Source: Nautilus pompilius
Lineage: Eukaryota > Mollusca > Cephalopoda > Nautilida > Nautilidae
Assembly (NCBI GenBank): GCA_018389105.1
Contig: JACATO010000648.1
Coordinates: forward strand, 434,001-498,000
Length of the DNA stretch: 64,000 bases
Direction of reading: 5' to 3'
Below are positions 1-64,000 of this stretch, piece after piece. Position 1 is the stretch's first letter. Each line of letters opens with the position of its first letter. The translations under genes and the position numbers were made by a program. The notes under the pieces are model-generated. The model did not search any database, was not told where the DNA came from, and was given only the letters and a program-made list of their open reading frames with translations.

Positions 1-479
1 ACCATAAAGGAGATCCTGGAAGACATGATGCAACAAAATTTTCAGTGTGATTTTGTTTCCTTAGTTGGCTATGTACTGGATTATTTTTTTCTGTTGTCAT
101 TGCTTAATGGTAAAATGGTCATGGTCACAGACTGGATTTTGTATGTGAAAAATCCTGTATTGCCGTTTGACTCCCTGGCTTATAGTGCTACTCATTTGAA
201 ATTCTGCTCTCTCACCATTTATTTGATTTCATCTGAACTCATCCAGTCAGTCAGAAAAAGTGGTTTTCTATATTTCCCAGTGCACATTCCCTGAAAGAAA
301 ATAATTTCTGGTGTTTTGATACTTGACACTTATGTTACATCCTTTTGCTGTATAGCTTGTATTCAAAAACATTTTTACTCTCATTGTTCTATTACCATGT
401 GATTCATTAATATCTTCAAATATGGGGTTTGCTGACTTTCCTTTCCCATTTTGATTATTGAAATCTCAAGCCTTTAGCT

Positions 480-700
480 TTTTCAACAAAGTTAAAATAG
501 TCATTTGTGTTTATCTAAAACTTCTCTCTCTCTGGTATTGATTCTAGCATGTGTATCATAGTATCATCTGCAAACATTTTAATTTTGATGCCTATCTCAA
601 AAGATTGTTTTAGCCATAAACTTGTTTTCTAAAATCTATTGTTATATGATTTGATTTTTAATTAGATCATACCATAAACAATCTTTAATAAAGGATTCTA
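480..700 (-). mobile_element. LINE reverse-transcriptase fragment (decayed)
   Basis: Read on the minus strand, the stretch around 545-600 gives GIKIKMFADDTMIHMLES. This contains the [FY]ADD catalytic box of non-LTR retrotransposon reverse transcriptases (FADD encoded by 563-574) in its usual setting of 'vkMFADDt'. On both sides the frame is soon lost to stops, and no endonuclease domain or element end was found, so this is a short, old fragment. The clade cannot be assigned from so little sequence; Jockey/CR1-like and RTE-like elements both use this box. The rest of 1-1,200 looks like plain AT-rich sequence that may include more of the same decayed element. Confidence 0.42.
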
Positions 701-1261
701 AAACTGCATTTGATTGAGGTTGTCACTTTTCCTACTACTTTTTATTCATATAGAAGAGTACCTTTATATCTGCTACATCTCAACCAGAGATTCTTTGTCC
801 TTGACATTGTCATCATGGTGTCTGCCTGATCCAAGGTGTGCCCCATAACTAACATCTCTGATAACGTTTCTCACAAAGATAGCATGTTTGGTGCCTGATA
901 TTCTTTTTTTGACAGATTCCCACTAAATGCATTAGTGCAGTACTAAACATTCCTTCTCTCACCTACTTTCCTCCCTCCATTTATTTATTAGGCACCTGTT
1001 GTGAAAAACAAATTTTATTAGAGGCTTTAGGCCACTCAAAACTACTTGGGTCTATCCAACCCAATAATATGAGGCTCAGTGATGTGCTGCCCCCATGGCA
1101 CTTAGCATTTACTCATCCATGTTGTCCATCTTCCTAGTGCTGACTTTAGGATATCAGTCTCATGATCTGTGATCCATATCGATACTAATTCATCCTGTTT
1201 TGTTTTTGTTTTATTGGAGCTTATCAATGAAGTTAAAGATACTTTGTTGTTGTTGTTGTAG

Positions 1262-3672
1262 GAAGAAATACAAATTTCTTTGTTTAGCAAATGTAAACTG
1301 CACCCATACCTGCGGAGAGCAGTGATGGGTAGCTTTGATAATAGCCACACCTGGGAGGAGCTTGCAACAAATGCTAAAGAAAACACTGAAGGTGAGGTAA
1401 GTAATTTTAACAACGTGCATTATCACTAACTTGTTAACATTGGTAAGCTACATGAAATCTGTCAGATATGTGACTGTTTGTAATTTAAACACAGTAACCT
1501 CCCTTGTTATGCTAGTCACCTGAAAGCATAGAGAAATCTGTGACGATGTTTTGTTCTTGCAAATTATCCCTTATCAGAATCAGTCCCTTTATGAAGAGTG
1601 AAATACTTGTCCCCACAGCTGTGCAGTTACTTTAAAAGTTAGCTCTCTTTTTGTTTATATGTCAATAGTTTAACTGTCTTCAAGTCTATGAGAGTCACTT
1701 CCCAACACACCTAGTACTGATGTCATGCATAAAGGAAGAACAATTCACCATTGGACCTGATGGTGGTGAAATCATAGCAGTATTTGAACCCTCATTAAAG
1801 ATTTTGGCTGAACCTGACACATTTCTCTCAGTTTGTACCGGATATTTAAAGGTAAATTTCCAATTGCATTTTATCAGTTATTTGGCAGTTATCAGAAAAA
1901 TTAAGATATATAATTCTTATCTTTACATACATTATTGTAACTTAGCTTATGTAGAAAACAGTTATGGTTATTACTCTGAAGTCAAGTTTAATATACAAGT
2001 GGTTGAACATCAAATAAAGGAGATCAGTGGCAATACCAAACATGTCCCGCCTTTCACTGCCTGTACAGCATATATTATGGCCATGAGGTTTCAGAGTTGA
2101 AAGATTTAAACTTTAACTCAATTATGTAATTTTTATTGCAATTCTGATTTGTCTAGGGAGATTTATTTACCCTGTAATTTAGTACCTGTCCAAGAAGCAG
2201 GAAGCCAGACTATCACCATCTTTGTTAAATGTCCCAGTTTTTTTAGCCATTTTTTATTGTCACTAAAAACAGTCATCATGTTTGTCTGTCAATCTTAGAT
2301 AAATTAAAAACTACAAAATTCAGTAATATATGCAATTTTTTTAAAATCCAATTAACTTATTTTCTTTTATTGGTAACCATAAAATGAATAGTAATAATTG
2401 CCAACAAGGAAGTTGTTCTAGGAGATGATTTTTTCTTTCTTTTCAAACCTTCAATTTGATGCATCAGAATGTTTTTAAAACAGCCCCTGTATATCACTAA
2501 TACATTCTCATAAAAAGTGGAAGAAAAAAAAAAATCAAAATTCATAAATAAAAGAAAAACAAAATTTTCTTTATCTGTTTCTAGCTTGAGCCACATGAAC
2601 CTTTGCCTATTATCCATCTGTGTCTGGACGACCAGCTGCCTCGTAAATACCTGAAGTTCCAGTTTTCCATAACATTTCCTGGAGGTTGGTGAAATTATCT
2701 GATCTGGTGATGTCTTATTAGTCGTCGTCATCAATTATTTAATGAAAATTTAAGACAAAAGATAACAATGATCCTGTGTGAACACCTGCTTATTCAGACA
2801 ACTAGATTGTAAATGCCTGCAATCTGCCTATCAGAAAATGTAATAATATTTACCAAGTCAGTGATAGCCTTTTAGAAATACAGCTTTTGATACTAATGTA
2901 CTATATATTGGGATTTTAACATTAAATCAGTTGCTGAGCACTAGCTAAATACTACAATCAAAGATTGGCTAGTGTAGTGTTGTGCTGCCAAAGATCAGTC
3001 AGTCAGCTCCTGATGGTTCCTCTGCACCTTGCTAGATATCTTAACAACGGTGGGCTCTTTTTCTCTTCTCAGCCGACCTGTTCCTGGTGGGTTTCTTCTT
3101 TACAATACTAATCAGAAGAGTGTAGTACAGTTTGGCTGAAGACCAAAAAACACAGTTCTTCATATTACAACTGATTCTTAAAGTAGATAAACGTTTATAG
3201 TTGACTCTCCTTTCAGTAAATGAGCTTGTTGTGACTTCAGGTGTACCTGACGTACAGGTGTCTGAAAGCTGCAGCCCTGATGTTGACTGGAGAGAGATGG
3301 ACATCTGTGCAACCACATCAGATAATGGTCTCATCTTCAAAGCAAAACCAGACAGGTTTGTACATTAACACAAGACATTCTAATATAAATATCCTTCACA
3401 GTATTAGACCTTGTTGTTTCTTTAATAAAGGCTGCATATGACATCCTTTTGAGCCTCTACAATAAAAAGTTTACTAACAACAAAATTATTTTTAAATGCA
3501 GTCTGAAAATTTTCAAAAAATAATACTCTGACAAACCATCTAAAATACTTCAGTAAACTGACTAAAGCTTGGCTAGTAAGTGTATCTTAATATTGAGCTG
3601 GTATTACTAGGGTTAACTTTATTTTTCAGCAACAAGATCTCTTACTTGGTAAAATCTACAGATATCAAGTTG
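1262..3672 (+). CDS. ZU5-domain protein, five internal exons (partial gene)
   Basis: Five exons fit in phase: 1262-1396, about 1693-1851 (its acceptor is the weakest call), 2585-2684, 3241-3355 and 3630-3672. Donors are GTAAGT, GTAAAT, GTTGGT, GTTTGT and GTGAGT. The first exon reads EEIQISLFSKCKLHPYLRRA and then HTWEELATNAKEN, like the end of a death-fold domain (WxxLA). The second has EEQFTIGPDGGEI, the GPxGG start of ZU5 domains as in ankyrins and UNC5. Exons three to five continue with PRKYLKFQFSITFPGG, then DVDWREM and NKISYLVKSTDIKL, which align by eye with the 'kP..i.iP', 'W.di' and 'S.rFwl.d' parts of ankyrin ZU5. ZU5 proteins are usually scaffolds or death-domain adaptors. Start and end lie outside these exons. 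The domain order is unusual if the death-like exon belongs to the same gene. The name is inferred from motifs only. Confidence 0.55.
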
Positions 3673-6600
3673 GTGAGTACAATCTTGGTGCTGCTTGCAT
3701 TCATTGTATCAAGGGGCAGGTAACCCCCTCAGAGTTGGCTTATATGTTACTTAGAATCTGAAATGGTGGTTGGTCAACAACAGGAGGAGGGGGGAACTTC
3801 AAGGAATTTACTTTCCCAAAGATTTGTATGGTTACGGATAAAAATTCTGCTTATTGTTAGCAGTATTATTATTATTATTTGTTTTTTTAACAAGAGAGAG
3901 CAAAAAGATAAATTACTTCTCATCATCTTAGAAAAATGCTAGCATTTTTTGGTGAATTAAGAAAACTAAGAACACAAGCAAAGTTGATTTGAAATTATTT
4001 ACTGAAAATTAGAAAAAAAGAATTATCTTACTCGTTATATATTCCACTTTTGTCTGAAAAGAAGAAGCTGGACAGTAAAATGCATCACAAAGATACCAAG
4101 ATAATTAAATTTACTAATTAAAAATTGTTGATAAATACATGCCTAGTTTTTTAATACTAACATATAGACATGGGCATGTAATACAGTGCAAACAACAATA
4201 TATATCCTATACATGGATATCTGTAACACGAGGTAAAGTCCTAGAAAATGTCTACAAGGGTTAATTAAAAGTGACCATAGGAAAGTCGTCAAAAATTAAA
4301 ATCATGGCAATAATTCAGGCAAAAAAGAAATTATTTCACAGTAAAGGAATAACCTGATGGAGAAATAGAGCAAACATCGTGAATTTTGGACATTTTCACC
4401 CTGAAGGTAAGTAAACCACTGTACCAGTCCTACTACAACAAAACGCTCAGGTAGTTCTAGGTTCTACCCCAGGTCATGGACAGGAAAACAAATGTAAACA
4501 ACAATATTTTCTCGATCACAATGTAGAGCAGAACAAAGCAGTGGTCAGGAGGTCAGTGAGTCCAAACTTAAGGGATGGGCTGGTCAGTCCCCACACTACT
4601 TAAACACAAACTAATAATGCAGCCTGATCAGTTCACTGGCCAGTGTTAAGAACCAGAATGAGCCTCCACCATCAAGTACATGCAAAGGTCTAAGATCCCT
4701 TAGATATACAGAAACCAAACACGGGCTTTCAAAATGTTGAAAACGTGATGATGACAAAGTGCACAATTGGTAAAAAGAATAATACTTTTATAATTTATTT
4801 AATTGGGCTGGTATTACTTCTCTGCTACAGAATAGTTCCAGTAAAATGATACATGTTCATTGAATTCATGGGAATTACTACAGTTGTCTTTCATAGAAAA
4901 CGTAGCAGCATGAGTCTAAAATTATAATATTGGAAGATGTATTGTGAACAAGCAAACAAACAGCAGCTCAGTATGACTGTAAATAGAAGACAAACTTCAT
5001 AAGAAAACATGGAAATTTACACAGAAAAGTAAAGATTCACGAATTTGAATTTTGAATCAGATTTACTTTAGCATTGCACTGTATTTAGAATAACCGTCAT
5101 TATTTATGTGTATGTGAAATAAGGCAGACTGAAAGCTGCAACGATAGCAAAAACTGGTAGGGCTTGATAAACCATATTATAAGTACTAAAGTGGACCCCT
5201 TTTATACTATGCAATAAAAGATGATATCCTGAGAAATGTTCAAAGCACTCCTGTTTTTAGAATTCAACACAATCTCAGATGTTTGGGCTTTCTGTGTTGG
5301 TTTCTATAACTGACCAGGCACCAGTGGCCTAGTTGACCATGAGATACTGTAATGTCCATAGAATGGCTGAGAAAAGTGCTTTCTGTCCTAATCTCAGTGG
5401 AAAGAAAGCTAAGGTGGCAGGGTGGACATTATGGCTCTTCACAATCACCTGTTCACTGTGGACTTTGCATTTGTCAAAGAGAAGTTTACCAGATCATGTT
5501 GACAATGGAAAATTCCATAATACCCAGGTGGATTACACTACATCATAGTTTATTTTACCTATCATATATCTACCACTGTGACAAAGTAATAACCACCACC
5601 AAGGTAGAGCAGCCTTTCTTACTTTCTGTTCAGATGGGTGTATTGTGTATTTATAGGAAAAGTTAATTTCTAATTTAGTTAGTGCTTATCATCACTAAGC
5701 TATGTTGACCACCACAGGTTAGAGCTGAACTAAATGGAAAGGTAGCTACCCTAATACTACATAAAAGATGATTCTTTTAAAAATTGCATGTTTCAAAATT
5801 AAACACACTGAATAATGTTTTGTTTACCTCCTGCCTCTATAATGCTCACTAATGAAATCAATTTATAATTACAGGTGTTTCAATCAAAACCCAAATGTTG
5901 CTGTTCTTCCATCCATAATTCTGTATTAAAAATGTGTCTAATTTTGAAGGCCTTTAAAAATCATCAGTGTGTGTGTGGTCTCAGAATAGTAGGGTGTAAT
6001 GGGCATTTCCACTAGCTCTGTTTGATGTTATACTTTTGTTCTAGTTATTTTCTTTTTCTCCTATTTATGGTTATTGCCACCTTTCCTTTACATTTTGTTT
6101 TATACCTTTATCCACTAAAGATGGTAATATTAACAAAAAATCACTTTTTTATATTTTTTTTTAAACTTTGACATACTAATATATATTTGGCAGACTGCAT
6201 AAAATACACACAATCATATTACTACATACACTACCCGAGTGGGGGAATATACAGGTGTCATCTACCATTGTGCTGACTTCACATCTGTACCGACAAGCAG
6301 AACTCTCCCTCCTACCAATTGGAAAGGGGCAAAGGTGACGAGTCTCATCTTTACAACTGGTGTGGATAGATAAGAGTGACAAAAAAACATTGTCGTCTTA
6401 GTAAATATGGCTACCAATCCATGTGTGTTTCTGTCAGGATTTTTATTTTTTTCTTTCCTTTTCAGGTAAACTCAAAGAATTAATGTGAAGAGGGGAAAAA
6501 AATAAACCAAAAATCTAAACATGTAGCTTTTACCTTAAATAAAAATTAATTAATGAAGCGTATTTGTCATCGCCATGTATGGGTGGTGGTATCGGAGGTT

Positions 6601-6959
6601 CACCAACAATTAGCCTAGTTGTCTAAAGGAGTAACTGGAACCAACTAGTTTATTTTTTTGACAAAAACAGGGAGAGGAAGAGAGATACCAGATTTACTTT
6701 CCAATGGTCTTCCTCAGTTAATTACTGTAAATAAGAGCAAAATTCAAACAGTGAGATCATTTATTTCATATAGAAATATTTATGAAAGAATGCGGATACT
6801 TAGCTCAGAGGCAGTGATGGGTTTACAATTGACAACTATGGATGTGAATGCTGAGCAGCAATTTTGTTCATCTGGACATTAAATAGACAAATGAGGCTCA
6901 GATTTGGTGCCAGATGACTTCAGTGTTTTTGTTTCCGTGATAACTCTACATATACACAG
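3673..6959. other. Intron or intergenic stretch, no gene recognised
   Basis: The stretch follows the GTGAGT donor at 3673. Its first ~410 bases (to about 4,085) are paralogous to sequence in the spacer near 30.6-31.26 kb. The remainder is AT-rich with short open frames that lack recognisable motifs or codon bias. It could be a long intron of the ZU5 gene, or sequence downstream of a gene cut off by the ancestral duplication. Confidence 0.4.
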
Positions 6960-7130
6960 GAACATTACGATGTCAGGTACTTTTAAGCTATGGTTTTATG
7001 CCTTGTTAAATACTGGAAGAGACTACATTGGAAAAATAGTATTGCATAGAGAAAGTTTTAGACCCCCATCATCTGTTCCGAGCTTCATTCATACTGACAT
7101 CGATAGGAAAGCTACATACAAGCCAAAATG
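6960..7130 (+). CDS. Possible coding exon of unknown function
   Basis: An acceptor (acacag, 6954-6959) and a strong donor (G|GTGAGT at 7131) bound a frame that reads NITMSGTFKLWFYALLNTGR, then DYIGKIVLHRESFRPPSSVP and FIHTDIDRKATYKPK. It starts in phase 2, so it cannot join directly to the exon ending at 3672, which ends in phase 0; at least one exon would have to lie between. It may belong to the same ZU5 gene (a UPA-like or linker segment), but I do not recognise the domain. The support is splice signals plus an open frame, so the call is weak. Confidence 0.28.
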
Positions 7131-8475
7131 GTGAGTCTCAGAGTTTCAGAAAAGAAAATAATTACAGACTGACTGACTGCTAATTTTGTTCTTTTTGTGA
7201 CAATTGAAACTAGTTGCCTCTTTTAAAGGTATGTGGTTTATCTACACATTCACTAGCGAGAGACTGCTGTCACCCACTGTACTTCTCCCATCAGTGAGCA
7301 AGCAAACCACACCCAGAAGAGAAACTGTCCTTGACAAAGTTACACACTTCATCACCTCAGATGGAATTTTAATTGTTAATATTACAGAAACCTCATTTAA
7401 AAAATGCAACATGCCACATGTCTCCAGTTGGATTTCAATAAAGAATAAAGAGAGCCAAACAACCCAAATAGAATGTTAAGGACATAGAGAGAGAAAATTG
7501 TTAAGAGAGTTCAGCCTGGAAAAATCCTACCTCTTCTGCCAAAGGAGTTTGGGTAGCCCGCTACTCTCTTAATGATAGGCACATGAATACAAACACAGGT
7601 CGAAATAAGACCTCACTTAAAAACATGTGGAACCGACCCAGCTCCAAACACACCCTCAAACAATTGCACCACACCAATCCCCCCCCCCAGAAAAAGAAAA
7701 AAAGATCAAGGCTGACTTTCTTGCATAGGGGTTAGGGGCTTTGTTCGATTGGCATTGCCTGCCTGACTGATAGGGCCTGTATTCCAAGCTCCCTAGCTGG
7801 GGGAGTGATCACCATTTGTATCTTAGGGCATCACATGGGGCTTGTGCCCACCCAAAAACTATGTGAATTTGGTAACCCACCCACCTCTCCAAAAGGAGTC
7901 TCACTACCACAAAAGAAAATTACATGTTTGAAAACTGTCTCTCATGCTAACTGTTTCAGCTTTGTGCGCTGCTAACATCTCATGTCCAGGACAAATAGAA
8001 CATTTTGCATGCAGAAAGTGTCACCAAATTGATGTTTCAGAGCGACCTTAGGGATGTCTGATGGTATCTCAAACAACAAAAGATACAACTAGGTCAGTCA
8101 GGCTGTCCTGCTGTCATGACAACTGCAGATTGACTAATTAACATTGATTAAGCAAGTGAGTAATAGTAATCCAATTGACAACCATATCAAGTTTGAAGAT
8201 TGCTATGTTAGACTGTGGCACACACAAATTTCTGGTTCAGAACCACTAGCTGACTACTTGGTGTTATGGACACTATTTTGCAACTACTTTCCTTTCTCTT
8301 TTATAGTGATATGAACTAAATCAGACATCCCAGCAGAACAAAGCCTGTGTGCCTTTATCCACACATGGCTCACAAACTTTCTTAAAGCAAAACTGTATCA
8401 ACCAATGTCATTGTATTTAAATGACCACCTGCAATGGTCCCAGATAATTAAGCCAGTCCATTAGATATAGTAGTG
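7131..8475. other. Unassigned stretch upstream of duplication unit A
   Basis: No convincing gene was seen. An open frame at 7,204-7,479 contains HFITSDGILIVNI, faintly like the end of a small heat-shock (alpha-crystallin) domain, but nothing around it supports that. At 7,680-7,900 there is a C-run followed by a GC-richer segment with a possible degenerate B-box, perhaps an old SINE. The sequence stops matching unit B exactly at 8,475. Confidence 0.35.
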
Positions 8476-9937
8476 ATAGAAAGTGATGCTGAGACAAGAA
8501 CCATTTTAAACTTTAATTCTTATCTCCATGACTACTTTGTCTTCATTTATTTAGATAGCGAAAGTTCCAGAATGAGAGCCACACTTACTCGTACTAAATT
8601 ACTTTCCACCTACTCAATGCTATCAACTGATTTCCACTATCATTTGTTGCAGCCATTAGACATTTACTAGTAAATAACTTTGAAAATTTCTCCATCGGAT
8701 GGAGTTAGAACAGCAAACAGTTCATCTCTTAGAGGAGAGTGTTATTTATATTTTACCTGGATATCTGACAAATGTATAAAAGAAACTGGGAAAGGTACAG
8801 CTCCATTTATTTAGAAAATATTAAAATATGCTATCATCTGTTTACACACTCACAATTCTATCAGGTAAAACTACCAGACCGTACACTAGAGCATTTCCAG
8901 GACAATAATGGAGAAAAGCAAGCTAAAGTTTTGCATCAACTGTTTTCACCTTTCTCACTGATGACTTATATTAAATAGTCAGACGATAAGGTTACCTTAA
9001 ACACTATCAATGTTCCATCAAACAGACATCTGAAGTTCTTCATAAATTCGGTTATGGTGATTTCTCTTCGATCTTCGTGTCTCTGCTACTGTTCTCTATT
9101 GTTTTTGCAAAATATAAATTTATTCTTTTTTTACTTTATATGACAAAACAAAATTTCATCTTTTAAATGGCATAGAACAAGTCATGAACTTTTGGTGGCA
9201 TGTGAATAAATTATGCAAATTCGATGGCGGTATAAAACAATACTAAGAGGGGAGAACTAACCAGAACGCTGACTAGACATCCCACATAGTTCACCAAAGC
9301 TGCCAATCAGTGATTCCTTTAAGGGAAAAAATGGATCTGAATGGAAACATTTCAAAGTGAAGCAAGCCAGGTGAGCAGCCACATTGTTTTTATTTAGCAT
9401 TATAAATAAAAACAGAGATCTTAAGATTTAGGGACATAATTTTTTAAAATAAGCAGCTAATATTTTAACTACAGTACAACCAAAATAACCTGACTACTCT
9501 TGTAGCAAATTTAAAACAGAGTCATGGAAAATGTGTGGTGGTGAGAAACAATGGCAAATAATGAGATGATCAAACTAGCTAAGCAATCAGTACAACTGTA
9601 ATTCAAAGAAAAGTGATAAAGACAGGAAATACTTCCATACTGGTTACCAATCACATTAAAAGGTGCACAAGTCAATTATTCATCAACAACAAATAACACA
9701 GCATCACTATGCATCTGCTGATACTGTCAAGAACATGGCTCAATGTTTAGCTGGCAACCCCAACTTCCCAATAAACTATACCTCAGAAAAATCGGAGCAT
9801 TTGTACAATACTAGATGCAGAGATTTTATTTTAAGATCTACAAAAGTTTTGAAAAGATACCATGTAGGAATGTAGGGCCATCATTAGTATTACAGTAGTG
9901 ATGTTCTCGCTTTCTGTCTCTAGAAATCAGAGCACAA
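8476..9937. other. Unit A left flank, no gene recognised
   Basis: This is AT-rich sequence conserved to near identity in unit B (31,365-32,826). Short open frames at 8,772-8,978 and 9,663-9,875 exist in both units, but that follows from the duplication and is not evidence of coding. No domain, splice structure or transposon end was recognised. Confidence 0.4.
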
Positions 9938-10005
9938 CTAGTGGACAACAGTAAACTGCTGAGGTTGAGCAACCTGAGTTCAAGTCCTGCAGTGGACCCA
10001 TCTGT
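9938..10005 (+). repeat. tRNA-derived SINE head, unit A
   Basis: A tRNA-like promoter core: an A-box-like segment (actagtggacaacagtaaac) followed by a good B-box (gagttcaagtcctgc) and a GTGGACCC-like acceptor stem return. The spacing fits a degenerate tRNA gene used as a SINE head. No clean cloverleaf or oligo-T terminator is seen, so it is not called a functional tRNA. It is also present in unit B at 32,827. Confidence 0.5.
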
Positions 10006-10229
10006 TTTGGTGCATCTTTCTCCTCTTCACCAGCCACATTTAAATATTTCCTCACTGTACATCACTCAGATTGCTTGCTAGTGGAAAATGGTGGCACTAC
10101 ACTCCCTCACCGAGATTATATTTCTACTCCAATGACCAAAGGGAGACAAACAAATTCTCCATTTAAGATGACGTAATCCAGCTATCTATCGGAGACTCTC
10201 AAGAAAGGAATGCATTCAGTAAAATTATT

Positions 10230-11875
10230 GATGCAAACTGAATTGAGGAGAATGCACAGGAGCACCTTCTGTTTGTAGCAATGACGCACTGTGCAGCAAA
10301 GATGCCGATGGCAAGTTATCTTACAGACGTGAATGGACAACACTGGGTGAAGCCATCAGATTTGTCTATATCTCACAAGAACAGCCTTTTGGTCTCCGAG
10401 CACATTTTGATTTCGTGGAAACTTCACTAATCAGTGCTCGTACTACTAAAGCACTTTGGCAATGTTTGTTTGTAAATGGCAGCTGCCACTGATCAACCAG
10501 TTTTTGGTCAAAATTTATTAAAATGCCGCAGATCTTTTGGGCTAAAATGCAAATGAACAAGGCAACAATAGCCGACTGGCACAGGCGTGACACAAACAAT
10601 TACTGCAGCTCGGGTACCCAATTTAACTGACTCTGAAAACAATGAATTGGAGCAAGATATTAACTGATGAAATGATTTTATCTTCATCAGCAAAATAAAG
10701 TGATGTTGGTGACAGCAATAATGGTGGATACAACAAAAACTATTCTCTGGAATAAATGTAACAATATTCATCAAGTAAGTTGCAATAGGTAATCAAACTT
10801 ATAATTTTGATTTTGTTCTGGTGCAATACAGCTATCAGACAAAGTCAAGTTTCTGTCTGCTATAGCAAATATTGAACAATTCTGGTTGCAATTTCTTAAT
10901 GATGGATTGAAGACTCCCTGGCCCTGGCTGGAAGAAACAAAGGAAAGTGATAAATCTCCCTCTGCAACACTCCTTGTCAGTGGTCACGTATGGCCATTGG
11001 AATTTTCTAATTTTACAAAATAAAGTTAAATTTAACATGCTATGGTTACACATTGAATAGCATACCAATTTGATGCAAATATATGAAAACCATAAAGACT
11101 TCATAAATCATGAGATTCAATAAATGTGAGTGCAGTGTCGAGCTATACGAAGACGATCTGAAAATGAATTGTTTAATTTCTAAGATGATGCAAAACTGTT
11201 GGCCATGGCTGCTGACTAATAAAAGGGAAAATAAGAAAAATTTAGTACACAAAACAAGCTAAAATCAGAGGTTCCTCTAATTTCAGTGTTTATCAAGATA
11301 CAAGTCATTTATTTTCAAACAAAAGTACCAAGGGTTCAAGGAAACCTACTTAACAGTTGCAAACTTCATTTGCTTGACATGCCAAAAAAAAACCTGCCTT
11401 TCCCACCCTACCAGATTAACAAGTTTCCAACCGATTGTTCCGTCCTGCGGCCTGACCCACACAACCTGGAAGTTTTAATGAGATCTACCAATAACCTTTC
11501 TTCAAGGTTGGATTAATGTGACAAATTTTAATTTACACCAAGACTCCATATGGAAAGGTAGCAGTTTGACCAGAGTTCATTACTAAAGACCATCATCTCT
11601 AGATATGGTAGAATATTGTAGACGTGTGTTTACTCGGTGCAACACTAATTATATTTGTTAACAATTATAATAAATAAATGGACTAATCATATGTAAATAA
11701 GTTTTCCTCTTCCTTCAGATTGATTTCTTTTCTCTTTCATGGGGTTCACTTGAATAAAAGCACTGAAAAAACCTACAAAGAGCTGTCCCATGGTAACTAA
11801 TTGAGTAAACCTCACAATGCTCACTTTCTATTCATCTAACAACAATAGATTTCAAATTAGAGTACTACACCACTG
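10230..11875 (+). pseudogene. Decayed F5/8C-domain paralogue, unit A
   Basis: Two remnant exons of the same family as the gene at 17.8 kb. The first (10,230 to about 10,400) reads GECTGAPSVCSNDALCSKDA followed by DGKLSYRREWTTLGEAIR, matching GQCTGSS..NCSKAVDG...EWAT..EAIG of exon 2 in the intact gene. It has a stop near its start, loses the domain after EAI, and lacks part of the beginning. The second (11,719-11,875) keeps its acceptor (cttccttcag) and donor (GTAAGT) but contains stops. The intron between them and about 270 bases after the second exon align with introns 2 and 3 of the gene at 17.8 kb, up to about 12,150. No signal-peptide or PAN exon was found. It is an ancient tandem copy, much older than the 20 kb duplication. 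Confidence 0.75.
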
Positions 11876-13441
11876 GTAAGTACCCAGCAAAACCATAGCT
11901 GAGTTTACAGATGTTTTTACATTCAAAAACATGGAGAAATGGCTAAATCAACTAAAACAAACAACTCACTGAAATAGCTTTTAAACTGGCTGACAGTTAC
12001 TAGTAACAGCACCTACAGCTGGTCATTTACTTTGCTGCTGCTTCTGCTCTTATTTTGTTATGAAACAAACCACATTTCATTATGGAGCCTTGAAAATGGT
12101 TTCCATAATTCCCAATTAATAATGTTCTCTATTTGCTAATAACTACCATGTTCATTGAGAGTCCTTAGGAGGCTAAACCTGGTCAAAGATTTCAGCAAGA
12201 AATCTGAGCGAGTATGTGGGGTCAGCGTGTGAGAAAAGTAAACGCCAGGTCAGAAAATAAACGGTTGGGCCAGAAAAGCTACGTCGTCTAGGAGTCGTAC
12301 CCAAGATGTCAGGGGGCATGAAAAGTATGAAAAGGCGAGGTCTAGGAAGGATCAGATCCTGAGCAGATTTTTGTTGGGTTCACCTTCTACCAGATGACAT
12401 GAAAAATTAATCTAAAGTATACACACAAATAAAAAACATTATAAAGAAGTTAAAATTTTAGATTGCATTCACAAAGGTAATCAGACTCCGTCTACTAAAC
12501 CCCTCAAAAAAATACAAGTAGTTATCTCCCTTGTGACATAACCAGGTACCAAAACACAGTTTTCCAGTCTGGGCAGGAGAGGTGCACAGCCTTTAGGTGG
12601 ATACAATTGATAGTTTAACCAACCTAGCAAACCTTTAACTTGCTGTCACATTTTTTGTTTTTAAATTTTTTTTGCTCTCTCATATTTACTCCCTCCTAAC
12701 AAGTATTTCTCCATGATATCCTCTGAGAATAGTAATTGTTATTCCATCATCTTGTGAGGTGGGTGTTGAAAGTGGAAGCCTCAGTCAATGCTGAGTAAAA
12801 ATTCTAGGAACGCGGGCACCGGTGTTGCTAGGGTATTCTGTCAGTTGTGTCTCATGAGTTGCTTCATTGTCGTTAAATGCCCATTGCTCCTTTAGTCCCT
12901 CCATTCCTTCACTTAAGGTTTTCCATCTATTGTTCTCAACCGAATGCCCTTGAAAGGATGGAGAAATTCTTAACTGATTAGGGGAGGAATGACAGACGGT
13001 GGAGCAAGTCCAAGTAAAGACGGTGGGGATGCTTTAAATATTAGAATGGAATGTAAAGAAACCAAGTTCAGAAGATACTAAGAAAACCCTGCGATTCATC
13101 ATTAATGGAGAGAAGCCTCAATACTGATTATGCATGACCGTTTTGTGACATCATGTTTGTCACATCGTGTTTGTGACATCATGCTTGTGTGGAGCGAGAT
13201 TTTCTGCTGTAGCTGTCATAGAGACACTGTTAATTACAGAAAAGGAGCAGAAGATTCGCTAATTATTCATCAGTCTCAAGTTTTGAGGAACTTTGTGCCG
13301 AGAAGCCAGCTCACCCACCTATCTAATAGAGGTTAGTTACTGGTTCCATGGTTTTAGTAATTTTTATGTTTAAATTTAAGAATTTTACAATATAAAGTTT
13401 CTTGCAGGCAAAAAAAAAAAAATATTGATTTTGCTGCTATC
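11876..13441. other. Intron-like remnant then unassigned sequence, unit A
   Basis: Up to about 12,150 this matches intron 3 of the F5/8C gene (21,337-21,610). Beyond that no gene was recognised. At 13,145-13,186 there are three imperfect copies of a 14-base repeat (GTGACATCATGTTT). Unit B carries the same content. Confidence 0.5.
13145..13186. repeat. Short tandem repeat, 14 bp x 3
   Basis: Copies begin at 13,145, 13,159 and 13,173: GTGACATCATGTTT, GTCACATCGTGTTT, GTGACATCATGCTT. The same array is in unit B near 36,035. The TGACATCA core resembles a CRE/AP-1 site, but no promoter context is apparent. Confidence 0.6.
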
Positions 13442-13504
13442 GCTTAAAAAATTTCTGAGAGAAGGATACGAGGGACCCCACTGTATCAAGTTTGGAAACC
13501 ACTG
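13442..13504 (-). mobile_element. hAT-like terminal sequence, unit A
   Basis: On the minus strand, from 13,504, the sequence starts CAGTGGTTTCCAAAC and continues with an 'acagtggggtccc' stretch. This is the classic terminus of hAT (Charlie-type) elements and their non-autonomous derivatives. The opposite end was not found, so the extent is unknown. Unit B has the same terminus ending at 36,393. Confidence 0.4.
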
Positions 13505-14079
13505 AGATAACAGTTCGGTTTCCTTAATCCAAACCATCACATTAAAGAGACCATGTCGATTTTCATAATTCTGCGTCAACAAATTTAAAAAAAAATTATT
13601 TGAGGAATGGAGAAAAGACCCAGTTTTAACTGATACAAATTGAAGTGCTACTGATTCCACAGACCCTTCCTAGGAATAAAACAGTTGTTTCCTCCCCCCC
13701 CTTTCTTCATAGTTAGTTAGCAGTTTTGGGTTTACAACTTCTAATGGAGAATTGTCTATTGTTCATACTTTGGGGAGGATTAATGAGAAATGTTTCGCAT
13801 TTTCAACACCAAAATATGCATACTTACTGTAAATTTGGACTTATAAGACGAGGAATTTGTATCAGAAATCCAGGCCTAGTCTTTTTATCTGAAATGGATG
13901 AAATTAATATATATTGAAAAAAAAAAAAAAAAAAAAAAAAATGCATTAAAGCCGAAAAATACGCTGTGGAGTTCATATAAAACTACTTGGTGAACACGGG
14001 GTTTTCTTCAGTAGGACCAGTGTTCACTGTTCATCAAAGTATGCTTAATTATCCAAACAGTAACAGGCCACCTGTTACA

Positions 14080-14520
14080 TCACACAAATCCTACACAGCA
14101 GCCTTTAAACTGAAAGTGGTAAAATTTGCCAAGGAAAATAGAGGCTGCTGCTCACTGGCATCAGTAAAAAAATGTGCCAAGGAATGGTGCAGAGAAAAAG
14201 GGATACTCTACACACAACAAAGAAAACTAGGGCGGCAAATCATTGGTGTATATCTCAATGGAAAAACAATGAGGACAGGTTAGAAGCGTATACATTGTCA
14301 CAGACTTAACACTGTTCGTGAGAGATTAAAAGTGAAACAAATCGCCACTGAGTTGGGAGTAGAGACCTTTGTGGGCGGTCCATTGTGGTGTTTCTGCTTT
14401 ATGCGTGGAAAAACTGCATAACAGGCAGCGCGCAACTGTATCACAGAAACTGCCTGAAGACCTCGAAGAGAAGGAAATGCAAACAGAAAGGGTGATTTTG
14501 TTGAAGGATTACAGTAGAAT
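14080..14520 (+). mobile_element. pogo/Tigger-type transposon fragment, unit A
   Basis: An N-terminal helix-turn-helix is encoded near 14,090-14,195: KSYTAAFKLKVVKFAKENRG, then KKCAKEWC. It is followed in other frames by RERLKVKQIATELGVETF, WCFCFMR, and TVSQKLPEDLEEKEMQ (around 14,430-14,480). These are the successive conserved segments of the CENP-B-type DNA-binding region of pogo/Tigger transposases. The frame is broken between them and no DDE catalytic domain was found, so only the DNA-binding half survives. A 25-base A-run (13,917-13,941) lies upstream. Confidence 0.68.
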
Positions 14521-16204
14521 TTCTTAATGCTAATGAATATGGCTTAAGATGACAAAACAGCATAATTGGAACCAACTGTAATAGAAGTTTCTGTCTGATT
14601 TCACTTTTATGAAAAAAAAAATCAAGTTTGATGATTCAGACTGTGAAAGCAAAGTTCACCAATATCAAAAAATGAATGCTCCCACACTGACTGATTACCA
14701 TTTACACTAGTGATAATGGAAAAGTAACTCTGTGTATCACATCAGACTACAGTAATTTGTTCGGAGTTCATATTTATTCAAAACCAAATTAGTTGTAAAA
14801 TCTATTTCAGTATATCCTGTTGTCCAATAAGTCTGCTTAATATATTTGAATTACTAAGTTATTACCTCCCTTTACTTAGCAATAGTGCATGGTTTTGCTT
14901 ACTAGTTGCTTATAAATCTGTTCAGCATTTGAAAATCATTGACTTTAATAAGCAGTACGCCTGTACATTGTTTATAATAAAACAAAATTTCCCTATTCTT
15001 TGCCTACTTTAATATCTGCATATACAGATTAAGAAGCAACATCAATCTAGCTGCACTTATGCTTGGAGTAAACTCAATATCGAAATGCCATATGTACTTT
15101 AACAATTGTGTTAACATATAGCCTACAAATGCAGTTTCCACAGTGTCTACCTGATAAAGCCACCCATCATTAATCAGTAGACTGGTATCTTTGTAGTCTG
15201 AATACCGTTTTCACAATGAAAGGTAATCTCTTTTTGAAGTCAGGTAAAAATCACAACCAAAATTGTTAAAGTACATAAAAAAAGTTATTTTGAGCACAAT
15301 ACAAGATTATCGGAAATGCTTATTTTTCCACATTTCTGTTTGAGAATTTCTTTTTAAAGATATAAATGAAATGAGAAGTTGATTTTCATCTCTCTAGATA
15401 GTTATCTCTTGTTATCAATCACAATATCATACTCTCTTGTTAAATCCAATCATACGGAAATCTAATCAAATTGATTACTTTCAAAAAGATTCCTTACCTA
15501 AAAGCCAAAAGGAAATGTAGAAAACTTATTCACTGGGTGTCAGAGTGGAGCTATCAGAACAAAACAAAGCTTAAGTAATGCGTGCCTTATTTATCTTCAG
15601 TGGGGATGTACAGGTAAACAGAACATATAGAAAAATAGGGCAGGGGATATTCCATCCGTGCTGTTCCAAAGCCACAGCGCAGGTGAGTCAGGTACCACTA
15701 CTTAAAGCAGAAAATATGCAAACTTTAAATCTGATGATGTGATTTCAGTGAGGAGAAAGACCCGAGTGTAAAAATGTCATTCTTTTGGAAAAGTAAACTT
15801 TGGACGTTTGCTAAATAGAGACACACAAACAATATGACAGATGAATAAAAGCCATACAAGAGGTGCCAGGATTTTGAAACATCTCCATACTACTTTTGTA
15901 GGCTACTTGAAGAAAACATCGCCCAACAATTTTTAAACGGAATCTTATGTATACTACATTTACATACAAAATCTGGTCAGAATTTGTAAGTTCTGAGAAT
16001 GGTTAATTAAACAACCTGATATTGTTACCTTTACTGAGGACAAAACGTACAATAGAGAACGCAACAGATGTCAAACCAAATGACATCGATTATAGCCTCA
16101 TCTCGTTGTTAAAATTGACAACTCTACACGTGATGACCGGTTGCTGGTGTTCCTTATGTGTCTGTTTCTTAATAAAAATTAGGACCCATTCTGATTTAAA
16201 TTAA
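14521..16204. other. Unassigned sequence, unit A
   Basis: No gene was recognised. It includes the 26-base segment at 14,919-14,944 that is inverted relative to unit B, and a patch near 15,390-15,530 that is clearly more diverged from unit B than its surroundings. Confidence 0.4.
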
Positions 16205-16440
16205 AGCACGTTTTGTTGGATTTGGTCCTCGATCCGTACATCGAGAAAATGTTCCATCAGCTCCACTACATTACCTCTCGCCTTCATAATTGGTACAGCA
16301 CATCCTGGCAATGCACTTTTAATATCGGTGTTGTTGAGAAAAGTTCTCACACTTGATGCAGCTGACCTGAGGAAAGGTGCCTTTCCACAATGTCCAGTTT
16401 TCTTTCCATGCTTATAGCTTGCCTACCTGGTGATGTTGAG
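16205..16440 (-). mobile_element. Tigger-like transposase N-terminus fragment, unit A
   Basis: On the minus strand, AISMERKLDIVERHLSSG is followed, after a frame change, by SVRTFLNNTDIKSALPG and MEHFLDV. This is the 'ls..kKl.Il......DIa....l..STVR.I..N.d.Ik......me..L..Wi.dq' arrangement of Tigger/CENP-B-like transposases. The catalytic region is absent. Unit B keeps a version of the same fragment with an internal deletion of roughly 30 bases. Confidence 0.6.
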
Positions 16441-16638
16441 CCAATAATACTGAGTAAATTGAGACACACGGAGCAAAGCTGACCATTATGTGAGATGAAT
16501 AGTGTACAGTAGGTAAATCAGTGCACACGCCCAGTAATTCAAGATTGTGTAACTGCTCTTTGTTTCTATAATGAAAGAAAAACAGATTAAATTAATTCTC
16601 AGCTTAGATGTAGCTACAAGAACATGAAATCATAAGTA

Positions 16639-17763
16639 TTAGGGTGTTACAAACGTTTTGTTGGATTTTTTAACGCAACGAGACTTCATGTCATTGCTGA
16701 ACGTGAAGTTTATTAGTCAAAGTTAGTTCCATTACAATCAATACACTTCTGCAAACGAGAAATCTGGAGTCGATAAACTGTCGGGAGGCAGTTTCTATTG
16801 CTGCTTCGTTGGAGGAAGATTTCATACGAAGGAAGCTGTCGAGGTGTTTGAAAAGGTGGTAGTCTGTGCGAGAAAGGTCTGGTGAAAAGGCTGGGTGAGG
16901 GAGAACTTTGTACCCCAACCTATTCAGTTTCTGAAGAGTCACCTTTGCAACACAAGGACGAGAATTGTCGTGGAGCAGGAATGGGCCTCTTCGATGCACC
17001 AATGCCAGCTGTCGTTGGGAGAGTTTCTGATTAACGACGTTTAATTCATGACAGTACCTCTCAGCTGTGATAGTTTTGCCAGGTTGTTTAAAGATATAGT
17101 TGATGACACCAGTTGCAGTCCACCAGACATTGACCATGACCTTAAGTGAGTGGAGACTAATTTTTGGAATGTGGTTAGCCACCTTGTCTCTATTGAACCA
17201 CTGTGCTCATCGTTTGCAATTGTTGTAGAGGATCACATAATAATTCGGTCAAGCAATGGGTCGTCTTGGTTTCTTATGACAACCGAAGGCAGATCTCCAA
17301 TCAACGATTTTGTTGTTTTGCATTTGGCTCGTGAGGCATCCACTTGTCCAGCCTTTTCAACTTAGGCTTTCAGACAGTCAACGATGTCCACTACGTTCCT
17401 TATCTTCGAGGCTCACATCTCCTGATTGAAATTTTGTAAACCATCCTTCTACTGTGCGCTCATTTGCTGTGCCCTCGCCCCATGATCGATTAATGTTAGG
17501 AATTGCCTCGCTTACTTTGTGGTCAGGTTTGACCTCGTGAAGCAAAATCACACGAAAAACATTTACATCCATGCTTCACTCAGAACCTGAAACAAACATC
17601 CATTTTATGATTTTTGGAAAAGGTAAGTTTTGCATGATGTTTGGTAAAGCACACGCTACAAGACAGTACATGACTTATCTACATACACCTTCACAAGCAT
17701 GCAAAAAACGAACTCCTAATTAACATAATATAAAAAACCGACAACACTTCTGTATCAACCTAA
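16639..17763 (-). mobile_element. mariner transposon, broken, unit A
   Basis: A complete-ended mariner of 1,125 bp. Imperfect inverted ends TTAGGGTGTTACAAACG (left) and TTAGGTTGATACAGAAG (right, read inward) are flanked by TA on both sides, the mariner target duplication. On the minus strand the transposase N-terminus (17,378-17,572) reads FRVILLHEVKPDHKVSEAIP through SLEDKERSGHR, and the C-terminal half (16,691-17,182) contains VWWTATGVINYIF, LLHDNSRPCVAKVTLQKLNR and FSPDLSRTDYHLFKHLDSFL. This is very similar to the SETMAR/Hsmar1 transposase, whose catalytic motif is D,D34D. The coding frame is interrupted and the middle is shortened, so no working transposase is expected. Its right end lies only 35 bp before the start codon of the F5/8C gene. 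Confidence 0.88.
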
Positions 17764-17798
17764 TACTTGGTATGAAAATTCTTTTCCAGGTTGGAAAC
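17760..17798 (+). promoter_or_regulatory. Acceptor and 5' leader before the F5/8C start codon, unit A
   Basis: TTCTTTTCCAG ends at 17,789, followed by gttggaaacATGG. This looks like an acceptor, so the 9-base leader before ATG probably belongs to an exon spliced to an upstream 5'-UTR exon. A CTAAT branch-point-like motif (17,760-17,764) sits about 26 bases before the AG, and its first four bases are the last bases of the mariner inverted repeat. Unit B is identical here (40,680-40,718). Confidence 0.4.
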
Positions 17799-17868
17799 AT
17801 GGACTCTCCTTCTAAAATGTGGTTTTGTTGCTTTTTGCTGAACATCCCTCAATTCACAATTACTGTAG

Positions 17869-18751
17869 GTAAGTGGTGACCATCTCATTTTTTACTGCCC
17901 AATTTTCACACCACAGCAAAGTTTATAACATTAACTTATGCAGGAGTCCATCATTACCCTCCTGCATTAGCAGTGAAATGACTAGCTATCCAACCTGTGC
18001 TCAGCGACTGTTTCCTGTCAAATTCATCATTGGATCAGATTGACTGACTGCATTTATATATTTAGATGGTGCATGTGTCTCAGCTGGTCTTGGCCATGGG
18101 AGCTGTCAGTTTGTACATTTTTGGACGTCTTATATGTCAACCGAAACTTTCCTTCTTTTCACAAACATTCAGCTCAAGTCAGCACATTAAGCATCCATCA
18201 CAGGAAGCTGCTCCTAGAGAACAGGGTGAGGTGGTCAGCTGCAAGTACAGTGCAGAAAGAATCTACTGGAGTCCTTTATTTTTTTTAGATGTGAGTGGAA
18301 TATGGCACAAAGGGTTGATGGAAATGATCGAACCCTTAGCTCAGTGTATCACTGCCATATCCAGTTAAATCTAAAAAGTATCCAAAACCTTAGCTATCAA
18401 TGAGTCACATGTTCAAGACCACAGTCACCCTTGGAAGCCAGCAGTAAATCAATCTAGAAACATTCAGCATTGAGGCCCTAACCAGAACGTCAGTCAGGAG
18501 AACCAAAACACTTTTTCGTTAGCTGTGTATTATAAAGAAAAATTAAACATGAGATCGTCACATTACTGTCCTATAATGTACTGTGGGCACGGACATTGAC
18601 ACCAGCTCTCTCAGGCCAACAAATCCCATGCAGGTTCCTCAATAGCCAATGACCTCTGATTAAAAGATTTACAAATTTTAAAAACACATTTTATCTCTAA
18701 ATTGGATTTTAAAAAAATGTATTTTTTTTTGCATTATTTTCTGTGTTTTAG
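17869..18751. other. Intron 1 of the unit A F5/8C gene
   Basis: A GTAAGT donor at 17,869 and a TTTTAG acceptor ending at 18,751. The intron contains a small open frame at 18,040-18,368 with no recognised domain and a degenerate tRNA-promoter-like segment near 18,330-18,430. It is nearly identical in unit B. Confidence 0.6.
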
Positions 18752-19020
18752 ATGTAAATGTGGCTGCAGCAGCAAATGGAGGACAATGTACAGGTTCATC
18801 TTCCATTTACAATAGAAACTATAATTGCTCAAAGGCTGTTGATGGAAATTTAACTCACGATGGTGAATGGGCGACGTACAGAGAAGCAATCGGTTCATGG
18901 ATCAACATCCGTTTTAATTCAACCTACTACATAGTGAAGGCAAGAATAATGCAGCGGGGAGCATCAAAAGAGCAGTCCAAAGATGTGGATCTGTCCTTCA
19001 GCAATGGTTCAAAACAAAGG

Positions 19021-21177
19021 GTAACAAACGCTTTACATATCTAATCCTTTCAGTAAATAAATTGTACAATAGAAATGGAATATAGACTGCAGGCAAAAAT
19101 TATACCGTTGTTCAATACAGTAATGAATTTATTTTTGCATAATAAACCATAGGCTACAATGCAATATTTAAACATTAGTTTTATGATTGATCAGTCATTT
19201 ATTGTGTTAAATAATATTCTGTATTCAAAATGTATTTCAAAACATACATTTATTAAAGCTAAGTGTTTATTCCATAGTTGCATCTGTATGTGAAATTGCT
19301 ACAAATGTGAGAACAAGATTTAACTGCCATGACCTTAGAAATGTCAAGTGGCAGTTCAGTATTTTGTTAAATAACTTACGGGCACCACTGTAGATTGCAG
19401 TTCAATATTATACTAAGCTAAGATCATATTTTTTGTGTGCTTCCCTGTTATACAGCAACATACCATAAGAATGCAGTCACTTTATAAAATATTCTACCAA
19501 TGATTCTCCATCTTCTGCTGCTGCTGTAAGACTAATATTTGCTTTTAAAAGCAAGGATTTTATTTGTTTTATATGCTACTATTTTTCTATTTTTTATAAA
19601 GGTAAATCTTACAAATGATAAATGACCATGTCCAAAACTTGATTCCAGTGGTCAATGGTCCATTCTCGTCATTGTTACTTTTCCTTATTATCTGAAAGTA
19701 TTCTCATATGCTCAAATACCTACTACATAAAACTGTTCTAGCATAAATATGACATTCTTATGGCAATTTACAACAGGTAATCAAACTGATTATTCAGATA
19801 TTCTTCTGGAACATACAACTATCAGGGAAACAATCAATAATATTCAAAAATCATTGAGAAGTTGTGTTGTCATGGGTATCATGTCAAGTTAAACGGGTAG
19901 ATATGAAAACAGATTTTGTTTAATTTCTAAGATGATTCAGAACTGTTGGCCATGTCTGTTCAGTTAGATGAATGCAAGATCTGTACTTGGATGAATTAGG
20001 CTGACTGTAATAAAAAGGGAAAATAAGAAAAATTTAGTACACAAAACAAGCTAAAATCAGTGGTTCCTCTAATTTCAGTGTTTATCAAGATACAAGTCAT
20101 TTATTTTCAAACAAAAGTACCAAGGGTTCAAGGAAACCTACTTAACAGGTGTAGACATAGTTTGCTTGACATACCAAAAACATGCCTCTCCCATCCCTCC
20201 ACCCTACTGGGATAACAAGACTTGTAACCATTTGTTCATCCTGTGACTTCATCTACACAAGCTGCAAGTTTAATGAACTCTATCAGTAACTGACTATACA
20301 TTCGGATTCTGCTCTCATACTTAGACCAGAATGTACTAAGGGATATAAACGGAATCAATACTCTAAATACTCCTTCGCTGAGAATAAATTAGAATTTACC
20401 TTTCATGCCCTTCCATCTTTTATTTGTTAAAAAACAGAAGCTAACAGGTTAAATTTATTCTGATTACCTATGGAGAGTCACATATGGATTGAAAAATAAT
20501 TTTCTGTTTCTACAGAGATAGAATAGAAACTGTAAACATAAATGGACAAACTAAGCAGTCAGTGATATCCTCTTGTGTGTTTTTAGTGCATTCCACTGAA
20601 TATAATAAATTTAATTATTCATCATTTTCTGTTCCCATACTTTACTTTCGTTGAAATTTTATTAAATTATGATTGCATGTCAAATGAAATATGATTGGAA
20701 AATTTTTTACATGTTATAGTTTGTTAGCTTTTGGTAAATAAATCAAATATTCAGTTTTTCAAAATTCTAAAAATGTAAGAAAATGTCTAAAATTAATCAA
20801 AACAGCAGTAAAAATATGCCAAATCACTTTGACATTGCTTTGAAACAAGTTTTATCTTCAGGTAAAAGTATTTCCAGATTCTGTTGATTAACAGAAAATA
20901 AAACTTTCATTCGAGTGTTCAAGGTCATTGTGGCAATGAAACGTTTTTGAGGCTGCATCACCCGGGTTGAACATTGATTCCTCAGAAAACTCCTTATGGA
21001 AAGTTGGCTATTTGACCACGGTTTCATTTTAAGGAAAAACTGCATCCTCTAGATATGGTAGAATATTCTGGATATCTGTCCATTTGGCACAACACTGATT
21101 ATATTTGCTATCACTTATAAATATCAGCTTCAGTACATGGACTAATCATATGTAAATAAGTTTTCTTCTTCCTTCAG
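19021..21177. other. Intron 2 of the unit A F5/8C gene
   Basis: The donor GTAACA is weak but shared by both units; the acceptor is cttccttcag. The first ~150 bases after exon 2 are more diverged from unit B than the rest. The section 20,030-20,160 is shared with the decayed paralogue at 11,260-11,385, which shows their common origin. Confidence 0.6.
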
Positions 21178-21336
21178 ATTCGCCTGACAAAAAACACTGA
21201 CCGTAACTACAAAGCTGCTGCTGTTTGGGATACTTTCAACCTGGTTCCTGTGGTAGCTAATAGTGTGAACCTCACAGTGGTGTCTGTCTATACAAATACC
21301 ACAATGGATTTCGAGAAATTGAGTTCTACGCTACTC

Positions 21337-24300
21337 GTAAGTACCAAGCAAACCTGTAGCAGAGTTTACAGTTGTTGTTTACATTCAAAAACATGATGAA
21401 ATGGCTGGATAAATTAAAATAAACAACCCACTGAAATAGCTTTTAAACTGGCTGACACAGTCACTAGTAACAGCACCTACAGTTGGTCATTTACTTTGCT
21501 GCTCCTGCTCTTATTTTGTTATGAAACAACCCACATTTCATCATGGAGCCTTGAAAATGGTTTGCAGAATTCACAATTAATAATGTTCTCTATTTGCTAA
21601 TAACTACCATGTGTTTTGGACTCTACACATTCAAACTCCTGGATCATTTCCAATGCTGCTGCTTCATTCTAGCTTCAAGTACATACACGTGAGAGTAAAC
21701 TATGTAATAAATATTAAAACCACTCTAAATTGGTCGATAGATGGATGTTATCCTCTTCAGAATTGAAAGTTTAAAATAGAAAAATATGGCAGTAGAGACC
21801 AGAAAATGAGGGGGGGGGGAATAATTCAATTTAAGCAAAATCTATTGTCAATCAAAACAGGAAATGCAGAAACAGTCAAAACTTCTGAAGAACCACCAGT
21901 AGACAACAATTAGAACAGCAACAACAAAGAGCTGAGGGGAGAGAAAGAAAGAATATATGTAGTAAAAGGAGGAGTTTTCTACTCTTTATGGTCAGATATA
22001 TGGAATCCGATAATTAACCATTCTGGTGGGTTTTAATATCAAATCTCAACAGCAACTGGCTACTGCCTCTGATCACCTCCCTTTGCTTTTGTTACTTTTC
22101 TCAGATTTGGTTCTGTGCAGTTTGATGATGATGATAGCTGATGGATTTGACCCTCTCATGTCTCTCTGAAGTGTTTATTACCAAACACATTTAACAAACC
22201 TCTAGTTTTATAGAGAATCAGTTTAGATTAGTTCAGTTGTTAAATGGAGGCAGGTGCTATGGGTCCCCAGGGAAGACAGGTGACCAACAACACAACTTTT
22301 ATCATTAGTACCTTGTCTTGACAGTAATTTATACCACAAATTGATATTCAGATTGTCAGATTTATCTCACCTGCTTGAATGCTATTATCTACTTGTATGT
22401 GTGGTAAGTAAATACTTCATTCTCATAGATCAGTGTACCTCATGGAATAAAATTAATATCACCAGATTCTATACAGAATTACTAATCTATAATCATAAAT
22501 GCATTCATCATTAAACTATGTGCTAATGTGACAAGCAGCTGATATTTTTTAAAGGAACAAGATTAAACAAAGGCATTTACTTATCTTCTGATATTATTCA
22601 GCAGTTAGTAACCTGCAATGGAAAATGTATAAAATGGTTATTGAAATGACAATCATTGTAAATCTTGTGGTGTTAGATGCATGATTAATACTTCATACAT
22701 TAAATGCTGCTCGCAAGACATTAAATATGCATCTGTGATAGACTCTTCACATCCTATTGCAAAAGATGAGATAGTTCAGATACTGAAGAGTTCACCTCTT
22801 CTGTACATTAGGCCTGATCTGATACTAAAGATCAGCCATCAAGTTTGAAGTTGGGCTTATGGTGGCCAAAAAGAATTCACTTGCATTATCCCTGACATAT
22901 TGCAAACATACAGCATCATGGTGAGGTTTGGCTTGGTGATCATTGAACACTGGTTAATGACAAGTGGGTAATTAATTATCCAATTTAGGATGCTCATCAG
23001 GCTGAATTTAAAATTTCAGGCATGGTGAATAGATGATGATTACATTCATTAGATCTGATCCATACACACACTGATGTAGCAACCTCGACAAACAATATCC
23101 CACCAATGTTTTCCTGATTGCCATATGTTTCGCCAAATTTTAATTAGACCAATGAAATCAACCTCTATGTTCTTAATTACAAGAACTAGCCTAGTTCTTA
23201 TGTTGATCCAACAACCCCTGATGTAGCGTATGCCAAATGGTGTGATACCCAAACAGATTCTGGACACAAATCTGATAAGAGAACATGTTGCAGGATTTCA
23301 ATAGATTCTTTAGGTTTGGGTCATTGGTGAAAGTGGATAAATAGAGGACCCATCTTATCTAGAAGTCATTTACAGATGACTGGAAACATATGAAGACTTA
23401 GCTGGAACAGCACAATTATTGGTGGCTAAGAATTTGCAGAGATTCATTGTCTCAAATGAGATGGGATTATTGATAACACGAGTGTCAGTTTACCTCCCTT
23501 CAAAAGAGTATATTAATCCAAACACATGATGCTTACCAGAGATAATGATTTCTATCAGAACAAAAAAAACACTTATTTTGTTCCTGATTTCATTTTTCAA
23601 CATGTCTATTTCCCATCCAGATGCCTCATTGAAAGGTGTCCCCTGTGCCTAGTGTTTTTATTCTTAGGCTTGTGTTAAAAGGTGATCATGTCAAAAGGAA
23701 TCCGGACTATACTGGTGTCTTTAGAGAAAGAGGATGAACAATCATCACTGCAGTTCTAGTAAGCCTGTTGCCACCATTTTGGCATAAACAAATGGAAACC
23801 CTCTCATAGCTGTCTGCCTGCATCTTTGCTTGTTATCTCTAAATTATCATCCAGTTTTCCAGAGTCAAAATGGGTGATAATGAAAACATGGGACATTTTG
23901 TGATAAAGAAGTGTTCTAAAAACAAAAGAAAATCAAACTTTGTCCATTATTCTTTGTTCTTTGAAAATCATAACCAAATTTGACTATTTTTTTAAAAACT
24001 AGGAAAATATTTCATTAAATGTTGTTTTAAAATCTATAATAATATTTATTATAAAGAAAATAGTAGATGATTTGCTTTGTAACAGATATACATTCCTGTA
24101 TCTGGTTGTCACATTGATTTCTTTGTTTTTGCTGTAGTTCTTGTATGAAACATTAACTTTTCCATTTCCACATTTGGCTAACACCCTGACATAGAAGGAT
24201 TACATATTTTCTGTTTTGTATTTATGAAGGACAGTGTTATGTTAAGATGGTGCTTTTGATTATTTCATATTAACCATTGCAAGTGACAATGGCACCAATG

Positions 24301-24418
24301 TCTCTGAAGCTATGACAGAAAGTGGATACGTAAATAAAACCACTGTCCATGCTGTGAAGTGTGTTATATCATTCATGAATTTGTTTTCAAACTATCCACA
24401 TTTCCCTTTCTTTTCCAG
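21337..24418. other. Intron 3 of the unit A F5/8C gene
   Basis: A GTAAGT donor and a strong polypyrimidine acceptor (ccctttcttttccag). No internal gene was recognised. The first ~270 bases match the sequence after the decayed paralogue's second exon (11,876-12,150). Confidence 0.6.
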
Positions 24419-24706
24419 ATTTCTCAAAATTCACACAGTCTGTCACGCTCAGCAATAACTCAATTGACTGTCGCTATCAGGACACTCTCTCCCTAACACC
24501 TAGGGATACAGCCATCAAAATGAACACATCTCGCTCCTGTGCTCTACAGTGTCTAAACATTAAGGAGTGCATTGGATTTAAGGCAGATACCACATGCATC
24601 ACTATTCAAAGAAATGAGAGAAGAGATGTCTGTCTGTCATCAAGAAGTACGATGTGCAACTTTTACTATAATGTAAACCCGTAGAGCAAATTGAAACAAT
24701 CAGCAT

Positions 24707-24712
24707 AATAAA
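24707..24712 (+). promoter_or_regulatory. Polyadenylation signal, unit A F5/8C gene
   Basis: AATAAA begins 23 bases after the stop codon of exon 4. The gene would have a very short 3' UTR. The equivalent signal is kept in unit B. Confidence 0.55.
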
Positions 24713-26658
24713 TTTTGCTGATTTTTTCAGGCATAAATCGTATTATCAACTTTCAGAAAAAAAAAAAACAAATGCTCATTTTAAAGATTAGCACTAAACA
24801 GACTATGACTTGACTTGATTGGTTATTTTAAAATGTAAAAGTATGCATACAATTATTATTAAAATTATGTACACGTTGTTGTTGTTCTGGGTATTTAGAA
24901 ACATTCAAGTTCTCGTTCAGTAGGTTAATTAGATTACAAAATGGACCAAGGGCATTGCATGATTGATCGGATATAGGTTTGTGTGGAAAGGAGCAAGGCA
25001 ATTTTATTTATCAACATCAAAATGGGTTCAACTACTCCATAAAAGCACTCAGATACATACAACAGCCTCTGATGCAAAAAATCTTAGTTAGACAAGGAAG
25101 ACTCGATTATGTCAACTCCCTGTTTTCCATTTAAACCATGTAGCCATTGCATTTTTAAATCTATTTTAAGTGTGCTCCATCACCAAAGCGTTCTTGTGTA
25201 CTTTTGCTCGCCTGTCACTGCCTAAAATAACACTTGCAAGCTTGATTTAAAATTCAACTAGATTTATCCTAATTTAGCAAGTTTTTACTTCACTTCTATA
25301 CAGCTCGCCTTAATGTGTTTAACCCTTGTACTCCAATTTCCTTTCATCTTAATATAAAGTTGTTATGGATCCACTAAAGTCAAAAATTTTTTGCTTTTCC
25401 TTCCATTAAACACAGGTGAGGAGAAACTCGTACAATCAGGCAAATTATAAGCCTCTATAGTACCACCATTACACGAATAGTATGCACAATTGTAGTCTGG
25501 TAATGAAAGAAAGAGTAGAATGTTTTGACAGGAAACATCTTAATCACATTTTAGAATGAATTAAAACAAGTTATTTTTGTGGGAATAGATGAAATCTGAC
25601 ATTAGTGAATTTTGGACAATCATTGCTGTGCCATCAAAACAATTAGCTACAGTCATCTGTATGTCATTTTCCATGAATGAGAAAGAACAAATAGACTGTC
25701 TTTACACAGTCTGGACTGACATTTACCATTTCCATATCTAACTGCCAAGTTATTAAAGATGAAGTGCAACTTTTGTGCAGTGAGCTCTATTGATTAGTTC
25801 TATGCTATGTGAACTTTCCTTATTTAGAAAGGTATACAGAGTTGAGACAGTCAATAAATACAGCCCCCAGACTAACATTAATGATGGCTCAAGAAGAAAA
25901 ACAGAAAACCTAAATAATTTAGAAAAAGAATTACCATTTGTAAATGGAAGTAAACGTTTGCGGGTAGTTTGAAAAAAATGTGTTCTAGTAGCATTTTCCA
26001 GAAACCTTTACAGAACTAAACAAAAGAGAAAAGCATTAATGTATTGAGGTAAAAGTGGTGGATTTCAAATCGTTTGGAATGAAAGGTATGTCACTGTTCA
26101 TAATTGTCAATCTTTGCGGATGGACAAAGAGCCTTAAAAATTGAATGTTTACCTTCAGCTATTTAAAAGGTGCCTCGCACGTGGAGAGTAATCTCTCTTG
26201 TGGCTGTTTGTCATCTTTCACTGATAAGCTTAGAGGAAGAAGCTATGAACAATGCTTATGTTAAAAATATATCAACTAAACCAAAGAGCTGATGCTGTTG
26301 TCATTAGCTGAAAATGAAATGAGGCACCCAGTTAACACAGTGTATTTCTACCTTTGCCATTGCTGAGTGCTGAAGATCAAAATTCTCTGCAACCTAACAA
26401 CCTCTACACTGCTGCAGTTATCTTAGAAACATCAGCAGTGAAAACAAAGCTTTAGGTGACATCTATGGTTGGCTTTAACAATTTCATCTCTTCAGATAGT
26501 AAATATTATTGAAGCTGTTGTCCATGCTTCATTAACAATGGTGCAGCACTTCGTCTAGAACTTCTTGCACCTATGTTTTGCTTTGCTTGCTATATATACA
26601 ACAATTTTAGTAAAATGAATAGATTCTGTTGCTTAACTTGCTGCACTGTATTAATTTA
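24713..26658. other. Unassigned sequence downstream of the unit A gene
   Basis: AT-rich sequence with no recognised gene, near-identical in unit B. A 60-codon open frame at 25,790-25,972 has no recognisable features. Confidence 0.4.
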
Positions 26659-27462
26659 GGGACAGGAGCCACACTTCTGGAGCTGACTGAAAAGCTATCC
26701 TCATTTAAGGACAAACTGAAGTTGTGGAAGGTAAAATAGAGGGGAAAGACCCATTTTGTCCTATCCTTAAAGTTTCTGTTAGAGGACTTTGAGGGAAATG
26801 CATCCCCATCGTTTGAGGACATCTGAGGTGGTATTTTGGAGCACCTGAATAATCTCAGAAAAGAATTTGAGCACTAAATTCCTGCTGCTGAAGATACAAA
26901 GAAGTACATGTGGGTTCGAAAACCTTTCAGTTTTAAAGTGATAGATTTGCCAGACAACAGCACTCCTGGACTGCAGGAACAATTGCTAGAAATACAACAT
27001 GATGGAATACTGTGCCATAACAACAATCAGCAATTCCTCAGTACTTTATGGGTCACCCACTATGACAAAAAACCAATTGTTGCTGCAGAAGCCGTCGAGG
27101 TCTTCCTGCCATTCACGACCACACACCTTTGAGAGGCAGGATTTTCAACATTAGCACAGACGACGACGAAGCTTCGCAGCAGGCAGGATCTGCATTACAG
27201 CCTCTCTAACATAACACCTCCTTTTGAAGACATAGTGAGGAACAGACAAAGTCATCCCTCTCATTAGTTGTAGACTGGGAAAGAGTTTACATTTTCATTC
27301 AGTTGCATTATACTTTTCTATATGAATTTACACTGACCTTGTATCAAACAATAAACACTAACCATTAAATCACCGTGTTTACTTACCTTCATACTTCCTG
27401 GTCACAAGCGTCGCTTAATAGTCTGGTGTGGGGTTGGGTCAAAAAACGTTTAAGAAACACTG
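26659..27462 (+). mobile_element. hAT transposon, 3' part, unit A
   Basis: The transposase C-terminal region is readable in several frames: GTGATLLELTEKLSSFKDKL, FLLEDFEGNASPSFEDI, EHLNNLRKEFEH, WVRKPFSFKVIDLPDNSTPG, then FLPFTTTHL, EAGFSTLAQTTTKLRSRQDL and NITPPFEDIVRNRQSHPSH. This is the hAT dimerisation domain in its usual order, closest to ZBED5/SCAND3/FAM200-type hAT proteins. The element ends in TTTAAGAAACACTG (to 27,462), a hAT-like terminal repeat. The frame has several breaks and the 5' half with the BED finger and most of the catalytic core is missing. The unit B copy is almost identical. Confidence 0.8.
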
Positions 27463-28667
27463 ATGCAGATGCAGTCTTGGATTGATGATTCTTTTTGTGG
27501 GAAATCTGAATCACCTAAACATGTATTCTTAAGTTGTTCTGAAAATAAACAACAATGAAAAATGCTGACTACAAACCCCTGTTTCTCTAAGTAACAAGCC
27601 TAACCAACAAAGAGCACTTAGCTTCATCCATATCATCCAAGGTCCAGAAGAATACGAAAAATTCCTTACATTAAATTACTTGCCAGTCATCCAACTCGCT
27701 CCCTTCCAGATAACTGTGTGGATAAAAGTAACCACAAATCAAACCATTTTGCAAGGTCATTTTTCATCAAAAATTACTAGAATTGAGAAAGATTTTAAAT
27801 TACTTTTACTTACACTTACAATGCATCTATTGTAGGATATAAAAAAATATTTGCTCTCCTGTTTAATGGAACCTAACAAAGGTACTTGCTGACAATGCAA
27901 CACCTGAATGGCTTTCGATCTCTTCAAAAATGTAATGGGAATTTCACAATGTACTGAGTCTTCGACACCAGTTGGCATCTGGAGCAGTGATGTCAGTTTA
28001 GTAGATAAGTTAACACGAATATTAAGGATGAGACTAATAATAAGCATTTTACTGATGAAAAGCAAGCTGATTATAGGCTTCTGTCAACGTCTACTTGACA
28101 ACTCAAACTGATAAAGTTTCTACTATCAACTCCAAGTTAAAAGATGCTATAGTAGATGGCGAGATTACTGCAATTAAGCCAGCCATAGATGCCTCCTCAC
28201 AACTAAATAAAATCCTCTGAAGTCTGAACCTGACTTAACATTCATTGTTTGAATGGCGGTTTGTAGGTCGCCCATTACACCCGAGTGAAATTCGTAACTA
28301 AGCATCATCTTGCAAAATGTTGACTGCTGACATTGGAAATACTTTCTAAATGTTTTCTATGATAGTTTGTGGCATCACAGGAGCACCAGCTTTAAAAGTT
28401 ACAATTGTATGTACTTTAAGAAACTAAACCAGATAGGGCTGCTTTGAATAATCCTGGCAAGATAGGGCAAGAATAAAGACTCTTTGTCCTCTTATGGCTG
28501 ATGTCATGAAACAATATACTAGTATAGATAACTGTTAACCAGAAAGTATGCACGTCATTACAGACAAGGTAAAGGCTTATGCTATGTCAAAGTACGGCAC
28601 AATACCAGCTATTTTCACAGCATTTTCCATGTATAAGAATGTAATCAGGTGTACAAGGACATTGATA
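27463..28667. other. Unassigned sequence at the right end of unit A
   Basis: No gene was recognised. Overlapping opposite-strand frames at 27,757-28,111 recur in unit B only because of the duplication. Confidence 0.4.
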
Positions 28668-29954
28668 AGATTGATGAATATGGCTGTGCCAATAGCCATA
28701 GGTGTTTATTAATAAAGCATAGATCAGATTTCATGTTTTTTTTTTTAAATAAAGAATAAAATTGTTTTAAAATTTTGGCACAAAAGTATATCGTCACCAT
28801 CCCCTCCCCATATCTCAAAGAGTACACAGCTTCCAATTGTTATTTTATCTTTTGCCAAGTAAGACTGCATACTACCCACAACAGGTAAGCTACAGCATAT
28901 TTAGGAAATTCAGTCATTTTGCACCATTTAACAAGCAGAACAAAACAAAGCATCAGTACTTCCTCTCTTATTGACTTCACAAACCAACCAACCAAATTAA
29001 TTCTACCCAATTCACTTGAAACCTCTGAAAATTTATGCAACAGTTTTATTGATCACTTCTGAATATTAGCGTCTTCACCTGCCAGCCACGCGGGTCTCCT
29101 TTGGGTTCTCCAGGCTTCTCCCCAACCAGACCAAGATAACTTGCTTGGTGACCAGGGCTGATACTCAACACTTTTCTCTCTTAACTCAAAGCTAGGTTGT
29201 CCCTAAACCTTAAAAGTCTAGACAGGGGCTTGAAAAGAATAGTAACAATCTGTACAATGGTATCTTTTTTCTAGCAAAATGATTTTTCTTCTGTCCACTG
29301 TTTTGCTACCTTTGTTTAAAGTATATTACCTAATGTATGCTGTGGCACGTTGACAAAACTTTGAAAACAAGACAACATTATTTAGAGGCATTGTCTTGAA
29401 GTAATAAAATTTATGAAAAGTTTTGTTCGTTTAAAAAAAGAATGAAGCTTTGAAGAATAGTTTTAATAAAAATCCCATAAGTAACATATATAGTTAGGTA
29501 AGGATGACCTCTCTAAATAATGGTGATCATGTGGCAGCACCTGCTTTGTCAGAAAACTTAATAATGCCGACAAACAGAGTCAATGATATCTTTCAGAAAA
29601 TCATGATATTAAAGCAGAGCAATTATAAAATGCAAATTGGGGTTTGCTGAGAGAAAATATTTTAACATTTTGCTACACTGTTCAGTTGAGAAGTATTAAA
29701 TATTATCATCATGAGGAAACGAATAGAATAAAATATAAAGCTCAATGTGATTAATTGGTGTTTAAGATAAAATCTTTAATCCTCAATTGGGATACCTAAC
29801 TTACAATAAATGCACTGAGGATGAAAGAACAATTTTTCATCCTCCTTCTCCATCTTCATAAAATCTAATATTTTTTACGACTGACGTTTGAAAGTTCCGG
29901 GGTTTTCTTTTAAAAGACATTCTTTTTAAATTAGAATTTGATTTTTTATTTTTC
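28668..29954. other. Spacer between units, left part
   Basis: Begins where the two units stop matching. The first bases carry a 31-base segment (28,671-28,701) that is inverted in unit B. The rest is AT-rich; no gene, repeat family or paralogous match inside the window was seen. Confidence 0.45.
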
Positions 29955-30070
29955 AAGTAAATGAGTGTGTCCACGATTTCAGGTGTACCTGACGTACAGG
30001 TGTTTGAAACTGCAGCCCTGATGACGACACCTGTGCAACCACACAGTTTCTTCTTCAAAGCAAAACTAGA

Positions 30071-30112
<42 letters not shown>

Positions 30113-31260
30113 AACATTAACATGAGACGTTCCTATATCAGTTTGTAAACAGGTGTTAGGAAAAGATCATACATAAATATCTCACAAAGTAACAGACAGA
30201 CATGGAAATAATGATCTATGAACATCAATGAAGAGGCAAAATCAAACACGTACAGTATCACAAACTTCTTGTTGATTCAGAGTTATCTCCCTTCATTAAA
30301 GGCTGCACACTTGGGAAATCTAAATATTTGTAATCCTTTTTGAGTGCCTACAAGAAATGAAGTTCATTATTAATACAAAATCTAATGTTTATTTTATCTT
30401 GTCTGAAAATGTTAATTAAATTAATTTTATAAATTTGTTTAAAAAATAATATACTACTGAAATTCTGTATATGGTTTTTCAGACTAACTAAAGTTTGCCC
30501 AGTAACAAAGCACTTAGCTGGTATTGCTAGGGTTAACTTTATTTTTCAACAACAACATCTACTTGGTAAAGTCTACAGATATCAAGTTGGTGAGTCCAAT
30601 CTTGGTGTCTCTAGCTTTACATCTACGTGTGCTTGTTACTGTATTTAGAATTTCCTCTCTCTCCTTTGTTTCATCCGTATGGACTGAGAGAGGCCTAAGC
30701 GCTGCCTGCCATGGTATAGATGGATCTGGAGTCCGCTATCTTCCTGAAGCAACTATTGTCCCTATAAGGAACCCGTGTGTTGGAGCAGCAACAGCAGAAG
30801 GAAAAAAACACCATCAAGGAATTTACATTCCCAAAGATCCATATGGTTAAAGATAACAAGGTTAATTTTAAGGTAATACAGTTGGGGAGGTTTGTTGAAA
30901 AAAGGCTGCTTAAATCTAATTTTTATCTTTGAATTTGTTTAGAAATGGAAGCAGCAAAAAATTTACAAAAGATAAATTACTTCCATCATCTTAGAAAAGC
31001 TCCTAGCATTTTTTGGTGCATTAAGAAAACTGAGGACACACGCAAAGTTGATTTGAAATTATTTACTGAACTTGCTGTTGTAGAAAATTAGAAATATGAA
31101 TTATCTTAGTTCTTCTGTGGACAACAAAAACTTACTGAAATACTTGTTGTTATTACTCACATTGCTGCTTCTTTTATTATTAATTATATTGCTCTTGTTA
31201 TATATTCCACTTTGTTGTCTAAAAAAGATCAACCTCCCAAAAACTGGACAGTAAAATCAC
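29955..31260 (+). pseudogene. Old duplicate of the ZU5 gene's last two exons
   Basis: This aligns by eye with 3,212-4,085. The counterpart of exon 3241-3355 is at 29,983-30,073: same acceptor and GVPDVQV start, but with internal losses, and the donor replaced by a GT microsatellite. The counterpart of exon 3630-3672 is at about 30,550-30,589, where the acceptor AG has become AA. Downstream intron sequence also matches (for example 30,960-31,080 against 3,900-4,010). Divergence is far greater than between units A and B, so this records an earlier tandem duplication. The open frame across 30,524-30,850 is accidental. Confidence 0.7.
30073..30111. repeat. (GT)n microsatellite
   Basis: An uninterrupted GT run of about 39 bases starting exactly at the former splice donor of the decayed ZU5 exon. 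Confidence 0.95.
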
Positions 31261-32826
31261 GATCCCTGTTGAGTTGGACATTTTTTTCCATTTCTAATTT
31301 ATGGTAAATTTCCCTCCATTCTAGTTGTTTTGTTTATCCCATTCATCATGGGCTCTTCCATTCAATAGAAAGTGATGCTGAGACAAGAAGCATTTTAAAC
31401 TTTAATTCTTATCTCCATGACTACTTTGTCTTCATTTATTTAGATAGCGAAAGTTCCAGAATGAGAGCCACACTTACTCGTACTAAATTACTTTCCACCT
31501 ACTCAATGCTATCAACTGATTTCCACTATCATTTGTTGCAGCCATTAGACATTTACTAGTAAATAACTTTGAAAATTTCTCCATCGGATGGAGTTAGAAC
31601 AGCAAACAGTTCATCTCTTAGAGGAGAGTGTTATTTATATTTTACCTGGATATCTGACAAATGTATAAAAGAAACTGGGAAAGGTACAGCTCCATTTATT
31701 TAGAAAATATTAAAATATGCTATCATCTGTTTACACACTCACAATTCTATCAGGTAAAACTACCAGACCGTACACTAGAGCATTTCCAGGACAATAATGG
31801 AGAAAAGCAAGCTAAAGTTTTGCATCAACTGTTTTCACCTTTCTCACTGATGACTTATATTAAATAGTCAGACGATAAGGTTACCTTAAACACTATCAAT
31901 GTTCCATCAAACAGACATCTGAAGTTCTTCATAAATTCGGTTATGGTGATTTCTCTTCGATCTTCGTGTCTCTGCTACTGTTCTCTATTGTTTTTGCAAA
32001 ATATAAATTTATTCTTTTTTTACTTTATATGACAAAACAAAATTTCATCTTTTAAATGGCATAGAACAAGTCATGAACTTTTGGTGGCATGTGAATAAAT
32101 TATGCAAATTCGATGGCGGTATAAAACAATACTAAGAGGGGAGAACTAACCAGAACGCTGACTAGACATCCCACATAGTTCACCAAAGCTGCCAATCAGT
32201 GATTCCTTTAAGGGAAAAGATGGATCTGAATGGAAACATTTCAAAGTGAAGCAAGCCAGGTGAGCAGCCACATTGTTTTTATTTAGCATTATAAATAAAA
32301 ACTGAGATCTTAAGATTTAGGGACATAATTTTTTAAAATAAGCAGCTAATATTTTAACTACAGTACAACCAAAATAACCTGACTACTCTTGTAGCAAATT
32401 TAAAACAGAGTCATGGAAAATGTGTGGTGGTGAGAAACAATGGCAAATAATGAGATGATCAAACTAGCTAAGCAATCAGTACAACTGTAATTCAAAGAAA
32501 AGTGATAAAGACAGGAAATACTTCCATACTGGTTACCAATCACATTAAAAGGTGCACAAGTCAATTATTCATCAACAACAAATAACACAGCATCACTATG
32601 CATCTGCTGATACTGTCAAGAACATGGCTCAATGTTTAGCTGGCAACCCCAACTTCCCAATAAACTATACCTCAGAAAAATCGGAGCATTTGTACAATAC
32701 TAGATGCAGAGATTTTATTTTAAGATCTACAAAAGTTTTGAAAAGATACCATGTAGGAATGTAGGGCCATCATTAGTATTACAGTAGTGATGTTCTCGCT
32801 TTCTGTCTCTAGAAATCAGAGCACAA

Positions 32827-32894
32827 CTAGTGGACAACAGTAAACTGCTGAGGTTGAGCAACCTGAGTTCAAGTCCTGCAGTGGACCCATCTGT
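32827..32894 (+). repeat. tRNA-derived SINE head, unit B
   Basis: Identical to the element at 9,938 in unit A, with the B-box gagttcaagtcctgc. Confidence 0.5.
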
Positions 32895-33118
32895 TTTGGT
32901 GCATCTTTCTCCTCTTCACCAGCCACATTTAAATATTTCCTCACTGTACATCACTCAGATTGCTTGCTAGTGGAAAATGGTGGCACTACACTCCCTCACC
33001 GAGATTATATTTCTACTCCAATGACCAAAGGGAGACAAACAAATTCTCCATTTAAGATGACGTAATCCAGCTATCTATCGGAGACTCTCAAGAAAGGAAT
33101 GCATTCAGTAAAATTATT

Positions 33119-34762
33119 GATGCAAACTGAATTGAGGAGAATGCACAGGAGCACCTTCTGTTTGTAGCAATGACGCACTGTGCAGCAAAGATGCCGATGG
33201 CAAGTTATCTTACAGACGTGAATGGACAACACTGGGTGAAGCCATCAGATTTGTCTATATCTCACAAGAACAGCCTTTTGGTCTCCGAGCACATTTTGAT
33301 TTCATGGAAACTTCACTAATCAGTGCTCGTACTACTAAAGCACTTTGGCAATGTGTTTGTAAATGGCAGCTGCCACTGATCAACCAGTTTTTGGTCAAAA
33401 TTTATTAAAATGCCGCAGATCTTTTGGGCTAAAATGCAAATGAACAAGGCAACAATAGCCGACTGGCACAGGCGTGACACAAACAATTACTGCAGCTCGG
33501 GTACCCAATTTAACTGACTCTGAAAACAATGAATTGGAGCAAGATATTAACTGATGAAATGATTTTATCTTCATCAGCAAAATAAAGTGATGTTGGTGAC
33601 AGCAATAATGGTGGATACAACAAAAACTATTCTCTGGAATAAATGTAACAATATTCATCAAGTAAGTTGCAATAGGTAATCAAACTTATAATTTTGATTT
33701 TGTTCTGGTGCAATACAGCTATCAGACAAAGTCAAGTTTCTGTCTGCTATAGCAAATATTGAACAATTCTGGTTGCAATTTCTTAATGATGGATTGAAGA
33801 CTCCCTGGCCCTGGCTGGAAGAAACAAAGGAAAGTGATAAATCTCCCTCTGCAACACTCCTTGTCAGTGGTCACGTATGGCCATTGGAATTTTCTAATTT
33901 TACAAAATAAAGTTAAATTTAACATGCTATGGTTACACATTGAATAGCATACCAATTTGATGCAAATATATGAAAACCATAAAGACTTCATAAATCATGA
34001 GATTCAATAAATGTGAGTGCAGTGTCGAGCTATACGAAGACGATCTGAAAATGAATTGTTTAATTTCTAAGATGATGCAAAACTGTTGGCCATGGCTGCT
34101 GACTAATAAAAGGGAAAATAAGAAAAATTTAGTACACAAAACAAGCTAAAATCAGAGGTTCCTCTAATTTCAGTGTTTATCAAGATACAAGTCATTTATT
34201 TTCAAACAAAAGTACCAAGGGTTCAAGGAAACCTACTTAACAGTTGCAAACTTCATTTGCTTGACATGCCAAAAAAAAACCTGCCTTTCCCACCCTACCA
34301 GATTAACAAGTTTCCAACCGATTGTTCCGTCCTGCGGCCTGACCCACACAACCTGGAAGTTTTAATGAGATCTACCAATAACCTTTCTTCAAGGTTGGAT
34401 TAATGTGACAAATTTTAATTTACACCAAGACTCCATATGGAAAGGTAGCAGTTTGACCAGAGTTCATTACTAAAGACCATCATCTCTAGATATGGTAGAA
34501 TATTGTAGACGTGTGTTTACTCGGTGCAACACTAATTATATTTGTTAACAATTATAATAAATAAATGGACTAATCATATGTAAATAAGTTTTCCTCTTCC
34601 TTCAGATTGATTTCTTTTCTCTTTCATGGGGTTCACTTGAATAAAAGCACTGACAAAACCTACAAAGAGCTGTCCCATGGTAACTAATTGAGTAAACCTC
34701 ACAATGCTCACTTTCTATTCATCTAACAACAATAGATTTCAAATTAGAGTACTACACCACTG
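33119..34762 (+). pseudogene. Decayed F5/8C-domain paralogue, unit B
   Basis: The copy of the 10,230-11,875 pseudogene: remnant exon 2 from 33,119 and remnant exon 3 at 34,606-34,762 with preserved splice sites. It is nearly identical to the unit A version (for example one G/A change in 'tttcgtggaa' and a 2-base indel nearby). That near-identity is the natural control for the high divergence of the intact gene's exons. Confidence 0.75.
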
Positions 34763-36329
34763 GTAAGTACCCAGCAAAACCATAGCTGAGTTTACAGATG
34801 TTTTTACATTCAAAAACATGATGGAGAAATGGCTAAATCAACTAAAATAAATAACTCACTGAAATAGCTTTTAAACTGGCTGACAGTTACTAGTAACAGC
34901 ACCTACAGCTGGTCATTTACTTTGCTGCTGCTTCTGCTCTTATTTTGTTATGAAACAAACCACATTTCATTATGGAGCCTTGAAAATGGTTTCCATAATT
35001 CCCAATTAATAATGTTCTCTATTTGCTAATAACTACCATGTTCATTGAGAGTCCTTAGGAGGCTAAACCTGGTCAAAGATTTCAGCAAGAAATCTGAGCG
35101 AGTATGTGGGGTCAACGTGTGAGAAAAGTAAACGCCAGGTCAGAAAATAAACGGTTGGGCCAGAAAAGCTACGTCGTCTAGGAGTCGTACCCAAGATGTC
35201 AGGGGGCATGAAAAGTATGAAAAGGCGAGGTCTAGGAAGGATCAGATCCTGAGCAGATTTTTGTTGGGTTCACCTTCTACCAGATGACATGAAAAATTAA
35301 TCTAAAGTATACACACAAATAAAAAAACATATAAACAAGCTAAAATTTTAGATTGCATTCACAAAGGTAATCAGACTCCGTCTACTAAACCCCTCAAAAA
35401 AATACAAGTAGTTATCTCCCTTGTGACATAACCAGGTATCAAAACACAGTTTTCCAGTCTGGGCAGGAGAGATGCACAGCCTTTAGGTGGATACAATTGA
35501 TAGTCTAACCAACCTAGCAAACCTTTAACTTGCTGTCACATTTTTTGTTTTTAAATTTTTTTTGCTCTCTCATATTTACTCCCTCCTAACAAGTATTTCT
35601 CCATGATATCCTCTGAGAATAGTAATTGTTATTCCATCATCTTGTGAGGTGGGTGTTGAAAGTGGAAGCCTCAGTCAATGCTGAGTAAAAATTCTAGGAA
35701 CGCGGGCACCGGTGTTGCTAGGGTATTCTGTCAGTTGTGTCTCATGAGTTGCTTCATTGTCGTTAAATGCCCATTGCTCCTTTAGTCCCTCCATTCCTTC
35801 ACTTAAGGTTTTCCATCTATTGTTCTCAACCGAATGCCCTTGAAAGGATGGAGAAATTCTTAACTGATTAGGGGAGGAATGACAGACGGTGGAGCAAGTC
35901 CAAGTAAAGACGGTGGGGATGCTTTAAATATTAGAATGGAACGTAAAAAAACCAAGTTCAGAAGATACTAAGAAAACCCTGCGATTCAACATTAATGGAG
36001 AGAAGCCTCAATACTGATTATGCATGACCGTTTTGTGACATCATGTTTGTCACATCATGTTTGTGACATCATGCTTGTGTGGAGCGAGATTTTCTGCTGT
36101 AGCTGTCATAAAGACACTGTTAATTACAGAAAAGGAGCAGAAGATTCGCTAATTATTCATCAGTCTCAAGTTTTGAGGAACTTTGTGCCGAGAAGCCAGC
36201 TCACCCACCTATCTAATAGAGGTTAGTTACTGGTTCCATGGTTTTAGTAATTTTTATGTTTAAATTTAAGAATTTTACAATATAAAGTTTCTTGCAGGCA
36301 AAAAAAAAAAATATTGATTTTGCTGCTAT

Positions 36330-36393
36330 CGCTTAAAAAATTTCTGAGAGAAGGATACGAGGGACCCCACTGTATCAAGTTTGGAAACCACTG
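36330..36393 (-). mobile_element. hAT-like terminal sequence, unit B
   Basis: The copy of the terminus at 13,442-13,504, beginning CAGTGGTTTCCAAAC on the minus strand from 36,393. The other end is not seen. Confidence 0.4.
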
Positions 36394-36974
36394 AGATAAC
36401 AGTTCGGTTTCCTTAATCCAAACCATCACATTAAAGAGACCATGTCGATTTTCATAATTCTGCTGCGTCAACATTTTTTAAAAAAAAAAATTATTTGAGG
36501 AATGGAGAAAAGACCCAGTTTTAACTGATACAAATTGAAGTGCTACTGATTCCACAGACCCTTCCTAGGAATAAAACAGTTGTTTCCCCCCCCCCTTTCT
36601 TCATAGTTAGTTAGCAGTTTTGGGTTTACAACTTCTAATGGAGAATTGTCTATTGTTTATACTTTGGGGAGGATTAATGAGAAATGTTTCGCATTTTCAA
36701 CACCAAAATATGCATACTTACTGTAAATTTGGACTTATAAGACGAGGAATTTGTATCAGAAATCCAGGCCTAGTCTTTTTATCTGAAATGGATGAAATTA
36801 ATATTTCTCAATATTGAAAAAAAAAAAAAAAAAAATGCATTAAAGCCGAAAAATACGCTGTGGAGTTCATATAAAACTACTTGGTGAACACGGGGTTTTC
36901 TTCAGTAGGACCAGTGTTCACTGTTCATCAAAGTATGCTTAATTATCCAAACAGTAACAGGCCACCTGTTACAT

Positions 36975-37413
36975 CACACAAATCCTACACAGCAGCCTTT
37001 AAACTGAAAGTGGTAAAATTTGCCAAGGAAAATAGAGGCTGCTGCTCACTGGCATCAGTAAAAAAATGTGCCAAGGAATGGTGCAAGAAAAAGGGATACT
37101 CTACACACAACAAAGAAAACTAGGGCGGCAAATCATTGGTGTATATCTCAATGGAAAAACAATGAGGACAGGTTAGAAGCGTATACATTGTCACAGACTT
37201 AACACTGTTCGTGAGAGATTAAAAGTGAAACAAATCGCCACTGAGTTGGGAGTAGAGACCTTTGTGGGCGGTCCATTGTGGTGTTTCTGCTTTATGCGTG
37301 GAAAAACTGCATAACAGGCAGCGCGCAACTGTATCACAGAAACTGCCTGAAGACCTCGAAGAGAAGGAAATGCAAACAGAAAGGGTGATTTTGTTGAAGG
37401 ATTACAGTAGAAT
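36975..37413 (+). mobile_element. pogo/Tigger-type transposon fragment, unit B
   Basis: The same DNA-binding-half remnant as in unit A: KSYTAAFKLKVVKFAKENRG, then KVKQIATELGVETF and TVSQKLPEDLEEKEMQ. It differs from unit A by a short indel after KKCAKEWC. The upstream A-run is shorter here. Confidence 0.68.
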
Positions 37414-39112
37414 TTCTTAATGCTAATGAATATGGCTTAAGATGACAAAACAGCATAATTGGAACCAACTGTAATAGAGGTTTCTGTCTGATTTCATTTT
37501 TTATGAAAAAAAATCAAGTTTGATGATTCAGACAGTGAAAGCAAAGTTCACCAATATCAAAAAATGAATGCTCCCACACTGACTGATTACCATTTACACT
37601 AGTGATAATGGAAAAGTAACTCTGTGTATCACATCAGACTACAGTAATTTGTTCGGAGTTCATATTTATTCAAAACCAAATTAGTTGTAATATCTATTTC
37701 AGTATATCTTATTGTCCAATAAGTCTGCTTAATATATTTGAATTACTAAGTTATTACCTCCCTTTACTCAGCAATAGTGCATGGTTTTGCTTATTGGTTG
37801 CTTATAAATCAGTCAATGATTTTCAAATGCTGAACATTAATAAGCAGTACACCTGTAAATTGTTTATAATAAAACAAAATTTCCCTATTCTTTGCCTACT
37901 TTAATATCTGCATATACAGATTAAGAAGCAACATCAATCTAGCTGCACTTATGCTTGGAGTAAACTCAATATCGAAATGCCATATGTACTTCAACAATTG
38001 TGTTAACATATAGCCTACAAATGCAGTTTCCACAGTGTCTACCTGATAAAGCCACACATCATTAATCAGTAGACTGGTATCTTTGTAGTCTGAATACCGT
38101 TTTCACAATGAAAGGTAATCTCTTTTTGAAGTCAGGTAAAAATCACAACCAAAATTGTTAAAGTACATAAAAAAAGTTATTTTGAGCACAATACAAGATT
38201 ATCGGAAATGCTTATTTTTCCACATTTCTGTTTGAGAATTTCTTTTTAAAGATATAAATGAAATGAGAAGTTGATTTTCATCTCTAGATATGTATATTTT
38301 CAACAGTTATCTCTCTTGTTAAATCCAATATTCATACGGAAATCTAATCAATGACGATTTACTTTTCAAAAAGATTCCTTAAGCCTAAAAAAAGCCACAA
38401 GGAAACGTAGAAAACTTATTCACTGGGTGTCAGAGTGGAGCTATCAGAACAAAACAAAGCTTAAGTAATGCGTGCCTTATTTATCTCAGTGGGGATGTAC
38501 AGGTAAACAGAACATATAGAAAAATAGGGCAGGGGATATTCCATCCGTGCTGTTCCAAAGCCACAGCGCAGGTGAGTCAGGTACCACTACTTAAAGCAGA
38601 AAATATGCAAACTTTAAATCTGATGATGTGATTTCAGTGAGGATAAAGCTCGGGTAGAAAGACCCGAGTGTAAAAATGTCATTCTTTTGGTAAAGTAAAC
38701 TTTGGACGTTTGCTAAATAGAGACACACAAACAATATGACAGATGAATAAAAGCCATACAAGAGGTGCCAGGATTTTGAAACATCTCCATACTACTTTTG
38801 TAGGCTACTTGAAGAAAACATCGCCCAACAATTTTTAAACGGAATCTTATGTATACTACATTTACATACAAAATCTGGTCAGAATTTGTAAGTTCTGAGA
38901 ATGGTTAATTAAACAACCTGATATTGTTACCTTTACTGAGGACAAAACGTACAATAGAGAACGCAACAGATGTCAAACCAAATGACATCGATTATAGCCT
39001 CATCTCGTTGTTAAAATTGACAACTCTACTCATGTGATGACCGGTTGCTGGTGTTCCTTATGTGTCTGTTTCTTAATAAAAATTAGGACCCATTCTGATT
39101 TAAATTAAAGCA

Positions 39113-39306
39113 CGTTTTGTTGGATTTGGTCCTCGATCCATACATCGAGAAAATGTTCCATCAGCTCCATTACATTACCTCTCGCCTTCATAATTGGTAC
39201 AGCACATCCTGGCGATGCACTTTTAATATCGGCGTTGTTGTGACCTGAGGAAAGGTGCCTTTCCACAATGTCCAGTTTTCTTTCCATGCTTATAGCTTGC
39301 CTACCT
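39113..39306 (-). mobile_element. Tigger-like transposase N-terminus fragment, unit B
   Basis: Minus strand: AISMERKLDIVERHLSSG joins through a deletion to NNADIKSASPGCAVPIMKAR and MELMEHFLDVWIEDQ. The deletion relative to unit A removes the SVRTFLN segment. It is a fragment with no catalytic domain. Confidence 0.6.
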
Positions 39307-39516
39307 GGTGATGTTGAGCCAATAATACTGAGTAAATTGAGACACACGGAGCAAAGCTGACCATTATGTGAGATGAATAGTGTACAGTAGGTAAATCAGT
39401 GCACACGCCCAGTAATTCAAGATTGTGTAACTGCTCTTTGTTTCTATAATGAAAGAAAAACAGATTAAATTAATTCTCAGCTTAGATGTAGCTACAAGAA
39501 CATGAAATCATAAGTA

Positions 39517-40683
39517 TTAGGGTGTTACAAACGTTTTGTTGGATTTTTTAACGCAACGAGACTTCATGTCATTGCTGAACGTGAAGAAGTTTATTAGTCA
39601 AAGTTAGTTCCATTACAATCAATACACTTCTGCAAACGAGAAATCTGGAGTCGATAAACTGTCGGGAGGCAGTTTCTATTGCTGCTTCGTTGGAGGAAGA
39701 TTTCATACGAAGGAAGCTGTCGAGGTGTTTGAAAAGGTGGTAGTCTGTGCGAGAAAGGTCTGGTGAATAGGCTGGGTGAGGGAGAACTTTGTACCCCAAC
39801 CTATTCAGTTTCTGAAGAGTCACCTTTGCAACACAAGGAAGAGAATTTTCGTGGAGCAGGAATGGGCCTCTTCAATGCACCAATGCCAGCTGTCGTTGGG
39901 AGAGTTTCTGATTAACGACGTTTAATTCATGACAGTACCTCTCAGCTGTGATAGTTTTGCCAGGTTGTTTAAAGATATAGTTGATGACACCAGTTGCAGT
40001 CCACCTGACATTGACCATGACCTTAAGTGAGTGGAGACTAATTTTTGGAATGTGGTTAGCCACCTTGTCTCTATTGAACCACTGTGCTCATCGTTTGCAA
40101 TTGTTGTAGAGGATCACATAATAATTCGGTCAAGCAATGGGTCGTCTTGGTTTCTTATGACAACCGAAGACAGATCTCCAATCGACGATTTTGTTGTTTT
40201 TCATTTGGCTCGTGAGGCATCCACTTGTCCAGCACTTGCCAATTGTCAAAATGCAATAGCTTTTCACACTTGGAGCTCAACTGAGGCTTTCAGACAGTCA
40301 ACGATGTCCACTACGTTCCTTATCTTCGAGGCTCACATCTCCTGATTGAAATTTTGTAAACCATCCTTCTACTGTGCGCTCATTTGCTGTGCCCTCGCCC
40401 CATGATCGATTAATGTTAGGAATTGCCTCGCTTACTTTGTGGTCAGGTTTGACCTCGTGAAGCAAAATCACACGAAAAACATTTACATCCATGCTTCACT
40501 CAGAACCCTGAAACAAACATCCATTTTATGATTTTTGGAAAAGGTAAGTTTTGCATGATGTTTGGTAAAGCACACGCTACAAGACAGTACATGACTTATC
40601 TACATACAGCTTCACAAGCATGCAAAAAACGAACTCCTAATTAACATAATATAAAAACCGACAACACTTCTGTATCAACCTAA
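39517..40683 (-). mobile_element. mariner transposon, broken, unit B
   Basis: The same insertion as in unit A, with identical TA-flanked ends, 1,167 bp. It retains about 42 bases (around 40,230-40,275) that unit A lost. Transposase pieces lie at 39,569-40,063 (YSPDLSRTDYHLFKHLDSFL; MANHIPKISLHSLKVMVNV) and 40,298-40,492 (FRVILLHEVKPDHKVSEAIP). The frame is interrupted. Its right end is 35 bp upstream of the unit B start codon. Confidence 0.88.
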
Positions 40684-40718
40684 TACTTGGTATGAAAATT
40701 CTTTTCCAGGTTGGAAAC

Positions 40719-43700
40719 ATGGACTCTCCTTCTAAAATGTGGTTTTGTTGCTTTTTGCTGAACATCCCTCAATTCACAATTACTGTAGGTAAGTGGTGAC
40801 CATCTCATTTTTTACTGCCCAATTTTCACACCACAGCAAAGTTTATAACATTAACTTATGCAGGAGTCCATCATTACCCTCCTGCATTAGCAGTGAAATG
40901 ACTAGCTATCCAACCTGTGCTCAGCGACTGTTTCCTGTCAAATTCATCATTGGATCAGATTGACTGACTGCATTTATATATTTAGATGGTGCATGTGTCT
41001 CTCAGCTGGTCTTGGCCATGGGAGCTGTCAGTTTGTACATTTTTGGACGTCTTATATGTCAACCGAAACTTTACTTCTTTTCACAAACATTCAGCTCAAG
41101 TCAGCACATTAAGTATCCATCACAGGAAGCTGCTCCTAGAGAACAGGGTGAGGTGGTCAGCTGCAAGTACAGTGCAGAAAGAATCTACTGGAGTCCTTTA
41201 TTTTTTTTAGATGTGAGTGGAATATGGCACAAAGGGTTGATGGAAATGATCGAACCCTTAGCTCAGTGTATCACTGCCATATCCAGTTAAATCTAAAAAG
41301 TATCCAAAACCTTAGCTATCAATGAGTCACATGTTCAAGACCACAGTCACCCTTGGAAGCCAGCAGTAAATCAATCTAGAAACATTCAGCGTTGAGGCCC
41401 TAACCAGAACGTCAGTCAGGAGAACCAAAACACTTTTTCGTTAGCTGTGTATTATAAAGAAAAATTAATCATGAGATCGCCACGTTACTGTCCTATAATG
41501 TACTGTGGGCACGGACATTGACACCAGCTCTCTCAGGCCAACGAAACCCATGCAGGTTCCTCAAGGGCCAATGACCTCTGATTAAAAGATTTACAAATTT
41601 TAAAAATACATTTTATCTCTAAATTGGATTTTAAAAAAAATGTATTTTTTTTTTCATTATTTTCTGTGTTTTAGATGTAAATGTGGCTGCAGCAGCAAAT
41701 GGAGGACAATGTACAGGTTCATCTGCCTTTTACAATGAAAACTTTAATTGCTCAAAGGCTGTTGATGGAAAGATAACTTACAGATATGAATGGGCGACGT
41801 TCAGAGAAGCAATCGGTTCATGGATCAACATCCGTTTTAATTCAACCTACTACATAGTGAAGGCAAGAATAATGCAGCGGGCAGGAAGAGATGACCAGTC
41901 CAAAGATGTGGATCTGTCCTTCAGTGATGGTTCAAAACAAAGGGTAACAAACACTTTACATATCTAATCCTTTCAGTAAATAAATTGTACAATAGAAATG
42001 GAAGAATATAGACTGCAGGCAAAAACTATACTGTTGTTCAACACAATAATAAATTTATTTTTTCATAATAAACAATAGGCTACAATACAATATTTAAACA
42101 TTAGTTTTATGATTGATCAGTCATTTATTGTGTTAAATAATATTCTGTATTCAAAATGTATTTCAAAACATACATTTATTAAAGCTAAGTGTTTATTCCA
42201 TAGTTGCATCTGTATGTGAAATTGCTACAAATGTGAGAACAAGATTTAACTGCCATGACCTTAGAAATGTCAAGAGGCAGTTCAGTATTTTGTTAAATAA
42301 CTTACGGGCACCACTGTAGATTGCAGTTCAATATTATACTAAGCTAAGATCATATTTTTTGTGTGCTTCCCCTGTTATACAGCAACAAACCATAGGAATG
42401 CAGTCACTTTATAAAATATTCTACCAATGATTCTCCATCTTCTGCTGCTGCTGTAAGACTAATATTTGCTTTTAAAAGCAAGGATTTTATTTGTTTCATA
42501 TGCTACTATTTTTATATTTTTTATAAAGGTAAATCTTACAAATGATAAATGGCCATGTCCAAACCTTGATTCCAGTGGTCAATGGTCCATTCTCGTCATT
42601 GTTACTTTTCCTTATTATCTGAAAGTATTCTCATATGCTCAAATACCTACTACATAAAACTGTTCTAGCATAAATATGACATTCTTATGGCAATTTACAG
42701 CAGGTAATCAAACTGATTATTCAGATATTCTTCTGGAACATACAACTATCAGGGAAACAATCAATAATATTCAAAAATCATTGAGAAGTTGTCATGGGTA
42801 TCATGTCAAGTTAAACGGGCAGATATGAAAACAGATTTTGTTTAATTTCTAAGATGATTCAGAACTGTTGGCCATGTCTGTTCAGTTAGATGAATGCAAG
42901 ATCTGTACTTGGATGAATTAGGCTGACTGTAATAAAAAGGGAAAATAAGAAAAATTTAGTACACAAAACAAGCTAAAATCAGTGGTTCCTCTAATTTCAG
43001 TGTTTATCAAGATACAAGTCATTTATTTTCAAACAAAAGTACCAAGGGTTCAAGGAAACCTACTTAACAGGTGTAGACATAGTTTGCTTGACATACCAAA
43101 AACATGCCTCTCCCATCCCTCCACCCTACTGGGATAACAAGACTTGTAACCATTTGTTCATCCTGTGACTTCATCTACACAAGCTGCAAGTTTAATGAAC
43201 TCTATCAGTAACTGACTATACATTCGGATTCTGCTCTCATACTTAGACCAGAATGTACTAAGGGATATAAACGGAATCAATACTCTAAATACTCCTTCGC
43301 TGAGAATAAATTAGAATTTACCTTTCATGCCCTTCCATCTTTTATTTGTTAAAAAACAGAAGCTAACAGGTTAAATTTATTCTGATTACCTATGGAGAGT
43401 CACATATGGATTGAAAAATAATTTTCTGTTTCTACAGAGATAGAATAGAAACTGTAAACATAAATGGACAAACTAAGCAGTCAGTGATATCCTCGTGTTT
43501 TTAGTGCATTCCACTGAATATAGTAAATTTAATTATTCATCATTTTCTGTTCCCATACTTTATTTTCGTTGAAATTTTATTAAATTATGATTGCATGTCA
43601 AATGAAATATGATTGGAAAATTTTTTTACATGTTATAGTTTGTTAGCTTTTGGTAAATAAATCAAATATTCAGTTTTTCAAAATTCTAAAAATGTAAGAA

Positions 43701-46700
43701 AATGTCTAAAATTAATCAAAACAGCAGTAAAAATATGCCAAATCACTTTGACATTGCTTTGAAACAAGTTTTATCTTCAGGTAAAAGTATTTCCAGATTC
43801 TGTTGATTAACAGAAAATAAAACTTTCATTCGAGTGTTCAAGGTCATTGTGGCAATGAAACGTTTTTGAAGCTGCATTACCAGGGTTGAACATTGATGAT
43901 TCCTCAGAAAACTCCTTATGGAAAGTTGGCTATTTGACCACGGTTTCATTTTAAGAAAAAACTGCAATCTCTAGATATGGTAGAATATTCTGGACATCTG
44001 TCCATTTGGCACAACACTGATTATATTTGCTATCACTTATAAATATCAGCTTCAGTACATGGACTAATCATATGTAAATAAGTTTTCTTCTTCCTTCAGA
44101 TTCGCCTGACAAGAAACAATGGCAGTACCTCCAAAGCTGCTGCTGTTTGGGATACTTTCAACCTGGTTCCTGTGGTAGCTAATAGTGTGAACCTCACAGT
44201 GGTGTCTGTCTATACAAATTACTATATTGGATTTCGAGAAATTGAGTTCTACGCTACACGTAAGTACCAAGCAAACCTGTAGCAGAGTTTACAGTTGTTG
44301 TTTACATTCAAAAACATGATGATGAAATGGCTGGATAAATTAAAATAAACAACCCACTGAAATAGCTTTTAAACTGGCTGACACAGTCACTAGTAACAGC
44401 ACCTACAGTAGGTCATTTACTTTGCTGCTCCTGCTCTTATTTTGTTATGAAACAACCCACATTTCATCATGGAGCCTTGAAAATGGTTTGCAGAATTCAC
44501 AATTAATAATGTTCTCTATTTGCTAATAACTACCATATGTTTTGGACTCTACACATTCAAACTCCTGGATCATTTCCAATGCTGCTGCTTCATTCCAGCT
44601 TCAAGTACATACACGTGAGAGTAAACTATGTAATAAATATTAAAATCACTCTAAATTGGTCAATAGATGGATGTTATCCTCTTCAGAATTGAAAGTTTAA
44701 AATAGAAAAATATGGCAGTAGAGACCAGAAAATGAGGGGGGGGGGGAATAATTCAATTTAAGCAAAATCTATTGTCAATCAAAACAGGAAATGCAGAAAC
44801 AGTCAAAACTTCTGAAGAACCACCAGTAGACAACAATTAGAACAGCAACAGCAAAGAGCTGAGGGGAGAGAAAGAAAGAATATATGTAGTAAAAGGAGGA
44901 GTTTTCTACTCTTTATGGTCAGATATATGGAATCCGATAATTAACCATTCTGGTGGGTTTTAATATCAAATCTCAACAGCAACTGGCTACTGCCTCTGAT
45001 CACCTCCCTTTGCTTTTGTTACTTTTCTCAGATTTGGTTCTGTGCAGTTTGATGATGATGATAGCTGATGGATTTGACCCTCTCAAGTCTCTCTGAAGTG
45101 TTTATTACCAAACACATTTAACAAACCTCTAGTTTTATAGAGAATCAGTTTAGATTAGTTCAGTTGTTAAATGGAGGCAGGTGCTATGGGTCTCCAGGGA
45201 AGACAGGTGACCAACAACACAACTTTTATCATTAGTACCTTGTCTTGACAGTAATTTATACCACAAATTGATATTCAGATTGTCAGATTTATCTCACCTG
45301 CTTGAATGCTATTATCTACTTGTATGTGTGGTAAGTAAATACTTCATTCTCATAGATCAGTGTACCTCATGGAATAAAATTAATATCACCAGATTCTATA
45401 CAGAATTACTAATCTATAATCATAAATGCATTCATCATTAAACTATGTGCTAATGTGACAAGCAGCTGATATTTTTTAAAGGAACAAGATTAACACAAGG
45501 CATTTACTTATCTTCTGATATTATTCAGCAGTTAGTAACCTGCAATGGAAAATGTATAAAATGGTTATTGAAATGACAATCATTGTAAATCTTGTGGGTT
45601 AGATGCATGATTAATACTTCATACATTAAATGCTGCTCGCAAGACATTAAATATGCATCTGTGATAGACTCTTCACATCCTATTGCAAAAGATGAGATAG
45701 TTCAGATACTGAAGAGTTCACCTTCTGTACATTAGGCCTGATCTGATACTAAAGATCAGCCATCAGGTTTGAAGTTGGGCTTATGGTGGCCAAAAAGAGA
45801 ATTCACTTGAATTATCCCTGACATATTGCAAACATACAGCATCATGGTGAGGTTTGGCTTGGTGATCATTGAACACTGGTTAATGACAAGTGGGTAATTA
45901 ATTATCCAATTTAGGATGCTCATCAGGCTGAATTTAAAATTTCAGGCATGGTGAATAGATGATGATTACATTGATTAGATCTGATCCATACACACACTGA
46001 TGTAGCAACCTCAACAAACAATATCCCACCAATGTTTTCCTGATTGCCCATATGTTTTGCCAAATTTTAATTAGACCAATGAAATCAACCTCTATGTTCT
46101 TAATTACAAGAACTAGCCTAGTTCTTATGTTGATCCAACAACCCCTGATGTAACATATGCCAAATGGTGTGATATCCAAACAGATTCTGGACACAAATCT
46201 GATAAGAGAACATGTTGCAGGATTTCAATAGATTCTTTAGGTTTGGGTCATTGGTGAAAGTGGATAAATAGAGGACCCATCTTATCTAGAAGTCATTTAC
46301 AGATGACTGGAAACATATGAAGACTTAGCTGGAACAGCACAATTATTGGTGGCTAAGAATTTGCAGAGATTCATTGTCTCAAATGAGATGGGATTATTGA
46401 TAACACGAGTGTCAGTTTACCTCCCTTCAAAAGAGTATATTAATCCAAACACATGATGCTTACCAGAGATAATGATTTCTATCAGAACAAAAGAAAACAC
46501 TTATTTTGTTCCTGATTTCATTTTTCAACATGTCTATTTCCCATCCAGATGCCTCATTGAAAGGTGTCCCCTGTGCCTAGTGTTTTTATTCTTAGGCTTG
46601 TGTTAAAAGGTGATCATGTCAAAAGGAATCCGGACTATACTGGTGTCTTTAGAGAAAGAGGAAAGAGGATGAACAATCATCACTGCAGTTCTAGTAAGCC

Positions 46701-47624
46701 TGTTGCTGTTGCACCATTTTGGCATAAACAAATGGAAACCCTCTCATAGCTGTCTGCCTGCATCTTTGCTTGTTATCTCTAAATTATCATCCAGTTTTCC
46801 AGAGTCAAAATGGGTGATAATGAAAACACGGGACATTTTGTGATAAAGTAGTGTTCTAAAACAAAAGAAAATCAAACTTTGTCCATTATTCTTTGTTCTT
46901 TGAAAACCATAACCAAATTTGACTAATTTTTTAAAAACTTGGAAAATATTTCATTAAATTTTGTTTTTAAAATCTATAATAATATTTATTATAAAGAAAA
47001 TAGTAGATGATTTGCTTTGTAACAGATATACATTCCTGTATCTGGTTGTCACATTGATTTCTTTGTTTTTGTTGTAGTTCTTGTATGAAACATTAACTTT
47101 TCCATTTCCACATTTGGCTAACACCCTGACATAGAAGGATTACATATTTTCTGTTTTGTATTTATGAAGGACAGTGTTATGTTAAGATGGTGCTTTTGAT
47201 TATTTCATATTAACCATTGCAAGTGACAATGGCACCAATGTCTCTGAAGCTATGACAGAAAGTGGATACGTAAATAAAACCACTGTCCATGCTGTGAAAT
47301 GTGTTATATCATTCATGAATTTGTTTTCAAACTATCCACATTTCCCTTTCTTTTCCAGATTTCTCAAAAATCATGGAGGCTGTCTTGTTCAGCAATAACT
47401 CTATTAACTGTCCCTCTCAGGACAGCTTCTCCGTAACACCTAGGGATACAGCCATCAAAATGAACACCTCTCACTCCTGTGCTCTACAGTGTATAAACAT
47501 TAGGGAGTGCATTGGATTTAAGGCAGATACCACATGCATCACTATTCAAAGAAATGAGAGAAGAGATGTCTGTCTGCCATCAAGAAGTACGATGTGCAAA
47601 TTGCACTATAAAAATATCCCGTAG
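40719..47624 (+). CDS. Secreted F5/8C (discoidin/fucolectin-like) + PAN-domain protein, unit B
   Basis: Four exons in phase: 40,719-40,788, 41,675-41,943, 44,100-44,259 and 47,359-47,624, giving 254 residues. Exon 1 is a signal peptide (MDSPSKMWFCCFLLNIPQ...). Exons 2-3 encode a galactose-binding-like beta-sandwich: DVNVAAAANGGQCTGSS start, NCSKAVDG, EWATFREAIGSWINIRFNST, YYIVKARIMQR, DVDLSFSDGSKQRIRL, and the closing YIGFREIEFYAT typical of F5/8C domains. Exon 4 is a compact PAN/apple-like domain with seven cysteines (SCALQCINIRECIGF ... TTCITI ... DVCLPS ... MCKLHY). Several N-glycosylation sequons occur. Such proteins bind sugars or surface ligands outside the cell; ligand and role here are unknown. 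Splice sites are GT-AG, and AATAAA follows the stop. Mature exons differ from unit A at 44 codons by replacement and 3 by silent change, while the signal exon is identical. Confidence 0.8.
40789..41674. other. Intron 1 of the unit B F5/8C gene
   Basis: Donor GTAAGT, acceptor TTTTAG. Nearly identical to intron 1 in unit A, with only scattered single changes and short indels. Confidence 0.6.
41944..44099. other. Intron 2 of the unit B F5/8C gene
   Basis: The first ~150 bases differ from unit A at roughly ten positions; the remainder is close to identical except a small cluster around 43,870-43,970. No gene was seen inside. Confidence 0.6.
44260..47358. other. Intron 3 of the unit B F5/8C gene
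   Basis: Donor GTAAGT, acceptor ccctttcttttccag. Open frames at 45,934-46,194 (minus) and 46,564-46,749 have no recognisable content. Confidence 0.6.
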
Positions 47625-47646
47625 AGCAAATTAAAACAAACATCAT

Positions 47647-47652
47647 AATAAA
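47647..47652 (+). promoter_or_regulatory. Polyadenylation signal, unit B F5/8C gene
   Basis: AATAAA starts 23 bases after the stop codon, as in unit A. Confidence 0.55.
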
Positions 47653-49610
47653 ATTTGCTGATTTTTTCAGGCATAAATCGTATTATCAACTTTCAGAAAA
47701 AAAAAAAAAAAAAAACAAATGCTCATTTTAAAGATTAACACTAAACAGACTATGACTTGACTTGATTGGTTATTTTAAAATGTAAAAGTATGCATACAAT
47801 TATTATTAAAATTATGTACACGTTGTTGTTGTTCTGGGTATTTAGAAACATTCAAGTTCTCGTTCAGTAGGTTAACTAGATTACAAAATGGACCATGGGC
47901 ATTGTATGATTGATCGGATATAGGTTTGTGTGGAAAGGAGCAAGGCAATTTTATTTATCAACATCAAAATGGGTTCAACTACTCCATAAAAGCACTCAGA
48001 TACATACAACAGCCTCTGATGCAAAAAATCTTAGTTAGACAAGGAAGACTCGATTATGTCAACTCCCTGTTTTCCATTTAAACCATGTAGCCATTGCATT
48101 TTTAAATCTATTTTAAGTGTGCTCCATCACCAAAGCATTCTTGTGTACTTTTGCTCGCCTGTCACTGCCTAAAATAACACTTGCAAGCTTGATTTAAAAT
48201 TCAACTAGATTTATCCTAATTTAGCAAGTTTTTACTTCACTTCTATACAGCTCGCCTTAATGTGTTTAACCCTTGTACTCCAATTTCCTTTCATCTTAAT
48301 ATAAAGTTGTTATGGATCCACTTCCACTAAAGTCAAAAATTTTTGCTTTTCCCTCCATTAAACACAGGTGAGGAGAAACTCGTACAATCAGACAAATTAT
48401 AAACCTCTATAGTACCACCATTACATGAATAGTATGCACAATTGTAGTCTGGTAATGAAAGAAAGAGTAGAATGTTTTGACAGGAAACATCTTAATCACA
48501 TTTTAGAATGAATTAAAACAAGTTATTTTTGTGGGAATGGATGAAATCTGACATTAGTGAATTTTGGACAATCATTGCTGTGCCATCAAAACAATTAGCT
48601 ACAGTCATCTGTATGTCATTTTCCATGAATGAGAAAGAACAAATAGACTGTCTTTACACAGTCTGGACTGACATTTACCATTTCCATATCTAACTGCCAA
48701 GTTATTAAAGATGAAGTGCAACTTTTGTGCAGTGAGCTCTATTGATTAGTTCTATGCTATGTGAACTTTCCTTATTTAGAAAGGTATACAGAGTTGAGAC
48801 AGTCAATAAATACAGCCCCCAGACTAACATTAATGATGGCTCAAGAAGAAAAACAGAAAACCTAAATAATTTAGAAAAAGAATTACCATTTGTAAATGGA
48901 AGTAAAGGTTTGTGGGTAGTTTGAAAAAAATGTGTTCTAGTAGCATTTTCCAGAAACCTTTACAGAACTAAACAAAAGAGAAAAGCATTAATGTATTGAG
49001 GTAAAAGTGGTGGATTTCAAATAGTTTGGAATGAAAGGTATGTATGTCACTGTTCATAATTGTCAATCTTTGCGGATGGACAAAGAGCCTTAAAATTTGA
49101 ATGTTTAGCTTCAGCTATTTAAAAGGTGCCTCGCACGTGGAGAGTAATCTCCCGTGGCTGTTTGTCATCTTTCACTGATAAGCTTAGAGGAAGAAGCTAT
49201 GAACAATGCTTATGTTAAAAATATATCAATTAAACCAAAGAGCTGATGCTGTTGTCATTAGCTGAAAATGAAATGAGGCACCCAGTTAACAGTGTATTTC
49301 TACCTTTGCCATTGCTGAGTGCTGAAGGTCAAAATTCTCTGCAACCTAACAACCTCTACACTGCTGCAGTTATCTTAGAAACATCAGCAGTGAAAACAAA
49401 GCTTTAGGTGACATCTATGGTTGGCTTTAACAATTTCATCTCTTCAGATAGTAAATATTATTGAAGCTGTTGTCCATGCTTCATTAACAATGGTGCAGCA
49501 CTTCATCTAGAACTTCTTGCACCTATGTTTTGCTTTGCTTGCTATATATACAACAATTTTAGTAAAATGAATAGATTCTGTTGCTTAACTTGCTGCACTG
49601 TATTAATTTA

Positions 49611-50412
49611 GGGACAGGAGCCACACTTCTGGAGCTGACTGAAAAGCTATCCTCATTTAAGGACAAACTGAAGTTGTGGAAGGTAAAATAGAGGGGAAAG
49701 ACCCATTTTGTCCTATCCTTAAAGTTTCTGTTAGAGGACTTTGAGGGAAATGCATCCCCATCGTTTGAGGACATCTGAGGTGGTATTTTGGAGCACCTGA
49801 ATAATCTCAGAAAAGAATTTGAGCACTAAATTCCTGCTGAAGATACAAAGAAGTACATGTGGGTTCGAAAACCTTTCAGTTTTAAAGTGATAGATTTGCC
49901 AGACAACAGCACTCCTGGACTGCAGGAACAATTGCTAGAAATACAACATGATGGAATACTGTGCCATAACAACAATCAGCAATTCCTCAGTACTTTTTGG
50001 GTCACCCACTATGACAAAAAACCAATTGTTGCTGCAGAAGCCGTCGAGGTCTTCCTGCCATTCACGACCACACACCTTTGAGAGGCAGGATTTTCAACAT
50101 TAGCACAGACGACGACGAAGCTTCGCAGCAGGCAGGATCTGCATTACAGCCTCTCTAACATAACACCTCCTTTTGAAGACATAGTGAGGAACAGACAAAG
50201 TCATCCCTCTCATTAGTTGTAGACTGGGAAAGAGTTTACATTTTCATTCAGTTGCATTATACTTTTCTATATGAATTTTACACTGACCTTGTATCAAACA
50301 ATAAACACTAACCATTAAATCACCGTGTTTACTTACCTTCATACTTCCTGGTCACAAGCGTCGCTTAATAGTCTGGTGTGGGGTTGGGTCAAAAAACGTT
50401 TAAGAAACACTG
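49611..50412 (+). mobile_element. hAT transposon, 3' part, unit B
   Basis: The copy of the 26,659-27,462 remnant: SSFKDKLKLWK, DLPDNSTPGLQEQLLEIQHD, VEVFLPFTTTHL, EAGFSTLAQTTTKLRSRQDL, ending in TTTAAGAAACACTG. It has the same breaks as unit A and lacks the 5' half. Confidence 0.8.
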
Positions 50413-51615
50413 ATGCAGATGCAGTCTTGGATTGATGATTCTTTTTGTGGGAAATCTGAATCACCTAAACATGTATTCTTAAGTTGTTCTGAAAATAAAC
50501 AACAATGAAAAATGCTGACTACAAACCCCTGTTTCTCTAAGTAACAAACCTAACAAACAAAGAGCACTTAGCTTCATCCATATCATCCAAGGTCCAGAAG
50601 AATACGAAAAATTCCTTACATTAAATTACTTGCCAGTCATCCAACTCGCTCCCTTCCAGATAACTGTGTGGATAAAAGTAACCACAAATCAAACCATTTT
50701 GCAAGGTCATTTTTCATCAAAAATTACTAGAATTGAGAAAGATTTTAAATTACTTTTATTTACACTTACAATGCATCTATTGTAGGATATAAAAAATATT
50801 TGCTCTCCTGTTTAATGGAACCTAACAAAGGTACTTGCTGACAATGCAACACCTGAATGGCTTTCGATCTCTTCAAAAATGTAATGGGAATTTCACAATG
50901 TACTGAGTCTTCGACACCAGTTGGCATCTGGAGCTGTGATGTCAGTTTAGTAGATAAGTTAACACGAATATTAAAGATGAGACTAATAATAAGCATTTTA
51001 CTGATGAAAAGCAATCTGATTATAGGCTTCTGTCAACGTCTACTTGACAACTCAAACTGATAAAGTTTCTACTATCAACTCCAAGTTAAAAGATGCTATA
51101 GTAGATGGCGAGATTACTGCAATTAAGCCAGCCATAGATGCCTCCTCACAACTAAATAAAATCCTCTGAAGTCTGAACCTGACTTAACATTCATGTGTTG
51201 AATGGCGGTTTGTAGGTCGCCCATTACACCCGAGTGAAATTCGTAACTAAGCATCATCTTGCAAAATGTTGACTGCTGACATTGGAAATACTTTCTAAAT
51301 GTTTTCTATGATAGTTTGTGGCATCACAGGAGCACCAGCTTTAAAAGTTACAATTGTATGTACTTTAAGAAACTAAACCAGATAGGGCTGCTTTGAATAA
51401 TCCTGGCAAGATAGGGCAAGAATAAAGACTCTTTGTCCTCTTATGGCTGATGTCATGAAACAATATACTAGTATAGATAACTGTTAACCAGAAAGTATGC
51501 ACGTCATTACAGACAAGGTAAAGGCTTATGCTATGTTAAAGTACGGCACAATACCAGCTATTTTCACAGCATTTCCATGTATAAGGATGTAATCAGGTGT
51601 ACAAGGACATTGATA

Positions 51616-54600
51616 GGATCTATCGCTATTGGCACAACCATATTCATCAACGTTTGTTGATAGAGAATAGATCACAGTACATCTTCATTATCAACAAACT
51701 AATCCATGGCTACGTCAACTATGTTTCATGTGGAGGAACCATAGCTGTAAGGTCTTTATCTTACATATGGATTCCCCTTATTTGCATTTATGCCATATTT
51801 ACGCAGAGAACAAGTAAACCTCTCAACGCCTTCAACTATCCAAAATACTGTGCCTCCTCTTCTAGTGTACATCCTCTTAGGCAGCCATCTTTGTGTCAGT
51901 TCATGCAAAATGTACAGTCTAATGTGCTTGCATTACAAGGTGTAGAGTAAAATCTAACGCACATGTACTGCAAAGCTTTCAGTCTAATGCGCAAATAATA
52001 CAAGATCGGTGGCTAAGCTCTGCGTCAGAAACATGGTGGATTCTCTACACAGAAAGACAACCAATAAAGTGTCTCACCACAGTAGTTGTGCATCAAAGTC
52101 ACAGTCATACATCAATGGTTATCTACTTTTCATCATTCGCACAGTTATTATTTCACCCGAGTAATCTTTGATGCTCCCCTCTGGTTGCTGTGTCACAACC
52201 AAGCAGATCACCACACCCAAACACTCCGCCGCCATTACAACGAGTAAACATGTAGGTACAACAAAAACTCCGGAACGCTGGGAGTTTGAACAAAGGCATT
52301 TTGTTTTTCGCCTTTTCCGCTAAAACATCTGAAAATAAATCGAGAAGAAACTGAATTATGTAGCCCGTTATTAATTATGAGGAATCACTTACTTCCTCTC
52401 GTCGCGTTCCTTCGGGAACTATCTCCCCCCCCCCCCTGTACAAGGCAACCAGACAGAGAAGAAACTCTCCGAATATTCTCCAACTCTTCTTTCTCGTCAG
52501 CTTTATTTAAAATTATTTATATGCAGTATTAGAAATAATTACGGAATCAGAAGAATAACTGGGAATAAGATGCAAATAACGTTTATAAAATCGCATATCA
52601 TGCGAAAAAAAAAAAAATAATAATAAGATGTTCCAGAGTATAGTCACGTGCGGATAATACTTCACTGTGATTGGTTGTCACTGCAAAGCAGTCAGCGGGC
52701 GCCACGCCTGTGGAACTAGTGTCGTTAATATCTGATGAATGCTATGGCACCTTGGCAGAAAATAGCACATGGCGAGCACAATTTTTAACGGGTGGAGGCT
52801 GTTCCGTGCAGCAGACTGCAGCCCGACTTCGTGCTTCTGCGAGACTCTGAGGAGGACACGCGGGCAATGATGATAGTAGGCGAGGTTGGGGGAGGAAGAG
52901 AGCTCAAACAGTGATGCTGAGCACCTCCAAATGTGTTCTCTACATGAGAGGCGACCAACCAGTAGGGACCTGGCAAATGGCTCAGCTGTTAACTTTTCTT
53001 CAAGAACAGGAAGCCTACACGTTAGCCTGAAGTGATTTTAGTATATGTGTAGCTGGCCGGAAACGTCTAATACAAGGGAGGCAACCGAACGGCAAGATGG
53101 GCAGGGGGAAAAAAAGGACATTAAGGGGGCTGCTGGTTGGTACTCGCAAAGACGCCCTGGCCTGCACAAAGTCCTGATGGGAACATCGGCGAGACTATAT
53201 AAAGTTATGTGACCCTTGTAAAAGTCAAATGACAACCAAACACCTTGTAGAAAGTGTTACAGGATATTTGGGGCAACATCCCAGTCATACATTGATAACC
53301 TGAATGGGAGCTTAGGTGTCATACTCTATTGAACCAAAGGGAGCTCACATACTAAATACTAATGCTCTGTGCAATCATTTTTTTTTTGTTGTTGTAATAA
53401 TGAATTGTGTGTATTATATACATTTCTCATTTGCAAATTACTTATAATTTGCTCATATCTTTTATGTTTTATGATTATTTCCAATACCACACACACACAC
53501 ATATATATTATATATTATTAAGGTTGTTTAAATGAGACCCGGCTGAGAGTACACTCGACGTAACTGTACCCGGCCGGGTTTCGTTTGAATCGACACTAGG
53601 ACATATACAAAACCTTGAAAGTTCATAATGGCACATTGGATGAAATACGGACCCGCCTTACAGACATTACTTACCGCTCCATCTGTACTTCAGGTGTCTA
53701 GAATTTTCATCCCGTCCCAGTCTATATAAAATTTTTAATTTATGTAGATTATTTATTTAATACTCACTATTTATAAATCGATGACAGATGGGATTCATCG
53801 AGATTTGGCAGGATTCGTAGATGTCAGAGGTGAAGCTAAAGGACCGTATCTTATTTTACATACGGGCGGCATCTAACAAATCTGTTTTACTTTTAAGCTA
53901 ATTGTTTGTGTGTGTTTTTTTAATAGTTACTCAGTCCCCTCCTTTATTGGGCTTGTATTTGCGTGGTCTCTCTCGTCTGCACGAGCATCCTACTTGTTTG
54001 TCGAAAGCTGCATTTCACTGGGGTTCATATTTGTTCTTTCTCTTTACACGCTGAGGCGGTTCCGGATTCTCACATTGGGGGGGGCAATAAATAAAATGAT
54101 AACAGATTATATGCTATAAATGACTTGTTCTGATGGTGTACATCACGATTCCCCCCCATTCTGTTTTTCTTAAATAAACAAACAATTTTTCTCATCCACA
54201 TTTATAGCTAATTTGTAGTTACGCCATCTGTTTTAAAGTCTATATATAATCCATCTGTATTTGTTAGACTCTTTTCTTTCCCCAGCTTGTAAAACTGCGC
54301 CGTTCATTCTTTCTCTCTGTGCCTGCGTCCATAGACCGGTTATTGCCACTTAAATATCCACCGCCAGCTACATGAAGTCTTTGATTTGACTCCCTGTAGC
54401 ATCCTGTTTCTTATAACGGAACTCGGCTTTTCCTCACTACCTCACCAGATCTGATTAATCACCTAGATTGGTGGTGGGGTTGTGTTTCCTACACGAGTTC
54501 ATATGATAAGTTGCAAACGGTTTGCTGTTTTCCATAAGTGTGCTCATTAGCTAAAGATAAACATGAGTATTTTTAATTTCGGTCGCTCTACATTTGAAAA

Positions 54601-54676
54601 TAAAATCGGTCTGCTACGTGAAAAATTTGTCCTCGCTCCTTTTGTTTAACGAGTTCCTTTGACTTATTGGATTTAC
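51616..54676. other. Non-duplicated stretch after unit B
   Basis: No gene was recognised. Composition changes here: CpG dinucleotides become more frequent from about 52.1 kb. At 52,640-52,720 a CACGTG E-box, an ATTGG (inverted CCAAT) and a GC-rich segment lie close together, and TATATAAAG occurs at about 53,194, so promoter activity is possible but unproven. A (CA)n/(TA)n run lies at about 53,488-53,516, and a perfect 12-base palindrome acccggccgggt at 53,568-53,579. Confidence 0.4.
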
Positions 54677-54934
54677 CTGCCTACACCAAACAGACAGAGG
54701 AATTTTGGTTTTTGTCATCATTAGTACAGGTGCAAACTGGTTCCGCATTTCGAACAGTTCAGAGATCTTGCCAATGCCGGACGATAAATTAAAAAAGGAA
54801 GGTGTGTAAGCCGTATCTGGCTCCTCGGATAGACATCGTGACAGCCCAAGGCCCTTAACTGTCTTTATAGCTCTAGAGTGCATTTGCACCTTAATACCTT
54901 TCAAATCTGTATTACTCAGCACAGGTTTAGCCAT
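54677..54934 (-). CDS. Possible minus-strand exon, unknown product
   Basis: On the minus strand an ATG in good context (tctccATGGct) opens a frame beginning MAKPVLSNTDLKGIKVQMHS. It continues through KTVKGLGLSRCLSEEPDTAY and ISELFEMRNQFAPVLMMTKT, and reaches LSVWCRQ exactly at a CAG|GTAAAT donor in phase 0. The frame is 86 codons to that donor and remains open beyond it. I recognise no domain. An open frame plus one good donor can occur by chance. Confidence 0.18.
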
Positions 54935-54964
54935 GGAGACTGTGACACCTGGTACCTTTGTCAT

Positions 54965-56471
54965 TTAGATGATTTTTTATGACGGCAAATCAGTACATCG
55001 CTCAAACCTCACGTGTTTTGCATTATAAGTGCGTGGACGAAATACACAGCCAGTTCAACAGAAATACATTCTATGTAGTACTTCTAGGCCGGAGTGGAGA
55101 CACGGTAAACCTGACGTGGTATGCGAAGGGTTAACTCAAACCAAGCCGGTTCTGGTTCTCGATATTCACTGCAGAATTAAACTGACAGCCCAGCCGAGGT
55201 AGAATTAAATAAAGGAATATAAAACAGGTCTGGAGGCACAGAGTCTAGAAGGATGTGGGAGAAGTATTGGCCTCTATACTCCAGTAAAGAACTGGGCAGC
55301 TGAACGCCAGACGATGGATGGCAGACATCGAAAATCTTCTTGACCTCTTAGATAGGTCATGGTTCCGTTCACTAAAACGTTAAAGGGAATTCTTTGTAAA
55401 ACCAATGTGGTCGAGATGGACAATTACGTTTTTTTTTTAATTATTATTATTATTAATTAGTAGAATCAGACCGAGTACTTCTACAGCAAAACCTGTCATA
55501 TTTTTTAAATTTGTTGTTGTTCCACACACCCCAACGCCTATACTCCTCGACTTGAGCATAAATTCGTGCTGGGTGCACAACAGAGACACACACACATATA
55601 TATATATATAATGGCCATTGGTGTCGTGTGCCACTTAAAATCGGTGTAAATAGCGGTCAAGGGGAGAGAACCTGGTTTTGTGGCGGCTACAGCGCCACGT
55701 CAGCAAGCCGTAATACGTGTGCACTACAAGGGGGCGGGGCGTTCACAACCCGACGGCCCGAAATTCGTTTACCAACAGGACAGCTCCCCCGCCATCAGGC
55801 CGGTATCGTAATATCGGAGCGCCGGGAAGGGAGAGTAGAATGGAGTGGGGTTCGTCAGGCTAAAACCATAGAGAGACGACATCTGAAACTGCACACGCGC
55901 CACCTAGGGGGCCCCCCACACGTTATGAAAGTAACACTGGGTGCTTCGCTCAACGAAATGCAATTAATTTTCAAAGGATACTGCCTCACATTTATTTCCT
56001 TTTTGGGGGGGTCCGGTACCTTTAACCCTTTTGCTCGGTGTATGCTAATTCACCCGTCTGTTATTGATCAGGTCCCGCCTTTCACTAATTTTTTTTACCG
56101 CGCTTACGCGGAATTTAGCCTGAGAAACTTCGGACACCGGTTACTGGGGGAGCAAATTAGTCTGATCGCTATCCGTTAAATAACTGGTACATGCGGACGA
56201 GGGGGGGTCGGGGACAGGATTTCGTGACACCGACTCGATACGTGTTTTCATTCAGCCTCCAGACTCTGCCTGATACGCCGGCGAGTCTGCCAGCGTGCGG
56301 TTTGTTTTGTTTTTTGTTGTTGTTTTGTTTTTTTGTATCCAGCCATGTCTAATTGGGTTTGCGTTAGAAGGTCCTGTGGTGACGTCAAAGCCGTAAATAG
56401 TTCTGGGCCAGTGCCGCATTCTGTTATAAGAAGAATGGGGTGTTTTAAAAACATTTTTGCAATGGGTGATC

Positions 56472-56476
<5 letters not shown>
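54965..56476. other. Unassigned, CpG-containing stretch
   Basis: Contains the longest uninterrupted frame of the window (55,628-56,179, plus strand), which shows no domain, low-complexity bias or splice context. A short (TA)n run sits at about 55,594-55,611, and a GGGGCGGGGCG box near 55,730. No gene is claimed. Confidence 0.4.
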
Positions 56477-56512
<36 letters not shown>

Positions 56513-57472
56513 ACTGACATCATACCCTCCTCTCTCTCTCTGTGTGTGTGTGTACTGACATCATCCCCCTCTCTCTCTGTGTGTGTGTGTGTACTGACAT
56601 CATCATCTCTCTCTGTGTGTGTGTGTACTGACATCATACCCCCATCTCTCTCTCTGTGTGTGTGTGGTGTGTACTGACATCATGCCCCCCCTCTCTCTGT
56701 GTGTACTGACATACCTCTCTCTCTCTCTTTCTCTGTGTACTGACATCATGCCTCTCCGTGTGTGGTGTGTGTGTGTACTCTCTGTGTGTGTGTGTGTGTG
56801 TGTGTACTGACATCATACCCCCCTCTCTCTCTCTCTCCCTCGCTCTCTCTCTCTGTGTGTGTACTGACATCATGCCTCTGTCTGTGTGTGTGTGTACTGA
56901 CATCATCCTCTCTCTGTGTGTGTGTGTGTACTGACATCATCCTCTCTCTCTGTGTGTGTGTGTGTGTACTGACATCATACCCCCTCTCTCTGTGTGTACT
57001 GACATACCTCTCTCTCTCTCTTTCTCTGTGTACTGACATCATGCCTCTGTGGTGTGTGTGTGTGTGGTGTGTGTGTGTACTGACATCATACCCCCCTCTC
57101 TCTCTCTCCCTCGCTCTCTCTCTGTGTGTACTGACATACCTCTCTCTCTCTTTCTCTCTCTCTCTGTGTACTGACATCATGCCTCTGTGGTGTGTGTGTG
57201 TGTGTGTGTATGTGTGTGTACTCTCTCTCTCTCTCGCTCTCTCTCTCTCTGTGTGTACTGACATCATGCCTCTCTCTCTCTGTGTGGTGTACTGACATCA
57301 TACCCCCTCTCCTCTCTCTCTCTCTCTCTCCTATGTACTGACATCATACCCCCCTCTCTCTCTCTCTCTCTCTATGTACTGACATCATACCCCCTCTCCT
57401 CTCTCTCTCTCTCTCTCTATGTACTGACATCATACCCCCCCTCTCTCTCCCTCTCTCTCTCTGTGTACTGAC

Positions 57473-57504
<32 letters not shown>
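56477..57504. repeat. Compound CT/GT minisatellite with TACTGACATCAT units
   Basis: About 1 kb of repeats. Each unit is a (TC)n run, usually a (TG)n run, then TACTGACATCATRCC and a C-run; a shortened version TACTGACATACC also recurs. Roughly 23 units of variable length (about 30-90 bases) can be counted. The array is strongly strand-asymmetric: the plus strand is nearly free of A outside the TACTGACATCATA core. Long frames read through it in several directions (alternating His/Thr or Leu/Ser/Cys/Val) but are products of the repeat. Confidence 0.95.
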
Positions 57505-57507
<3 letters not shown>

Positions 57508-58807
57508 TTGATTACACAGCAATGATAGGGAATATCTGAGACTGCGCTTCCACCGCCCACAAAGATCGTTTTTTTGGTTACACACTGACATCGTCGATCA
57601 GACTTTTTTTTTTCTTTTTTAGCCAAATTGGTACGGAGGCAGCGGTGATAAGAAAATTGTTTCAGAAATGACAAAGACGTCAACTTTGCTGGAGATGATG
57701 GCAGAACTGATAAAAGTGACCTTTAAAGAAACCCAGCCGATCACCGCTGGGCACGGAGACGATCGGCGGACGAATTTACTGAATGAACAGAAAAATGTTG
57801 TTTCTGTTATAATTACTAGGGACATTCACAATGAAACCTGATACAATCACTGCCATCTCCCAGTTTGTTTGTTTGTTTTAAAATTTGAGCCACCTTAGTA
57901 TACATTCCATTTTATAACTTTTAAGTGATCCTGAAAGATTTATTTGAAGTTATCTGTAACTTTCACAGTTCAGTCAGGAAGAAATTGAAGTTTCTTCCGG
58001 CTGAGTCCAGGTACTTCTTGTTCCAACAAAACGAGCGGGATTCTTCAACACGATTCTGAATATTCTGACGACTTCAGACCGCCTGAGAATAATGTAGGAC
58101 CCTGCCTTCTCTCCACCCACCACATGACTGATATAAATTTTCTAAGGGGGGGGTACGTTGTTTATCTGATGTTTACTCTTCTGTTGTCGTCAACATGTAA
58201 ACTGGAACACAAGACTAAGATAGAGGGGAGGAGGCTGTAGTGTACGTGTTGAGAGGAGGGGAGAGAGAAGGGGATTCGTCGAATACAAGCAAACAGAAAA
58301 CTTGCCATAGGGAGAAGGAAGTTAAAAGGTAAATAGCGGCTCAAGAGAGCGGGTTGATCTGAGATAATTTTTCAGCCGCCATGGAAAAGAACGAGAATTA
58401 ATACGGATAACTTATCAAGCAGATGATGGTTAGGGACACTCTAGATCGTGCTATCTCCGTTAGGTTGTGTGTTTTATAGGCTCCAATGACAAAGATAAGT
58501 TCATCTTGGCCTGGGGGAAACACTCAGGATTGTTAAATGTTGGCTGTAATTAAAAGGAACATTAAGCCGAGCCGCGTGCGGGTGTTGGTGAGATTGGGAG
58601 GGCCTATTCTTCTTCTTAAAGGGAACAGTGGTGCAATAATCAAGAAACAGCCGACGAGAACGTATCAGGAATCACAACTTTGTTTGCCATGAGGTAACAG
58701 GTCAAGAGAGAGGCTAACTCATTGTCGTGTCGTCGCTCTCGCAGCCACCTGGCGGTAAAGGTGGCAGCTTATAACCGACACAAATACGATCTGTTCAACT
58801 TTTCCAG
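57505..58807. other. Unassigned sequence
   Basis: No gene was recognised. A perfect-looking Kozak ATG at 58,380 (ccgccATGG) opens a frame of only six codons. Confidence 0.4.
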
Positions 58808-58960
58808 TTATGGCTGCCACCGTTAAGGAGACGATGTATCGCCATGACCACGACTGAGATTCGAATCTCGGTGGCTGGCTAATGGTGTGGCTCCCGTGAT
58901 TTTCTTGCCGCTGATGAGGAGGAGAAGAGAAATCTTCTCAATCGGACATGATCGCGTTAG
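58808..58960 (+). repeat. tRNA-derived SINE
   Basis: An A-box-like segment (tggctgccaccgttaaggag) and a perfect B-box (GATTCGAATCTC) at the right spacing give a degenerate tRNA-like head of about 72 bases, followed by a non-tRNA body (taatggtgtggctcccgtga). No oligo-T stop directly follows, so it is a SINE-like repeat and not a working tRNA gene. It is a different family from the SINE in units A and B. Confidence 0.5.
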
Positions 58961-59599
58961 TGAGAGCTTTCGGAACCACAGCACTAACCTCCCTGTCCAC
59001 ATTTGGGCAGTAATCCGGGTCCTACCGTGAGTTTAGCTCTCAAGCGTAGCCAAGGAGACCATATTTACGGGAAGTGCGCCACTAAATACGCTGATGTTTG
59101 CTAAAGAATCGTGAATGCGACTTACACACGAATACAAAGGACGGTTTTTGACGCTAACCTGTCAAAAACACGTGATTGGTTTTATCAAATAGGGGAACAA
59201 TAAAAAAAAAAGCAATCGGCCTGATAAGGTTTTATACTACTAACGAGAAGAATAACCGGTCATCTGGCCATCCCCCCCGGCTTATAAAATCTTTGATCAG
59301 TTATATTTCATTAACAAAAACACATGATCGTCTTTGCACTTTGCTTACAAAATACGAGGTCGGCGTAAACCTTTTCCATCGGTTTCATTACATCATTTAC
59401 ATAAAAGCAAAAAAATTGTTTCACCAGCTTTGCCTCGGCGAAAAGCTAGTGGAATATCCAGACACGAGCGGCTTAGCAGACCATTAATAATTTGTGGCTC
59501 TGACTCTTAACTTACACGAAGCCTGGTTTCCCAGTAAAAGGTCAACCGAGACGAATCGAGTTTCGCTTTTCACAAAAAAAAAAAAAAAAATTCTACAAG
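58961..59599. other. Unassigned sequence
   Basis: An open frame at 59,176-59,487 (103 codons, plus) has no recognised domain or splice context. Otherwise nothing is seen. Confidence 0.35.
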
Positions 59600-60160
59600 G
59601 CGCGAAATGTCATCAGGACAATTTCCCGTCATATCATCGCGCTAAGCGTTTGAAATGTCAGGCCCGGTTCCGTCTTCTGTAGACCGGTCACCAGGCTCCC
59701 TCCCGCCGCCGTCCGGGTGGCGTTTGTCTCGTCTCTCTCTCTCTCTCTCTCCGTAAACGTCTCTACCCGCGCATCAGTCGTGTCTGCCCGCGGATATCTT
59801 TTAGTGGGTCTCTCGTGCCGATTGCCGGCGTTAAACGACGACCGGGCGCATAAGCGAACGGAAGTTTGTGAGGAATGCGGGCGCACATCGCGAAAAAGAT
59901 GGTCGTCAATAAACCGATAGAAAATGAATACTCGTTGGACGTTCGCGCGTGCGCGGGATTCTCCGAGAGGGTCCTGAAACAATGTATCCGCACTTTCACT
60001 TTACTCCGGATGAGCGTCGCGGTAAGGTACAGTTCAGGACGGCGCCCCCTGCCGAGCGATTTCCGCCCCGAATCGAATCTGCTTCCAAAGACTTCGGCTC
60101 GGTACAACAACAAAACTCTGTACCTGCGCATCACAGCGAGCATATTTTCAGCTATTTAAA
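59600..60160. promoter_or_regulatory. CpG-rich, promoter-like segment
   Basis: By eye this is the densest CpG region of the window (many CG steps between 59,630 and 60,110, with GCGCGTGCGCGGG near 59,944). It contrasts with the AT-rich sequence on both sides. Overlapping long frames on both strands are what GC-rich sequence gives by chance. It may be the promoter or 5' UTR of a gene that continues beyond the window, on either strand. No TATA box, initiator or first exon was fixed. Confidence 0.4.
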
Positions 60161-61636
60161 GCATTTGACGGTGTTTCTGGAAGATGCAGTTCTTCGAAGT
60201 TGCTTATTTTCTTCTTCTCCTTTTTCTAAGCCAATAACTTTAAAACATCGCTCGACGTTATCAGCACCGGAGGATGGTAAAGCTTCTGTCGTTTTCTACG
60301 CTGTCTGTCTCAGACATTCTGGTATATTTAAAAAAAAAAAAAAAAATGTCTGAAGTACCCACAACTTAGATGACGGCCTTGGGCCTTTAGTAATGGTGTG
60401 ACCAGCCCAAGACATAACTAATATAAAATATAGCAAATTTCCATCAATTAAAGCAAAAATTCAAACTTAAATATTCAAATATGTAATACCAGCATAATTA
60501 AAATAATCACCGGCGTACTCCGTGTTTTTTCCTCCTCTTGGTTTACGAAACTGACACCAGGGTTTTTTATGCGAGCCTGAAGAAGAATATAATTAATATC
60601 TGTTTGTTTTCTCTGTGTTTTCCCGCTCTATCTTTTATTTTTCTCCTTCTGGTGCAGGAAGAAGCTGTGAAAATTCAGTTGTTGCTGTTGTTGTTGTTTT
60701 TTTTTTTATTTGGAATCAAAATTCCCTTAAATCCGAAACCCAGACTGTCGCAGCGATGATAACGTCCATGAGGCTGGACCCTGTTTTTCACTCCACTTCT
60801 GGCGCTCTACCTACAGTTCTCGGTGTCTGCTCTGAGATTTTTTCAGACAAAAAAAGAATTTATTACATTTTTATCACCGATTTCGAGTTTTAGTTTTTAC
60901 TCCTTCGTTGGAAAGGTCTCGTGTTTCTGGACATCTGCCGTACGGTCACGACAGCTGGAATGCTGCCGGGGGTTGGTCTCAGGCCACTGTGTCAACGATC
61001 TGAGCTTTCGTGAAAACCAGACTCCGCAGAGGAAGCCGTTCTCGCCGCCAGAGGTCGACTCCAGCGACATCAGATCTTGCTGGCTAGTTAGTGACTGTCC
61101 TACGTCACCGCTCTCCTTTTCCTCCTCCCCTGGACTCTAGGAAGTCGGAGCCAATCTTTGCTAAATCTATTCAAGCTCTTGTGTGCGTAGTGTTGTTGTG
61201 TTTTTTTAACCTTTCTTTAGGATAAGTGTCTGCATCTATTAACGAACTGTCTCCCCCGAGTTTAGAAAACGTTAGGTGTTTTTGGTCTACCGAGAGAGAG
61301 AGAGAGAGAGAGATTAATAGAATTTGACCGCCCCAGGATAACGTTAAATGACTCATACGCTCAATTAACCGCAGAGAAGCTGGAGTGGATGGATACAACT
61401 GATGCGATTTTAAGAGCTAGCTTCCCCTCCCCCCCCCACCCCACTGTCGCCTCTTCAATCTCCGAACTATCAGATATCACGGTAAAGTACCCCTTCATAT
61501 AAAGTACCTCCTCCCTCCTCCTCCCCTTTTTTAAATAGTTTTGTATTACGCTTTTGAGAAGGGAAAGCAAAATACGTGGCTACTAAGAAGCCTAATTAGA
61601 AGCGTTTCATACAACCTAATATGTATTTATTTATTA

Positions 61637-61672
<36 letters not shown>

Positions 61673-62007
61673 TAATAATAATAATAATAATTTTAACTGA
61701 TGCAGCTATTTTCGAAGTTTTCCGAACGTTATTTCGACTGGTTGTTGATAAGCTTGACATCTGAGCATGCGCACTTGATAGCAACGGTGCATCGTCTGAA
61801 AAAGTTCTGTGGATTGACGCTGATGAGAACAAAGTGGAAAAAAAAAAACGCATTTTAAAAAGTTCATTGATAGGGGGAAAATGTACGACCATGCCGTCGC
61901 CGTAATTTTTTTGTTTTGTCTATTTTTTTTCTTCAATATATGATTCCCTAACAATGGTGTTCCTTTGTTGTTGATTAGTGGCGCGCGTTCGTCTGCACCA
62001 GCCAGAC
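60161..62007. other. Unassigned sequence with simple repeats
   Basis: Contains a 15-base A-run near 60,330, a (GA)n run at about 61,290-61,312 and the (AAT)n array listed separately. No gene was recognised. Confidence 0.4.
61636..61691. repeat. (AAT)n microsatellite
   Basis: About 56 bases of ATA/AAT triplets with one interruption. The tyrosine- and isoleucine-rich frame read from the opposite strand is a by-product. Confidence 0.9.
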
Positions 62008-62049
62008 ATGGCGTCCACTGACCTCCGCAGGAAGAATTGTTGGAAGGCG
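62008..62049 (+). CDS. Possible first coding exon (weak)
   Basis: An ATG in fair context (gccagacATGGcg) reads MASTDLRRKNCWKA up to a GCG|GTAAAC donor-like site in phase 0. It lies downstream of the CpG-rich region. No downstream exon was found before the window ends, and the frame is too short to judge. Confidence 0.15.
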
Positions 62050-62246
62050 GTAAACAGGACGATATTTATTAGTTTAAGGATAAAAGATTAAAAAATATAT
62101 ATATATATATTCCCACCTCACACTGACGGGAATAGTTTGCGATCACCTTCTTCCAAATTAAATAGGCTGAATCAGAGATAATGCCTTCTTTCTCGGTTCG
62201 TGTAGCATTTGAATGCCAAAATAGGATGAATTAAATATGCACAGTG

Positions 62247-62330
62247 ATGGCTACTGAAAACAGACAGGTCCGGGTTCCCCGGCAGTGGTGGGGGTGCGGG
62301 CTGCTGGTCTATCTTAGTTGTCTCACCCTG
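62247..62330 (+). CDS. Possible first exon encoding a signal peptide or anchor
   Basis: ATG in acagtgATGGct context opens MATENRQVRVPRQWWG followed by a hydrophobic run CGLLVYLSCLTL. This has the charge and hydrophobic pattern of a signal peptide or signal anchor, and it ends in phase 0 at a ctg|GTCAGT donor-like site. If the donor is not used the frame runs on to a stop at 62,424-62,426 (59 residues). No partner exon is visible. It would be the start of a secreted or membrane protein extending past 64,000. A chance ORF remains quite possible. Confidence 0.28.
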
Positions 62331-64000
62331 GTCAGTTTTATTTTTACTCCGGCTAACTTCCGGAATAATGAAGAGAGCTTTCCTGTTGCTAAGTTACGGA
62401 GCCAGATAAATTCGGCACAGCCATGAGATGTAATAGGGCGAGTGACGTCGCCTTCTCAGATTTTCACCAGATCACTGCGTTGTTTTGCATGGCTGAAGTA
62501 CGGATAGCTGAAGACACCAAACCAGTCAACTAATGGTTCAGTATTTGGTTTATTTTGGGGTGACGGTCCGACAGAAGGGAGATAACTTTTACAATTTATT
62601 GGGGACTGTTTATGCACGACAGTTAAGAAATGGTCACGGAAGATTAAGCAACGTTAAATATAAAACACCTATTTTATTTTTTGTGTACAATGATTTATAT
62701 AAATTTCATGAATATTTATCAATGACTTAAAAGTATATTTTAAAGTATAAAGTACATTTTTCTTTCCCCCTCCTCAGCGTCAACAAATTACACTCCGGTA
62801 CTAGAGAGTTACGCTTTAAAGATGTGCGATTTTTGGACTCGCTGGCAGTAGAAATAAACAAACTCTGAGAAAGTCTGTGAGTGGTGAACGCTCTGGAGGG
62901 TCGTGGCAAATCCCCGACCATCTGCCAAGATCGAGATCCTGATTCCTGATTCCAGTCCATACAACAAGCCTACTTAGTAGTCCTCTCAGAGTTTATTTAG
63001 GATTTCTGTGGAAACAAGGTCAACAGTTCGAGGGCCACCCAAGCGTATTAATCTCTTTCGCTGCTACAACCACACAGTGATGCCGGTTCTACTTTCATTT
63101 TCCCATTGCGAAAGACGGGGTTTAGTTTCAGCGTCACAGCGCACTGTCAGTCGACAACTAAGGAAAACAATTTACAGCACTTTTCAAGTTTTCTGTTGCT
63201 TCCGCTTCCGCTATATATTAGGAGCTACGGTAGCAACTAGCCAAAGTAAGAAAAAAATCTATTCGAGATTATGTTGGATTTTTCGGGATTTGGTGATTTT
63301 TAGAAAATTCTGTCTAAATGGGAAAAGATCTTTTACAATCACTAAGCTTTGCCTGTGACCCCTAATGACCCCCCCAGAAAGATAACAAATAAAAGGCGAT
63401 TTGTTTGCATTTTTTAAAAAAAAACTTTTACTGAGATAAAGAAACTTATAGAATTATTCAGAAAAGGTAGAAAAAAATTAGATTAATCAACAGACATCTA
63501 ATTATTTTTTTTAATAACCGAATTTTGAAGTCTGTTTACCTCGTAAGCGAATGTTTGTCCGCTTGGATCATTTTTGTCGTGCAGCCAGATGAAGATGCCC
63601 GCTCTGATTCCCATATGATATAACTGCTGTGCACCTTTTGGTGATTACTCTCGGATCCCTGTTACTCACTACCAGACAAATTCCACAAAAAGCAGAGGCA
63701 TTATTCACCGACGAACTCCGATAAAAATAGACACACATTTTTCCTCTCTCTCTCTCTCCAGGTTCTTTGTGTCCGCCTGCATTGAAATCACGTGTTCTCC
63801 TCCTCAGAGGCGATCACAGTCACTTATTCACAGTCGCATTCTCGTAACTAAACCAAATCGTGCAACCGTAGCTTTCTTTAAAATCCAACCTGCCATAAAT
63901 AAGTCCTTTATTACAAACTTGATCTGATCAATACTAGACGATTAACAAGCATACAGGCTGTAATTACAAAGGTTACTAGAAATATACTCCGAACGTCTAA
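62331..64000. other. Unassigned right end of window
   Basis: No convincing gene was seen. The frame at 63,008-63,358 (plus, 116 codons) has no recognisable domain. Short CT runs occur near 63,745. Confidence 0.35.

Follow-up and report, generated by a model that had tools for sequence, protein, structure and literature searches.

In the window analyzed here, a 64,000-nucleotide stretch of Nautilus pompilius DNA, two neighboring genes that probably encode a secreted lectin-like protein of this mollusc are nearly the same outside the loops expected to contact the ligand. In these loops almost all changes alter the protein, a pattern that points to natural selection having adjusted the binding of each copy. 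The explanation we consider probable is that selection shaped binding loops on a conserved scaffold, with gene conversion keeping the rest of the two copies, A and B, alike. The tandem genes would encode a two-module protein, with a lectin-like beta-sandwich (DUF7402/F5-8C fold) followed by a short module with seven cysteines. Once the 20 kb block carrying them had been duplicated or last homogenized, selection would have repeatedly replaced residues in five loops of the presumed ligand face and in both flanks of the Cys-rich core, so that the binding faces of A and B would now differ while the scaffold stayed the same. Gene conversion between the copies would keep the remainder alike, whereas exchanges that cross the loops would be selected against, leaving a small hump of divergence around the exons. 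The function may be the recognition of a glycan or glycoprotein.

Two gene copies in a near-identical duplication

Unit A (8476..28671) and unit B (31365..51619), neither of them assigned to a strand, are 98-99% identical, with differences at 269 of the 20126 aligned bases (1.3%). Their identity is a heterogeneous mosaic, including one 3.4 kb tract at 0.15% (8476..11860, unstranded; 5/3383 differences vs 46/5156 in 11861-17356), possibly the product of a recent conversion or exchange. A difference of 1.3% is within the heterozygosity range of many marine invertebrates and would fit an assembly artefact, in which the two alleles of one locus were placed next to each other as A and B. We find this improbable, as both units lie inside the same 2.46 Mb contig, the left flanks outside them are only 74-92% alike, in patches and with a length difference of ~4.3 kb, the right flanks show no match beyond ~66 bp, and a divergence limited to loops would still need explaining.

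Both copies have GT-AG introns, and all exons, loops, and signals given here are on the + strand. Copy B is intact (254 aa) and consists of exon 1 (40719..40788, start codon and probable signal peptide), exon 2 (41675..41943), exon 3 (44100..44259), and exon 4 (47359..47624, seven-Cys module and stop codon), with a polyadenylation signal AATAAA found by eye at 47647..47652. Within exon 4, a conserved core at 47436..47573, its bounds set by eye, carries 4/138 differences vs 25/123 in both flanks. Copy A consists of exon 1 (17799..17868, start codon and probable signal peptide), exon 2 (18752..19020, the first part of the DUF7402/F5-8C-like domain), exon 3 (21178..21336), and exon 4 (24419..24684, the Cys-rich module), also with an AATAAA found by eye (24707..24712). 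Compared to B, exon 3 of A lacks 1 bp near 21296; a sequence-only reading of this DNA had noted this as a length difference but missed that it frameshifts A. Exon 4 of A is open in B's phase and out of frame after this deletion. Either copy A died recently or one of its bases is miscalled. The units also hold relics of an older paralogue, namely an exon 2 (10241..10357 + in A, with an in-frame stop, and 33130..33246 + in B) and exon 3 homology (in the region 11720..11876 + in A, and at 34678..34761 + in B). Rfam and tRNA scans found nothing.

Exon divergence and codon substitution

Exon 1 is the same in both copies (0/70 differences, 0%), as had been claimed, while exons 2, 3, and 4 differ at 23/269 (8.6%), 10/159 (6.3%), and 29/266 (10.9%) positions, compared to 66/6109 in the introns (0.9-1.4% per intron). 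The 62 exon differences were reached in 3 of 2875 rotations of the exon annotation around the unit. In codons, exon 2 shows 16 replaced and 1 silent, exon 4 shows 22 and 2, and exon 3 shows 6 and 0 before the indel, with a further 2 replaced and 1 silent past it in B's frame. The coordinates and counts of the sequence-only reading, including its 44:3 replaced:silent codons, were thus reproduced exactly. Silent and intron divergence as high as replacement divergence would have spoken against that reading; in the full A/B comparison, replacement divergence (0.12-0.13 in exons 2 and 4) was far above both.

The use of 44:3 against a 3:1 expectation as a ratio test was nevertheless overstated, because the differences are patchy: 25 neighbor pairs lie at most 2 nt apart among the 62 exonic differences vs 13 among 155 noncoding ones, counted with four messy stretches left out. 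Under a null that preserves this spacing, ~8 silent codons are expected vs 4 seen, a level reached in 406/4000 runs from B and 386/4000 from A. The ratio taken at face value was therefore rejected, and alone, with clustering kept, it is not significant (p about 0.1). The same null gives P = 0.0097 for so few silent codons jointly with no stop codon.

Apart from the A/B locus, a genome search restricted to the best candidates found one other cluster, on contig C66, with copies at a much greater distance (silent divergence 1.3-2.6). With our own branch codon model on the tree ((A,B),(a,b)), where a and b are the C66 copies, omega for A+B was 3.37 (LRT vs 1, p 0.008; vs a background of 0.43, p 6.7e-6), a value that multi-nucleotide changes inflate. 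For exon 4 alone, omega = 1 was not rejected (p 0.32). The older C66 pair, with a silent divergence of 0.28-0.40 and a replacement divergence of 0.15-0.18, gives an omega of 0.45-0.55. Since these paralogues stand at about 0.5, selection appears episodic rather than perpetual, and the arms race that had been proposed is not seen in them as a permanent state.

Three other accounts of the exon divergence were rejected. Exon-specific mutation does not agree with the relic exon regions, which belong to the same family and the same duplication and differ at 0/117 (relic exon 2) and 1/157 (exon 3 region) positions, nor with the unchanged exon 1 or the intron-level divergence of domain codons outside the loops. 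Old exons under ordinary constraint with homogenized introns should resemble the C66 pair in silent divergence, and the A/B loops have zero silent changes. cDNA-mediated conversion of the exons is contradicted by non-loop codons that are undiverged inside exons and by flanking introns whose divergence is raised.

Loops and domain identity

Of the 24 replacements in the domain, 23 fall within the 55 codons of five loops (30/164 nt, up to 18% divergence; 23 replaced, 0 silent), as mapped on the structure that AlphaFold predicts for a remotely related DUF7402 protein (25-30% identical) with a mask drawn generously at its edges after the variable sites were known. The remaining 86 domain codons differ at 3/258 nt (~1.1%), the same as introns (p 0.76). 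The mature-protein exons, described earlier as hypervariable, are not so over their whole length: their non-loop domain codons change at the intron rate. Among rotations of the loop mask, 1/140 equals the observed count, and with DSSP assignments only, 22/71 non-strand positions are replaced vs 2/70 strand or strand-aligned ones (p 7e-6).

Loop L1 (41719..41748, residues 14-23 of the mapped domain) carries 4 replacements, L2 (41764..41820) 6, L3 (41878..41898) 5, L4 (44103..44141) 6, and L5 (44211..44228) 2 scored replacements together with the site of A's frameshift. L3 adjoins a conserved Arg that is kept in 16/16 rows of our alignment A2 and is a His in the Octopus protein P0121. Judging from the strand order, from which we deduced at which end each loop lies, the five loops, contributed by two exons 2.1 kb apart, would share one face, and they may bind a ligand. 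Because the replacements cluster in loops predicted to lie on one face, the ligand-binding role put forward by the sequence-only reading is plausible.

When the 24 domain sites were polarized with up to four outgroups, 6 had changed on B, 5 on A, and 13 were undecided, so that parsimony indicates changes on both lineages. This bears on the possible, though doubtful, alternative that copy A is dead and drifting and copy B was reshaped by selection, with the contrast partly reflecting relaxed constraint. The frameshift in A would fit, as would the frameshift-size indels in exons, no rarer than their surroundings predict (1 vs 1.40 expected), and the larger amount of change on B by ML branch length (0.174 vs 0.067 for A), with split omegas of 0.98 for A and 27 for B. 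However, giving A and B separate omegas adds little to the fit (lnL -2020.11 vs -2020.29), relaxed constraint cannot pass the intron rate that the loops so clearly exceed, exon 4 of A has no stop in B's phase even though 25 nonsynonymous differences separate it from that of B, and 5 of the 24 domain sites changed on A by parsimony.

The multi-nucleotide patches, with fewer transitions than the noncoding differences (25/62 vs 94/155, p 0.01), might instead be short gene conversion tracts donated by other, more divergent paralogues, an exchange of segments like that reported for snake venom genes in excerpts of PMC2711939. This seems very improbable, as a donated patch should carry silent changes, which the loops lack, and as the only clusters among the best candidates of the genome search are A/B and the much more distant C66. 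Extremely improbable, in our view, is that a targeted germ-line (or somatic) process laid the patches into the ligand loops, with one copy as reservoir and without selection on point mutations; if it were true, recognition would be diversified in this way in mollusc tandem lectin genes.

The F5/8C-type domain proposed from the sequence was found by Pfam: B matches DUF7402 (PF24135) with 49.4 bits vs a cut-off of 27 (E 6.5e-13, profile positions 3-133 of 133) and F5_F8_type_C (PF00754) marginally, with 28.4 bits vs 28.2 (E 2e-6), where C66 copy b scores 43.7 and 32.2 bits, respectively. The "PAN" label for exon 4 is not supported by Pfam, as the exon 4 sequences of B, C66 a, and C66 b gave no match at E values up to 10 in a search whose filters drop most weak matches. 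The exon's seven Cys are retained in 4/4 copies, with a spacing that may be PAN-like. With the family profile, matches were obtained to 2j1a/2j1e and 2j7m (2.2e-6), FBP32 (0.003), and 1k12 "LECTIN" (0.0042), 2J1E being named a CBM32 in the literature. PDB sequence searches gave nothing up to E 1 with B alone, one weak repeat-type match (fibronectin) with P0001, and a best E of 0.18 with exon 2 of the four copies.

Two known sugar-binding signatures were looked for. The F-type lectin motif, in excerpts of PMC5712786 a His followed 24 residues on by an Arg-x-acidic...basic segment, is absent by eye from B's 141-residue domain, which has no His; in the domain of A, one His lies 33 residues ahead of the loop L3 Arg and another follows it (by eye). 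The set of loop residues typical of CBM32 galactose binders, His, Tyr, Arg, Asn, and Phe (PMC3313936), likewise appears incomplete in B, judging from the lack of any His in its domain.

Noncoding divergence and known systems

Noncoding divergence peaks near exons 2-4, with 26/900 differences (2.9%) within 150 bp vs 78/9627 elsewhere, a hump reached in 0/1986 rotations. The exon 2 and 4 divergences of ~9-12% and the intron divergences of 1-2% claimed earlier were borne out, except that the immediate flanks are more diverged than had been stated. Divergence that peaks at the selected sites and decays into low-divergence flanks is the pattern of selection against gene conversion, and the peak is expected if selection holds differences against conversion, as in the human red/green opsins; we infer such conversion between A and B. 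A recent plain duplication followed by positive selection, without gene conversion, is unlikely. In that case introns and scaffold would record the age of the pair (~1%) and the loops would have evolved fast, and both the agreement of introns and non-loop domain codons at ~1.1% and the lack of silent change in the loops, which are therefore not old, are compatible with it. Against it stand the hump, the 5/3383 tract, and the 74-92% left flanks, which fit an older duplication homogenized inside.

The pair is a clean natural experiment, with copies ~1% apart whose main domain differs hardly anywhere but in loops that are predicted to share a face. Comparing what both faces bind would make what selection changed directly testable. 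A literature search for DUF7402 found nothing on its role in molluscs, to which the pair would give a first lead, and a search for an earlier such pair in molluscs returned comparators only. The best of 37 database matches, the DUF7402 protein P0121 of Octopus vulgaris (E 5.5e-46, with 61% of the query aligned at 49% identity), shares the signal-like start and the DUF7402 domain. It differs in its length (358 aa) and in a listed PF00090 (thrombospondin type 1) and, by eye, in two similar repeats, in a hydrophobic, apparently membrane-spanning stretch, and in having no exon-4-like seven-Cys module.

Oyster sperm bindin is likewise a mollusc lectin, with an F-type fold; excerpts of PMC5712786 describe repeats within one gene and an intron that recombines and varies greatly, whereas A and B are two genes with quiet introns, a DUF7402 domain, and a Cys-rich tail. 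Mussel myticin-C resembles the pair in its tandem secreted-peptide genes, its variation mostly in the mature peptide, and the recombination or conversion suggested in excerpts of PMC3164099. It is, however, another kind of protein, a small antimicrobial peptide, for which tests in the same excerpts mostly suggested neutrality. In snake venom genes with accelerated exons (ASSET), introns and signal peptide are conserved and mature segments replaced (PMC2711939, in part), but those genes form a different family and nothing points to venom for A and B. The human red/green opsins are also tandem duplicates, ~24 kb apart, with low intron divergence and a "peak of divergence" surrounding exon 5, the selected one, explained by selection against gene conversion in excerpts of PMC3924837. 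The opsins differ in two key residues of one exon, compared to five loops from two exons and a second module in A and B, where, unlike in the opsins, replacements greatly outnumber silent changes. The Nautilus pair would thus add a further example of tandem duplicates in which a peak of divergence shows where selection has acted.

Structure of the duplicated gene

Units A (window positions 8476-28671) and B (31365-51619), the two tandem duplicates, were aligned over their whole length and differ at 269 of 20,126 aligned bases. Each contains a gene of four exons with GT-AG introns. Copy B is an uninterrupted open reading frame of 254 residues that matches Pfam DUF7402 and, marginally, F5_F8_type_C, in agreement with the F5/8C-type domain proposed previously. 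Copy A lacks one base of exon 3 relative to copy B, and the resulting frameshift puts its exon 4 out of frame, though this exon is still open in the phase of B. Single-base indels may be a weakness of this assembly, which bears on that frameshift: on contig C66, where positions 4001-5765 and 12282-14050 form a second young duplication (99% alike), the exon 4 copy in 4001-5765 carries an additional base within a stretch of Ts. An untranslated upstream exon is likely, because a good acceptor, TTTTCCAG, directly precedes the start codon in both copies (17782-17799 and 40702-40719; identified by eye). Both units also carry broken transposase frames on the minus strand (16691-17575 and 39569-40495), presumably mariner-like from the frame's sequence, and a long, imperfect CT/GT-rich repeat array lies 3′ of unit B (56476-57504).

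Divergence between the two copies

Exons 1-4 of copies A and B differ at 0/70, 23/269, 10/159, and 29/266 bases and the three introns at 12/883, 27/2148, and 27/3078, a contrast that is far outside chance (when the exon annotation was rotated, 3 of 2875 placements reached it). Recounting A against B gave exactly the codon changes listed by the sequence-only reading (16 + 6 + 22 replaced, 1 + 0 + 2 silent), and the Nei-Gojobori values for the mature part were pN 0.105 and pS 0.044. The replaced-to-silent ratio is nevertheless weaker evidence than that reading made it, because the differences are clustered in patches: a null that preserves both how they are spaced and their transition class predicts ~8 silent codons, and the 4 observed are matched by 406 of 4000 runs started from B and by 386 of 4000 started from A (P 0.0097 when absence of a stop codon is added). 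Neighbouring differences lie within 2 nt of each other in 25 pairs among the 62 exon differences vs 13 among 155 noncoding ones, and transitions make up 25/62 and 94/155, respectively, the noncoding counts excluding a ~26 bp inversion between A and B. Such patches, several nucleotides long and poor in transitions, can arise from strong selection on single codons; the surprising alternative would be a mutational process acting patch by patch.

Our own codon model was fitted to the tree ((A,B),(a,b)), where a and b are older paralogues on contig C66, after removal of columns gapped in any of the four sequences (86, 34, and 78 codon columns kept). The A and B branches had an omega of 3.37, significantly different from 1 (LRT 7.04, p 0.008) and from the background value of 0.43 (p 6.7e-6). 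By exon, exon 2 alone was significant (p 0.014), and exon 4 alone was not (p 0.32). The domain sites were polarised with four outgroups, each used wherever alignable: a relic of an older paralogue, a, b, and an octopus protein. Of these sites, 6 changed on B and 5 on A (13 undecided), so change seems to have occurred in both copies.

To place the differences on the fold, the strands of a model of P0077, a distant DUF7402 homolog (237 aa, presumably bacterial; folded with 29 of the 120 relatives listed; mean pLDDT 89, pTM 0.68), were transferred by alignment. Where antiparallel strands follow one another in a sandwich, their connections alternate between its two ends, and by this rule, applied to strand order rather than coordinates, five loops would lie at one end. 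These loops (55 of 141 codons) hold 23 of the 24 replaced codons of the domain, with 1 elsewhere, under a mask with generous edges drawn with the variable sites already known; by DSSP alone, 22/71 non-strand vs 2/70 strand positions are replaced (p 7e-6). The loops differ at 30/164 bases without a silent codon (6.4% of runs under the patch-aware null, 1.6% with no stop), and the rest of the domain at 3/258 (1 replaced and 2 silent codons), a rate matching that of the introns (p 0.76). Exon 4 resembles the domain, with a quiet 46-codon core (4/138) and divergent flanks (25/123), the core bounds being chosen by eye. Because the changes are concentrated in loops and core flanks, "hypervariable loops on an unchanged scaffold" describes the pair better than the "hypervariable exons" first proposed.

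Possibly homogenised surroundings and older relatives

Noncoding divergence within 150 bp of exons 2-4 is 26/900 vs 78/9627 in the remaining block (equalled by 0 of 1986 rotations), with no hump in the 200-bp flanks of exon 1 (1/199 and 0/200). Over its initial 3.4 kb the unit is almost the same in A and B (5/3383), but the adjoining stretch differs at 46/5156 once four stretches affected by inversion or misaligned repeats are set aside. The ~26 bp inversion (about 14914-14960 in A), which mimics a substitution cluster in the alignment, does not enter this left-tract comparison. Left of A (3211-4081) and of B (29951-31257), collinear patches are 74-92% alike, and the right flanks show no match past about 66 bp. 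Combined, the hump, the near-identical tract, and the diverged flanks suggest an older tandem duplication with an interior homogenised since.

A six-frame search of the whole genome with copy B (727.6 Mb, 2558 contigs; best candidates only scored) found at least 20 places: 10 in the cluster containing both units, 7 on C66, and 3 elsewhere (E above 1), a lower bound, as exon 4 of the C66 copies was missed. C66 carries relics and two copies, a (minus strand) and b (plus strand), established as open for exons 2-4. The a/b comparison gives omega values of 0.55 (exon 2), 0.45 (exon 3), and 0.47 (exon 4) at a silent divergence of 0.28-0.40, pointing to long-run constraint on the family and counting against a permanent arms race. 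Their residue differences in exon 2 fall at 13/34 loop vs 9/52 other positions (p 0.04), and three gap columns sit in loops (by eye). The best of 37 database matches to copy B was Octopus vulgaris P0121 (E 5.5e-46, 49% over 61%), which makes a molluscan origin of the window probable. In P0121 the DUF7402 domain is followed by PF00090 repeats (thrombospondin type 1) and then a hydrophobic stretch, an architecture implying that DUF7402 is coupled to differing C-terminal parts in molluscs.

Putative ligand face and comparable systems

The family profile matches PDB 2j1a/2j1e, 2j7m, FBP32 (3cqo), and 1k12 (named "LECTIN"), the last of which we take to be the eel F-type lectin. According to PMC3313936, 2J1E is a CBM32, and CBM32 sugar sites lie in loops at the sandwich edge. 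By analogy with these relatives, the loop face would bind a ligand. The predicted ligand need not be fucose, galactose, or any sugar, because the motifs specific to F-type lectins and canonical CBM32s are absent and the loop-3 Arg, present in 16/16 rows of the alignment A2, is His in Octopus. The best-supported account, which we consider fairly probable, our confidence slightly reduced by that Octopus residue, is that selection diversifies the putative ligand faces of two tandem secreted lectin-like proteins, while exchange between copies A and B would keep the remainder alike.

An older tandem duplication homogenised inside would be a setting where a "peak of divergence" points to sites held apart by selection. 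The textbook example is the human opsin pair (PMC3924837); islands of divergence are described for a copepod (PMC3728101). For oyster bindin, PMC5712786 reports that positively selected change clusters on the pocket of its lectin fold, which shows that such targets exist in molluscs and is offered as a comparison with the A and B genes, not as shared membership.
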